From: Artocarpus heterophyllus
Taxonomy: Eukaryota > Streptophyta > Magnoliopsida > Rosales > Moraceae
Direction of reading: 5' to 3'
Length of the DNA stretch: 64,000 nucleotides
Assembly: GCA_025403435.1 (NCBI GenBank)
Contig: CM046351.1
Location: 524,573-588,572, forward strand
Shown: piece by piece, positions 1-64,000 of the stretch
How the letters are laid out: each line of letters starts with the position of its first letter
Numbering within the stretch: the stretch's first letter is position 1
The notes under the pieces: generated by a model
Database searches by the model: none
What the model was told of the DNA's origin: nothing
Seen by the model: the letters and a program-made list of their open reading frames with translations, nothing else
Position numbers and translations under genes: made by a program

Positions 1-941
1 TTATTCATTAATTTACATAATTACACACTTTATTTATTTACAATTATTTTTTTATTTTTTTTTAATTTTGAAAATATTGCAGCCTTTAATTGTTCATCTT
101 CACAAAATAACAAAACTCAAATATTTATAGCTTGGACTTACTACCACAATTTAGCATTATAGTGAGTGTGTGAAAAGAATGGCTTACAAATACTTTGAAA
201 AATAAACACATAGAAATGTTAAATAAAAATAAAGTTTTGAAAGTGTATAAAATTAATTAATTCAAAGAATAGAAAAATAAGATTACATTAATATGAAATT
301 CAAAAATCAAAACAAAATAATAACACATTAATTACTAAGAAACTAATATTTACAAAACATTTTTTAAATTTTTTAAATTATTTTATGACTCACAAAAATA
401 AAATAAATAAATAACACACAAAATCTGGAGCAAAAATAAAAAAATTTGGGCAAAATCAAAAAATTTTTGGCACAACACAACATTGAAGGACAAATTTTTA
501 AGCACAACCCTCTCCCCCCAACCTAAAATATATATTATCCTAAAAGAATAAAAATAATGAGAGCAGCAAAAAATATTACCTGAATTAGCACAGCTACAGA
601 GATGATCTGTAGCAAACTTAACAAACAAAAACTAAAAACTAACAAAGAAAAACACACATTTTTTTTGTTAAAATTTATTTGAAAATCCAAACCAATTGCA
701 TTTACAAAATTAAATTTATTAGAATGCATCTCAAGAGAAATCAATTTAACTCCTTAACTCAGCCATTCTAAACAAATTTAATTAATAGCCTTCATTTTAA
801 ATTTTCAAAACAAATTTCATTTTTTTTATAGAGAAAATCAACATAGCACACAACAACACAATATATTATAAACTATATTACAAAGAAGGGAATGTAAAGA
901 TATTACTTGAAAAGTGTTTCCCATCACTTGATGCTCTGAAA
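1..941. other. AT-rich non-coding stretch
   Basis: Very AT-rich sequence with long A and T runs and only short ORFs made of low-complexity residues. I see no gene, RNA gene or LTR end here. It lies downstream of the minus-strand gag-like ORF at 942-1862, so part of it may be that element's 3' side. Confidence 0.5.
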
Positions 942-1862
942 TCAGCAAATCTTTCTTTTAGCTCCTGCTCCTAGTGGACAATCGTCAAAGAGCGGCTTTC
1001 TCCTATAGTAAGTGTCAAAAGACACCACGTATGGGTCTTGTGTAAACATGCCCTCAAGATTGACAAAATATAAAACTTTAAAATACATGCAACTTAGACT
1101 CATTTTATATTCTTGGTAGGTCCGTAAAAACAATGCTAGAGACGGTGGAGGGGGTGGTGGCCACATAGGATCTTGGTAAACATCATCTTTGGTGAATTCT
1201 TGTGGCAACTGAGGTTGAGAATCTAAGACTAAGGGTGATGATTGTTCTTGTTTTATAGCTAAGTCTTCATTCTCTTCCTTACATTCCTCTCCTAAAAGTT
1301 GTTCCTCAAAATTGATGGGTTCTAAAGTTTCTTCTTCAATGACTAGGACAACTATTTCTTCCTCACTTATAGAATCAAGATGATATTCAAGCCTATCTAT
1401 TTCTATTCTTCTCATGGTTTCCATATATTTTTCTACAGTTTCTTTCAATATTTCTAAGGTTTCTTCTAAATTCACCCTATTTGGGTCATTATATATTTCT
1501 TGCAATTCAAAATTTGACTCTAAAATTTCGGGTTGATTTTTAGGCCAAGGTTCCAAAAAATTTGAATTGTTCTCAGAACTATTTAATCTCCAATAATCGT
1601 ATTCGGCTAGATCTTCTAACATATAATAGGCTTTGTCGATAGATAATAGATAAAAAGCAGTGATGCCATCTCCTCTCTCTACCCAATTTCTAGTTTCAGG
1701 ACTTAACTCATATATGAAAAATTCTAAAAGATAATCCCTAGAAAAACCATTGTGAGGATACCTATCTAGCAAGTCTTTAAATCTCCACCAAGCACTATAA
1801 AATGGTTCTAAGTGTTGTTGGGAAAAACTTAAAATGGAATGTTGATGAATTTCCCAAAACAT
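942..1862 (-). CDS. Gag-like protein of Ty3/gypsy (Athila-type) origin, gag-only ORF
   Basis: Uninterrupted 306-residue ORF. Residues about 15-95 resemble the plant retrotransposon Gag (capsid) domain: a FYSAWWRFKDLLDRYPHNG block, then an ELSPETRNWVERGDG block, then KAYYMLEDLAEYDYW, in the order seen in Athila-type gag. The rest is an acidic, Glu-rich segment with a run of six prolines near residue 237 and no visible zinc knuckle. No protease, reverse transcriptase or integrase of the same lineage follows; the next coding DNA on this strand is copia A, of another superfamily. In an otherwise decayed neighbourhood an open frame of this length is notable. It may be a gag-only (TR-GAG type) element, a captured domain, or a fragment that has not yet collected stops. 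Assignment to gag is fairly sure; function is unknown. Confidence 0.65.
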   Translation of the reverse strand: MFWEIHQHSILSFSQQHLEPFYSAWWRFKDLLDRYPHNGFSRDYLLEFFIYELSPETRNWVERGDGITAFYLLSIDKAYYMLEDLAEYDYWRLNSSENNSNFLEPWPKNQPEILESNFELQEIYNDPNRVNLEETLEILKETVEKYMETMRRIEIDRLEYHLDSISEEEIVVLVIEEETLEPINFEEQLLGEECKEENEDLAIKQEQSSPLVLDSQPQLPQEFTKDDVYQDPMWPPPPPPSLALFLRTYQEYKMSLSCMYFKVLYFVNLEGMFTQDPYVVSFDTYYRRKPLFDDCPLGAGAKRKIC

Positions 1863-1925
1863 TTTTTTGATTTTTTTTAATTTTTTATTTTTTTAAGAAA
1901 AATTTTCAAGCTGAATAATGCTCAA

Positions 1926-2921
1926 TTAATTGGATTCCCAGATCATTGGGGGGTCACAGTGGACACGCTTAGAATTCCCAACTTTCTTAGGCAAGGGTGT
2001 TAGCCTTATGGTCATGGGATCAATCCCTTTTACATGGATGTCATCGACATAAATGAGAACTGCAGTGAATGAAGTATTTTGAGCTTTTGTGAAAAGTGAA
2101 TAATCAGCCTTTGATTGTTGATAACCAGCCTTCTGAATGGTACCTGAGAAAGTAGAGAACCAATTCCTTGAGGCTTGTTTTAGCCAATAGAGTGACTTGT
2201 TAAGCCGACATACAATGTTCTCCTCCTGTCGGCGAAGACCAGGTGGAGGCTCCATATAGACAACTTCATACAAATCGCCATAAAGGAAAGCATTCTGGAC
2301 ATCTAATTTGTGTGTAAACCAATCTCGAGCAGCGACAATAGTGAGAAGGCAACAAAGTGTGGTAAGTTTGGTTGTAGGAGAGAATGTTTCTTTATAATCA
2401 ATGCCTTCAACTTGATTGTACCCTTTAACAACGAGGCAGGCTTTGTAATGTTTAATGGAACCGTCAGATTTGTACTTGATTTTGTAAACCCATTTACATC
2501 TAATTGTTTTACGTCCAACGGGTAGGGGAACAAGACTCCATGTATTATTTTGCTGCAATGCTTTTAATTCTGTATTCATGGCTTCTTGCCAATATGGATC
2601 GAGGATTGCTTGAGCATAAGACTTAGGTTCTGTGTGACTTGAAATGTTAGGTAGAAAGGTATGATGGGCAGAAGAAAGTCGAGAATATGAAAGAAAATGA
2701 GATAAAGGATACCGAGTACTTGTTGTAGGATTTGAGCCCGAGGTGGAATGATTGACTTGAGTCGACATTACATAGTCTTTATGCCATGCGGGAGGTTGTT
2801 TAGGACGGGTGGAATGTCGCACATAAGGAATAAAGGGTCTGTTAAATTCTGATGTATTTGTTGGCTGTTCATTTGGTTTAGGCTGTGATGAAGATCGCTT
2901 GGATTCGTGAGGAGTTAGCAT
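1926..2921 (-). pseudogene. Copia A reverse transcriptase (truncated)
   Basis: The 331-residue frame starts with the Ser/Pro-rich linker that separates copia integrase from RT. The RT then begins with YWQEAMNTELKALQQNNTW, continues with CKWVYKIKYKSDGSI and the LDVQNAFLYGDL block holding the first catalytic Asp, and ends with the IYVDDI active-site block near residue 293. After that block the reading no longer follows copia RT, which marks a deletion or rearrangement breakpoint at about 2040. One frame without stops is kept, but it lacks the thumb and RNase H. Confidence 0.88.
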
Positions 2922-2963
2922 GGAAGGTGGTTCATGTGTGATAGGTATAGGTGGTTCAAATTC

Positions 2964-3985
2964 TTATGTTTCTGTAGATTGATTGGTTTTGGTTGCAGGC
3001 TGTTTGGCAACTATGTTTTTTGTGGCATCAAGGAAAAGATTAGGCAATGCTGAATCTTGATTAGGCGAATTAGGAATATTGGAGAAAAGGAAAATGGTTT
3101 CAAAAAATTTTACATCTTGGCTAACAAAAAACTTTTTAGCTTCCATGTCGTAAAGTTGTAACCTTTCTGACCAGTGGGGTACCCAACAAATATGCATTTC
3201 TTGGCACGGGATCAATTTTTTGAGTAGGATGGACCACAGTTGCATAATATAGGCATCCAAAAACTTTCAAGTGATCAAATGACGGTGGAAGATGATACAA
3301 CAACTCAAAAGGAGATTTATTTGACAACAATGGTGATGGAAGTCAATTGATAAGGTAGACAGCGGTTAAAACACAATCCCCTAAAAAATTAATTAGTAAG
3401 TGGGATTGAAAGAGTAACGCACGTGCCACATTGAGAATGTGGTGATGTTTTCTTTCCACTACTCCATTTTGTTATGGAGTGTAAACACAACTGCGTTGGT
3501 ATTCAATTCCATGATATCGAAAGAAATTTCTCATGGTTAGGAATTCTAAACCATTGTCTACTCTTATAGCCTTAACATGGGCATGGAATTGTGTATAAGC
3601 AAAATCAATAAATGTTTTTAGAATATTTTGTGTTTCAGACTTGTTTTGCATAAGAAATACCCATGTACATCTTGGAAAATCATCCACAATGGTGAGAAAA
3701 AAAACATGCCCCTGATTGTGTGGAAACTTTATGTGGACCCCAAATATCACAATGTAACAAATCAAATGGAGCATGAGTTGAAATTGAACTTAAAGGAAAT
3801 GGAAGTCTTGTTTGTTTAGCCACGGGACAAACAGTACAATTATTATCATGAGAAACTTTATTGAAAGATAACAATGGAGAAACCAGTTTTAGACAAGATG
3901 GTGATGGGTGTCCAAGACACATGTGCCATAGGTTTGGAGTGTGAGATACTTGATGAGAGATTGGTGTCCTTTTCAATGGAGACAT
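2964..3985 (-). pseudogene. Copia A integrase and GAG-pre-integrase region, broken
   Basis: Fragments in at least three frames. The right part (3985 down) reads NLWHMCLGHPS followed by a Cys pair, the GAG-pre-integrase HHCC-type zinc region, then PFDLLHCDIWGPHK, the start of the integrase catalytic core. The segment at 3472-3774 holds the core with DFPRCTWVFLMQNKSE and IRVDNGLEF. The segment at 3136-3330 holds SPFELLYHLPPSFDHLKVFG, the typical end of copia integrase. Frameshifts and stops between the pieces show it cannot make a full integrase. Confidence 0.85.
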
Positions 3986-3988
3986 GTA

Positions 3989-5479
3989 CTAAAGACCATC
4001 GCGCTGTTTACCCAAGCTAATCATCTTTCCCGTAGCCAAGTCTTGTAATACACAAAAAGTAGGAAAAAGGATGGCACAACAGTTTAATTCAGTGGTGAGT
4101 TTGCTAACAGACATCAAATTTAAATGAAAAGAGGGGACACATAAAACATTGTCTAGTGTTAATGATATAGTGCCTGTTGAAGCAATTGGTGCAGAAGACC
4201 CAGTGGGTAGGTTGACAATAGGTACTGTTGAAGGTTTTGATTGAGTGAAAAGTATAGGGACAGAAATGATGTGATCAGTAGCTCCACTATCCAAAGTCCA
4301 AGGTTTAGTGAATACAGAATTGATTGAAGCATTGGGAAAGGTAAACAGACCTACAGCATTTGCATAATTGTTGCTGTTACCAGAGGCAAGGTTTTGATTT
4401 ATCATGAATATGGCATGAGCAAGTTGCTGAAGTTGTTCTGAGGAAAGACCGTGCAATGATTTGGAGGAGTTATTATGGCTGGTCTGAGGTATGTTATGTG
4501 AATAATTTGCCAAATTAGAGAAATGAGTTGAAGTGTTGGTGTCTCACAAATATCCCTTTTGCGTTGGCTGTGAAGAATCCGCTGCATTGGCAACTAGGAA
4601 AAAATTAAGTTTATTTCCCTGAGAACCACGCTGTTGTTGTAGCTGATTGTGTCGATTGTTTTGGGTTCCTGTGTTGTTAAGAACCCAGGTCCCATTTTTA
4701 TACTTGCACCTATCCTTAGTATGGCCTTTTTTGTCACTAAACTTGCAATGAAATTTTATTGTACAACAATTTTCAATTGTATGACCTGCTCTATTACAAT
4801 GATCGCAATACTTATCTTTATTTAGAGGATTGTTTGCTCGGCCATGTACTGCAGCAACAATTGAAAAATTTTTGATTGGTTCTGATGTCATTTGTCGCTG
4901 TGTTTCTTCTTGAATGACAAGAGAGTAGGCTTGGCGTACGTTGGGCAGCGGCGTCATCATGAGGATATTGGTGCGAATGACGTTGTAGGCGTCATCGAGG
5001 CCCATGAGAAATTGCATCACCTGATCCTCTTCTCTCTGTTCAATGTGTGCTTTCATCTGGTTGCAAGTGGGAAGAGGTCTGTACGTCTCTTATTCATCCC
5101 AAAGGCCTTTGATTTTTGTGAAATATGATGAGACTGTCATGGTACCTTGTGAGGGAGATGCTAATGATTTCTGGATTTGATAGATTGCTAGTGCATTTTT
5201 TTGTGAGAACTGATCTTTGAAGTCATCCCAGACTTGTTAAGCCGTCTTTGCATGAATTACTCCTTTGGCTAGATCGGGCTCTACTGAGTGAGTTAGCCAT
5301 GACAAAATCATACTGTTGCATTGATTCCATAAAGTGTATTCTTCTGGTTGTTCAGTTTCTGAAGGTGGCTGTATTGATCCATTTATGAATCTAATTTTGT
5401 TTTTGGCTGTAAGGGCATCAATCATAGCTCTACTCCATAATGGATAATTGGCACCGTTCAATTTGGTTGAAACGAGCAT
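3989..5479 (-). pseudogene. Copia A gag and aspartic protease region, broken
   Basis: The right end (5479 down) reads LNGANYPLWSRAMIDALTAK, the N-terminal block of copia gag. The 4544-5056 segment holds the middle of gag and two Cys-rich blocks (CDHCNRAGHTIENC and a degenerate second one), the nucleocapsid zinc knuckle region. The 3989-4513 segment contains WTLDSGATDHI, the protease active-site block (D-S-G-A). Frame breaks at about 5090-5230 and 4540 separate the parts. Confidence 0.85.
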
Positions 5480-5668
5480 ATGTCCGGGTTGATCTAAATG
5501 ATGAACAAAGTGTGGGTTTGATGGGTCTACGTTAGGATTAGTATCGCTGGTATTTGAATGTTTGGAAAGGGGTTTTTTTTTATGATATTTGAATTTCGTT
5601 TGCCACGGTGTTTGCTGATATGCTTAGACAAAATAGTAGTCAGGCCCTAAAGAGTGGTTCCAACACCA

Positions 5669-5999
5669 TGTAAAAAATGATGCACGAAGAAGAGGGGAAA
5701 GAAAGATAACTGAATGGTTTTTTTTTTTTTAATCATTTATTCAAGGGATATGTACATGATATATATGCATTTACAAAAGTCAATTTTTGTTTTGTCTAAG
5801 CCTGATAATTAGTGATCCACGCTTCACTATCTTAAGAAAGTCAACTAAAGCATATATTATAGGTAATCAATTAGTAATATTGACAATCAATTACATATAT
5901 TACAGCAATATTTCTTCATAAAGAGCAACTAAAACAACAAAAACAGTGGAGAAATAACAAGAGAAAGACTAACATCAAAAACCTTTTTTTTTTCCAACA
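5669..5999 (-). repeat. Copia A 5' LTR with adjacent primer site
   Basis: In element sense the LTR starts TGTTGGAAAAAAAAAA at 5999 and ends ...TTTACA at 5669, a 331-bp TG...CA unit. Directly inside it (5668-5656) is TGGTGTTGGAACC, a degenerate form of the copia Met-tRNA primer site. The mate LTR is missing, so the outer boundary rests on the TGTTGG terminus alone. Confidence 0.65.
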
Positions 6000-7009
6000 T
6001 CTAAATTACATGTTTTCCCATTCAAAAATGGTAGAAGAAAACGGAAAGTCTATAAAGGCTTTATCAGTTGAGTTCCACTCCACAAAAGATTTCCAGTATT
6101 GTTATTCTTTTTGTATTGGTAATCGCTGGTTCTGGTCGACGGAGAGAAACTGCCTTGCATTATACTACTGACAATGCTTGTAGAGTCTTGCATTACAGTT
6201 GCTAAACTGAATAACACGACTTTTCATTTTGTCTTCTTAAACAAGCGTGTTTTTGTTACTTGTATGTCATATGAATTTTTGCATTACAAATTACATTATT
6301 GCCAAATGCAGGTTCTAGGGATATAAATTTGCTTCATTTTTCAGCATCTAGTTTCCTCTTCTCAGTTTTAACTTCCGCGCATAGTTGGAGTTTTTGAGTC
6401 TTATCCAGTAATACCTTCTAAAACCTGCTGACTTTTCATTTGTCAAAGTGAAGCCAATAACATGTGAAATTGAAGAATGCTAATTGCTAAATACGAATAG
6501 TAACTACAAGGGTTTTAACCAATCGGAGATCTCCATTCAAATGTTTGTAAGCATGGTTAGTGATTTAGTATTCTATGACATCGGTCTGATATGCCGAATG
6601 TGACATGTATAGGTGCTTCAACAACCCGAGGTGCGTGAGCTTGGGGGGCGGGTGATTGGCGGCATAAGTCAACGTTTGGCAGCAAGATTACTGCAACAAG
6701 TGCTCCAAGTGCCACCAACCTGTTCAGCTTCTGCTTCCACCAGTTGATCCATTTAAGCAAGTAAAGGAAGATTCTATAATAGAAAAAGGAAAAGTTTATT
6801 ATACTTGTGAAGTATTTCAGATTTTGTAAAGATGTACAATTTACAGTTGTGTTCATCCAATTACAAGTTGTAGATAAATTTAATTTTATTCAATTGCTAC
6901 AGGCTTCAAAATACTACAACTTTTAAACTAATAATGCCTTATGATTGTAATTTATTCCTTTAACTAATAAATAATTATTTTGCTTTTTCTAAAAGAAAAA
7001 AGAACAAAA
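6000..7009. other. Intergenic stretch with an unidentified minus-strand ORF at 6557-6856
   Basis: No recognised gene. The minus strand at about 6775-6557 has a better base composition than its surroundings and a good splice-acceptor context (pyrimidine-rich, TTTCTATTATAG) before an open frame reading LNRLVALGALVAVILLPN, a possible membrane segment. It could be the last exon or an exon relic of a lost gene. I do not recognise it. Confidence 0.3.
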
Positions 7010-8340
7010 TGTTGAAAAAATAGTACGTAGCAGAAGTTTAAAAATTTTTAATTAGAGTATTTTTCAAAACATAAGGTTGGCACGCTATACGTATAAATTA
7101 ACCAGATTTTACAAACTTTTGAATGCTGAAGAGCTTTTGCAATCTGTGAAGAGGAAGGTGTTCCAAAAGAGCCTTAACCAACGATCCGTATGTGTGTATC
7201 CCTGCACGTCAAGTCAAGGTACATTATTGTGCCAGCTTCCACTACGCTCGACGAGCTTTTGTTGTGAAATAAAAGCTTCTATTAAATTTTAGGTTTTTGC
7301 AGTTGCAAGGGATTGAACATTGCTCTCAAGGTTGAAAATGCTACCTGCCCACTACCCAAGTAAATCGGTGTTTTTGGTTAAAAAAGGGCCTCTAATATAT
7401 TTATTATGGCTCTAAAATTTTAAACAAAAAATCCCACATCGAAAACAAAGAGAGACTTTCTCTCCTTTTTACTCTATATAAACACTACCCGTTGGCGTCC
7501 CTTGTGCTTCAACTCATGTTGAGATTAATTTATGTCCAATCTTGAATAGTTAAAATTTAAAGATTGGAAGAAAATGCAGTTGAAATATTTAATAATTAAA
7601 TATTGTTATATTTTTGACACTAATAAAGACTTTTTAGTTTATAGTAAAAAAATTTATGCAACAAAAATATTTAATTTTTAAAATTTTGATAGTCAAAATT
7701 TTAAAAAAAATTATATAATAAAAAATTACATAATAATTTTTTTAATCGTGTTGTGTTAAAGATGTTCTAGGTGTGTGTGTTTGTGTTTGTATTTTAAGCA
7801 CGTTTATTAATCGTGTTTGTGTTTGGTTTAATTATGTCGTGTTGTATACGTGTTGACACAAACATGACACGCGACACGAATTGTCAATCCTACAACCAAT
7901 TAAGAAACCCCAGAACTAGCATTCATGATTTATGAACAATAGCTCTCAGGGGAGTTTCAGAGACTCATAGACTAGAGTGCTCATTCTTGATTTCTCAACT
8001 AATCTAAATGACTATGAGAACTCACTCCTTATTTATAGAGGTTGTCCTTTAGGTTAGTTATTATCATATAAGGCCTCAAAAATTCAAATCTGGATCAATA
8101 TATGATAAAATCGCATAAGAATGCGTAATCAGATCATCGTTAGATCGACAGGCCGAACTAACAAATTAGCCTGCTGAACTTGCTCTATCGGCAAGCCGAA
8201 CTAAGTGATCGGCCTACTAAACTTACGATAAATGATCTCTGTGAATCTTTTATTTCCCACCCAAGATTCTTTAGATAAAGCCTCAGTTTTAAGTCAAATA
8301 ATCCAATAAAGAAGTTATCTGATTAAAACAACCATATCTG
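7010..8340 (-). repeat. Old copia LTR remnant (copia B family) with a ~0.7-kb insertion
   Basis: Starts TGTTGAAAAAATAGTACG at 7010 and follows the copia B LTR that starts at 8341. The two copies match to about 7182, lose similarity, and match again from about 7885 to 8340 (for example the TTTATAGAG block and the CGGCAGGCCGAAC-type motifs). The unmatched middle, about 7183-7885, is foreign. The remnant lacks the ...CTAACA terminus, so it is a truncated LTR directly abutting the start of the copia B LTR. Confidence 0.75.
7431..7482 (+). promoter_or_regulatory. snRNA-type promoter motif pair (USE-like plus TATA), orphan
   Basis: ATCCCACATCG at 7431-7441 matches the plant snRNA upstream sequence element (RTCCCACATCG). 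A TATATAAA box follows at 7475-7482, 33 nt downstream, which is the spacing known for plant Pol II snRNA genes (Pol III types are about 10 nt shorter). The sequence downstream does not look like U1, U2, U4 or U5 starts. It may be a relic promoter carried by the inserted DNA or a chance combination; similar CCCACATC motifs also occur in plant LTR promoters. Confidence 0.35.
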
Positions 8341-9907
8341 TGTTGGAAAAATAGTACGCAGCGGAATTTAAAAATTTCCATCAGAGTATTTTCCAAAACA
8401 CAAGTTTGACATGCTATATGCATAAATTAACCAGATCTTACTAACCTTTGTGTGCCGAAGAACCTCCGCAATCTGTGAAGAGAAGTAACGTTCTAGAAGA
8501 GCCTCAACCAACTGGTCTTCTTTGCTATTCTCTATCCACGACCGGAGTGAGTGTGGGCTCACACGTACAGCTCTTCCACCGGTGACTCTCCTTCCAACCA
8601 ATCGAGATAACCCAAAGCTAGTGTTCATGATTTGTGAACAAAAGCTCTCAGGGAGTTTGTAGATTCTCAGCAGCAGAGTATCACTCTTAATCTCTCAATT
8701 GATCTGAGTAACTTGTGAGAATCACTCCCTATTTATAGAGATTGGTCATAGGGTCAGTTCTTATCAGAATAGGTCTCAAAATTTAGATCAGAATCAAATT
8801 CAGATCAATATCTGATAAGATCCACGTGGAAACGTGTAATCTTATTCTTCGCTGATCGGTAGGTCGAACCATCTGATCGGCAGGCCGAACTGTCGTATAA
8901 ATATCTTCGCGAATCTTTTATTTTTCACCCGAGATTCTATAGGATAAAGTCTCAGTTTTGATTCAAATAACCCAATAGAGAAGTTATTTGATTAAAACAA
9001 CTTTATCTAGATAATCTCTAAGAAAATAAATCAATTTCTAATAATTCTACAAGTTTATCTTGATCTAATTTATCCAAAAATTAAATCAACTGATAAATAG
9101 ACAAGAATTATCCGATCCTTACAATTCAACAAGTTTATCTTGAATTAATTTTATTACAAAATTAATTCAACCAATAAACAGACATGAATTATTTAATTCT
9201 TCCAAATTTTAACCAATCTAATAAATCCTACATAAGTCACTAATTATTGAAAAAGCACGCCGTATCGTTACAGGATGTTGTGAGCTAGCAAAGGGGACCA
9301 TATGGACCTATATAGTTCAAGCTCTCGATAATTATGAAACCCAATATCCCAGATATATATTTCATAATTATCAACTCTAACACTACTCCACTAAAAGCTT
9401 GGAGCTGTACTCTCGAACTACATAGAATTACGAAGCTCGTATAGCTAAGTTTCCATGACATATCATAGTGTATCGTATCCTCATATGATAATACATAATC
9501 GGCTTAAGGACAAGTTCATCTTACCTTCCTGATTATTTTTATCTTACGTTCTATTATTTCACCATTAGAAAATTTACTATCCAAAGATAGTATACCATTC
9601 GGTTACACCTATGTATCCAAATGGTTGAGCGCTTAAGTTTTTCAATTACAGGATAACGCATATAAGAGGATATCATTACTCCAAAAGAGGAGCTATGGAT
9701 TCCATATCTGTGAATAACAAGTCTACGCTATCAAGAGTCATGCCTCCAATGTACCGGCATGCATATCATTATTTAGATGTAGGTGTCACCCTTTGGTACA
9801 TCAAAGACATAAGTCAAGATAACAAGCCTACTATTCATCTCAGGATTAAGATACAATACAAATGATTGTCTAAAGTGAATCGATTTGCTGAGATAGAATT
9901 ATTAATC
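8341..9907 (-). repeat. Copia B 3' LTR, left part (continues at 18231-18649)
   Basis: First 1.57 kb (on the plus strand) of the copia B LTR, starting TGTTGGAAAAATAGTACG. It ends at the TAATC where the young LTR element inserted; the LTR resumes after the duplicated TAATC and runs to CTAACA at 18649. Without the insertion the LTR is about 1.98 kb. It shares blocks with the remnant at 7010, the solo LTR at 55086 and the LTR at 62156, so this LTR family is present at least four times in the window. Confidence 0.8.
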
Positions 9908-11873
9908 TGTAACGCCCCTATGTGGGGGTTAACAGTTTTTAATGAGATAAAATAAAAATAAATAATAAAAGTAAAACCTTAAAAATAAAATTTGCCCGGG
10001 ACTTAAATGAAAACTCTCAACTCAAAAATAAAAATATAAACGATAAATAAACCACAGTTTTAATGTAGCACCTTAAATTTAATAAAATAAACTGTTGTCA
10101 TCATCATTTTAACCCTCAACACATTGTAATACAGTCACAGAAAGTAACAATTGATGCTTACATTATCATGAAGAACATTCTCAACGATTGAAGCAGTCCC
10201 AATGTAATATAGTTACATCACTTCCTCAACTATATTTCTCGTAGCCACCTCACACTTAGTGAGTCCTGAAAAGATAAAAATATAAGGGAATGAGCAACAC
10301 TATGCTCAGTAGAGAAAGCCATTACTCACCTCTATCATTACCACATTAAAATCTGCATGGTTAGTAAGTCACATCATATTTCAGATTATGAGGTTTATTA
10401 TGATCACATCTTATGGATACCGTAGTTAATCATTACCAAGTGTCATAATTACACATTTATACAAATATTACCAATCATCATTGTTCCTAGGTATCCATGT
10501 TAAATTGAGTATCACTCAACTCATCGAAACCCAAATGGGCGCACTTGATCACCCTATAAACATTCCAAGGGTGTTCCGGTGAGGGGACATCAAGCCCCGA
10601 GTCCTCACCAAATCGATTCCTGTACAGTGTGTTCTGGGACTTTCAACCCAAGGAAGCGTCATCGCCTTCCCCCTACTTTACCTTTTAGGGTATTCATGCC
10701 CAAGGACGTAACCGTCGCCCTTTTCATGTCTCACAATTTCTCTATATTAAATCATTATTAATAGAGTTAATTTTCCTAACCATGCTTCTCAATTTATAAC
10801 ATGTGTCAATTCATTATGTTCCTCGCCGTACAATACAAGACGAGTCCATGTCATAGTTTCATATGTGATACACATATAATATCAGTTCAACATAGATATA
10901 TATATATTGCGGCAAAACAATCAATTTTAATTCTATAAAAACCTCACAAAAGATGAGTAATAGAATCCCTACCTTTTAAGCTTATCAACAGTCTCTTAAT
11001 CTTGGAATCAATTAACGTTAGCTCCATACTCCCTTGATCCTAAGGCGTGCATAAGGACAATTAAAACTAAAGCACAACATACAACTACATTCATAAAATT
11101 TATTTTAATTTAATCTTAGAATTTCAAGAAATAACCACTGCCCATAGAGGTATTATAAAGTTTAACAATATAAATTTTCTGTCTAGGGCATATACACTTA
11201 GACTTCATACATATGCTCCAAAATAGCAACAAACATATACTTAGGTTTAAGAACGTAAATTTGAATAATCCTTTAGTATAAAAGAAAATTTATAAATGAA
11301 AGACTAAATTTGTTCATAAGATTCTAACCTCAGATTATGGTTAGTTGGAAGCTTAAAATGGCTTCAAAACAGGTTCCTTTACTTCGGTATGACTGAAATT
11401 CTTGCTCAAATGGAGGTGATGGTGGCTGATTTTTATGGCTGCCTTGAAGAAGTTCTCTAAGTATTTTGCTTCAGCAAAGAAATGAGAAGAAGAGTGTGGG
11501 AACCGTGGAAGAGAAAGGAAGAAAAGATGAAGTCTTTGAAGAGAAGTGATAGAAACAATTATAGAGGAGACATGTTGAAGCATGTCACGGAGGAAATAAA
11601 GAAAATGAGGGTCAAGAGTAGTTGGAAAAGATATCCTTATGTCTCATCTAAAGACTTTAACACATATAATGCCAATATGACATTTTTGAGATTTATTAGA
11701 AGTTCTAAGGCTTTTTAGTAATCATACTAAATAAATATAAGAGAATTTTAGAAAATTTAAAAATAGATAAAAATAAATATTATAAAATAAATTTAAATGA
11801 AGCAATTTTTTTTTATACATTAAAAATTAATTTAATTACCTCAATACCCGTTAGGAGAATAACGGGTGTCACA
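9908..11873 (-). repeat. 3' LTR of the young element
   Basis: 1966 bp, matching 16260-18225 base for base as far as I compared, except G at 9994 against A at 16346. The small ORFs inside it, including those at 10579-10761 and 11482-11718, occur identically in both LTRs and are not taken as genes. Confidence 0.93.
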
Positions 11874-11930
11874 GCTCTACCCCCCTTAAAGAAATTTCGT
11901 CCTCGAAATTTCAATTCTAGTAATACTAGT
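11874..11930 (-). other. Polypurine tract and relic of the pol 3' end
   Basis: In element sense the sequence before the 3' LTR is ...TTTAAGGGGGGTAGAGC then TGTGACACCC. The CTTAAGGGGGG-type tract (11889-11880) is where plus-strand DNA synthesis would be primed. The preceding GAGGACGAAATTTC block is common just upstream of the polypurine tract in plant chromoviruses, so a few dozen bases of the parent element's 3' end appear to be kept. Confidence 0.7.
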
Positions 11931-12824
11931 AAAAATTATGATTCCACTATGATTCCAATTCTGAGTCTAAACCGTTAATGTTGTTTGTCCTCCAAATTTA
12001 AGTTATCGTATTTCCACTTATTTACTTGCATAATAAATCTTACTCCTAAATCCCTCAATAAGAGTATTTCTGACAAGTTTCAACTTATAACACCGTATAA
12101 TAGTCTAAGAATCTGATCAGGCATACATATTGACCATACCATGATTCCAGTCCTTCATTGTCCATGGACTGTGATTTACAATCACATTTAAGGAGATTGC
12201 CAGAGAAATTTTATATACTTCATCTTTAGGTTCCTTTTCCTTTTTGAGTAAGGAAAAGTCAAATATATTTGATTTCATACCTCAACTAATAAACTAAAAC
12301 ATAATCATAAAACATATATCACAAACACTTTTATTCAAAACTATACATTAAACTTATTCATAGAGATATTAAACGGAATCTCAGAGTTGCAAACATACCC
12401 GACATATTTTTCATTAAACAGCTATTCTCATGACACAAACATTCAATCCAAATAATATACTCATATTTCATATGGAATATCCCCATAACTGACTCTGGTA
12501 CTTCCACATAATATTAACAGAATATTACACATTACAAACATAATACGGATACGTTTCGAGAGTACAAGGCACTCCGTATACCAGCTATCCATATCATGCA
12601 TGCTTAGAGGATACAAAAACATCGATAAACAAAAGATCGGACCTTAAGAAGGATGCGTTTCGATCAAGTACTCCGTATCCAGCCATCCCGGCATTAGGCT
12701 CAATGAATATAAAAGATTTAACAACGACGTACCACAAAAAAACACAGAATACAAGGCAAACGGTTATTCGTAACACACGAAATACGGACACACATGCCTA
12801 CATGCCAAAGATAAAACAAAAAGA
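11931..12824. other. Non-coding 3' interior of the young element
   Basis: AT-rich stretch between the LOG-like stop codon and the polypurine tract. Short ORFs only, no recognisable pol domain. A roughly 60-bp stretch near 12545-12690 repeats a TACGGAGT-type phrase (12551-12582 and 12655-12677), a small internal duplication. It is probably the 3' untranslated part of the element transcript. Confidence 0.5.
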
Positions 12825-13514
12825 TTACAGATGGAGATTCAAATCAATTGGCCGCTCCCGGCTTTCCCTTTCCCATTCAAGCTTGGATGTTGCAGTGTCG
12901 GATTCTGGATGTATGATTTGCATTTTATCTATCAATTCCTCAGCTGTTGAAGCAGTGACAAAGATTTGTCTCTCCGATTCTGTAGTGATGTTTTCTTCCA
13001 CAGCGTAATCTAGAAATTTCAAAAGACCGTCATAAAAACCCTTTACGTTCAGCAGTCCCAAAGGTTTGGAATAAAAGCCCAACAATTGCCCACAAGCAAC
13101 TATAAATATTTCCTCAAGAGTACCTAGACCACCAGGTAATGCTATAAAAGCATCAGAATTATCGATTATGTCTTTAAAATTTTTAGGGATACTCCTGACT
13201 CCTTCTCCCTTACCTATGGCTTCCTTACAAAGGTTTCCTTCAACTGGAATATGAGGCCAAATTCTTACATCAGTAGCGTCGCTAGACCTAGCTGCTAGTG
13301 CCATATTTACCATCATTTTTATACTACCACCCCCATAGATTATGTTAATCTTCTTGCGTGCTAGGACTTGCCCTAAGTGATTTGCAGCTTCTAAATAAGC
13401 TTTATCTTTTCCAAGGCTGGAACCACAAAAGACACAGACATTCTTTATTTTCTTCGTGGACTGGGAGGTAGACATATTTGGTTTATAGAAGTGGTTGCTT
13501 AATGTCTGCTCCAC
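12825..13514 (-). CDS. LOG-like (cytokinin riboside 5'-monophosphate phosphoribohydrolase family) protein captured by an LTR element
   Basis: Single uninterrupted 229-residue ORF in the sense direction of the young LTR element. The fold signature of the LOG/lysine-decarboxylase-like family is clear: KNVCVFCGSSLGKDKAY (25-40), INIIYGGGS (56-64), FIALPGGLGTLEE (123-135, the PGGxGTxxE phosphate-binding motif), KPLGLLNVKGFYDGLL (150-165). Known LOG enzymes release active cytokinin bases from their nucleotides in the cytosol. This copy is diverged: GLMG after GGGS is replaced by KMMV, the ERK-type basic block before the PGG motif is replaced by NFKD, and the segment after GGGS is hard to align. 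These are substrate-site regions, so normal activity is doubtful. Plant LOG genes have several introns; none is present here, pointing to capture through an RNA copy. The C-terminus ends DLNLHL, an LxLxL pattern of the EAR repressor type. Family membership is sure; activity is inference. Confidence 0.8.
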   Translation of the reverse strand: MEQTLSNHFYKPNMSTSQSTKKIKNVCVFCGSSLGKDKAYLEAANHLGQVLARKKINIIYGGGSIKMMVNMALAARSSDATDVRIWPHIPVEGNLCKEAIGKGEGVRSIPKNFKDIIDNSDAFIALPGGLGTLEEIFIVACGQLLGFYSKPLGLLNVKGFYDGLLKFLDYAVEENITTESERQIFVTASTAEELIDKMQIIHPESDTATSKLEWERESRERPIDLNLHL

Positions 13515-14118
13515 TTAGACTTCGGGTTCTACATGAGATTTTAAAGATGAGAAATATACAAAAAGGGCTAAAGAGATAGACGAGTAGGTAATGAAAAGGT
13601 AATCCAAAGATTTAAACAAAATCTTGTGCGGATAAGAAAGTAAGATAAGGTGATTGATAGTTTACAGAAAATCTGATTCACTTTTTGAAAAAGATTAGAC
13701 TCTAATTGTATAACTTTTGACAATTGAGAACAATTCGACAAAAGACCCTCTTGACACAACTGTAGACTTTTTGACAAATATACACCAAGTCTAGAAATTT
13801 AATATAAACGACAAATACTGTAGAACTTTTGAAATTTGAGACACAAATCTTGAAATATCTGGATAAGCTTTTCAAAATTCAAACATATTACTGTACCGTA
13901 TGTAACGTGTCTGATAAGATAATATATTTTATTATATATATATTTAAGAAAATCATAAATTAAATAAGATATTAACACTTACTGTATCAATCTAATAATC
14001 ACAATTATTTCAAACACAAAAGCAAATATTCTGAGTAAAAGAAAAACACAAACTGTTGAACATCAGCTAAAACTGCTTCAAACAAGCAAAGACTAAATAA
14101 CCTTTATAGAGCGATGAC
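13515..14118. other. Spacer between the two ORFs of the young element
   Basis: About 600 bp, AT-rich, with one 69-residue minus ORF (13568-13777) lacking recognisable features. If one transcript covers both ORFs, the LOG-like ORF would be second and would need a spliced or internal transcript to be translated well. Confidence 0.4.
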
Positions 14119-14640
14119 TTATTCCCCATCCAGTTTTCTTATGGCTTGACAAACAGGATCTAGAAATACCATATTCTTGAGGCGTTGTCTTTCTGTATAA
14201 AATTTAGGCCAGAGTTTAAAAATAGCTCCTTGAACATATCCACTAGGGTGACCGTGGAGAGGAGGATGGATGCTATCCAAGTTCTCCTTTGAAAGTCCAT
14301 CCCTACAAAACCTTATTTTATCCTCTCTATTCGTAGACATATAACCAGGTGAAGTACATTTACCGTTACAATTTTGTCTTCCACATTTGTTACAAGTGAC
14401 CACGATGGCACGAGCTCTTCTTTTCATTGCACTACGACTGGTACCCGTTCCTGGTAAACCGACATCTTGACTAAAGTCACTCGGACGGATTTTCCCCTCT
14501 ATTAACATTCTCACATCACAAGGGATACCAAAACGCATAAGAATCCACAACCGAGTAATTCTAGCCTTGTATTTCTTTCTGAGAATCTTTTGGGAGAGTG
14601 ATGGGAAATACTTTCTCAGGTGTTGGTACCTTGGGTCCAT
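14119..14640 (-). CDS. Zinc-cluster protein resembling viral cysteine-rich nucleic-acid-binding proteins (carla/viti/allexivirus NABP type)
   Basis: 173-residue basic ORF, first ORF of the young LTR element in its sense direction. Residues 66-79 (GTSRSAMKRRARAI) form an Arg-rich patch directly followed by a C-x2-C-x4-C-x3-C cluster (C83, C86, C91, C95), then PGYMS and an IRF-type block. The order of a Gly/Ser lead-in, KRRARA patch, zinc cluster and PG-x-S is the layout known for the betaflexivirid cysteine-rich nucleic-acid-binding proteins, some of which suppress RNA silencing. The segment RLWILMRFGIPCDVRMLI (30-47) also resembles the short hydrophobic lead segment of the carlavirus proteins. 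The C-terminal 60 residues are extra and unrecognised. It is not the usual retroviral CCHC knuckle (C-x2-C-x4-H-x4-C). An unrelated plant zinc protein remains possible; similarity is judged by eye. Confidence 0.5.
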   Translation of the reverse strand: MDPRYQHLRKYFPSLSQKILRKKYKARITRLWILMRFGIPCDVRMLIEGKIRPSDFSQDVGLPGTGTSRSAMKRRARAIVVTCNKCGRQNCNGKCTSPGYMSTNREDKIRFCRDGLSKENLDSIHPPLHGHPSGYVQGAIFKLWPKFYTERQRLKNMVFLDPVCQAIRKLDGE

Positions 14641-16239
14641 GATGAGATGAAAGAAGAGTAAATAGAAAGGAAAAATTAAGATAGTAAATTGCAGAATCCT
14701 AGAATTCCTTCTTCTTTTAGAGGAAAAGAAGAATTTTTAATGAAAAAGAAGAGGATTTGCGATTTAAAGAGAAAATAACAAATTAAGAGAGAAAAAGTGA
14801 ACTCGGAGAAATAAGCTCCTATGCACAGTAAACGTATATGTAAACAATGATTAAACCACTGTATATGACACGTATAGAGACCACGTGGGAGAGACAGTGT
14901 GAATCAAACTGATTTAAGATTTGAACTAGGCCCAAATGTTCTTAGTTGAAAATGGTCAGGTTGTTTCGGGCCTTAACACATTTAGAACGAGTTAAATAAC
15001 AAACATAAAATTGAAAACCAATTCGTATGAATCTTAAACCCAATTCAAAGCCCACTATAGATAAAGTTAATTATGAACAACAAATCTAATTTAACGACAA
15101 CAAGGATCTTCCTGAATGATATTTAAAATCATTTCATAACAACATAATCTTCCAGCAACTCGAATAATTTTGTTTTAATCAAAACCTTATTGAACAATAC
15201 ATACACCCATATGTTATTCATAATACTTAACATCTATCAATGGATTCATCATCATTGCTACCAAGGGTTTAGAATGCGACTAACCTTGAAATCAATACGA
15301 TTTACGTCTTCCAACGTAAACCATATCAATGAACAAAGACACTTGATGTTACTACTTAAGAACATCTACAATCCCCACAATTCTACTTATACAATATATA
15401 ATTTCCTCATATAACAAAACCGTAGGTAACCAAAAGATTCACATCTAAACATCTAAAACTTAAACATTTTATTGTAATTATCCAAAATTATTATAAGTGC
15501 CTTAAGTATTATGATTTACTTAAGGAAACTCCTATTGATCATTTTTCTATTGCATCTATATATAAAGATTCACTGATACACTTAAATACAATGTACGTAA
15601 CAAAATATTTCAATTTTGAGATTCATGCATTCTAGACTTTACACAGTCTCAACAGACCAAAAGTCTAACATTTATCTCTCTCAAGATTCAATACCATGAT
15701 TCCCAACTTATATCATATTCCTCAAATAAATAGAACTTTTAAGAAAAGATATTGACACTTATGTGCTCCATCGAATCCACACATAATCATTACTTAGGTT
15801 TGAATCAATTACGAAAAATTTGGCATATCTATGTCAAACTTTAAAATCAATAAATCAAGCCTTATATTTCTTATTGTTTTTCACGAGACAAAAGGCTCTT
15901 AAATCATCGTATCTATACGAATTTCTCATCGTTTATACGAATTAAATATGCTTATAGATCCAAATATTATACGAATCTCTCATAAGCATTCTACTTATAA
16001 ACTCATTCCATATAATTATCATTCCCTCATAACTATTAATACTTTCCTTCAATATAATTATTGTACTCATATAACTATTAATATTTTCATTCTATGGCCT
16101 TTCCATGTTACATCCTTCTAGACTGTATAAATCAATGTGAAGGTTCACTTTGATGATGACAATGAAAATTCAGCTTCAAAACCATCTCAAAAATATATTT
16201 TTTAAAGTGGTGCTACACTCCCTAGGTTAACCGAACCTA
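14641..16239. other. Long non-coding leader of the young element
   Basis: 1.6 kb between the primer site and the first ORF. No gag or protease motif is visible in any frame; the only ORF of note (15190-15414, plus strand) is antisense and featureless. It would be the 5' leader, including any packaging signal. Confidence 0.5.
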
Positions 16240-16252
16240 GGCTCTGATACCA
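16240..16252 (-). other. Primer binding site of the young element (Met-tRNA type)
   Basis: In element sense TGGTATCAGAGCC, complementary to the 3' end of plant initiator Met-tRNA, seven bases inside the 5' LTR. It fixes the element's orientation as minus. Confidence 0.92.
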
Positions 16253-16259
16253 AAAATTC

Positions 16260-18225
16260 TGTAACGCCCCTATGTGGGGGTTAACAGTTTTTAATGAGAT
16301 AAAATAAAAATAAATAATAAAAGTAAAACCTTAAAAATAAAATTTACCCGGGACTTAAATGAAAACTCTCAACTCAAAAATAAAAATATAAACGATAAAT
16401 AAACCACAGTTTTAATGTAGCACCTTAAATTTAATAAAATAAACTGTTGTCATCATCATTTTAACCCTCAACACATTGTAATACAGTCACAGAAAGTAAC
16501 AATTGATGCTTACATTATCATGAAGAACATTCTCAACGATTGAAGCAGTCCCAATGTAATATAGTTACATCACTTCCTCAACTATATTTCTCGTAGCCAC
16601 CTCACACTTAGTGAGTCCTGAAAAGATAAAAATATAAGGGAATGAGCAACACTATGCTCAGTAGAGAAAGCCATTACTCACCTCTATCATTACCACATTA
16701 AAATCTGCATGGTTAGTAAGTCACATCATATTTCAGATTATGAGGTTTATTATGATCACATCTTATGGATACCGTAGTTAATCATTACCAAGTGTCATAA
16801 TTACACATTTATACAAATATTACCAATCATCATTGTTCCTAGGTATCCATGTTAAATTGAGTATCACTCAACTCATCGAAACCCAAATGGGCGCACTTGA
16901 TCACCCTATAAACATTCCAAGGGTGTTCCGGTGAGGGGACATCAAGCCCCGAGTCCTCACCAAATCGATTCCTGTACAGTGTGTTCTGGGACTTTCAACC
17001 CAAGGAAGCGTCATCGCCTTCCCCCTACTTTACCTTTTAGGGTATTCATGCCCAAGGACGTAACCGTCGCCCTTTTCATGTCTCACAATTTCTCTATATT
17101 AAATCATTATTAATAGAGTTAATTTTCCTAACCATGCTTCTCAATTTATAACATGTGTCAATTCATTATGTTCCTCGCCGTACAATACAAGACGAGTCCA
17201 TGTCATAGTTTCATATGTGATACACATATAATATCAGTTCAACATAGATATATATATATTGCGGCAAAACAATCAATTTTAATTCTATAAAAACCTCACA
17301 AAAGATGAGTAATAGAATCCCTACCTTTTAAGCTTATCAACAGTCTCTTAATCTTGGAATCAATTAACGTTAGCTCCATACTCCCTTGATCCTAAGGCGT
17401 GCATAAGGACAATTAAAACTAAAGCACAACATACAACTACATTCATAAAATTTATTTTAATTTAATCTTAGAATTTCAAGAAATAACCACTGCCCATAGA
17501 GGTATTATAAAGTTTAACAATATAAATTTTCTGTCTAGGGCATATACACTTAGACTTCATACATATGCTCCAAAATAGCAACAAACATATACTTAGGTTT
17601 AAGAACGTAAATTTGAATAATCCTTTAGTATAAAAGAAAATTTATAAATGAAAGACTAAATTTGTTCATAAGATTCTAACCTCAGATTATGGTTAGTTGG
17701 AAGCTTAAAATGGCTTCAAAACAGGTTCCTTTACTTCGGTATGACTGAAATTCTTGCTCAAATGGAGGTGATGGTGGCTGATTTTTATGGCTGCCTTGAA
17801 GAAGTTCTCTAAGTATTTTGCTTCAGCAAAGAAATGAGAAGAAGAGTGTGGGAACCGTGGAAGAGAAAGGAAGAAAAGATGAAGTCTTTGAAGAGAAGTG
17901 ATAGAAACAATTATAGAGGAGACATGTTGAAGCATGTCACGGAGGAAATAAAGAAAATGAGGGTCAAGAGTAGTTGGAAAAGATATCCTTATGTCTCATC
18001 TAAAGACTTTAACACATATAATGCCAATATGACATTTTTGAGATTTATTAGAAGTTCTAAGGCTTTTTAGTAATCATACTAAATAAATATAAGAGAATTT
18101 TAGAAAATTTAAAAATAGATAAAAATAAATATTATAAAATAAATTTAAATGAAGCAATTTTTTTTTATACATTAAAAATTAATTTAATTACCTCAATACC
18201 CGTTAGGAGAATAACGGGTGTCACA
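16260..18225 (-). repeat. 5' LTR of the young element
   Basis: 1966 bp, TGTGACACCC...GGGCGTTACA in element sense. Its outer edge is followed by the TAATC duplication at 18226-18230. As 5' LTR it should hold the promoter that drives the two captured ORFs. Confidence 0.93.
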
Positions 18226-18230
18226 TAATC

Positions 18231-18649
18231 CAAATCAATTTATTTTATGTTCCGATCCAACACATCGTCACCTATGACAACGTACTAATGTTTCTATTCA
18301 CGGAGTCAACCTCCGATGGTCAAGACAAACCATCTCCCAAAAGGGATATAGACAACATAACAATCTTTGCATGAATAAAGCGCCCAACTTTATTCCCTCG
18401 ATTGCGGATCTTATGTTTTAGACCATCACCTTAAGAATCGTGTCTTCCGCATAATCTGTCCATCATATGCCCAATTCTTAAGATTTAGACCGACAGTCTC
18501 AGACTATTATTTGCTTATCATACATTCAACAAATATAAACGTAAAGAGGGCAAGATTTGGTATATATAATAATGAATAAATTCTTTATTGATAAAAATGT
18601 CACTAAAAACTTATTACATTTTTACTCCTTAGGGCATACATGTCTAACA
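18231..18649 (-). repeat. Copia B 3' LTR, right part
   Basis: Resumes the LTR interrupted at 9907. Ends ...CATGTCTAACA; in element sense the LTR therefore starts TGTTAGACATG. The polypurine tract lies just inside at about 18650-18662 (element sense GCAAGCGGGAGAT). Related tails occur at 23490-23813 and 62900-63184. Confidence 0.82.
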
Positions 18650-18663
18650 ATCTCCCGCTTGCA

Positions 18664-20438
18664 CTAAGTGAGTAAATACAACAAATTTCGCATCCCAATA
18701 GCTTCCACATGTTTTTCGAAGACTCTTCCAGTAAGTGTCTTCGTAAATGGATCAACTAAATTGTCCTCTGACACGATCTTGCACACCGTGACATGCCCGC
18801 CTTCTACGAAGTCCTTTATCACATAATACTTTCGATCAATATGCTTACTTTTCTTGTGAAATCTTGGTTCCTTAGCATTGGCTACCGCCGCACTGTTATC
18901 ACAGTATAGTGATACCGCCTTATCCATACTAGGAACTACCTCAAGATCCCCAAGGAACTTGCGGAGCCACACTGCTTCTTTCGAAGCATCACTAGCTGCC
19001 ACATACTCGGCTTCTATCCTTGAATCCGAAGTGCAATCTTGCTTTGCACTTCTCCAACTGATGGCACCGCCGCCCAAAGTAAACACAAAACCTAAAGTCG
19101 ATTTCCTAGAATCCAAACAGGATTGAAAATCCGCGTCAGTGTATCCTAGAGAAGTCAAGTCCTCACCCGAATACACAAGCATATACTCTCGAGTCCTTCT
19201 CAGGTACTTGAAAATATGCTTTACCGTAACCTAGTGGTTCGGTCTTGGATCCATCTGAAATCGACTTACAATCCCGACCACATAACTAATATCCGGTCAT
19301 GTGCAAAGCATGGCATACATGAGACTACCCACTGTCGAAGCATAAGGCACCTTCTTCATGTATTCTCTTTCTTCATAAGACTTTGGAGAGTCTTTCTTAG
19401 AAAGAGTAATTCCAGACCTAGATAGTCGCCCACCTTTCTTGGAATCCTGCATTGCAAATCTCTTGAGAATTTTATCTATGTAGCCGGCCTGTGATAAAGC
19501 TATCATTTTGTTCTTCTTATCCCGAAAGATCTAGATACCGAGAACAAAATTAGCCTCATTTAAGTCCTTCATGTCAAACTACTTGGTCAACCATAATTTG
19601 ACCGATGACAACGCCCCAACGTCATTGCCAATTAATAGAATGTCATGTACATAGAGTAGTAGAAAAACCACCTTCTCATCCTTTATGTATTTGTAAACAT
19701 GGTTCATCCACATTTTGTGAGAACCTATAAGTCTTGATCGCTTGATCAAATCTTATGTTCCAAGGATGAGAAGCCTGCTTAAGTCCATAAATTGACTTTA
19801 GCAACTTACAAACCTTCCCCTCTTGAACCGTGACCTTGAACCCGTCTAGTTGTTCCATATAAATGAACTCATCAAGATAGCCATTCAGAAAAGTAGTATT
19901 AACATCCATATGCCAAATCTCGTAGTCAAGAGCGGCAGCTATGGACAAGAGAATCTGGATAGACTTAAGCATGGCTACAAGCAAAAAGGTTTCCTCATAA
20001 TCAATTCCTTCCTTTTGCATATAACCCTTAGCTACCAGTCTAGCCTTAAAGGTTTCAATCTTTCCATCCACTCCTCTTTTCCTCTTCTAGAGCCACAGGC
20101 CTTAAAGGTTTTAGCCCTTTGGGAAGATCCACAAGCTCCCAAACCTGATTAGTCTCCATAGACTTCATCTCAACGTTCATGGCCTCTGTCCAGAGTTTTG
20201 AATCAACATCCTCCATAGCTTCTGCGTAAGTATAAGGATCCCTATCATGTTCATCCGGTTCAGCCAAAAAGACCTCCCCATTGAACATATACCTATCCGG
20301 TTGACGTTTGATCCTCCCACTACGCCGAAGCCCCTGAGGCTGTTGTTCAGGTTTGTTTGGTTTTTCTACATTGATCGGAATGGTTTCATTTGGAGCCTCT
20401 GGAGTGTTCGGATCACTCCTTAACTCCTCAAGCATCAC
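18664..20438 (-). pseudogene. Copia B reverse transcriptase and RNase H, broken
   Basis: The 18664-19182 frame is a good copia RNase H: LGYTDADFQSCLDSRKST, then SRIEAEYVAASDASKEAVWL, LYCDNSAAVANAKEP and KHIDRKYYVIKD, with the D-E-D catalytic pattern kept. The RT lies in three further frames: 20055-20438 (linker, TEAMNVEMKSMETNQVWELV), 19676-20071 (ARLVAKGYMQKEGIDYEETF and WHMDVNTTFLNGYLDE) and 19297-19506 (the end of RT). The active-site block near 19640 (VHDILLIGND-like) is outside the open frames. Stops and shifts rule out a working polyprotein. Confidence 0.87.
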
Positions 20439-20444
20439 TTTGCT

Positions 20445-20942
20445 TCAAGGTTTAAAGCCGTCCATATAACTCTCCTCAAGGAAAGTTGCATTAGTTGAAA
20501 CCACTACTTTATTTTCCTTTGGGTTATAGAAATAACCCCCTTTTGTCCCTTTTGGATATCCTACAAACATGCAAACTTCCAAACGTGCTTCTAACTTATT
20601 CGGATCCTTAAACAAGACATGAGCCGGACATCCCCATATGCGAATATGGTTTAAGGATGTCTTTCTACCTGTCCACAACTCATGAGGAGTTTTAGGGACT
20701 GATTTTGAAGGCACATTGTTTACAAGATAACATGCGGTTTGTAGCGCATATCCCCAAAAGGATAAAGGTAATGATGAATAACTCATCATGGACCTGATCA
20801 TGTCCAACAAGGTCCTATTTCTTCTCTCTGCTACACCATTCTGCTGCGGAGTGCCCGGCGCAGTCAAATGGGATAAAATCCCATTCTCTAATAGGTGTCT
20901 CAAGAACTCATCAGAAAGGTATTCACACCTCGATCGGATCAA
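20445..20942 (-). pseudogene. Copia B integrase, partial
   Basis: 165 residues from the integrase core end onward: [20 protein letters not shown] (catalytic Glu block), [28 protein letters not shown] and [16 protein letters not shown] text, in the standard copia order. The part between 20943 and 21097 that should join it to GAG-pre-integrase carries stops. Confidence 0.87.
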
Positions 20943-21097
20943 AGTGTCTTTATGGGTCTACCCAATTGCTTTTTCACTTCAGCCGGAAACTCCTTGAACT
21001 TATCAAAAGTTTTGCTTTTATGGTGCATTAGGTATACATACCTATATCTTGAGTAATCGTCAATAAAAGTGACGAAGTACTCATACCCTCATCGTGC

Positions 21098-22145
21098 CTA
21101 GATGTTCATTGATCCGTAAACATCACTATGCACAAGTTCTAGAACCCCTTTGGCTCTATTGCCCTTTGACCCGAATGGTCTTTTGATCATTTTACCCTCC
21201 AAACAAGATTCACACTGAGGTATAGATTCCACCTTTAAGTGACTTAAAGGTCCATCCCTTACCAACCTTTGAATCCTATTTAGGTTAATATGACCAAGGT
21301 GCAAATGCCAAAGATAAGTCTTATTAGAGTGAGAAGTTTTAAGTCTTTTAGAGTTATTATCATTCATCTTAGCATTAAGCAATAAGTCCATCTTAGGTTT
21401 GATAAAATATAGATTATTTTGCATCCATCTAGAACAGATAAAAGATTTGTTTTTACGAATCATCACTTTTTCGTTAAAAGAAACTATAATGGAGTCTTTA
21501 AATAAACAAGATACATAAATTAAATTCCTTTTAAATTTAGGAACATAAAAACAATCTTGCAAAAATAAATTCCTATAATTATCAAAATAAAGATAGACGT
21601 CTCTCACTGCTTCCGCTGAGACTAAGGATCCATCGCCCATCCTAAGCGTGAAGTCCTCATGTAGCAAACTTCTCATTTCTTTGAACCCCTGCAGAGAAAC
21701 ACAAACATGGTTAGTTGCACCAGAATCTATGACCCAAATGTCACTGGATTCTTCAACCAAACAAGTTTCTAAATATAAAAGATCACACCTACCTCCTTTG
21801 GAAAGGAAGTCCTTGCAATGCTTCTTGATACGCCTAACCTTCCCACAAAAGAAGCACTTAAGCTTCTTTGGGTTCTTCTTCTTCTTGCTCTTAGTAGTAG
21901 CAGGAATAAAAGACTTCTTGTTTTTGGCCCATTGTTTCTTTCCATTCCCAGAGTTAGGATTGGAACCAGAGATAGCTACCAACTTGGCCTCACCACCCAG
22001 AGGAGACTCCCTAATTAGCAGTTCGAACTCCTATAACTGTTTCATTAATTCCGTCAAGGTCATATCCCGTCTATTGCTTAAATTAAATGTAGCTCTAAAC
22101 GGAATAAATTCCTTAGACAGAGTTTCAAAGACCATAGTTATCTGA
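21098..22145 (-). pseudogene. Copia B gag (C-terminal part), protease and GAG-pre-integrase
   Basis: Reading down from about 22200: a gag block (VIGYLVEA, then FETLSKEFIPFRATFNLS), an in-frame stop near 22033, then a zinc-knuckle remnant CFFCGKVRRIKKHC, the protease block WVIDSGATNHVC and the pre-integrase block LWHLHLGHINLNRIQRLVRDG with CESCLEGKM. The N-terminal half of gag is missing upstream of about 22200. Confidence 0.82.
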
Positions 22146-22200
22146 GTTTCAGCATCGATGTCAGCTCCATTGGTTTGAGCCTCAACGAGGTAACCGATGA

Positions 22201-22930
22201 CCAACATCATATGTGTTTATGTATCAAAATCTTGAAAATATCACAACCTTACAACGATAATTCCTAACTCAGAATTCAACAAGCTCCTAAGGGAGTCATG
22301 CCAAATTCAATTAAGAACACAGATCCTCTCCTGATTAATATATGCCAGCCAGGACCCGGATGATCCAACATATATTAATAATCATTTCTTTGGCCATTAA
22401 TTTTATTAACAGAGCTCCTAGGGGAGGTTAATAATAAAACTAACGTAAGTAAATAACCATCGTTTTAATATTTTATCCATGATTTATAATCACCACCTAG
22501 GGTGCGTGCAACCATAAATCATACTAAAATACCTTATCCTCTCAGAGATCTAATCTAGTACATGATAGAAATCCCTTCCTAGAGGTCGGGACCACCATGT
22601 TTTGCCTATGGACCAACGATGGAGGCCTTAGGTCCTCTCTTCGAAAACCTTCTCCCACTCAATCTTTTGAAATCAAGGTTTTTATTTTAAGATAATGCTT
22701 GAACAATTTTAATATGAGCGGCACTCCCTATTCTATATGACATGTTATCAATATACATGGCAAATCATATTATAATGCAGACAAACAAAGCAATTAAGCA
22801 AAGCTACAAGCAAAATAATAAATAACCGTAATATTATGGCTCCATCCTAGAGAATAGAAAACTAAGATTACAAGAGAATAATCAAGACATATTTCGATTC
22901 TTCATCCTTGAATCCTCAAGCTGTATCCTT
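22201..22930. other. Unassigned stretch in copia B, 5' side
   Basis: About 730 bp lying where the N-terminal gag and the leader should be. No gag block is readable in any frame. Phrases such as GAGCTCCTAGGGGAG repeat with small changes (CAAGCTCCTAAGGGAG near 22278, GAGCTCCTAGGGGAG near 22412). It may be the leader plus an insertion. Confidence 0.35.
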
Positions 22931-23813
22931 CTTCATGTATTTTCCAATTTCAAGTCTTCAATCCCGTATGAATCGAATACTTCATATTTCTGATCATATC
23001 TAAATTTAATGTTTCTCAGAATTGTCCCAAAAATAAAATTAAAACTACACCTGAAAAACTGTGCCTTTTCTAAAAACTTTTTCAGCTCTCGGTCGGCAGG
23101 CCGATCTGGGTGATCTGCATGTCGGTCATGTTTCATCGGCCTACCGATCAAAAAGATCAGCCTGTCGACCCATGAAAGTTTGGCTTGCCGAACTAGAAGT
23201 TCGGCCTACCGGCAGAGCTAGCTGATTTATGTTCCATTAACGGCCACCGAGCCATACATCCAGCCTGCCATTCTGTGACCATCGGTCTACCGAATTGGTA
23301 GGTTTGGCATGCTGACAGAGTAGAAATCACCCATTTTAGAAAATACAATTTTTAATGCAATTCATCAATTTTATTTTCAACAAATCATCGAAAATAGATG
23401 ACGATGTATTGTATCAGGACATAAAATGTAATTGATTTGAATTAATAATTCTATCTTGATAAATTAATTCACTTTAAACAAATTAATTCATAGAGTCCAT
23501 TTTCGATGGCCAAGACAAACCATCTCCTGTTAAGAATATAAACAACATAACAATCTTTGCATGAATAAAGCGCCAAACTTTATTCTCTCGATTGTAAATC
23601 TTATGATTTAGATCGTCACTTTTAGAATCATGTCTTTCGCATAATCTGTCATCATATGCATAATTTTAAAGGTTTAGATTGACAGCCTCAGACTTTTGTT
23701 TGCTTGTTATACATTCAACAAATATAAACGTAAAGAGAGGACAAAAATAATAAATAAATTCTTTGTCAATAAAAATGTCACAAAAAACATATTATATTTT
23801 TAAATGTCTAATA
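22931..23813. repeat. Copia B 5' LTR remnant, internally rearranged
   Basis: The right part (about 23490-23813) matches the LTR tail at 18300-18649 in the same orientation and ends TCTAATA, a mutated CTAACA. The part at about 23398-23485 matches the same LTR in the opposite orientation (it is the reverse complement of sequence flanking the 9907/18231 junction). To the left (23088-23300) is a cluster of CGGCCTACCGATC-type motifs like those at 8146-8215 and 8868-8893. The LTR has suffered an inversion or fold-back joining. Confidence 0.65.
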
Positions 23814-24301
23814 CAAATTTCTTTTGATTTGTTCAACACAACATGAGCTGCTCTGTTATTTTTATTTTTTGCTCAGAAACGTGTGCTTCTTAATAACATC
23901 AACGAGACAAAAGGATTTGGAAGTTACATTGAGACATAACGTTGGTTGCTGTGTCAAAAGTTTTTTATTTTTTTATTTTTATTTTTTAAGTAAGGAAAAA
24001 GGAAAACAAAATACGTTAAAGAACAAAAAAAAAAAAAGAAAAGAAAAAAGAAGAGACTTCAAAGTTACAAAACAAATACAAAATTTGAATAAGTAATTAA
24101 AAAGATTTTGATTTGAAGGGTAGAAATGAAAAGTAAACATATATATTTATTTAGCAAAATGGTGTTTTAAGTATGGGGTTGATATAAAAAGAAATGGGAA
24201 GTAAATCCCTTTTTTGAAGAGAATAATGTTGTTGTCCTTTTATATCCGTGTTGGGTGGGGATATATACAGGTAAGATGAGTGGGATAAATTCTAATCAAC
24301 A
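23814..24301 (+). promoter_or_regulatory. Upstream region of the SDR gene with TATA box
   Basis: AT-rich, with an A-rich tract at 24025-24060. A TATA-like GATATATACA at about 24258-24267 lies roughly 40 bp before the ATG at 24302, which would imply a very short leader. An alternative TATA (TATATATTTA near 24138) is further up. Copia B ends only about 490 bp upstream of the start codon. Confidence 0.45.
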
Positions 24302-24957
24302 ATGGCTGATGTTGGTGTTAAGATGGAGGGGGATCAGAGTCAGAGTCTGAGTCTGAGAGAGCGAGTGGCGATTGTGACGGGAGGGTCTCGCGGGATTGGA
24401 AGAGGAATCGCGCTTCACTTGGCCTCTCTCGGTGCTAGAGTCGTTGTCAATTACACCTCCCCTGACTCCACCCAAGCCGATCTCCTCGTTAACCACATTA
24501 ACCAACAATATTCATCTTCATTTCCCAACACCAACCAAATCCAAATCCAAATCCAAATCCCACGCGCCGTCGCCCTCCGAGCCGACATCTCCGATCCGGC
24601 CCAACTCAAGTCCCTCTTCGACAAGGCCGAAGAGATCTTCGGTGGGCCACCCCACATCCTCGTCAACTCTGCCGGTGTTGTTGATCCCAAATACCCTTCC
24701 ATTGCTAACACTTCCCTCGATGATTTCGATCGCGTTTTCAGGTAGTTTTATTTTCTTATAGTTATATAGCCAGTCTCCTTGCTCTGAAAAGTGATACTTT
24801 TGTCCTCCTTGCTTTTAATTTTAAGGAAACGTTTCTTAAACTCTTAAATTTTGGCAATTCAAGAACCTTGACATAAACTCTCATTTACTCCTCGACATGA
24901 CTTGATTCCAAGAGGCATGATAATAAAATCATATATTTTTTAATATTTTTATAACAA

Positions 24958-24989
<32 letters not shown>

Positions 24990-26879
24990 GCAAAATTAAA
25001 TGAAATAAATAAAAAGCTCTCATATCCCTGAAAAAATGAAAAAAGTTCATCAATCTTAATTTGTTAATACTCTCATATTGAAAAGAAAAAAATAAAAACA
25101 CGATTGCACTTTCAATATCCCCACCTTTGATTCACAAGACTTGTGTGTTTGGTTAATCAAAACAAAACAAAAAGGGAAAAAAAAAAGGGTCTGTAGAGAG
25201 CTTGATGGCAGTAATGGGTTGGCCATTGGTGTTGCTCGCGATTGATTTGATTTCGCGATGGGGTTGAGCTCGTGCAAGGAAGGGATGGCTCGCAGCTTGG
25301 AGGTGGTCTCACGGAAGGCTAGGTGTGACAGAGCTTCGTTGGTTTGGTTCTGGGATCGAAGGGAGCTCGAACATGCAGATACTGTCATTCTCCCAAATGT
25401 TTGCCCTTCTTAGTGTTCGTTTGAATTTATTCATAGAAGTTTGGTTTTTGATTCTGTTGGTAGTTTATTTGATCATGGGTTTTATGGATCAGTGTACCAA
25501 ATTGAGGCTTCACTAATTAAGCTGTTGTTGGTTCTCAAATTTTTTTTCTTTTTTCTTTTTTATTTTTTTGATATGAAATTGGTAGTTAGATTCTTCATTT
25601 GAAGAAATTGCAGCCCCTTTGAAGTTTTTTATTTTATTTTATTTTATTTTATTTTTTTGTTTTCACTGATAACTGATTACAAATGAACTCCCAAATCTAA
25701 AAATAGGTTGAAAAGAAAAGGGGAAATAAAATGAAAGGGACGTTTAGGTAATTTTGTTTTAAATAACGGACACCCAATGCACGCATGATTAGATCCATTA
25801 GGTTTTGGTTAGATTTTGACGGAAGGTCTTCAAATTGTACAGGTTGATGAGTCTAAGGATTATTTTACCAAAATTTAAAAAAAGGGGGATTAAAGTGTCG
25901 CCTATCAAAGAGTTAAGAACCACCAATACAAATTATTCTAATTTAATTTAAAAGTATATTTTAATTTTTTTTTTTAATTTATCAGTCCATTAAATATTCA
26001 ATAACCAATGCTACCCTCTCTTCCTCTATCTTTTTTGTTTATTTAATTTAGAAATTGTTTCTTTTTTGTTTTCAAAAATCAAACCCCCTCTCTCTGTTCG
26101 TTTTTGCATGAATAAATATAGTATTGGTTAAACTCTTGAGATTTATTGGTACACAAATCCAAAGTCAACTCTTTGATTTCTTGACTCGTGCACGCACTTG
26201 ATAAGATAAAAATAAATTCATGATTTTAAGGAATCGGAATGGAACTCTTAATTTTTGGTTGAACCGCATAAAAATCCGCTTTTCTCGATTTGATTATTTG
26301 TCTTATCACCCCCTGTTTCTTACTTCTTTGGTTCTTTGATTAGATTGCGTGTTCATTACTTGTTCAATTAGCAAATTCTCTTTGAATAGAGAATATATCA
26401 AGTAATGTTAGACTTATCTTTGCTTATCATTATTTATTTATTTATTTATTTATTTCCTCTCTTTGTCTAGTGTGAATGCCAAAGGGGCGTTCTTGTGCTG
26501 TAGAGAGGCAGCAAACAGGTTGAAGCGTGGCGGTGGGGGCCGCATCATAATGTTGTCGTCGTCACAGGTGGGTGCATTGAGCCCAGGATTTGGTCCTTAC
26601 GCTGCGTCAAAGGCGGCTGTGGAGGCGATGGTGAAGATACTTGCAAAGGAGCTGAAGGGGACGAGGATCACCGCTAACTGTGTGGCGCCAGGCCCCATTG
26701 CGACAGACATGTTCTTTTCAGGTAAGAGCGAGGATGATGTGAAGAAGGTGGTGGAGCAGTGTCCCCTGGGACGCCTTGGTGAGGTTGAGGACGTGGCCCC
26801 TTTGGTGGGATTCTTGGCTTCTGATGCCAGTGAATGGGTTAATGGCCAGGTCATTCGCGCTAATGGGGGATATGTTTAG
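24302..26879 (+). CDS. Short-chain dehydrogenase/reductase, NADPH-dependent aldehyde reductase-like (2 exons)
   Basis: Exon 1 24302-24741 and exon 2 26471-26879 (stop TAG), joined across a 1729-bp GT-AG intron in phase 2 to give 282 residues; the junction restores DDFDRVFSVNAKGAF. It is a classical SDR: cofactor motif TGGSRGIG (26-33), NSAG (122-125, usually NNAG), Ser in MLSSS (176-178) and YAASK (190-194) as catalytic Ser-Tyr-Lys, and the PGPIATDM block after the active site. The order and the C-terminal NGQVIRANGGYV match plant NADPH-dependent aldehyde reductase-like proteins, which reduce reactive aldehydes; several relatives are called chloroplastic, but no clear transit peptide is visible here. 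Residues 79-87 (QIQIQIQIP) come from a CAAATC hexamer expansion in exon 1. The start was chosen for a short N-terminus directly before the Rossmann strand. Exact substrate is unknown. Confidence 0.9.
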
Positions 26880-28363
26880 ATCTTAGATGACCACAAATAA
26901 AACAAGCTCTACTGTCCTAATATTATGACTTATCAATTTGTGATTGTCGTTGTTTTGGAACAAGTTCTACTTTTACTGTCCTAAATTACAAGTGTCTGTT
27001 GTTTATGTATAGATTGTACCGCAGATATTATATAATTATTGGACTGCTCTTACCTTAAGTTCAGCAGACAACAAGGTGAGGGAGTCGTGGTGTGGAAAGT
27101 CGACGGGGCCTGCAGGGTGCAGGGTAGGTGCTATTGTCGGTCTGGGGATGCTTTGCTCCTTGCTATCTTTTCCCCTTAAGCCTGGTTTGTAGAATGAAAG
27201 CAACTTTTTTTTTTTTTTTTTAAGGAGTAGACTAGAAGGGTGTTTGGTATGATGGTGAGAACCATTTGTTAGAACTGTTTTTAGTGTAGTATGTGAGAGC
27301 TTTACATTGTAGCAACTTTTTTCTTTTTATTATAGCATGTAAGAGTTTTATATTGTTCATAACTGAGATAGTGGTTAAAACCACTCTTTGCCAAACAAAA
27401 GGTAAGTGTTTATACAAGAGGTAAGAGTGCCTTGGCTTGTCGCTGGGCTGGGTCGATGGGCCGATATTGCATTTAGGTTGGTTGGGAGGATGTGCCAAAA
27501 TTGTAGGAGTATTGTTTAGGTCAAGCAATAGGCTGTTATTGTCATTGAGGTCAAGCCAGATTACTTCCTTCGTTGGGTCGATATTAGCATCAAGGTCGGG
27601 CCAACTCGCAATGTCACCGTTGGGGTTGGGCTGATCAGCTAGTATTGCTGTTGGATTGGGATGACGGGCCAACATTGCCATCAAGATTGGGCTGATCAAC
27701 CCAAATTTACATCATTGGCCTTTTTGAATTAGTGATGTTAATTTATTTTCTATTGTTTTTTTTTTCTTTGTTTCTAATAATTTCTCATTTTAATTTTCTC
27801 TTTGCATTGTTAAAAAAAAATCTCTCTCTTTATTCTCACTCATCATTTTCTCCCACTTTTAAGAAAGGTAAGAATGAGAAGTTATAGATCAATTTTTTTT
27901 TTTAAAGAAGAGGAAAAAATTCTGTTTTTAGAGCAACAATTTTTTTCCTATCCAAAATATATATATGTATGTATGAATATGTTTGTTCTTTCAAAGCGGG
28001 TTCTTAAAAACAAGACCAAACACCTTAGTTTCCGGATAACAAAAAAAAAAAAAAAAGAAAAACAATTTTAGTTGTTTCCACCCTTTTCATATTTGCAACT
28101 AAGAAGAATATTGTGAGAATAAAAAGAAGAAGAAGAAGAAGAAGATATGTTTGAAGTTTTGTAAGAAAACAAAAAAAAAAAGAAATGAAGGATATATTGG
28201 TAAAATGAGGGGAACGGGAAGAGATATTTGTAGTGAGACAGAGGAATATGTGGTGACGGTTACTTGCGTTAATGTGGTGGCGTCTCTCTCAAAAAAAAAG
28301 TCTTCTTTCTTTCTGACTGTGAGAAACCCAAAATATTTAGTTTTTGATTCTTGAGAGTGGAAA
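26880..28363. other. Intergenic stretch with a degenerate minisatellite (about 27440-27715)
   Basis: No gene. About 27440-27715 holds diverged copies of a roughly 32-35-bp unit around GGTTGGGCTGATCAGC / GATTGGGATGACGGGCC / GATTGGGCTGATCAACCC. The 155-residue minus ORF over it is repeat-derived. Poly-T and poly-A tracts, a (GAA)n run near 28125-28145 and the HNH gene's upstream region fill the rest. Confidence 0.55.
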
Positions 28364-30576
28364 GTGGAAATGGCACTCCATCTTAACTTGATGACTGGTC
28401 AAGCCCAGGCTCAAGGTCGAGTAAGGTTGGTGTTCTTCTTCTCTAATGGGAATTGCAACGGCGATGGAGTTTCGTTTGGGTTGGAATTACGAAAACACCC
28501 TTTCCACTACAATTACAGTCCTACAGGTATTAGAAGAAGAAGGAGAAGAAGAAGATCGTCACTTGAACAAGTAGAACAATCCCCAAATAAGTTGCTCCTC
28601 AGAAGAAGATCCTGTTTCTCTTCCGCTTCCTCGAGAATTCGTTCTTCTTCTTCTTCTTCGTTGAACAATACTAATAATAAGAAACACACCAGCGATTATT
28701 CATCCGATGATGATGATGATGATGATGATGAGTTTGGAGAGATGGATGATTTGGCTTGTTTTAGAGGTCTTGTTCTCGATATCTTCTACAGGTCTCATAC
28801 ATCATTCCTCTTTCTCTCGAGTCTTTTTTTTTTATTATTATTAGTTTTATTATTATATATCAGTATCATCATGGAAAAACAAAAATAAAAGACAAGACTT
28901 GTCATGGTAGCATGTTGTTTAAGAAAAAAAGTGGTGTTTAATGAGAATTATTTTAACATTAACAAATGGTCAGGCCAATTAATGTGGTGTGCTGGAAGCG
29001 TGCTATTTGTTTGGAATTCATGGAGAAGGTATACGTGCCTGCATTGCCATTGCAACTCATTTCTCTTTTAAACATAAAACATTACATTTTTTCTTTCTTT
29101 CCTTTTTCCTTTTCCAGGCCGATGTGCTAGAATATTATGACCAGACTGTAAATTCCGCAACTGGATCTTTCTACATCCCTGCTGTTTTAAGGGTGTGTAT
29201 ACATGTCCTTTTTGTTTGCTTATTGCTTTTGCTTTCTATTTCTGTCAACTAATATTATAATTAAACTTCTCTTGTGTTGTGTTGCAGGTCCCACATTTAC
29301 TCCAAGTAGTTAAGCGAAGAAGGATCAACACTAATCTCAGTCGTAAAAACATACTCCACAGGGACGCTTATACCTGTCAGTAAGTCCATCAGCCATTCCT
29401 TTTTCTTTAAATGTAATCACAATTCACACTTAACACTCAGAGGGGCTCTGCCTCGTCTCTTTCTCTCTTCATCTGCTAATTCTTTCATAATTAACACTGA
29501 AATGAGGGGAAAAAAAAAAAAAAAACCCAAGGACCAACTAAAATAGGCTTTTTCTTTCAAGCTTCCTATAAAACTTCCACTGCACTTGTCTAATCTTTCA
29601 ACCCTCTGTTTCCCTATTATTTCTCTTAGCAACTAACACACACACATATATGTGTGTGTGTATGTTTATGTCTAGAGCTGCAGTCAGGTTTACTAACTTA
29701 GTTATTTTGGTTGACTTTGGCTACTCCCAAAAAAAAAAAAAAAGGTACTGTTCGTCACGCGGTAACTTGACTATCGATCATGTTATTCCAGCCGCACGCG
29801 GTGGAGAATGGAAATGGGAAAACCTGGTAAGATGAATTTGTTACCAAACAAACTTTGTTTGTTTGTTTGTTAACAAACAAACAAACCAACTAACTAACCC
29901 GTCTAATTACAGATTACTATAGTTTCTCATTTAAAAAAAAAAACTAAAAGAAAGCATCATATTTGTTACCAGCTCTGAGCTACCTAAACTATAACTGACT
30001 AACCTTGCATCAATGTTAGCTACCTAAAGTGCTTTTAAATACCATTGATCTTAGTATCAGGATTCAGACGTTGGACTTGAGGAGTTGCAACTTTTTTTAA
30101 CTTTAATGTACCATCATTTTTGACCTATAATCCATCATTGTCTCTCCAGCTGCTTGAAATGTTAACGGCCTTTCTTAACAGGTTACTGCTTGTGCAAAGT
30201 GCAACTCAAAGAAAGGTCATAAAACATTAGAGGAAGCAAACATGAAGCTGAGTAAGGTCCCAAAGGTATTATTTTATTCATTAGATAAAAACGTCTCATT
30301 CATTAAAGAGAGAAAGGAAAAAAAAAAACAAGTTTTTTCAACCAAGGGTGTTCTATTCATGTATGTGCAGTAAGTTCAAACTTTAATTCCAAGCTCTCAA
30401 ACTAACGCAAGACTTTTACGGCTGAATCAAGTTGATGACACTATTCACGTATGCGATAAATGTTGCAGGCCCCGAAAGAATATGACATACTTGCGATACC
30501 ACTTACAACTGCAGCAATCAAAATGCTGAAAATGAGGCAGGGAACTCCTGAAGAATGGCGTCAATATCTATCATAG
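28364..30576 (+). CDS. HNH endonuclease domain protein (7 exons)
   Basis: Exons 28364-28791, 28974-29028, 29118-29192, 29288-29379, 29745-29826, 30182-30265 and 30469-30576 (stop TAG) join in frame to 307 residues with GT-AG introns throughout. Exon 2 (YRPINVVCWKRAICLEFMEK) and exon 3 are too short to show as separate ORFs. The HNH fold spans about 212-260: C216-x2-C219, the DH pair D228-H229, N243, C248-x2-C251 and N252, so the metal and structural zinc residues are all kept. Such proteins are conserved in plants and cyanobacteria as presumed DNA nucleases; the plant role is not settled. The N-terminal 140 residues are low-complexity, with an eight-Arg run, Ser-rich stretches and eight Asp; this part may hold an organelle-targeting signal. 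Intron 4 ends in an odd acceptor, a 15-base A run before the AG. Confidence 0.92.
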
Positions 30577-31676
30577 AGCCTACAAACTAATGTGGCACTC
30601 GTACATTTTGCATGCTCTTTGTGTTGGATAATGAAATGCCTTACCAAAAGAACATCTAAGAGTTGCAATGCAAGGATTAGAAAATACATGTATAGTAAGC
30701 GCTTTAACCATTGTTGATGTATGTAATGATCTTCGAATGATACATGTATAAAAAAAAAAGTGCTTATCTCATTTAATTAATATCATTCTAATCTAGTGTT
30801 TTAGATCTTATTTATCCTCTTTTTATTAAAGTGCAATAGCTTTAAGCACACTCCCAGTATCCTGCCGATAATGAGATTTGAATAGGTACTTCATACATGA
30901 GTTTTAGATGATTGCTCCTACTCTTTTTGACTTCCAACTACTTGACCATGAATTTCCCACGCGAGACACATGTGGAGCCAATATTCAATTTAGCATCTAA
31001 TTAATTTTCTATAGATGGTGCTACTACTGCTGAAGTGAGGGAAGAAGGCGGTCGCCAGTTTCCTTCCACGTTTCTAGATCTTTTAGACGGTGTGGAGCTT
31101 GATGTTCTGTAAAAGCCGTTGTCAAGATGGGTGACCCTTGACCGCGATGAAGTTGGAGCCTTGTTGATGGGTGAGAGCTGAGAACAAAGAGGACACAATT
31201 ACATTTATTCTCTGCTGGTTCCCTCCTCAATCTATATGAACGAGTCAAAGCGATATGACGACGATATCAAATGGATGCATTCTTGGTGTTGCACAAAAAA
31301 ATTGCAACAACAGCAAACGTTAATGGATGATATCAAATGGTGAAAACTCTAAATATGGTTATTTGAAACTTTAAAAAATACATGATTTGCATGTGAGTAG
31401 TATGCATTCACAAAGAGACAAGACTCATTATCATGTTCTTGTTGTCATGACTAGCTGTAAATTGAGTTACAGAAATAAAATCCGGCTCTTAACAGATGAT
31501 AAAGCTCTATTAATTTTCACAAAATTAAGACATAATTTATTATGTATTAAATAGATCAATCAACTTGGACACGAAAAGTAGGCATAAAAATGAGGAGGCC
31601 ATGTGTATTGCATACATGAACTACATATATCTGTACGTATTACTGATCATCTTGGTATTGGAATTTAGTCAAAGCA
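30577..31676. other. Intergenic stretch, HNH gene 3' side
   Basis: 3' untranslated part of the HNH gene followed by AT-rich DNA. A richer block at about 31010-31200 gives two overlapping minus ORFs of 65-74 residues that I do not recognise; they could be a relic of a gene. Nothing else seen. Confidence 0.45.
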
Positions 31677-31994
31677 ATGAGGAGATGCAGTAGACTTACT
31701 ATGCTAACGTTTTTCATAACAGTGTCATTAGTTTTGGTTGTAAATGCCAAGTAGAATCACGACGATGACGACAACGATGAGCTCCGGAGCCGGCCTTGTA
31801 ATTCTAATTCTGATTCAGGCTCTAAATTGAATAGTGAACGTGACTGGCGCAAATGGTGGCGTTGCGTTGAGAAGGAACGCTCAAAACACTTGGCAAAGAA
31901 GTTTAATCGTCCAAATCATATGTACAATTCGTGCGTTAAATTGTGCGGCCCACGATCCCTTGTCAGAAATATTTATGTGGAAGGACTTGCTTGA
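31677..31994 (+). pseudogene. Small secreted cysteine-containing peptide gene with one in-frame stop
   Basis: A 106-codon frame (start ATG 31677, stop TGA 31992-31994) with a single internal TAG at 31752-31754. The first 25 codons give a clean signal peptide: basic start MRRCSR, hydrophobic core LTFFITVSLVLVV, small residues NAK at the end. The TAG falls right after it. The frame then stays open for 79 codons: an acidic DDDDND stretch, then four cysteines (contexts SRPC, WWRC, YNSC, KLCG) in a basic, Trp-rich region. TAG could come from CAG by one C-to-T change. The frame being signal peptide plus Cys-bearing tail on both sides of one stop argues against chance. I cannot assign a family. It may be a recent pseudogene, a null allele or an assembly error. 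Confidence 0.5.
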
Positions 31995-32798
31995 ATTAAA
32001 ACCACAACTATTACTCTTCTTATTTTAAGTTTCTTCAATCAAATCTCATACCCTCTTATGTTTGCTTATATTATATTATATTATACGGACATTCTTATCC
32101 ATATATATATATATATATATGTTATCTGTATCGAGAAATAAATTCTCTTTATTATTTATTTATTTATTTTGCGGTGGTGGATAGACGCCCAAGCTTCAAT
32201 TAAGAAAAATAACAGATTCAATTTAATTATTTTCCTTTTTGACAAAAAAATTGACATTTTTTTTGGTCTGAACACTAGTTTAACTGAAAATGCAAAAGAA
32301 CAAGTTGTCAAAAGCACGATGCGCCGGTATACTTGAACTTCTGGGGTGGCATGTATGGCTCGCCTCTCGAACAAGTGCCTGTGCTCATCCATTGGTTGTG
32401 TCCATGGACTTGGCAGCGTCTAGGGTAGATTCTCCAGTCTAGTTCCAAAGGGTGTTAAAGGATTGATTTTTTTTTTTTTCTTTATTAGTTGAAACTTTTG
32501 AAAAGAATAAGTCCGCCACTCAAATATCAATTGACATCAAAGCATGTGATTTCTAGTTCAAGTCCCTATGGGTGTGCCCAAAAAAAAAACATTTTCTATT
32601 ATTTGCGCATGTTTTATATCCTATGCAAAAGACATATTTGTCCCCAAAGTCAAAATTGAAATTATTTTAAAGATTCCAACATTTACTATAATTTCATGGA
32701 GAAAACCTTTAAAAGAAAAAGTCTTTAACATATAATTTCATGATAAGTTTCTAAAACTAACAGAAAAAGTACTTTTGGTATCAATTTTCATAAACAAA
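31995..32798. other. Intergenic stretch
   Basis: AT-rich DNA with a (TA) run at 32098-32119 and poly-T tracts. The block at about 32280-32420 (minus ORF) has mixed composition and no recognisable domain. No gene seen. Confidence 0.5.
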
Positions 32799-32803
32799 GA
32801 TCG

Positions 32804-33506
32804 TGGAGACGTTGAATCTACAATCAAATATAAAAGTGTCAATCTAAATTAATATGAGCTTTTTAATGAATTTGGGCCCTTAAATTACCGTTATTTGGAT
32901 TTGTTAGCTTCAAAGAAAACTTGTCAGATTGAATTCAGAATATAGTTAGTTAACTGAAACTAAATGGAATAGAATAATGCTAGAAAAAATAAAAGATGCC
33001 ACACATAGATTTATATTAGTTCACTCTGTTAAAAGAGCTACGTCCACTATTCTTTACTATGTTGAAATTCAGAGTATAGATTACAAGAGTGCTCCTTATA
33101 GAGAATAGGATGAGTTGTGGCCTCCAATCGTTTGGCGGAGTGAAGTAATGATGTTGGAGGTAACTGCAATAGTAGGACACTTGTTGGTCTGTAATAGGCT
33201 ACAAAAATCATGCTTTCCCCACATCTCAGTTCATGATTAGACATGCTAATAACCGTCAGTTTGTGCTAATTGATCTCATCGAATGAACACTTGAGAAATA
33301 AACCTGAGCACAACCCTTCAATACCGCATGTTATTTAAATACACAGATTGAACAGATCGATCCAATCGAATACACACTTCGTTTATAAACGTTATTTTAA
33401 CGTCGAAACGAGTCGCTTCGTGCTATTCGACTCGCTCTAATCGCAACAATGGGCCACCATTTTTGGCCTTTAGATAATTTAGGCCTGGCCAAATTGTTCC
33501 CCAACA
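32804..33506 (-). repeat. Solo LTR of the Tat-type gypsy family
   Basis: 703 bp, reverse complement of the LTRs at 40250 and 49504: in element sense it starts TGTTGGGGAACAATTTGG at 33506 and contains the GAGCTACGTCCACTATT region and the ATGATTTTTGTAGCCTAT-type block. It is flanked by GATCG at 32799-32803 and 33507-33511, a perfect 5-bp target duplication. No internal element sequence is present, so it formed by LTR-LTR recombination. Confidence 0.88.
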
Positions 33507-33511
33507 GATCG

Positions 33512-36410
33512 CATGACTATAAAATCCTACTTTTTTTTTAATAAACTAAGAAACTACAATGCTCTTGAAAGATTATATAAGCCTAACATTTAGTGGGTTA
33601 CCGATTTCGGGCATCATTTTGTAAAGTGATTTTTATTCAAAACTTTAAGGTATACGAACGAGATTTTCTAGGGATAAATTTTAATAGTTTTCAATTTGAC
33701 AATAAGACAGCTGTCATAAAAACTCGATACGCTAGAGTCCTAGTACCACGATGCTAGGCATGGCTCAATGCCCGTTTTAGTCTAAAAAGCCGCTTGGATC
33801 ATAGTTTCAAACAATACAGTATATAGGACGTCATAGGATCATTTTTGGGCCTAATGGGCTTAGAACCAATTACGAGCCCATAAAATGAGTTAAGAATTTG
33901 GTTAGTTTCTATGCCATGTCATATTGCATGCTCACTAAATTGACTAGTGAAAGTTCCTAGGATGAACCAACTAAGAGAGTCGTACCAATCTTTCGACTTA
34001 CAGGTAGACTTAAGATTTAAAACTAAAAGATAAATTAAACTAGGTCCCAGTGTTTATTGGGACCTTGCAAACTTTAACATCCTGTTTGATCGTATGCAAC
34101 TGATACGATTAATGGGGCTTGATAAGTAATAAGACAAGATCATAACTAAGCATAATCAGTACATGTATTTTTATTGTTATTACATGCTATTTCAAATGGG
34201 TTGCAAGTTATTATTACTACTCGAGTCATGGGAAATGGATATCGCGCGCTTTATTTTATAGTACATAGTTTTTGATAATATGACTCTTTTGATAACATTT
34301 ATAACTGTATGACTCTAGTACTAGGTATGTTTTAGATAACTACTAAACCTCTATATTATGTTACTAATTCTGTCACAACAAAAAGTAAAGATAGTTTAAA
34401 TTAAACTTAACTAGCAAAGTTAATTTTAAAAAGATAGTTATTAAAATGTTCTGTAAAATTAAGTAATATAAGTAAGTATATGCTTAAGTAATTAAGTAAT
34501 AGCTACGTAGGTATGTTTTAGATAACTAGTAAGTATATGCTTAAGTAATTAAGTATAAAGTTAATTTTTATTGTTATTACATGCTATTTCAAATGGTTTT
34601 GCGAGTTATTATTCCTACTTGAGTCATGAAAAGTGGATACCGCGCGCTTTATTTTCCGTACATAGTTTTTGATAATATGACTCTTTTGATAACATTTATA
34701 ACTGTATGACTCTAGTACTAGGTATGTTTTAGATAACTACTAAACCTCTATATTATGTTACTAATTCTGTTACAACAAAAAGTAAAGATAGTTTAAATTA
34801 AACTTAACTAGCAAAGTTAATTTTAAAAAGATAGTTATAAAAAAATGTTCTGTAAAATTAAGTAATCTAAGTAAGTATATGCTTAAATAATTAAGTAATA
34901 GTTATGTAGGTAGTGTCGTTACATTATCAGGACTATTTTTGATGCAATTCCTAAGGTTGGTTTTCCACCAAATGAGCCCATATTCTAGCAACCATAATCA
35001 TGATATTGATTCGATTGAAAATTAGGCCATTATGATGCAATGAAAATTAGGCCATTATGATGCAATCTTCCAAATTATCTCTCTTGGACCATAATTTTAA
35101 CCAAGCCTGTCTGAATTCAATATTCCTTTAGTAAATGGATTCAAATTGTGTTGATTTGGATTATTTTGATCTGAGTTGTATGATTTGAATTGATAATTTG
35201 AATTGTTATCCAAATTAACATTTGGATGTGCATTTATAGTATTAATCTGAATAGGGAATAAAATTGAAATTTGTGTTTGAAAACATAGTGGAAGAAGTTT
35301 TTAATTTAGTAACAAACTAACAAAATTTTTAATGTTTTTGATCCTAAAATATATGCAATATAGATCTTGATTGATTCTTTTTTTTATTAGAAACACAATG
35401 AATAAAAAAATCGTCTCAATCGGATATCAAATGAAGAAGTTATGATTTTTTTCCATAAATATAAGAGAGAATTTTAACTTTTACTGCAATAAATATATCC
35501 GGGTCTAAAGAGTTCAAGAAGGGGTAGAACTTTAAAAACTTAGATTTAAAATATTTATTTAATTTAAATTTTGAAAGAAACAAACATATATTCAAAAGAT
35601 TCTAAAAATTTAAATATAAAAATTTGACAGAACATGCAAAATAAACAGCTTCTAAGTTCATAGTCTGCTATTATCATTGTTCATAATTTGCGATTTCTTT
35701 AAATTTAAGAGAGTAAAGTTCCGAACTTTACGCCTTGCAGTACAGATTTAGTATTAGGGCCTACAACCACGCCAAATTTACTAATTGCATAAACAACTTT
35801 GCAGTTGCTTTACAAACACCAGACCCCTTTTTTTTTTTTTTGCGAGTACACCCGAAAGAATGGGCATTTGTTAGCATCTATTGCAGAGATAGCAAATGGG
35901 TCGGTTGTGCCATCCCACAAACAGGAGGGCATGGCCCGACATGACTGCAATATTTAATGGGTCTGGCGGAGCCTTTTATGTTAATGGGTCGTAAATTTGT
36001 GAGAAAAATGTAAAGCATAAGTGTTTTGGTTTTAACTCTTAATAGTTGGAATTACAATTGGCTTCTATTAGTTTTTATTATCTCTTAGTCCACAGTTTCC
36101 CTAGTGTACTTTTGATTTAAGCAGCTGTTTAAATAAACAATTGGTTTAATTTTGATTCATATACTCGTTACGTTAACGGCACCACAAGCGAATCCCCAAA
36201 TACAATGAGTTTCCATGCTTTGTACTTGTCAGATAAGATATGTGAGAATAACCATTTCTCGTTCTGTGCAATCTTATTAAACAAATCTGTAAAATTAAAG
36301 TATCTCAAAAATCGATAACATCCACAACCCTCAACAATAAAATCTAATAGAATTGATAATGAGAGGAAATTTAAATAAAAAAAAAAAAGAAACAATCTGA
36401 AATGATATGT
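33512..36410. other. Intergenic stretch, mostly AT-rich
   Basis: No gene. Contains the tandem duplication listed at 34171-34915, a short duplication at about 35026-35062 (GAAAATTAGGCCATTATGAT twice) and, at the right end, the 3' untranslated side of the GH17 gene. Confidence 0.5.
34171..34915. repeat. Tandem duplication, 397-bp unit
   Basis: The segment starting TTATTGTTATTACATGCTA at 34171 starts again at 34568. Both copies run through GATATGACTCTTTTGATAAC-like and TAGATAACTACTAAACCTC-like blocks and a CGCGCGCTTTATTTT block. A few substitutions and a 3-base length change separate them. The first copy also has a short internal repeat of its end (GTATGTTTTAGATAACTA near 34511). Confidence 0.85.
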
Positions 36411-38600
36411 CTACAATGGGATGAGAAGATCTCGAGCAACAGAAGCAAATAATGTCAAAAATACTAAACTAATCAAAGAAGGTCTATGCAAAAAAGCAGA
36501 AGATGATTTAATCTGAACGACGAAATTGCAGTTTCCTTGTGAAATGTTCTGTGTCGTAACCATGGCAAGACCCTGGAAGTTACAAGCCATGTCATCCTGA
36601 TTCTGCGCCTGAAAATACATGTTGAACGCATACGAGGCATTCCCGTTGGCATCCAACATGTTGCAAGAAGAACCGTATCCAAGAGCTGTGCAGTCGGAGA
36701 ATGTGCAAGCATAGTCTATGTTATCAGCAAGCTTGCTCAAATCCTTGGCATTAGGATTGAACATGCACCATTGGTTGGGAAGATATTCTACATTCTTAGC
36801 AGGCACAAGTAGCTTGTTCTGACCCTGACCAGAAAGATCAAGAGGGAACTTGGGCTGCCCGTCGTACCTAAAAATTCCCCAGTGGCGCTCGAAATTCCCC
36901 GGTGCAATGCTCTTGGCATCCTCGTCAATAAGTCCAAACAAGTAGACTTCTATGTATCCCGGTCGCAGTGGGGTGCCTCTATTGGCTGCAAGTCTTGGCA
37001 AAAGCCCATTATAGAATCTGTAAGCATTACCTGTATTGGCGTTCTTGTCCCCGTCCGTTGGCCAACCCACCTCACCAACCAAAATGGTCATGTCACCATG
37101 CCCAACAGCTCTCAAGGCTGCCACAAGGGTGTCAAAGTTCGCATCAAACACATTCGTGTATTGGATTCCAGTAGCTGAGTCGATAATGGGACTGCTCACT
37201 CCATCAAAGAAGGCATAGTCAAATGGAAAGTTGTCATTTCCATATAGACTTAGGAAAGGGTATATGTTTACAGTGAAAGGCGCCTTGTTTTCACTTAGGT
37301 ACTGGACGATCTGAGTCATCAGTTGGTTGATATCGGTGCGGAACCTTCCAGCAGACGGGACAGGGTTGTTTTCTGGTGAATTGTAGACATCGGCGTTTAA
37401 GGGCACCGTGGCCTTGATAGAGTCTCCGACCCCTGCTTCATTAAGGGCCCTTTGGATGTTTTGAAGCGCCGGGAAGGTGACGTTTAGAAATGAGCCATTG
37501 TAGGAAGAAAGGAAAGGTTCATTACCAACCGCTACGTATCTGATCAGAGGATGAAAGAAGATGGAATGAAACCAACATTTTAATTGCATCCAAGCTACCT
37601 ACTGCTATTATCAACAGAGGCACAAAACTCTTCACCAAAGAATAAAAATAAATAAATGAAAAAAACAAACAAAGGCATAAAATTAAATAGATAAACATGA
37701 ACATGAAAACAATCAAACAGCAAACGTATCATAAGTGACTAAAAAATTAAATAAAACTAAATATAATCATAAGGATTATTAAAATAATCGGATTGCTGAA
37801 TTCGTGGCAAACGTATTAAATTGATTCTTTCAACAAGACTTTGAGTGACTAAAGTATAGAAGAGAAGTAAGAAGGCAGCTGTTTTGTAAATGATTATAAC
37901 ATACATATGAGATGATGCAAGGTAATCTCTTTACAAGTTGAAGCTAAGCTCATGTGTTAGTGTAAAACAAACAAAATTCACGGTTAAGCTCCAAAACCCA
38001 ACAGTCTTTGTAGGCAAACAAACAAACAAGAACATACAAAGAATTGTCCAAGCAAAGACAAAAACAGACAAAAAGGAAGTTGAATCATGACTCATAAGTG
38101 ATTGCAACAACATTAATTTATGTCGATCTTCTTGGTTTTAAGAATTTTTTTTTTCCTTTTCAATACAAGATTCCCAAGAATCTAATTATAAAATATAAAA
38201 TCAAACTAATAAGGGGAATAATTGAAGAAATAAATAAATGAACATACTTGATGTTGACACCACCGTCGAAGTTGTAACGAGTGACGTTCCTCTTGACCCA
38301 ATCCTTGGCTCGATTGAAGGAGTTCATGGCAGAAAGCTGATCATTGGGAATAGCGACCATGACCTCGATTCCAGAGCCAGCGAGTGCAGTCATGGTGGAG
38401 TCGGCCGTGTCGAACAGCTTCACTTTCTGAATCCCATTCTCTTTCAACATCTCTACCACCGTATTTGGAGGAAGCTTGTGCGTCGCCTGTGTTCCCCAAT
38501 TCACTCCTAGTCCTTCTACTTGTACGGACGAATATGAACACATAATTATGAACAACAACAACAAGAAGAAGATGATTTCTTTTTCTGCAAAATCACCCAT
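36411..38600 (-). CDS. GH17 glucan endo-1,3-beta-glucosidase with X8 domain, GPI-anchored type (2 exons)
   Basis: Exon 1 38600-38248 and exon 2 37539-36411 join across a 708-bp GT-AG intron to 493 residues. It would hydrolyse beta-1,3-glucan (callose) at the cell surface. Signal peptide about 1-29 ([14 protein letters not shown] core), GH17 domain from LGVNWGTQ to about 360, proton donor E125 in VGNEP (E125 lies just after the splice junction), nucleophile E274 in GEVGWPTDG. The X8/CBM43 domain starts at NQWC (about 373) and carries the expected spaced cysteines. The hydrophobic C-terminus ([13 protein letters not shown]) fits a GPI-attachment signal. Most similar in layout to Arabidopsis glucan endo-1,3-beta-glucosidase 8-type proteins. 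An upstream in-frame ATG at 38759 was rejected because it would bury the signal peptide behind 53 residues. The intron after the first conserved block is the usual place in this family. Confidence 0.93.
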
Positions 38601-39153
38601 CTTCTTCTTCTTTCTTTTTTGAAAACCGATCCCCAGAGAACCCAACAAACGAACCAACTGAAACGGTGTTTTAAAGGTGGGTTCTTCTCTTCTTATTCCT
38701 CCCACGATCGGCGAAAATCCAGCGATTTTTTTGGTATCGTGAAAAGGAGAGGGAACCAACGAATAATAATAAAAATTAACAACCCACCCAAAAGAAAGGG
38801 CTTTTTTTACTTTTTGATTGTGTTGGTTTTAAAAAGAAAAGCAAAGAATCTCTGAAAACAATTTTTTTTTTTTTTTTTTTAAAAAGGACCAAAGAGATTA
38901 AAGGTGAAGATAAGAGATACAGCAAGAATGGGAATCAAAGAAGGCCTTATTCCAATCAAATGACCAAAAATACAAAAACAAGAACAAAAAGAAAGGAGAT
39001 CAGATAAATGATAGATCAGGAAACCAGAGACTTTCCTATTCCTATTCCTATTCCTATTCCTTCTAAGGTTGTTTAACAGAGAACCATAAAAACAAACCAA
39101 TCGCCAATGTTGAAAACGCGGAAAGCCACTGTATTTCTATTTATTTGGGTTGT

Positions 39154-39187
<34 letters not shown>

Positions 39188-40244
39188 CACACAAAGAAAA
39201 AGAAAAAGAAAAAGAAAAAGAAAAGAAAAGGGAAAAGAAAAAGAAAAGGGAAAACAGAGGAGAATAAACAGAGAAGGAAAATGACAGACGAAAAATCCAA
39301 AGAGATGAGAAGGAAAGAAATCCCCCAGAAGAAAATGGTTTTGAAACTGCCAGTCAAGCCAACGGCGACGGCCAATGCAATGATTTTGTGAGAGAGAGGC
39401 GCTCCAAAGAAGAAAAACGCGTTTCTTTTTCTTTTGCTCGGAAAGTTTGCCCCTTTTTTCGCAGAATATTAAACAGGCTATTTTTTTTTTTTTTTGGTCG
39501 GAGAACCCTTATTGTCTTTTGATGATCTTGTCTAGCAATGAACTTGCTTAGAGTAAACTGGCACCGGTTTGATACGTGTTATGGGCACTCCAATGCTCAA
39601 GTTAATAAGCCAATCATGATGAGCCACTTGGAGAGGCACGGTTAGGTTGAAGAGCCTACTTACTTCTATGGGTAGAGTTAATGTTTCTATTATAGTGTTT
39701 GATATGGATCAAGTGTAAGGTGGGTTTACTTTGTGACCTAAGTGTACTGTTTTATGGTGCCTAGGTGGCAAGTGACAAGTGTCACGATCTCTCGATGAGA
39801 AAGCTTGCCCATCAGATGGTTCATACAATGTCACGTGGTGTTCTTTTGTTATTTGGTACTCTCATTTGTGGAAGTGTTATGGTGTCTGGAGGGCCATCCC
39901 CAGTCAGTGTCCAACCAGCCTGCTAGTTAGTGGAAAGCTCATGTCAACACAAGTATGCTCAGCAACAAATGGTCCGACGAGAGTAAAACGTCAATCATCG
40001 GCAGAGATAGCGGCTCGTGTTCAACATGCTTGCTGACAAGGGTGCTTGGTCGACTACTTCGAGAACACCCCGAACAGTAGTCTCGTTTTTGAAAAAACAA
40101 ATGACCCCATAGTTTGTTTTGTTGCATCAAAAACATTTGAGTATGAAGTCTAAATTTAATCACCTGATTATTAATTTGACTTGTACTTTTATCCTATATT
40201 CCTATCACAAAATCTTGAATTAACTTGTACGTTTATCCTATATT
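38601..40244. other. Upstream region of the GH17 gene with simple repeats, then unclassified DNA
   Basis: Poly-T at 38862-38880, a CCTATT hexamer run at 39035-39060, a (TA)n/(CA)n tract at 39154-39192 and a long AAGAAA-type purine tract to about 39260. On the minus strand this is pyrimidine-rich, as expected of a 5' leader or promoter. From about 39540 to 40160 is richer sequence with a CAATGCTCAAGTTAATAAGCC phrase that suggests an old retroelement fragment, not classified. A 26-base phrase at 40179 is repeated at 40224 (45-bp period); its CCTAT became the target site of the gypsy element. Confidence 0.5.
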
Positions 40245-40249
40245 CCTAT

Positions 40250-41009
40250 TGTTGGGGTACAATTTAGTTAGGCCCAAATTGTTGACGCCAAGCGGCCCAG
40301 TGTTGAAACTAATTAAATAGATCGAAGAGAATTAGTTGATTGAAGGCCAATCGAATTGACGCTTCGTATGGTTCGATTGGTTTTGATTCTCTTGTGTGGT
40401 AAAAAACATTTGGTTTACTCGGTCGCTTGAGGTAATTCGTACTCGTATCAAAGTTTTTGTTCAACCAGGTCGATCGCCACGAGTTAATGGTTATTAACAC
40501 AAACTGACGGTTGCAACACGTCTAGTCGTGGACCAAAACATAGGGGAGGCATGATTCTTGTAGCCTATCATGAAGCAACACGTGTCCCACTATTGCAGTT
40601 ACTTTTAGTGCATTGTCCCACTTCGCCAGATGGTTGGGAGCTACGATTCCTCCTTACCCTCTATATAAAGGGATGGTTGTTTCATTGTACGATATATAGA
40701 AAAGATCATACAGAAACTCTGCCCAACTGCTTTCTCATCTCTTCTCTGCTCTATTGTAATTTATACCCAGAATATTATAGTGCATTACAGTGGACGTAGC
40801 TCTTCGTTACCAGAGTGAACCACTATGGATCCTGTGTGTGATACTTTGTTTTTACAACACTCTTATTCTGTTTACTGTACTTTGATCTTGCACGTCAACT
40901 TGAGCCGATAGGTCCAATTAATGGTGATTTAAAGGTCCAAGTTCCTTCATACGAAATTCTAACAACTCAAATAAGCATTTAGTATTTGATTGTAGATCCA
41001 CCATCTATA
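40250..41009 (+). repeat. Gypsy Tat element 5' LTR
   Basis: 760 bp, starts TGTTGGGGTACAATTTAG, ends ...CCACCATCTATA (terminal CA mutated to TA), followed by the primer site. A TATATAAAG box at about 40662-40670 is a good promoter candidate; the same box is kept in the other LTR. Confidence 0.9.
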
Positions 41010-41010
41010 A

Positions 41011-41028
41011 TTTGGTGCCCACCGTGGT
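41011..41028 (+). other. Gypsy primer binding site
   Basis: TTTGGTGCCCACCGTGG right after the LTR. TGGTGCCCACCGTGG resembles the TGGCGCCCACCGTGG primer site used by many Tat/Ogre elements (one change, C to T). Confidence 0.8.
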
Positions 41029-41068
41029 CTTTCGATCATCAACTCTAGGATCTTTAGCTCAACCGTAA

Positions 41069-43304
41069 ATGGAGGACAACCAGCACACTCCTGAAACTGC
41101 AATTGAAAAGACTGAATCGATTCCCCAGGCCAACCAGCAAATGGAAGCTTTTACAGCAGAGTTGGAGGCCTTGAAGAAAACACTCCAAGAACAGGCAGCT
41201 TGTTCTCAAGAGCGCGACAGAAGATTGGAGCATCTCAGCTGTGAGAATTTGGCTTTGAAAAGCCAAATCAGCTATCAGAACTCTCAGATAGCTTTACAAT
41301 CCTACTATTACCCATACTATGGGTATTCGACACTCCCAATATCTTTAGTGGCACAGTGGCAGTTTCAAACGCCACAGCCAAGAAGACAACAGTCCTCCTA
41401 CAGCCCAATTGGAAGGATGTAGCCATTATATACTCCCTCGGCTCCAGCACTAGTAACAACACCAACTTCTACAGCCGCAACAACTTCCACTGTGACAACC
41501 ACTACAACGACAGCGAACGCTCAGGCAGAATCCAATCGATGTGACCATACAATTGATCGAAACAGAAGAACAGAACCTTCCGCTTGATCCGAAGAAGTCC
41601 CAACTCTGACTCTGTTAACTTCGGAGTCAATCCAGCAGATGATGAAAGAGATGCTCGAGCAAAACTCTAAGCTCGTAGAAGAGAAGATCGACCAGAAAGT
41701 TTCAAAAGCGACGAGCAAGACCCTAGCCTTGGATGACATCTCGAAGAACATTCAAGATACCCCGCTCACGAGGAGGATCACTTCAAACATGCCATCGAAG
41801 TACAGAAACCTTGTGTTTGCTCGATTCGATGGAACTTCAAATCCAAAGGACCACTTGTTGTAGGATAAGAACGTGGTCAGCGTTGCAAATATCCCAAACT
41901 TGATTCTTGATGAGATGATGTGCAAGCTATTGGCACAATCACTCAAAGGTCCAGCGTTTTGATAGTTCAATAACTTGCCTATAGGGGTCCATTGACAGCT
42001 TCGAAGATTTGGCAGATTCGTTCATCAAAGCATACTCGGTACACATCAAAACCAAAAAGACGACCAAAGATTTATGGTCGGTCGTTTAGAGCCTAGGTGA
42101 CTCGCTGCAGGCTTATATCAAAAGATTTAGCAAAGCACTCTCGGAGATTTTAGACTTAGAGGATGGAACAACTAGAGAGGCACTAAAGAAAAGACTCCTA
42201 TATAAGTCCCCTTTCAAGAACAGTATAGGCTTAGACTACCCACAGACCATCCAGGAAATCCTAAATAGAGCTAAAGGATGGATCGACTTGGAAGAGAAAA
42301 ACAAAAGATGAGAGTGGGAGTTCGCAAGAACAAAAGGCCAAGATAAGTGGAGTCAGAAGCCATGGTAGCAGCCGGATAGAAGAGGACGGATGAGGACACC
42401 ACCAAAGAGGGAGTGAAGGAGGAAGGAAGACAAGTCATGATTTATGGCCAAACCACTATCGCCTCCAAAGTACACTTTTAACATATCACCATCCAAACTA
42501 GGTCAGCTTGAAGGCAAAGATTACGTCAGATGGCCAAATAAGATGGCCCCAAGCCGTTCACGCTACCAATCAAAGTATTGTAAATTTCATCGAGATATAG
42601 GGCACCTGACGGTAGATTGCAAAGCCTTGCGATCCAAGATCATCGAGCTGTTCAAAAAAGGACATTTAAGGGAGTACCTCTCTGAGTGGGAAAGGAAAAT
42701 ATATGGGCTCAACACAGATCGAGGTCAAAAAGACCACCAAACCCAAGAGAGGATGCCATCACCACCACCAGCCAGAAAGATAATTAGAGCCTTTTGTGGA
42801 GGCTCTATTTTTAGCGGTAATTCTGTCAACCAAATGAAGGCGTACCAAAGAAGAGTGAATCAAGCAACTATCAGTTCGTTAGCTGATGAATACAGTGAGC
42901 ATGTTATTTCGTTTCGTAGTAATGAGGCACTCGGGCTTGATGCTCCACATGACGACACTTTTGTTATCAGATTGAACATTGTGAGTTGTGAGATTGGTAG
43001 AATATTAGTTGACAATGGAAGTTCAGCTAACATTTTATTCCTCTCAACACTAAAGGAGATGGAAATTGACAAAGAGGAGATCGAGAAATCCTCTACATCA
43101 TTGGTAGGTTTCAATGGTGAAGCGACAACAGCCATTGGGAGAATTAAACTTCCAATGTATGCAGTAGGGGAAAACAAGTTGATCAGTTTCCTAGTCATGG
43201 ATTGCCATTTGGGGTACAATATCATTCTGGGACGGCCTTGGATACACGTCATGAAGGCAGTCCCCTCAATATACCATAAGACCATTAGGTTTCCAACGAA
43301 GTGA
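41069..43304 (+). pseudogene. Gypsy gag and protease, broken
   Basis: Starts MEDNQHTPETAIEK at 41069 with a coiled-coil N-terminus and a Thr/Ser-rich stretch. Gag blocks follow in several frames: SKYRNLVFARFDGTSNPKDHL (about 41800), then an RFSKALSEILDLEDG-type block near 42130. A TAG at 41861 and TGA-TAG at 41960-41965 interrupt it. The last open part, 42444-43304, has YCKFHRDIGHLTVDC, the CHCC-like zinc remnant of Tat gag, and then the protease with ILVDNGSSANILF and GYNIILGRPWIH. Confidence 0.87.
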
Positions 43305-43589
43305 GGAATTAAGGAGATTTGAGGAAGCCAGGAGACATAAAGAAGCTATTATGTAACGGCTATGAAGCAAAAGAAGGCTTTATAGCAATTACAAAAAAGT
43401 CAGCGAGACAGATCGAATAGTCAAGACTACGTCAAATTGGTTTTAGAGCAACTTGACGACGTACAAATCAATCCAAGAGATGAAGGACGTACAGTGAAGA
43501 TAGAGTCATAACTTGACCCTGAAATAAAATCCAAAATTATTGATTTCTTTAAAGCTAATAACGATTGTTTCGCTTGGTCCTATGTAGAT

Positions 43590-45113
43590 ATGCAAGGAAT
43601 CGATCCAAGCATAATCTCACATCGACTTAACGTTGATCCAATCCACAAACCGGTCCGTCAAAAGAGAAGAAAGCTTGGAATTGAGCAAAATAGCGTCGTG
43701 AAGGACAAAGTGAGGAGACTACTCGAGGCCGGGTTTATTCGTCCTATACAATACCCCGATTGGCTCGCCAATGTGGTAATTGTGAAGAAGAAGAATGGAA
43801 AGTGGGGAATGTGTGTTGATTTCACAAACCTAAATAAAGCCTACCCAAAGGACGATTACCCATTGCTACATATCGATGGACTCGTGGACGCTACGGTCAG
43901 CTATGAAATATTAAACTTTCTTGACACATTCTTTGGCTATAATAAGATCTTTTTGCACCCTGATGACCAAGAGAAGACTGCTTTCATTATAGAACAGGGG
44001 ATCTTCTGCTTCAAGGTCATGCCATTCGGCCTGAAGAATGCTGGAGCCACCTACTAGAGGCTGGTCAACATGATGTTTGAACAACAAATTGGTATGAATA
44101 TGGAGGTATACATTGATGACAACATCTGCAAGAATGCTTTGACGTTCTCCTAAAATATGGCATGAAACTGAATCCAGAGAAGTGCACTTTCGAAGTGGCG
44201 AGTGGCATGTTCTTGGGATACCTCGTCACAAAGCAAGGAATCAAAGCAAACCCTAACCAGATAAAAGCTTTTTAGTTGATGCCATCGCTAAAAACCAAGC
44301 GTGAGATATAGAAACTTACCGGTTGAGTCGCAGCCCTCAGTCGATTTATTGCTCGATCTGCGGATGGATGTCTTCCTTTTTTATAGTTACTCAAGAAGAA
44401 CACAAAGTTTGAATGCAACGAACGATGCGCTGATCCCGTTGAAAAGATACTTGACCACACCGCCGATCCCGTCGAATTCGAAAGACAGGGAGCCACTATA
44501 CTTGTACTTGACAGTTTCAGAAACAACAATAAGTTTAGCCCTTGTCCGAGAAGAAGACGTGATCCAAAAGCCAATTTTCTTTGTAAGCCACACCATGCTA
44601 GATGCTGAAACAAGGTACTCTGTCATTGAAAAGCTCGCTCTGGCACTCGTCATGTCGGCTCAAAAGCTCCGTCCATACTTTCAAGGCCACACTATTGTGG
44701 TGTTGTCGTCTTATCCGATGTGAGCTATTTTGCACAAACTAGACGTCTTTGGAAGAATGTCAAAATGGGCTATTGAATTGAAAGAGTTTGACATCAAGTA
44801 CCAATCTCGAATAGCGCTAAAAGCTCAAGTGCTTGCGGATTTTGTCGCTGAATTGACATACAAACCTAAAGGATACAAGTCAGAGACATGGATTGTGCAA
44901 GTCGATGGATCAAGCAATGGGCAAGGATTTAGAATAGGAGTGGTATTGAAGTCACCAACTGGTGAAGAAATCAAACAGATTTTTCGACTGGGATTCAAGG
45001 TTACCAACAATGAAGCTGAATACAAGGCTGTGATTGTTGGTATAAGGCTCGCTACCGCACTAGGGGCTGCCAAACTTGTTTTGGAAAATGACTCCATTTT
45101 GGTCGTTAACTAG
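43590..45113 (+). pseudogene. Gypsy reverse transcriptase and dual RNase H, broken
   Basis: RT: HRLNVDPIHKPVRQKRRKLG, CVDFTNLNKAYPKDDYPL, FKVMPFGLKNAGATY and then a TAG at 44055 where GATYQR is expected; YIDD is at 44109-44120 but in a shifted frame. The first RNase H is at 44400-44720 (PLYLYLTVSETTISLALVRE). The second, archaeal-type RNase H is at about 44880-45113 (WIVQVDGSSNGQGFRIGVVL, then NNEAEYKAVIVGIRLA) and ends at a TAG where LVVNQVNG is expected. Confidence 0.88.
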
Positions 45114-45146
45114 GTAAACGGAGAGTTGGAGGCCTGAGACGCGAAG

Positions 45147-46606
45147 ATGCTTCTATACCTGAGTCTAGTCACTAAGCTTAAGACCCAATTCAACCAGTTG
45201 GAAGTGAAACATGTCTCGCGAGAGCAGAACTCGAGAGCCGATGCACTCGCCAATTTTGGATCTTCAATCGAAGTCAATGGGAGAAGAATAATTCCCTTGG
45301 AACAAATTAACGGTCCGAGCATTGAGTTAGTCGAGGATATGAATTATGTCGACCTAAGGGACGATTGGAGAACGCCCATTGAGATGTATATATGTGATGG
45401 TTGGCTTCCCGAAGATAAGTAGATAGTGGGAAAGATCAAAGCTCAAGCTGCAAGGTACTGCCTAATCGATGAGAAACTTTATAGGCGTTCTTTTGTAGGA
45501 CCCTATCTTCGTTGTCATAGGGAGGATGAGATCGAGAAGGTCATTCGAGAAGTTTATGAAGGATCGTACGGCAACCATTTTGGGCGTAGGTCACTGTGTA
45601 ACAAAGTTAAGAGGCAAGGGTTCTACTGGCCAACTATGTAGAGCGACTGCGAGAGCTTCGCTCGCAAATACAACAGTTGTCAAAGGCATGATCCCACCAT
45701 TCATCAACCAACGGAAGAACTCTCCTCGGTTAGTTTGCCCTACCCATTCATAAAATATTCAATGGATGTGGTTGGACCGTTTCCTTTGGCTCTAGGACAA
45801 GTCAAGTATTTGCTCATCCTTATGGATTATTTCTCCAAATGGGTTGAAGCCGAAGCATTTGTAGACGTTAAAGAGCAAGATGTCAAAAGGTTCATTTGGA
45901 GAAATATAATCTGTCGATCTAGAGTTCCAAGAGAGATTGTCACCAATAACGACTCTCAATTCATTTCCTCGTCCTTCAAAAATTCTATCGCGATTGGGAC
46001 ATTACTTTGAGCTTCTCAGCACCCAGATACTCGCAAGGAAATGGGCAAGCAGAAGTGATGAATAAGATGATCGTGAAAAACCTAAAGAAGAAACTGGAGG
46101 CTAGGAAAGGACGTTGGGTCAAGGAACTCTCGATGGTGCTTTGGGCCTAACAAACGACACAGAGAAGGGCTACTAGCGAATCCCCTTTTTTGCTTGTGTA
46201 CAGAATAGAGGCCGTCATCCTAGTTGAGATAGTTGCGCCAAATCTTCGCGTCGACTACTCACTTCTAAACAAAGCAAAGAATGATGAAATGATACAGGAT
46301 GCATTGGATTTGATCGACAAGAAGAGTGACAAAGCCTTCTATTGCCTCGGATGTTATCAGCAAGCAGCCGCCAAGTACTACAATTAGAAAGTAAAAGTCA
46401 AGAGATTCCAGGAGGGCAGACTCGTACTCAAGACAATATTTCAGAATACGAGAGAAGCTAATACTGAAAAATTGGCAGCTAACTAGGAAGGCCCTTATTG
46501 GGTTTGGTCTGTCGTTCGAGACAAGGTATATAAGTTGGAAAAATTGGACAGATCAATCCTTTCTAAAAGCTGGAATGCAAATCATTTAAGGAAGTATTAT
46601 GTGTGA
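45147..46606 (+). pseudogene. Gypsy integrase region, broken
   Basis: Linker frame 45147-45422 (SREQNSRADALANFGSS), then the HHCC-type N-terminus at 45426-45641 (DEKLYRRSFVGPYLRC, then EGSYGNHFGRRSL), the catalytic core at 45735-46010 (YSMDVVGPFPLA, DYFSKWVEAEAF, EIVTNNDSQF) and the C-terminal part at 46190-46560 (LEKLDRSIL-like end near 46555). Breaks include TAG at 45639, TAA at 46148 and TAG at 46385 and 46484. Confidence 0.87.
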
Positions 46607-47559
46607 CATTTATAAATTTTGCTATTAATTTATCCTTCATGTAATCGAACTACATTTGGCTTGATCCCTACACATGGATATGTCGGCCGTTTATGGACTA
46701 TAAACGAGTGTAGCCACTTTTATTAATTCAATTTTTATTTTCCCAGGTTCACTGCCAAGTTCTCGGGCTAAACTCACTGATAGTCTTCATGGCTTTACTT
46801 TAGACTCTACTAGTTCGATTTGAATGTTTTTGCATTGCCATCTTCATGGCCTTACTTCAAACTCGACCAGTTCGATCCAAACGCTTTCGCATTGCCCTCT
46901 TCATGGCCTACTTTAGACTCGACCAGTTTGATCTGAACGCTTTCGCATTGCCATCTTCATGGCTGACTAGTTTTATCTAAATGCTTTTGCATTGTCGTCT
47001 TTATGGACTCAATCAATTCAATCCAAAATCAGGCCCTCATTGAACAAATTGGTGTCGTAATTCAGGTTCAAATGGTAAAATGAATTCAATAAACTCTCTA
47101 GAGTTCGATCCCATATCACCATTTTCATGGCATTGAATTTGATTAACTCTTAGTTCGATCACACACATCCATCTTATTGGCTCGATGCTATGCTGGATTT
47201 GATCGACTCTCTTAAAGTTTAATCTTAAATCGCCATCTGTGTGGCTCTGTCTTGCCCTTAACTATGTTAACCCTTTAAGAGTTCAATTCACGCTAAAATA
47301 ACAGCTTAGTTTGATATTACATTGATCCCTTTGGATCCAATTGGATACTTCGATCTATCATACATTATTAGTTTGATTGCTTTTGATTTATTTAAATTGA
47401 CCAAGAGCTTGATAGCTACACACTATATAAAAGCACGAGTAATCTGAAGCTGGATTCGTAAAATTAAATTTTATGTTGAAGTTTAAATCGGAGAAATAAA
47501 ATGTTTAATACAAACGAAACAAATAAAGTACAACAATTCAAGTATAAAACAGAAACATC
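46607..47559. other. Gypsy post-integrase spacer with short diverged repeats
   Basis: Non-coding. From about 46740 to 47250 a roughly 65-75-bp phrase of the form ...TTCATGGCCTTACTTTAGACTCGACCAGTTCGATC...GCATTGCC recurs at least four times (46785, 46848, 46906, 46960) with changes. This is internal minisatellite-like DNA, frequent in the long spacers of Tat elements. Confidence 0.7.
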
Positions 47560-48900
47560 TCTTAAGAATCTCCTCCCTTCGTAGGTTGAGCATTTTCACC
47601 CTCCATCAACTCGACAATTGGGGGCTTTGCGACTTTGCCACTCAACGTTGGAACGATACTTGGCTCGGGAGCGGTAAGATCAATAGGGACATCATGGCGG
47701 GCCGATTAGCCTTTGTCGATGACCTAAACATTCGAATCATCCTATGACAACAGTTCTTGCAATTCCTTGATCGCTTCGTAGATCGCTTAGGCACTAAGTT
47801 GGCCTGACCTGAATTCTGACAAGGCCTCAAGTCGTGCCTTAAAAGAGGAAGTGCTGTGGACCTCGGGCAGCTGCTCCTTGATTTCTTCAATATCTTTGTC
47901 TTTGGCAGCCACTGTTTTCTTCAAGTCGTCAACTTCTTCCTTGGAAAGTCGAAGGCTACTAGCCAAGCTCAGCACCTTTTCGTTCGATTTGTTTAGTGTG
48001 TCAGCTGCATCATTAAGCTCCTTTTGCTTGTCATCTCTCTCGGTTTTTACCTTCCTGAGCTCTCCTCTATGCCCCTTATTTTTCAAAAGTTCCTGCTTGT
48101 ATTTGTGAATAGCTTTGTTCGTAAAGAGATTGTGGATCAAAGGAGCCTGTGTTACAAAATATCAGTATAAAATGATACCAATGAAGACAACCATATTGAA
48201 CATGAGTTGGCGATTTACTTGTCCTATAGCCGCGGTCGATTCGTTGTAAAGACAAGCAAACGGCTTCTTACTAAGAAGTTCCTCATCTTTGCTGAAGTAA
48301 AAACTTTTGGTTGCTCTTGTCACCGCCTCTTTGTCTTGAGTAATACTGACGTCTTCTAGGACGTCGAGGGTTTCTTGGAAACCCTTGGTTCGATGTCCCT
48401 GTTCGAAGCAGAAGGTTGTCCACCTTTCCTTTTCTTCAACGGTGGGGGCTGTATGTCGAAAGAAGGAGGTGAAGGGAGATCGGACGAAGCGGTTGGAGGA
48501 GTCACCTCTTTTGGTATCGATGGTTCACCAGTGTCTCTCCTCTTCTTCACTGCTTTGTCTGCAACTTTCTTCTTTTGCATCTCTCCAACTGAGGGCAGTG
48601 TTACCTTTTTGGCTGACAGCGCGGCTTCTGCGAGATGAACGTCTTCATCAGATAGAGGGGTAATATATTTAGATAGATTGTACAGCCGCTGAAGTGCACC
48701 ACGGCATACAAAGACCTAATCGACTCATTTTGGAAATCGAATAAGAATACCTGTTGGGATTTCTTTGAAGTACTTACAAACTAACAACTTCCCAAGTCGA
48801 TCAGGTTGTGAGATTTCAGCCCAAGTCCGACCCTTCAAAGCAAGCAGTGCATTCAACCTCGCTTAGAACCTCTCGCCGATTGGAGCCGGGTGATTCATCT
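47560..48900 (-). pseudogene. Antisense ORF of the gypsy Tat element, coiled-coil, broken
   Basis: On the strand opposite to gag-pol, between integrase and the 3' LTR. The best piece, 47787-48140, is a heptad-rich coiled coil (ERDDKQKELNDAADTLNKS, then KDIEEIKEQLPEV). The 48356-48580 piece is a Pro/Lys-rich linker with PPPLKKRKGGQP, a nuclear-localisation-like patch. Extra antisense ORFs in this place are known for Tat-lineage plant elements; their role is unknown. Confidence 0.7.
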
Positions 48901-49486
48901 CGTAATCTGCAAAGAAAGACAACACTTGAGATCAGTTGGAATTATTGCTTGAAATACACATAAGTATTGAGGCTACCAATGTGACCAAAAGCAAATGGAA
49001 AAGGAAATCGAGTAGTCAGTTCGTACGAAAAGAAACTCGCAAGAAGATAAGAAGAAAAGAAATAAATCTTGCTTGGAAATCATTGAGAAACTTTGAAAAA
49101 TAGAGAGAAAATCGCCTTGAGTTCGAAGAGAGAGAAGCGAAATGAAAAGGGGAGGGAAAATGTGAGTTATATACTAACCAAAGGTGTTTGATCGACGGTT
49201 AAGATCAGTTCAAAGCCATTTGATCCAAGGGCTAGGATTTCGTGTCTTTTCAAATTCCCACTCAAATTGAGGCGGCGTCTTTTTGAATCAGATGCATACG
49301 TTAGCATTGCAGAGATATTTTAGAGCTTGCCAATCGCATGATGACATGTGTTACAAGTATTTGAGTATTGCGACTTCCCGAGGAAAGTTGATGATTTGAG
49401 TACGGGTGCAAGATTTCAATCAAGGTGACGTGTTGTCGGACTAGAGCCTGGCCTTTATTCACTCCTATAGTCTATTACATTGACTA

Positions 49487-49503
49487 GGGAGTGGGGGGCT
49501 AAC
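49487..49503 (+). other. Gypsy polypurine tract
   Basis: GGGAGTGGGGGGCTAAC directly before the TGTTGAGG start of the 3' LTR. Confidence 0.85.
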
Positions 49504-50253
49504 TGTTGAGGTGCAATTTAGTCAGACCCAAATTGTTGACAAGCCTAGGCGACCCAGTGTTAAAACTAATTAAATAGATCAAAGAGAATCAACTGATTGA
49601 AGGCCAATCGAATTGACGCTTCGTATGGTTCGATTGGTTCTCTTGCGTGGTAAAAAAATTCGGTTTACTTGGTTGCTCGAGGCAATTCGTACTCGTATCA
49701 AAGTCTTTGTTCGACCGGATCGATCACCACGAGTTGACGGTTATTAGCACAAACTGACGGTTGCAACACGTCTAGTAGTGGACTGAAACGTGGGGGAGGC
49801 ATGATTTTGCAGCCTATTACAAATTAACAGTCCTACTATTGCAATTACTTACAGTACATTGTCCTACTCCGCTAGACGGTTGGGAGCCACGATTCCTTCT
49901 TACCCTCTATATAAAGGGATGGTTGTTTCATTGTACGATATATAGAAAAGATCATACAAAAACTCTACCCAACTGCTTTCTCATCTCTTCTCTGCTCCAT
50001 TGTAATTTATACCTAGAATATTATAGTGCATTATAGTGGACGTAGCTCTTTGTTAACAGAGTGAACCACTGTAGATCCTATGTATAATACTTTGTTTTTA
50101 TAGCACTCTTATTCTATTTACTACACTTTGATCTTGTACATTAACTTGAGCTGATAAGTCTAACTGACGGTGATTTGAGGCCCAAGTTTCTTAATACGAA
50201 ATTCTAACAACTCAAATCAGTATTTTAATATTGATTGTAGATCCACCACTACA
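49504..50253 (+). repeat. Gypsy Tat element 3' LTR
   Basis: 750 bp, TGTTGAGGTGCAATTTAG...CCACCACTACA, followed by the CCTAT duplication. It differs from the 5' LTR at many sites, largely C/T and G/A, plus a few small indels. Confidence 0.9.
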
Positions 50254-50258
50254 CCTAT

Positions 50259-50774
50259 CATAGAATCTTCTTCTCTATTATTGATTATTCAAAAATAAGG
50301 TCTGTTAAAATAACAAATGAATAAAGAATTAAGAAAAAATAATAAAAAAGCGAACTTTTAGGATTTTTTTTTTTGAAATTTTGGACAGAAGATGGGAAAT
50401 GGGAAAGAGGGATGACGTGGCCCACTAAGGCCTCAATATAACTGAGACATCCCACGTTGTTCTCAACTACAGATCAGCAGCGGCCAACCATAACAGTTGA
50501 GGGCATTATCGTCATTTAGGATGTCGCTCAGCGACAGAGTGGAGGAGAACCGTTGGATCAGGATACTTATATATATATATATATTTTATTATTTTTATGG
50601 AGATTGGGACCCGATGGGTTCTTCAGTTGTGTATATGCCTCGACTTCTGTCTGGTTGATTCTTCTCACAGTAGGGAAAAAAGTCTTGCTTCTTCTCACGG
50701 ATACATGCTAATGCCTTTACTTCTTTTAAAAGCGAATAAAAAAAAAAACAAACAATAATGAAATTAATAAATTA
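50259..50774. other. Intergenic stretch, promoter-like
   Basis: No gene. A GGATGACGTGGCCCAC block at 50412 contains a TGACGTGGC (G-box/ABRE-like core), and GAGGGCATTATCGTCATTT near 50499 is richer than its surroundings. A (TA)n tract lies at 50569-50583. It could be a relic promoter; no downstream coding region is visible. Confidence 0.35.
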
Positions 50775-51598
50775 AAGTGTTATTAATACTAATGACTTTT
50801 TAATTTTAAGATTTTTTTTATTTTATTTTTTAAATTTTAAAAATCATCACTTTACCCTTTAAACTTTTAAAACTCTTCATTTTACCCATTGAATTTTAAA
50901 CATCAACATTTGTTTTTGTTTTAAAGCTTTTTATTTTGTCTCATATTTTTAATTTTCTATTTACATAGACATAATAATTAAGTTTACATAATTCGCACAT
51001 AACTCACATGTAACGACAAAAATAAGTTTTTATCACTTTTAGATTTTGTTTCAAGTCCACACTCTCATTTAATGCTTTTTTTTAATGTTCTCTTATTTAA
51101 GAAGAGTCTGTATACATATTTTTTATCGATATTGTTTACCGATATCTCTTCATTTTTAATTTGCAACTCATTTTTTTTAGTATTCAAATTCAGATATTAG
51201 CAAACAATATCGACTTATTAAATAAGTCAAGCATTAAAAATTTGAAGAAATATACAAACAAACCCTTTCTAAATGAGAGTTTAGATAAAAAAACAAAGGC
51301 GTGTAAACATGAAACAAAACTTAAGAATGATAAAATCTTATTTTTTCCGTAATAGGTGAACATATGCGAATCAGGTGGCTTAATTTTGTTAATTTGGACG
51401 AAAAATTAGTAGTTTAAGAGATAAAGTGAGGAGTTTTAAAAGTTCAAAGGCACATGGTGATATTTAAAATTCATGAGTAAAATGAGAAGTTTTGAAAGTT
51501 TAGGAACTAAGGTGGTAATTTTTAAACTTTATGAGGCAAATTAAAAAAGACCTTAAAATTTAGAGGTCATTAGCGTTATTAACCTTAAATTATATCCT
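50775..51598. mobile_element. Fold-back / MITE-like element with long inverted repeats
   Basis: The left arm (about 50775-50930: ...ACTAATGACTTTTTAATTTTAAG..., ATCACTTTACCCTTTAAACT..., CTTCATTTTACCCATTGAATTTTAAACATCA) matches the reverse complement of the right arm (about 51405-51592) block by block, so the transcript or single strand would fold into a stem of at least 150 bp with mismatches. The interior is AT-rich and non-coding. Exact ends and target duplication are not clear. Confidence 0.65.
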
Positions 51599-52496
51599 AA
51601 AATAATGCCTGGGTTAACATCCTCAAGGCCGCGTTACGAGTACCCTTTCTAATAACCTTTTTTTTTTTTAAAAACTGTTGTTAAAAAAAAAAAATTCGTG
51701 TGGTATTTTTCAAGCACAATAGACAATGGTAAAAACCATCCTCATATATCAAACACATGCGACACTCGATTTAAAAAATCGTCCTTGTATAAGTTGACAA
51801 CAGATTTTAATTGCAGCCAAATACACTCTTTGTTCTAGTTTTATGAAACTAGAACTTTTTTTTCCGCAGTCTGTTTAATTTTGATCAAAAGACAATTTAC
51901 TCTTCTAGATCTCAAAATGTGCATGTACAACTCTAAATTGTAATTACAGCACTAATCCTCTCACTTAACTTTCTTATCCAGCTGAGCGGCTGGGGTCATG
52001 AAGCGCACAAGTTGTACGTCTCATTATATGCAGTTGTCAATGTCAGAGCGGAACTCACGACTGAAGGATCTGAGCAACTTTAAATGTAAATAATTAGCTA
52101 TATATTATAACTACTTGTACTAATTTGGGGTTGAAGATCTGCTAACCCAATAAATTTACGTTAATACTATCGGTCATTTTGTAAAGACCGAAAAAAAAGT
52201 ACACGTGGGATAGGATTTACAACTTCCTTTGCTTGCCATTTGCTCAAAGGCTTTTACGTGATGATTGATTGGAAAGACAATTAATTGGTGTGTTAAAAAT
52301 TGATTGGAAAGATAGCCAATGACAGATAAAAATAGAATAGCTAGCATAATATTTGAACTCGACCATAATGTATCTCTATCTTCTTGATAAATATGTAATG
52401 CCAACATGACGAATATGTTAACTGTCGTTGGGGTCCGATAGTTCCGTGGGGTATGACTTGTCAGATTAGTATATACGTTGGTTTTCAATTTGTTAG
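51599..52496. other. Intergenic stretch
   Basis: AT-rich with poly-A/T tracts. A 104-residue minus ORF at 52174-52488 has no recognisable domain and poor coding appearance. Nothing supported. Confidence 0.45.
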
Positions 52497-53963
52497 TGTT
52501 GAGGATGACGTAACTAGAACAATGGGCGAATCCGTATGAGATGACTCCAACAATACCTCCAATTGATGGTGGGGACGGTCAAGCCTAGATTGAGCCGAAG
52601 AAGACAACTTCTAGGACCTGCTCCGTTGCCGAAAAGCCAAAAAGAAAAACTTGCAATAAAACATGAAAAACACAAAGAAATATAGCAATGGAGGAACTAG
52701 AGTGAACGGTAATGATGGGAGGAGTAGTCAATAGTTGATGGAGGAATAGCTTTGAAGGGTAGAGGCAAAGTTGCCTTCGTCATCGGAGCTTGGCTATCTC
52801 ATAGATCGGCAGGGGGAGAGACGAAATGTGAAGTCTAGAGTTCTTTAGATTTTCTAGAGAATTTGCTCTGGAGGCGAACGTAGGTCGCCTTGGTTGTCAG
52901 GTTTGAATTGTTGAAAGATGAAGCTTGAAACTTGAAAGCTCCTAACGGGTGGTGGACTCTAGCAAAACTTAAGTATTTTGGTAACAATTTCATAAAATCC
53001 AAAAAAGGATGAAGTGGTGTTGGACGATAGACTCGATCTCTGACAATGGAGACAACGTATTTTACGAAAATTTTCCGTCTGAAAAGCACAAACTTAGAAA
53101 GAAATGATGGTGATTTATGGAGTTTGGAGAGTGAAAATGATGATGAATTTATGGGTCTAAGTTTCTCTAATGGTGTCTTATTGAATGAAGAGGATGGGGG
53201 CTGTTTATAGCGGAAGGGGGCAACTTACTCCGAAGCTGGTCTCTTAGTGCTCTGACATCCTGTGTTGGCTCTGTTTCCCTCTGAAGCAAGCGGCACTAGG
53301 TGTTTTTAGAGATTGATTTTTGGGTTGTCCAAAAACGACATACATTCATGGCTACTCTGAAGCTCCTCTAGGCCTGATGCTCATAGGGGTTTTGACTAAG
53401 GCTGTTCATCTATTTCCAAAGAGTTGACAAGCATGCTTCTTCCTCCGTCGCTAGGTCTCTTTATTTTTGCCAAGTCTGAAATTTCTGATGCACTTTCAGA
53501 GCTCTTTTAAAATTTCAGACAAGAATTGTTGACAAAGGCACGTGAGCGACGCCTTCGATAGTAGACTTTTGGCTCGGGTAAAAGTTAACTTACTACAAAC
53601 GGAGCCCCTCCGGAGGCATGTTGGGTGCTCCGTCGCTACATTTTTGTTATGAAAATGATTTCCAAAGTTGGATTTTGATTCCTTGGGCCGTTTTCAAAGG
53701 CAAAAAGGAAGGCATTCGAGGTTGTTTTTCTCCATCGCCTATTTATTTCAGTTCAATTAACTTTAAAATCGCAAGCAGGACTTAAAATCACATCGAACCA
53801 AAACAAATGGGCCCATTCGACTATTCATAGCCTACTAAATCACAGCCCACTATAGTTCCCCAAGTATGGCTTGGGTCCACGAAATGAGCCCGTTGATGCC
53901 GTGGGACAAGGATGTTGGGCTTGGGCCATCGGAGGAGCCTGGTACGAAATTGGCTATCAACAA
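52497..53963. repeat. Candidate solo LTR (TGTTGA...TCAACA), about 1.47 kb
   Basis: A block of distinctly higher GC than its flanks, starting TGTTGAGGATGACG at 52497 and ending GGCTATCAACA at 53963, with inverted TGTTGA/TCAACA ends as in LTRs. No gene or matching second copy is in the window and I find no clear target duplication, so the call rests on termini and composition. The 84-residue ORF at 52835-53089 shows no domain. Confidence 0.35.
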
Positions 53964-53969
53964 TCAACA

Positions 53970-54814
53970 ACTGTCAAAGTAGTATTTGAATTAAAAAAAT
54001 TTACTTTTCAAAAATAACATCAAAATTTATATAACAATTAACGACTAAATGGCATCCCTTATGTGATGGGCATCTTAGTTTCAGAAGTCTTATAATCCAT
54101 TTGGTTCCCTGGTTTAATTTAGAAAATACTGTATTAATTATTCTTGTTACAACAGGTTAAAAACATTTTTTGATGAGAAGCTTGAAGAAAACGAAATTGA
54201 TGCAGAGAATTATATGCGCACAAGATGGCCGTAGAAATAGCCATTTTGTAAGCACATAATAGTGATATTGTACATAGTGAATCATGGAAAAATAAAGTAC
54301 GCGATACCAAGTGACATTTAATTAATTTTATGGTAGCATTATCGAACTGCACAAATTGGGAATGATCAGGTAATCATAGGGATGACTAGTATATAGTGTG
54401 GGTTGTTAGTTCATATTGTTACGGTTGTGCATCAATCTCAGAAAAAGAATGACACTTCTCGTATTGGAGATCAGGTCACTGGCATTGCACGCACTATAAG
54501 ACCAAGCTAGAGAGAGAGAGAATAAACTTTCATATTCAACGACTACGAAAAAGTAATGTGCAGGTATGACACATGCGATTGGGAAAGGTCTCTTTCGTAA
54601 CATAGAGTGTTTGAGAATCTTCTGGTGGGTCTCTTTTTGAAAGTACTACCACATGAGACTAAAGTAATTGCAATAAAAGAATTGAGCTTAATTAATTATA
54701 AGAAAGTTCATATTTAATATGAAAGGGTTAAATATTTGCCATTGCCCTATCACTGCCACGTTTACACGCCTTGTCTCTCCAACATCATTTCAAAAGTTTG
54801 CGCTTTCCACTCAT
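53970..54814. other. Intergenic stretch left of the satellite
   Basis: AT-rich, two minus ORFs of 65-72 residues without recognisable features. No gene seen. Confidence 0.4.
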
Positions 54815-55664
54815 TTTCCACGTTAAAAATTTTATCTCAAATCTTTTGCAGGCCATTGTTTTCCTATGTCAAAAGGCTAAGCTTTTGGCTAACCAAGTGT
54901 ATTCTTTTGCAGGCCATTGTTTTCCATTGTTTTCGTATCATAATTCCTTTTTGGACTATTTTTGCCCATAAATGAAAACCTATTAACATTTGGCTAACCA
55001 AGTACATCTTCAAACGACCATAGCTAATAATTTATAGTTTTGTTTCAGTTAAAATTTAGACTGTTATAATTTTTATGGTTGTATCTGTTGGAATTAAAAC
55101 ATGAAACGCAGCAGAAGGAACGGATCGTTGACAAACAAAAAATTTCTGAAAACTTTGTTTATCGGGAATAGATATATAATTTTAATTACAGAAAGCTTTA
55201 GGAATTTTTACTAACCTTTTGAAGACTATCAGGGTATCCTAGCTTTCCTCTTTGACACCACGATCTTCCAAACCAGGCCTCCACACCAATGGAAAGACGA
55301 GTGGGCGTCAAACTGCAAGAATGAATTTTCCTCACACTTTTCTGAATCTGCTATGTACTCAACACATGAGATAGCAGACCTTTTTCTTTAGAAAAGAACT
55401 CTCAGTTTTTCTCTCTAAAAATTATGTGAATAAAAATTACTGAGATAACTGTTATCTCTCCCTTTTTATAACTGAGCCATTAGTAATTTTACTTTCCCCT
55501 TTCTTTTCCTTTCCTTTTTCTTCTTTTTCTTTTTCGTTTTCTTTCTTTGTTTCCCGAATCATTTTTTGGGAGATTCCTTATATATATATATATATATATA
55601 TATTAACGTTTACGGATTGTAAACGTTGCGCCTTTTTTTTTTGGGAACCGAATCTGATTTGGTT

Positions 55665-55707
<43 letters not shown>

Positions 55708-58700
55708 GGGGAAACGTGACTTTCATGTTTCCTTCCCTTTTTTTTAATTTATTTATATTATATTAATATATATATTAATATATTATAAAATCTTATATAT
55801 ATATATATATATAAAGATTTGGTTCAAAACCATATATATATAAATCTCAATTCAAAAATAAATCACATTTATTTAAGAATAGATTTTAACAATAATCAAT
55901 TAATTAACTAATGCTCAGTTAAATGTGATAACATTTATCACATTACATTATGTGTCACAGAGAACATTTTTCTGTGTCACGTTAATAATTCAAGTGTGAA
56001 AAAAAATTAATTCAGAATTCAAAAATTCTGAATTAAACATGTATAATTCATTCTATGCAAAAATCCAATATAGTGTTACAGAGGTGGTATTGGGGACCTA
56101 TGGACCTATAACCCAAGCTCCAATAAATTTGACATTTAATCAAACTCTTTAATTAATGTGTCAAATTTATTAGTTTCAGTGTTACTCCACTAAAAACGTG
56201 AAACTGAACTCTTGAGATTATAGTGAAATTACTCAAAAAAATTTAGCGAGTAGTCCATTGATATAATCATTACATATAAGTCAGTCCTCCATAAATAGTT
56301 CATAATAAGAGCTAGGTTCAATTTTCGTTCACATCTCTTATTACATCTTTATCCTTGAGTTCCAATAATTCTCTAATGAACAATTAATTCATAATCTTAT
56401 TATGAATGAGCGCTCTACTGTTCAAACCTTAAATTATCACTCAAGAGAACTATTTTTCTAACTTCCATAGGGAAGGAATGGATTCCATATCTGTATAATA
56501 TTATTCTTAGCTATTTATTACTTTATGTTTCCAAGATGCTAAGTTATAATCTGTGCTTAGACAAATCTTACCATGTAAGTCAAAAAACATAATGTAATAA
56601 ATAAGAGTCTAATAAATACTCAGGATTAAGACTGTCAAATATATGATCATCTTAGTGATAAATTTGAATACTCTATTTGTAACGGATGATTATTAGAGAT
56701 TCATAATTTATCTGGTCCAGTCCTATATAATCTCATTATATAAAGTACCTCCAATCCAATGTCTCTACATTAATAGTCCGGATAATGACTATTTCATTTT
56801 AGATGAGATTGGACCGTACTTGTAATTTTTAATTAAAGATCCCAAACTTTAATTAATTATTACGGACTATTTAGATTATTATCTATAAATTTTATCCCTA
56901 AGCAAATAACATTTATATGCTAAATTTATAGTCATATAAATAATCATGGAATTTTCTTGATGTTTATAAATGTATTCATAATACATATAATCAACCAAAT
57001 TAATAATAAGTGTCATTTTATTTATTTATTAACAATATGTACAATGTCACAGCTTTTAGGGCACCAAGCCCAACAGTATCTTTGTAGTTATAAATTTTTC
57101 TTTCAAATCTTTTTGTACCATTTTTGCTCCTATCTGGAAGGCCTTTGGCTAACCAAACACATATTTAAACGATCAAAACTAATAATTCGAAGCTCCATTT
57201 CAGCTAAAATTTAAACTTTTATAGTTTTTTTTATCGTATATTTGATATTGTAAAATTATATTTTAATTTCTTTCTGGACCATTTTTCCCCTATCTCAAAG
57301 CATTTGGTTAACCAAGCACTTATTCAATTGACCATGTATAACAATTTGTAGCTCTGTTTCAACTAAAATTTAGATCTTTATAATTTTTCTAATTGTTTTG
57401 TTTTTGGAATTTAAAATCTTATCCCAATTTCTTTGCAGACCATATTTGCCTTTATCTCGAAGTAACATTTCTTTGGCTTTTAGAGCACATGTTCCAATAA
57501 CCATAACTAATAATTTGTAGCTCTATTTAAGCTAACAACTGGACCATTATATTTTTTTCATCGTATCTTTCAAAAGATCAATTTTTATCCCAATTCCTTT
57601 TTGGTCCATTTTTACCTCTATCTTGAAGTCTATAGCTTTTAAATAACGAAGCACATATTCAAATGAACATAAGTAACAATTTATAACTCTGATTAAGCTA
57701 AAATTTAGACTATTATAGCTTTTTTGATCATATCTTTGAAGTTATAAAATTTTATCCTGATTCCTTTCCATGTCATATTTGCTCCTATCTCGAAGGTAAT
57801 AGCTTTTGGCTAACTGAGCACATATTCAAATAACCATAGCTATCGATTTATATCTCTATTTTGGCTAAAATTTAGACCATTATAGTTTTTATGATCGTAT
57901 ATTTGAAATTAAAAATTTTTATTCCAATTCTTTTCTGGATAATTTTTGCCCTTATCTCAAAGGTTATGCCTTTGCTAGCCGAGCACATGTTCAATTGACC
58001 ATAACAAACAATTCCGAGCTCTGTTTCAACTAAATTTGGACTGTTATAGTTTTGTTTGTTTCAACTAAATTTGGACTGTTATAGTTTTGTTGATTCTATC
58101 TTTCAAATTATAAAATTTTATCCTAATTCTTTTCTGCACCAATTTTACCCCTATCTCAAAGGTTATAGGCTTTGTCTAACTGAGCATATATTCAAACGAC
58201 TATAACTAACAATTCATAACCTATTTTAGTTAAAAATTTAGCCATTATAGTTTTTTGATTGTATCTTTGAAAATATATAGTTTTATCTCAATTCCAATCT
58301 TAAAGATTGTAGCCTTTGACCAATCAAGCACATATTTAAACTACCATAATTGACAATTTGTATATCTATTTCAAATAAAATTTAGACCGTTATAGTTTTT
58401 TTATTGTATCTTTGAAATTATAAAATTTTATCCCTTTTTTTACCAACTTGATTTTGCCCTTACCTTAAAGATTGTAGCCTTTGGCTAACCAAGATCATAT
58501 TCAAAAGACCACAATTATCAATTTGTAGCCCTGTTTTAGTTGAAATTTGGACCGTTTTAGTTTTTCTAATTGTGTCATTGAATTATAAAATTTTATCCCA
58601 ATTTCTTTTCGAAACTTTTTTGCCTCTTTCTTAGTGGCTATTAGCCTTTGCCTAACCAAGTTCATTTTTAAATGACCATAGCTAACAATTTGTAGTTATA

Positions 58701-60905
58701 TTTAAACTAAAATTTCAACCGTTATAATTTTTTTGATTGTATCTTTGAACTTATAAATTTTTTTTCAAAATCTTTTTCTAACTATTGTCCCCCATCTTGA
58801 AGGCTATAAGCTTTGGCTAACCGGGCACAAAAATTTAAATACCCATAACTAAAAATTTGTGGTTCTGTTTCATTTAAAATTTGGAGCATTATAGTTTTTT
58901 TAATCGTATATTTGAAATTATAAAATTTTATTCTAATTCCTTTCTAGACCTTTTTTGCCCCTATCTAAAAGGCTATTATAGCTTTTTGCTAACCAAGCAC
59001 ATATTCAAACAACTATAACTAGCAATTCGTAGCTTTGTTTCAACAAAAATTTGGATCATTATAGTTTTTCTGATTGTATCTTTGAAATTATAAAATCTTA
59101 TCCTAATTTTTTATCGGACTATTTTTGCCCATATCTCGAAGGCTATAGCCTTTGGTTAACCAAGCACATATTTAAAGGACTATAACTAACAATTCATAGC
59201 TCTACTTTAACTAATCGAGCTAATATTTAAACTACCATAACTAACAATTTGTTGCTCTGTTTGAACTCAAACTTCAATTGTTATAGTTCATCTTGTCGTA
59301 CCTTTAAAATTACAAAGTTTTATTTTAATATCTTTTTGGTCAAATGTTTCACGAATCTCGAAGGCTATAGCCTTTGGCTAACTAAGTACATATTCAAATG
59401 ACCATAACTAATAATTTGTATATCTTTTTGTTAAAATTTCCTCCGTTGTAGTTTATCTGATCATATCTTTAAAATTATAAAATTTTATCCCATTTCTTTT
59501 CTGAAACATTTTTGCCACTAACTTAAAGGCGGTCTTTGACTAATCTAGCACATATTCAAACAATCATAACTAACGATTCATAGCTCTGTTTTAGCTAAAA
59601 TTGTACCATTATAGTTGAATGATCATATCTTTAAAATTATAAAATTTTATCCCAATTCTTTTCCGGACCATTTTTTTCCCCATCTTGAGGTTGTATTTGG
59701 CTACCTAGGTACATAGTCAAACTAGCAAAACTCACAATTCGTAGCTTTGTTTTAATTAAAATTTGAACCGTTGTAGTTTGTAATGTTACAACTTTAAAAT
59801 GATAAAATCTTATACCAATTTTTTACTTGACCAATGTTGCCTCTATCTCAAAGGGTATAGCCTTTGGCTAACCGAGTACATATTCAAACGAACATAATTA
59901 ACACTTCGTCGCTCTGTTTCAGCCAAAATTTGGACCATTATAGTTCATCTTATTGTATCTTTTAAGTTATAAAATTTTATTCCAATTCTTTCCTAGACTA
60001 TTGTTGCCCCTATCTCGATGGTTATAGTCTTTGGCTAACCAAACATATATTCAAATGGCCATAACTAACAATTTGTTACTCTATTTTAGCTAAAATTTGG
60101 ACCATTATAGTCCGTATAATTGTATCTTTAAAATTATATAATTTTAACCCAATTTTTTTACCGCGGCATTATTGCCCCTATTTCGAAGGTTATAGCTGTT
60201 AGCTAACAGAGTACATATTCAAACGACCATAACTAACAATTTGCATCTCTATTATAGGTAAAATTTGCACCGTTGTAGTACGTTTGATCATATCTTTAAC
60301 ATTATAATATTTTATCTCAATTCTTTTCTAGAACATTTTTGCACCTATCTCGAAGGCCATAACTTTGACTAACAGAGTACATATTCAAATGGCTATAACT
60401 AACAATTTGTAGCTCTATTTCAACTAAAATGTGGACTATTATAGTTCATATGATTATAATTTTAAAATTATATAATTTTATCACAATTTTTTTCTGGAAA
60501 ATTTTTGTCCCCGTCTCAAAGGCTATTGCCTTTAGCTAACCGAGCACATATTCAAACGACAATAAGAATTTGTAGCTCAGTTTAAGCAAAAATTTAGACA
60601 GTTGTAATTCAAATTGTCATATCTTTAAAATAATAAAATTTTATTATATTTTTTGCTGAACCAATCTTGCTACTATTTCAAAGGCTAAAGCCTTTAGCTA
60701 ACCAAACACATATTAAAACTATCATAACTAGCAATTCGTTGCTCTGTTTCAACCAAAATTTTGACCGTTATACTATGATCGTATCTTTAAAATTATAAAA
60801 TTTTATCTCAGTTCTTTTTAGGACCATTTTTGTCCCCATCATGAAACTCTTTAGCTAACCACATATTCGAATGACCATAATTTACAATTCGAGCACATAT
60901 TCGAT
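54815..60905. repeat. 167-bp satellite array, diverged, interrupted by a solo LTR
   Basis: Outside 55086-57075 the sequence is a head-to-tail array. The phrase GCACATATTCAAA recurs at 57652, 57819 and 57984 (167 and 165 bp apart) and, with changes, at 58329, 58495, 58661, 58826, 58998 and 59166. Each unit carries ACCATAACTAACAATTTGTA, CTCTGTTTCAGCTAAAATTT, TATAGTTTTTTTGATTGTAT, AAATTATAAAATTTTATCCC and GGCTATAGCCTTTGGCTAAC in that order. Roughly 23-25 copies, each visibly diverged. Some units are shortened or carry small duplications (a 34-bp repeat at 58045-58085). The unit length is typical of plant satellites, and the place, about 3-9 kb from telomere-like DNA, suggests a subtelomeric one. 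Confidence 0.92.
55086..57075 (-). repeat. Copia-type solo LTR inside the satellite
   Basis: 1990 bp with TGTTGGAATTAAAACATG at the left and GGGCACCAAGCCCAACA at the right, flanked by GTATC on both sides (55081-55085 and 57076-57080), a perfect target duplication. The satellite monomer continues across it (TTGTATCTG... / GTATCTTTG). Blocks such as TGTTACTCCACTAAAA and ATGGATTCCATATCTGT are shared with the copia B LTR, so it belongs to a related family and, by that alignment, reads on the minus strand. It contains several (TA)n tracts (about 55581-55603, 55669-55701, 55795-55812). No interior sequence is present. Confidence 0.88.
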
Positions 60906-61320
60906 ATGAAGAATCCTTCAAGATAAAGCTTGAGTTAATTCAGACCGAAACGCCTCTAGATAACTATTGAAAGGTATACACATGTTTGTGTGTCAGATAA
61001 ACCACTAATAATCAAACACGTGTCCCATGACTTTCCCTGAAAATAGGAACACGTGAATATGCATGAATCCTGAAGATAAAGACTAAAAAATGGAATAACG
61101 AACATTCCAATTGAGCCATTGCTCAGGATGGTAAGTTAGGAAAATAGGGTTTAGTGTACGACACCCTTATTTTGTTCTATTTATTTCACTTATCTTATTG
61201 TGTGTATGTAGTATGACATGTTACTACATAGCATCACAGATTTTAAATTATAAATCATACATAAATTCTAAACATGCTTAATTTGAAAGTGGCTAAGTAG
61301 CATAATTTTTTATTGCATAC
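60906..61320. other. Spacer between satellite and minisatellite
   Basis: No gene. Ordinary AT-rich sequence with no match to the satellite unit after about 60905. Confidence 0.45.
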
Positions 61321-61520
61321 ATCATATGATAATCCTGACATAATCACAACGTAACATGACATGGCATGGCATAAATATACTAAATCGTAACTGTATCATA
61401 ACATAACATGACACATCATAGCATGACATAACATGACTTAGCATAATATAGTATGATATGTCATACATCTCATCATTGCACAACATGGCATGACATAACA
61501 TAACATGAATTATGCATTTC
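61321..61520. repeat. Degenerate short tandem repeat (CATAACATGA / CATGGCATGA type)
   Basis: About 200 bp made of variants of a 5-base step (ACATA, ACATG, GCATG, GCATA), for example ACATGACATGGCATGGCATA near 61355 and CATGACATAACATGACTTAG near 61423. The minus ORF over it is an artefact of the repeat. Confidence 0.75.
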
Positions 61521-62155
61521 ATAATTTTTAACAAAACATATAAAATAATTTATTTCAAAATTGTTCATACTGTTGTCAAGATTTCTAGTTACTTGGACTT
61601 TGAGCTAAGCGGTTCTAGTCGAATCTTGTTGTATCTATAGTCCATGAAGCATCCTTGAGAGTGGTCCCAAAGGAATTTCAAATGGATAGTAATGCTTTTT
61701 GGAGATATTTAATTACTAAAAATATCTTTCTAGACTCCGTTACTTCGGTCTATGTTGCCTTGACAATTATCAACGAAGTGGAATTAGCCCAAACGGATGG
61801 CACCATTGTGTTTGGAACATCAAAACGAGTTGGGAGGCAGTCTTAGATTGTCGATGGGAGGTTGGGATCACAAAACCTAGATCACAGAAGCCTGGCCACC
61901 CGGGAGGTGCGTATAGTGGTTCTGGTGGGTGGATAGCACTACAACTTTGGCTCCCCCCATTTTTTGACCTTCTGAGTTGATTTGTAGCCTCAATTTCTCC
62001 CAATTTGGCCTCTGACTATATGGGTTGAAGACCCGTCAACGATGGAAACATCGAAGATCTGATCTCAGCTTTCTAGCAATGTATTAGCCAAATTGGCTCG
62101 TGCATTTCATTCATTGTCGGCTTTTGAGTGTTTCCCCTAAGGTAGGGCTGTTCAA
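61521..62155. other. Spacer before copia C
   Basis: Mixed composition. ORFs of 63 (plus) and 77 (minus) residues overlap at 61770-61846; neither shows a domain I know. A CACCCGGGAGGTGCG block near 61898 is GC-rich. No gene supported. Confidence 0.4.
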
Positions 62156-63463
62156 TGTTGGAAAACGAATACAAACGAATTTAAAAATTTTTAAATTAAA
62201 ACATTTTTTCAAAATAACAAGTTAGACATGCTATATATATAAATTAAGAAAAGATCTTTCGTACCTATTTAGTAGACTGGAAAACTATAGGACTTGCAAC
62301 TAGAAAAATCTATCTAAAGAGTCTCAACTAACTGGTCTTCTTGGCTATTCTCTTTCCACGATCAGAATGGGGTGGTTGCACGTCGGTCGGTTTTTCCTCA
62401 AGTGACCTTTCTTTCCAACCACAAGAGAAAACTAAAAGCTAAGGTTCAGGATGTTGAACAATAACTCTATAGGAGTTCATAGTTTCTCTCTAGAATACTT
62501 TATCTAAACTTCTCAAGTGATCTAAGAAACAATAGAAAAATAGTTCTCTTTATATAATGGTCGGATTGGGGCTAGTCCTTATCAGATTTGACCACAAAAT
62601 TTGAATCAGAATCAAAATCCATTCTAAAAATGCAAAAAACACGTTTTGTTGAAAAAACAAGCGCGGTCGACCGTGGTGTCGAGGCCAAGTTGCCAGACGC
62701 GTCTCTCATACTTAGACTTATCTGATTCATCCTATTTGAACCGATTAGATAAATCCTATCTTTTTGTCTCGAGTATCCTTTATAGAGCCTAAATTTTAAT
62801 TCAAATAACTTAATAGAGAAATTATCTGACTAAAACAGTCATACACAGACAATCCAGAAAAACTTTGATGACCAAGACAAGTCATCTCCCTTTAGAGATG
62901 TAGACAACATAACAATCTTAACATTAATAAAGCATCCAACTTTATTCCCTTGATTATGAGACTATTACCTTTAATATTCATGTCTTCCGCATAATCTATC
63001 ATATGCACGATCTTAAAAGTTTATAATGACAGTCATAGACTTTTGCTTGCTTATCATATATTCAACATAAATGAATATAAAGAGGACAACATTTGATATA
63101 TGAAAATAAATAATAAACTCTTTATTAATTCAATGTCTCGAATAATTATTACATCAATTAATCTTTAGAGCACCCAGTCTAATAATCTCCCACTTGCTCT
63201 AAGTGAGTAAATGTGATATGTTATGCATCCCCATAGCCTCTATGTGCGTCTTGAAAGCCTTAATCGATAGTGTCTTTGTAAAAAGATCAGCTATATTGTC
63301 CTTGAATGCGATCTTGCATATTGTAACAAATCCATTCTCTACGAAGTCCTTTATCACATGATACTTTTAATATATTTGTTTACTGTTCCTGGGAAATCTT
63401 AGTTCCTTAACACTAGCAATCGCAACAATATTATCACAGTACATTGTTATCAGCTTACCCAAG
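62156..63463 (-). mobile_element. Copia retrotransposon C: 3' LTR and RNase H end, cut by telomere-like repeats
   Basis: The LTR, 62156-63184, starts TGTTGGAAAACGAATAC and ends GTCTAATA; it matches the copia B LTR in several blocks (CTCAACTAACTGGTCTTCTTGGCTATTCTC) but is shorter, about 1.03 kb. Next to it is the polypurine tract (element sense GCAAGTGGGAGAT). 63200-63463 encodes, on the minus strand, the end of RNase H in degenerate form (YCDN, then KYHVIK, with stops), matching 18664-18910 of copia B. The match ends at about 63463 where the TTTAGGG-type array begins, so the rest of the element is absent from the window. Confidence 0.85.
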
Positions 63464-64000
63464 ATCTAGGGTTTAGGGTATAGGGTCTAGGGTCTAGGGT
63501 CTAGGGTATTAGGGTTATAGGGTTTAGGGTATAGGGTTTAGGGTATAGGGTTTAGGGTATAGGGTATTAGGGTTTAAGGGTTTCAGGGTTTAAGGGTTCA
63601 GGGTTTAAGGGTTTAGGGTTTAGGGTTTAGGGTTCAGGGTCTTGGGGTTCAGGGTCTTGGGGTTCAGGGTCATCGGGTTTAGGGTTTAGGGTTTAAGGGT
63701 TTAGGGTTTAGGGTTTAGGGTTTAAGGTTTAGGGTTTAGGGGTTAGGGGTTTAGGGTTAAGGGGTTAAGGGTTTAAGGGTTAAGGGTTTGGGGTTTGGGG
63801 TTTGGGGTTTGGGGTTTGGGGTTTGGGGTTTTGGGGTTTGGGGTTTTGGGTTTGGGGTTCGGGGTTTTGGGTTTAGGGTTTAGGGTTTGGGGTTTGGGGT
63901 TTGGGGTTTGGGGTTTGGGGTTTTAGGGTTTGGGGTTTTGGGGTTTGGGGTTTGGGGTTTGGGGTTTGGGGTTTGGGGTTTGGGGTTTGGGGTTTGGGTT
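63464..64000 (+). repeat. Telomere-like repeat array, TTTAGGG variants becoming TTTGGGG
   Basis: From 63464 the strand is a 7-base repeat. The first ~150 bp mixes TTTAGGG with TATAGGG, TCTAGGG and TATTAGGG; the middle (about 63570-63780) has TTTAGGG, TTTAAGGG and TTCAGGG; from about 63785 to the window end it is mainly TTTGGGG with a few TTTTGGGG and TTTAGGG. The G-rich strand runs 5' to 3' toward the right edge, the orientation of a right-hand chromosome end. The array runs off the window. It could be a true telomere base or an interstitial array. Confidence 0.9.

What the first reader, a model, noticed from the sequence alone, without database searches (positions are those of the whole stretch)
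9908..18225. Young LTR retrotransposon carrying a captured LOG gene and a viral-NABP-like ORF instead of gag-pol
Seen directly: two 1966-bp LTRs, perfect TAATC duplication, Met-tRNA primer site and polypurine tract in one orientation, and no pol domain in the 4.4-kb interior, which instead has two sense ORFs. Known: LTR elements can transduce host gene RNA (maize Bs1 is the classic case), and non-autonomous elements move with enzymes supplied in trans. Inference: the element co-packaged a cytokinin-pathway gene and a nucleic-acid-binding protein and spreads both under its LTR promoter. Pairing a LOG homologue with a virus-like RNA-binding protein in one plant element is, to my knowledge, not described.
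Basis: partly seen in the sequence, partly recalled or inferred. Interest (0 to 1): 0.93.

Follow-up and report, generated by a model that had tools for sequence, protein, structure and literature searches.

The report
Gag-pol-less retrotransposon with two accessory genes
A recently inserted plant LTR retrotransposon has no recognisable copying genes of its own and carries instead two genes whose relatives are found in many plant genomes, one derived from a plant hormone-activating enzyme and ending in a predicted repressor-recruiting tail, the other resembling a zinc-finger protein of plant RNA viruses, so it likely moves with borrowed enzymes while its two proteins would act on the host cell.

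Summary
The structure is confirmed. It is a minus-strand LTR element with two 1966-bp LTRs (1 difference), TAATC duplications, a tRNA-Met-type primer site, a polypurine tract, no recognisable gag-pol domain and two intact ORFs. "Freshly captured, unique pair" is not right. LOG-like domains in Gypsy elements of Citrus and poplar are published (PMC9289625), and both ORFs belong to large protein families whose named hosts are plants.

New here:
(1) ORF-L belongs to one clade of LOG-derived proteins, most of which end in a basic stretch plus LxLxL, the EAR repressor consensus: 87 of 89 clade members of at least 214 aa, 0 of 5 canonical LOGs. The window copy lost the canonical LOG arginine but kept the tail.
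(2) ORF-N belongs to a conserved ~182-aa family that scores against carlavirus nucleic-acid-binding Pfam models. A chance plant-like contig shows it directly behind a Ty3/gypsy integrase.

Best reading: a non-autonomous element, probably mobilised in trans, that kept accessory genes. ORF-L would recruit corepressors rather than make cytokinin; ORF-N would bind nucleic acid. Neither function is tested. Other copies in the window's own genome could not be searched: the tool was unreachable in 16 tries.

The parts
9903..9907 (.). target-site duplication TAATC, left copy
9908..11873 (-). 3' LTR (element reads on the minus strand), 1966 bp, TG...CA ends
11880..11887 (-). polypurine tract AAGGGGGG next to the 3' LTR; TTCGAGGACGAA lies just upstream at 11896
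12825..13475 (-). ORF-L, 216 aa LOG-derived protein (Lysine_decarbox; TIGR00730 by way of P0015)
12828..12848 (-). codons of the C-terminal IDLNLHL, LxLxL tail matching the EAR consensus
   Evidence: consensus from the PMC9956375 abstract as listed
14119..14640 (-). ORF-N, 173 aa zinc-finger nucleic-acid-binding-like protein (Carla_C4 / Viral_NABP family resemblance)
14356..14394 (-). codons of the C-x2-C-x4-C-x3-C motif of ORF-N (C83-C95), preceded by KRRAR
16240..16252 (-). primer binding site TGGTATCAGAGCC, 7 bases inside the 5' LTR
   Evidence: tRNA-Met identity recalled
16260..18225 (-). 5' LTR, 1966 bp, one substitution from the other
18226..18230 (.). target-site duplication TAATC, right copy

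Best explanation
This is a young LTR retrotransposon that lacks recognisable gag-pol and keeps two intact accessory genes, so it is likely mobilised in trans by an autonomous relative, while its LOG-derived protein is predicted to recruit host corepressors through a C-terminal LxLxL tail and its zinc-finger protein would bind nucleic acid much as carlavirus cysteine-rich proteins do. Shown: element anatomy, intact ORFs, membership of two large families whose named hosts are plants, a single clade with the tail, ORF-N behind a gypsy integrase in another contig. Inferred: mobilisation in trans, descent from an accessory cassette of fuller elements, nuclear action of both proteins, corepressor binding by ORF-L, and loss of LOG enzyme activity in this copy. 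Expected payoff: expression or persistence of the element (and of its helper) against host silencing, or in dividing cells.
For: Anatomy and age: 1 difference in 1966 bp, about 20-36 thousand years at recalled rates of 1.3e-8 and 7e-9. The nearest relative of ORF-L, P0015, differs by one residue (8 members, 12 contigs); P0001 is 96% identical to ORF-N over 80% of it (8 members). Tail: of the 120 hits listed, 11 were dropped (5 canonical LOGs, 3 Xanthoceras double models, 3 rows outside the clade), leaving 109; 89 are 214 aa or longer, and 87 of these 89 end in LxLxL, 86 of 89 with 3 or more K/R just before it; 0 of 5 canonical LOGs have it. LxLxL elsewhere in the listed proteins of 214 aa or longer: 5 of 19,882 nine-residue windows. 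Rows with the tail form one side of a branch with 100/99 support against the canonical ones. Catalytic positions: the arginine is R in 100 of 109, Asn in the window's protein; the second Glu of TLEE is E in 107 of 109 and kept in the window's; the Lys next to the arginine is lost in 108 of 109. ORF-N: 856 hits at E<=10, the 120 listed all below 1e-75; 84 of 91 aligned members match Carla_C4 at E<=0.1; four-Cys motif in 107 of 125 proteins. L018: Ty3/gypsy integrase (rve 2.4e-16, H2C2 1.4e-12), then ORF-N on the same strand 204 bp later. Constraint: window against L018, 172 codons, dN 0.44-0.47, dS 1.4-4.0 (saturated; YN00 failed); identity by codon position 58/69/44%. In the 25-row alignment A3 the window's ORF-L (as P0015) keeps 54 of 75 conserved positions but 23 of 76 variable ones; ORF-N keeps 58 of 72 and 11 of 50.
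Against: No second copy of the element was seen: the own-genome search did not complete (16 tries) and no other copy is in the window. L018 carries ORF-N but no ORF-L. The window's ORF-L lost 21 of 75 conserved positions, more than four other members tested (2 to 11 lost), and has a very long branch (1.17), which could mean relaxed constraint. 14 of 109 clade members lack LxLxL in the last nine residues: 2 of the 89 longer ones and 12 of the 20 shorter ones, two of these 213 aa long; the three Xanthoceras LOG-like models also lack it. The EAR tail is a short motif and its binding is untested. ORF-N's cysteine spacing (x2-x4-x3) differs from the carlavirus x2-x12-x4. The ORF-N model is weak (mean pLDDT 70, pTM 0.35) and no Foldseek hit is significant (best E 0.61). 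With 42 upstream ATGs, translation from the full LTR transcript is doubtful.
Confidence: 0.55

Rival explanations
1. One-off transduction (Bs1-like): a single element recently captured a host LOG transcript and a virus-derived gene, and this is essentially the only copy.
For: No other copy is in the window and no second genomic copy could be looked up.
Against: P0015 and P0001 show near-identical sequences in other records; the two families are large and diverged; the LOG domain is published in Citrus and Populus Gypsy elements; ORF-N sits behind gypsy pol in L018.
Confidence: 0.1
2. The ORFs are passengers: non-functional leftovers of a deleted autonomous element that persist only because the insertion is young.
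For: ORF-L lost 21 of 75 clade-conserved positions, including the LOG arginine, on a long branch; many upstream ATGs.
Against: Both frames are open at about 50% divergence from relatives; third codon positions diverge most in ORF-N; conserved positions are kept preferentially and the three tail leucines survive.
Confidence: 0.25
3. ORF-L is an active cytokinin-releasing enzyme that raises cytokinin in the cells where the element is expressed and so favours dividing, germline-forming tissue.
For: Fold family, PGG-GTLEE motif and the catalytic glutamate are kept.
Against: The arginine of the canonical motif is Asn in the window, the GGGSxGLMG stretch is altered, and the loss of the neighbouring Lys in 108 of 109 members argues for a changed site. 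It stays open for relatives that keep the arginine (100 of 109).
Confidence: 0.1
4. ORF-N is a nucleocapsid substitute: it binds and packages the element's own RNA in place of Gag.
For: Basic stretch plus four-Cys motif; it is the 5'-most of the two ORFs of the element.
Against: In L018 it sits after integrase, in the accessory slot of an element that has its own pol; Pfam shows no Gag domain in it.
Confidence: 0.12

Closest known systems
YgdH (LONELY GUY-type) domain in Ty3/gypsy elements of Citrus and Populus (PMC9289625, citing Steinbauerova 2011)
   Same: LOG-type domain inside plant LTR retrotransposons, Populus included
   Different: Those consensuses were picked by their reverse transcriptase; the window element has no recognisable pol. 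In the parts of PMC9289625 that I read (find passages and section 12), no repressor tail and no partner ORF is mentioned.
Accessory ORFs between pol and the 3' LTR of plant LTR elements (env-like, TRP28 of Retand; PMC7264820 passages and section 4, PMC11963269 passages)
   Same: Extra ORF in the slot behind pol (ORF-N in L018), recurrent across species
   Different: ORF-N shows a viral NABP-like zinc finger; env-like proteins and TRP28 are other families. In the window gag-pol is absent.
Cysteine-rich / nucleic-acid-binding proteins of carlaviruses (Pfam Carla_C4, Viral_NABP)
   Same: Basic stretch directly followed by a four-Cys motif; Pfam scores from below to above cut-off; 4 of 8 weak BFVD hits are such proteins (their virus family is recalled)
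   Different: Cys spacing x2-x4-x3 instead of x2-x12-x4; conserved stretches of about 80 residues on both sides of the motif within the family.
EAR-motif pathogen effectors (HaRxL21, PopP2; titles and starts of abstracts seen)
   Same: A foreign protein carrying an EAR motif in the plant cell
   Different: Encoded by a retrotransposon; built on a LOG scaffold; binding untested.
Non-autonomous LTR elements without gag-pol (LARD/TRIM type; recalled)
   Same: Intact LTRs, PBS and PPT without gag-pol
   Different: They are usually described as non-coding (recalled); this one keeps two ORFs of constrained families.
Bdelloid LTR elements sharing ORF3 types between retroelement classes (PMC5408684, abstract read)
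   Same: Accessory ORFs moving between retroelement lineages
   Different: Other hosts and other ORF types.

Membership tests
LTR retrotransposon | paired TG...CA LTRs, 5-bp TSD, PBS, PPT | tested here: met
Autonomous Ty3/gypsy or Ty1/copia element | gag-pol coding domains | tested here: not met
   none in the two ORFs and the 38 other open segments of 40 aa or more; shorter segments not scanned
Chromovirus-like (or copia) replication lineage | tRNA-Met primer site; PMC6317226 says non-chromoviruses do not use tRNA-Met | tested here: inconclusive
   PBS found but no pol domain is present to place the lineage
LOG cytokinin phosphoribohydrolase (ORF-L) | family profile | tested here: met
   PF03641 79.5 bits against cut-off 27; P0015 (one residue different) TIGR00730 130.4 against 96.35; the NF058542 cut-off of 300 is not reached, nor by canonical P0119
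LOG cytokinin phosphoribohydrolase (ORF-L) | catalytic Arg and Glu (roles and numbering R98/E121 recalled) | tested here: not met
   Arg is Asn in the window's protein; Glu kept
EAR-motif repressor (ORF-L) | LxLxL or DLNx(x)P consensus (PMC9956375 abstract start) | tested here: met
   LNLHL at the C-terminus; 87 of 89 clade members of 214 aa or more, 95 of all 109
EAR-motif repressor (ORF-L) | binds TOPLESS-type corepressors and represses | not testable with these tools
   needs binding and reporter assays
Carlavirus-type NABP (ORF-N) | Pfam gathering score of Carla_C4 or Viral_NABP | tested here: not met
   window ORF-N below both; 6 of 10 relatives pass at least one
Carlavirus-type NABP (ORF-N) | basic stretch followed by C-x2-C-x12-C-x4-C | tested here: not met
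   basic stretch yes, spacing x2-x4-x3 (carlavirus motif in a PMC8839810 passage on one virus)
Accessory ORF of an LTR element (ORF-N) | lies between pol and the 3' LTR in other elements | tested here: inconclusive
   L018: integrase then ORF-N on the same strand; its 3' LTR was not seen

The most novel reading that the evidence does not exclude
Plant LTR retrotransposons have evolved an effector pair: a LOG scaffold turned into a nuclear TOPLESS-recruiting protein by a basic-plus-EAR tail, and a carlavirus-CRP-like zinc-finger protein. Stripped-down elements such as this one keep only these effectors and parasitise helpers for everything else, reshaping host transcription or silencing as pathogen effectors do.
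Probability: 0.3. Interest if true: 0.88.

Novelty: new variant of a known kind. Interest (0 to 1): 0.66.

Why it matters
Accessory genes of plant retrotransposons are common, but the papers I read parts of (PMC7264820, PMC11963269, PMC11728184) describe their functions as mostly unknown. A clade-wide C-terminal EAR consensus is a concrete, cheap-to-test prediction (corepressor binding) for what a retrotransposon protein does to its host. A non-autonomous element that dropped gag-pol but kept its accessory genes would suggest that those genes pay off by themselves, much as effectors do. ORF-N links a plant element gene to a protein type so far named after RNA viruses, which raises the question which way the gene travelled.

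Tried and rejected
Own-genome copy search: the genome search 'own' did not complete, so copy number, target sites and dN/dS between copies are open. Viral contig scans with the ORF-N alignments found no relative; with the LOG clade they gave 17 loci with partial, weak matches, L001-L017, which I did not examine further. The genome-contig scan gave one locus, L018, filed under a bacterial MAG; I take it for plant contamination because of its gypsy integrase and 32% GC (inference). The first ORF-N model (15 sequences) was poor; the second (91 of the 126 rows at hand) was modest, with no significant fold match in BFVD or PDB. No solved structure matches ORF-N significantly by sequence (best E 0.61). 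The antisense 154-aa frame over ORF-L has only sub-cut-off Pfam hits and is read as chance overlap. An Athila-like origin of the L018 pol is recalled resemblance; no chromodomain was seen at E<=10, no tree was made. The TTCGAGGACGAA next to the PPT looks Tekay-like from memory only. NCBIfam gave ORF-N two weak hits far below their cut-offs (best 19.2 of 430 bits), taken as chance.
Full report
Observation. The element is real and young. Its LTRs lie at 9908-11873 and 16260-18225, 1966 bp each, with one substitution and no gap; TAATC flanks it on both sides. It reads on the minus strand: a tRNA-Met-type primer site (identity recalled) 7 bases inside the 5' LTR, and AAGGGGGG next to the 3' LTR. 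None of the 38 other open segments of 40 aa or more in the interior has a retroelement domain; shorter ones were not scanned. Two frames are far longer than chance: 205 and 229 stop-free codons against at most 173 in 500 Markov interiors. At recalled substitution rates the insertion is about 20-36 thousand years old. PMC6317226 (passages) reports that tRNA-Met primers are used by all copia lineages with complete-tRNA primers and by most chromoviruses and not by non-chromoviruses; this points to a chromovirus-like or copia-like replication system, but no pol domain is present to confirm it.

ORF-L. The 216-aa protein is LOG-derived (PF03641; TIGR00730 for P0015). The search scored 8000 candidates, found 7761 hits and listed the best 120. 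One cluster, P0015, is the same protein with one change. Most of the others are about 217 aa long; where a host is named it is a plant, and 11 of the clusters are loci on 9 Reevesia pubescens chromosomes. In a tree of 117 hits plus one Arabidopsis and one bacterial LOG (three Xanthoceras double models dropped), the 97 rows labelled as tailed by a slightly looser pattern form one side of a 100/99 branch against the 7 canonical rows; of 15 unlabelled rows 12 fall inside that clade and 3 outside. In one search I dropped 11 of 120 hits (5 canonical Solanaceae LOGs, 3 Xanthoceras models, 3 rows outside the clade), leaving 109. Of these, 89 reach 214 aa, and 87 of the 89 end in LxLxL, usually after a basic stretch (86 of 89); the two exceptions have Phe or Ile for one Leu. 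Of the 20 shorter ones 8 have the motif and 12 lack it, two of the latter being 213 aa long. In a 25-row alignment the residues between the leucines vary while the leucines are kept in 90% or more. Elsewhere in the listed proteins of 214 aa or longer the motif occurs in 5 of 19,882 nine-residue windows. LxLxL is the EAR repression consensus (PMC9956375, start of abstract). The canonical LOG arginine is kept in 100 of 109 members but is Asn in the window's protein; the glutamate is kept in 107 of 109 and in the window's; the Lys after the arginine is lost in 108 of 109. The window copy also lost more conserved positions (21 of 75) than four other members tested. It thus looks like a damaged enzyme with an intact tail. 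That is the main reason to favour a non-enzymatic, tail-mediated role, which remains a prediction.

ORF-N. A single-sequence search gave 14 relatives, 13 of them precomputed as Carla_C4; the profile search gave 856 at E<=10 (the weak end may hold chance hits), of which the best 120, all below 1e-75, were listed, with named hosts Hibiscus cannabinus, Xanthoceras sorbifolium, Populus x canadensis, Populus alba, Acer yangbiense, Rhamnella rubrinervis and Orobanche minor. The family is mostly 182 aa and conserved well beyond the zinc motif. 107 of 125 proteins have the four-Cys motif (106 with C-x2-C-x4-C) and 100 of 125 the basic stretch. For carlavirus CRPs a passage in PMC8839810 gives the same order of parts but C-x2-C-x12-C-x4-C. 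84 of 91 members match Carla_C4 and 83 Viral_NABP at E<=0.1; the window copy itself is below both cut-offs. Foldseek against viral models gave 8 hits, none significant, 4 of them NABP or silencing-suppressor entries of viruses that I recall as Betaflexiviridae; this is not independent of sequence.

Context from another contig. L018, 3330 bp in a bacterial MAG record, encodes a Ty3/gypsy-type integrase (rve, H2C2) and then, 204 bp further and on the same strand, ORF-N, identical to P0137. No ORF-L relative is on it. So ORF-N also sits behind pol in an element with its own integrase; the 3' LTR was not seen. No chromodomain was seen, so that element may be of another lineage than the window's tRNA-Met-primed one; if so, the gene moves between lineages (inference; the PMC5408684 abstract describes such sharing in rotifers). 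Between window and L018, dN is 0.44-0.47 and dS 1.4-4.0, saturated, by two methods (a third failed); codon-position identities are 58, 69 and 44% against 26-30% in shuffles, which indicates purifying selection.

Known or new. LOG-type domains in Gypsy elements are published for Citrus and Populus (PMC9289625 section 12). In the listings of my searches I saw no paper on an EAR tail of retrotransposon proteins, on Carla_C4-like genes in retrotransposons, or on the pair; the library holds only open-licence PMC papers. Linkage of the two ORFs outside the window rests on one shared contig length and is weak.

Verdict. Observation confirmed; interpretation partly right. The most useful result is the repressor-type tail, an immediately testable prediction for a retrotransposon-carried gene family.

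Noticed in passing
18296-18624 and 23486-23802: LTR-like repeats (82%) flank copia pol remnants at 18664-22030 (-); the element sits just beside this older copia. A further related stretch is at 62867-63441.
   Followed up: partly
1926-5623 (-): Broken copia-type polyprotein in several frames (by eye from translations).
   Followed up: no
40250-41007 and 49504-50251; 42441-46010 (+): Gypsy-type pol fragments (RVT_1, rve by Pfam in two of three segments scanned) between 87% identical LTR-like repeats.
   Followed up: partly
57076-60844: Array of diverged repeats, about 70-82% between units.
   Followed up: no
34167-34516 and 34564-34916: Direct repeat of about 350 bp, 94% identical.
   Followed up: no
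24296-26879 (+) and 36411-38828 (-): Probable host genes by eye from translations: a short-chain dehydrogenase/reductase and a beta-1,3-glucanase.
   Followed up: no
L018 1-3330: A contig filed under a Candidatus Nomurabacteria MAG carries plant-type gypsy integrase and ORF-N: probably plant contamination of the MAG.
   Followed up: partly
P0043, P0082, P0084: LOG-like proteins (212 aa) that keep MHERK and end in KRRRLD, as if the tail were cut just before the LxLxL; they branch next to the canonical LOGs.
   Followed up: no
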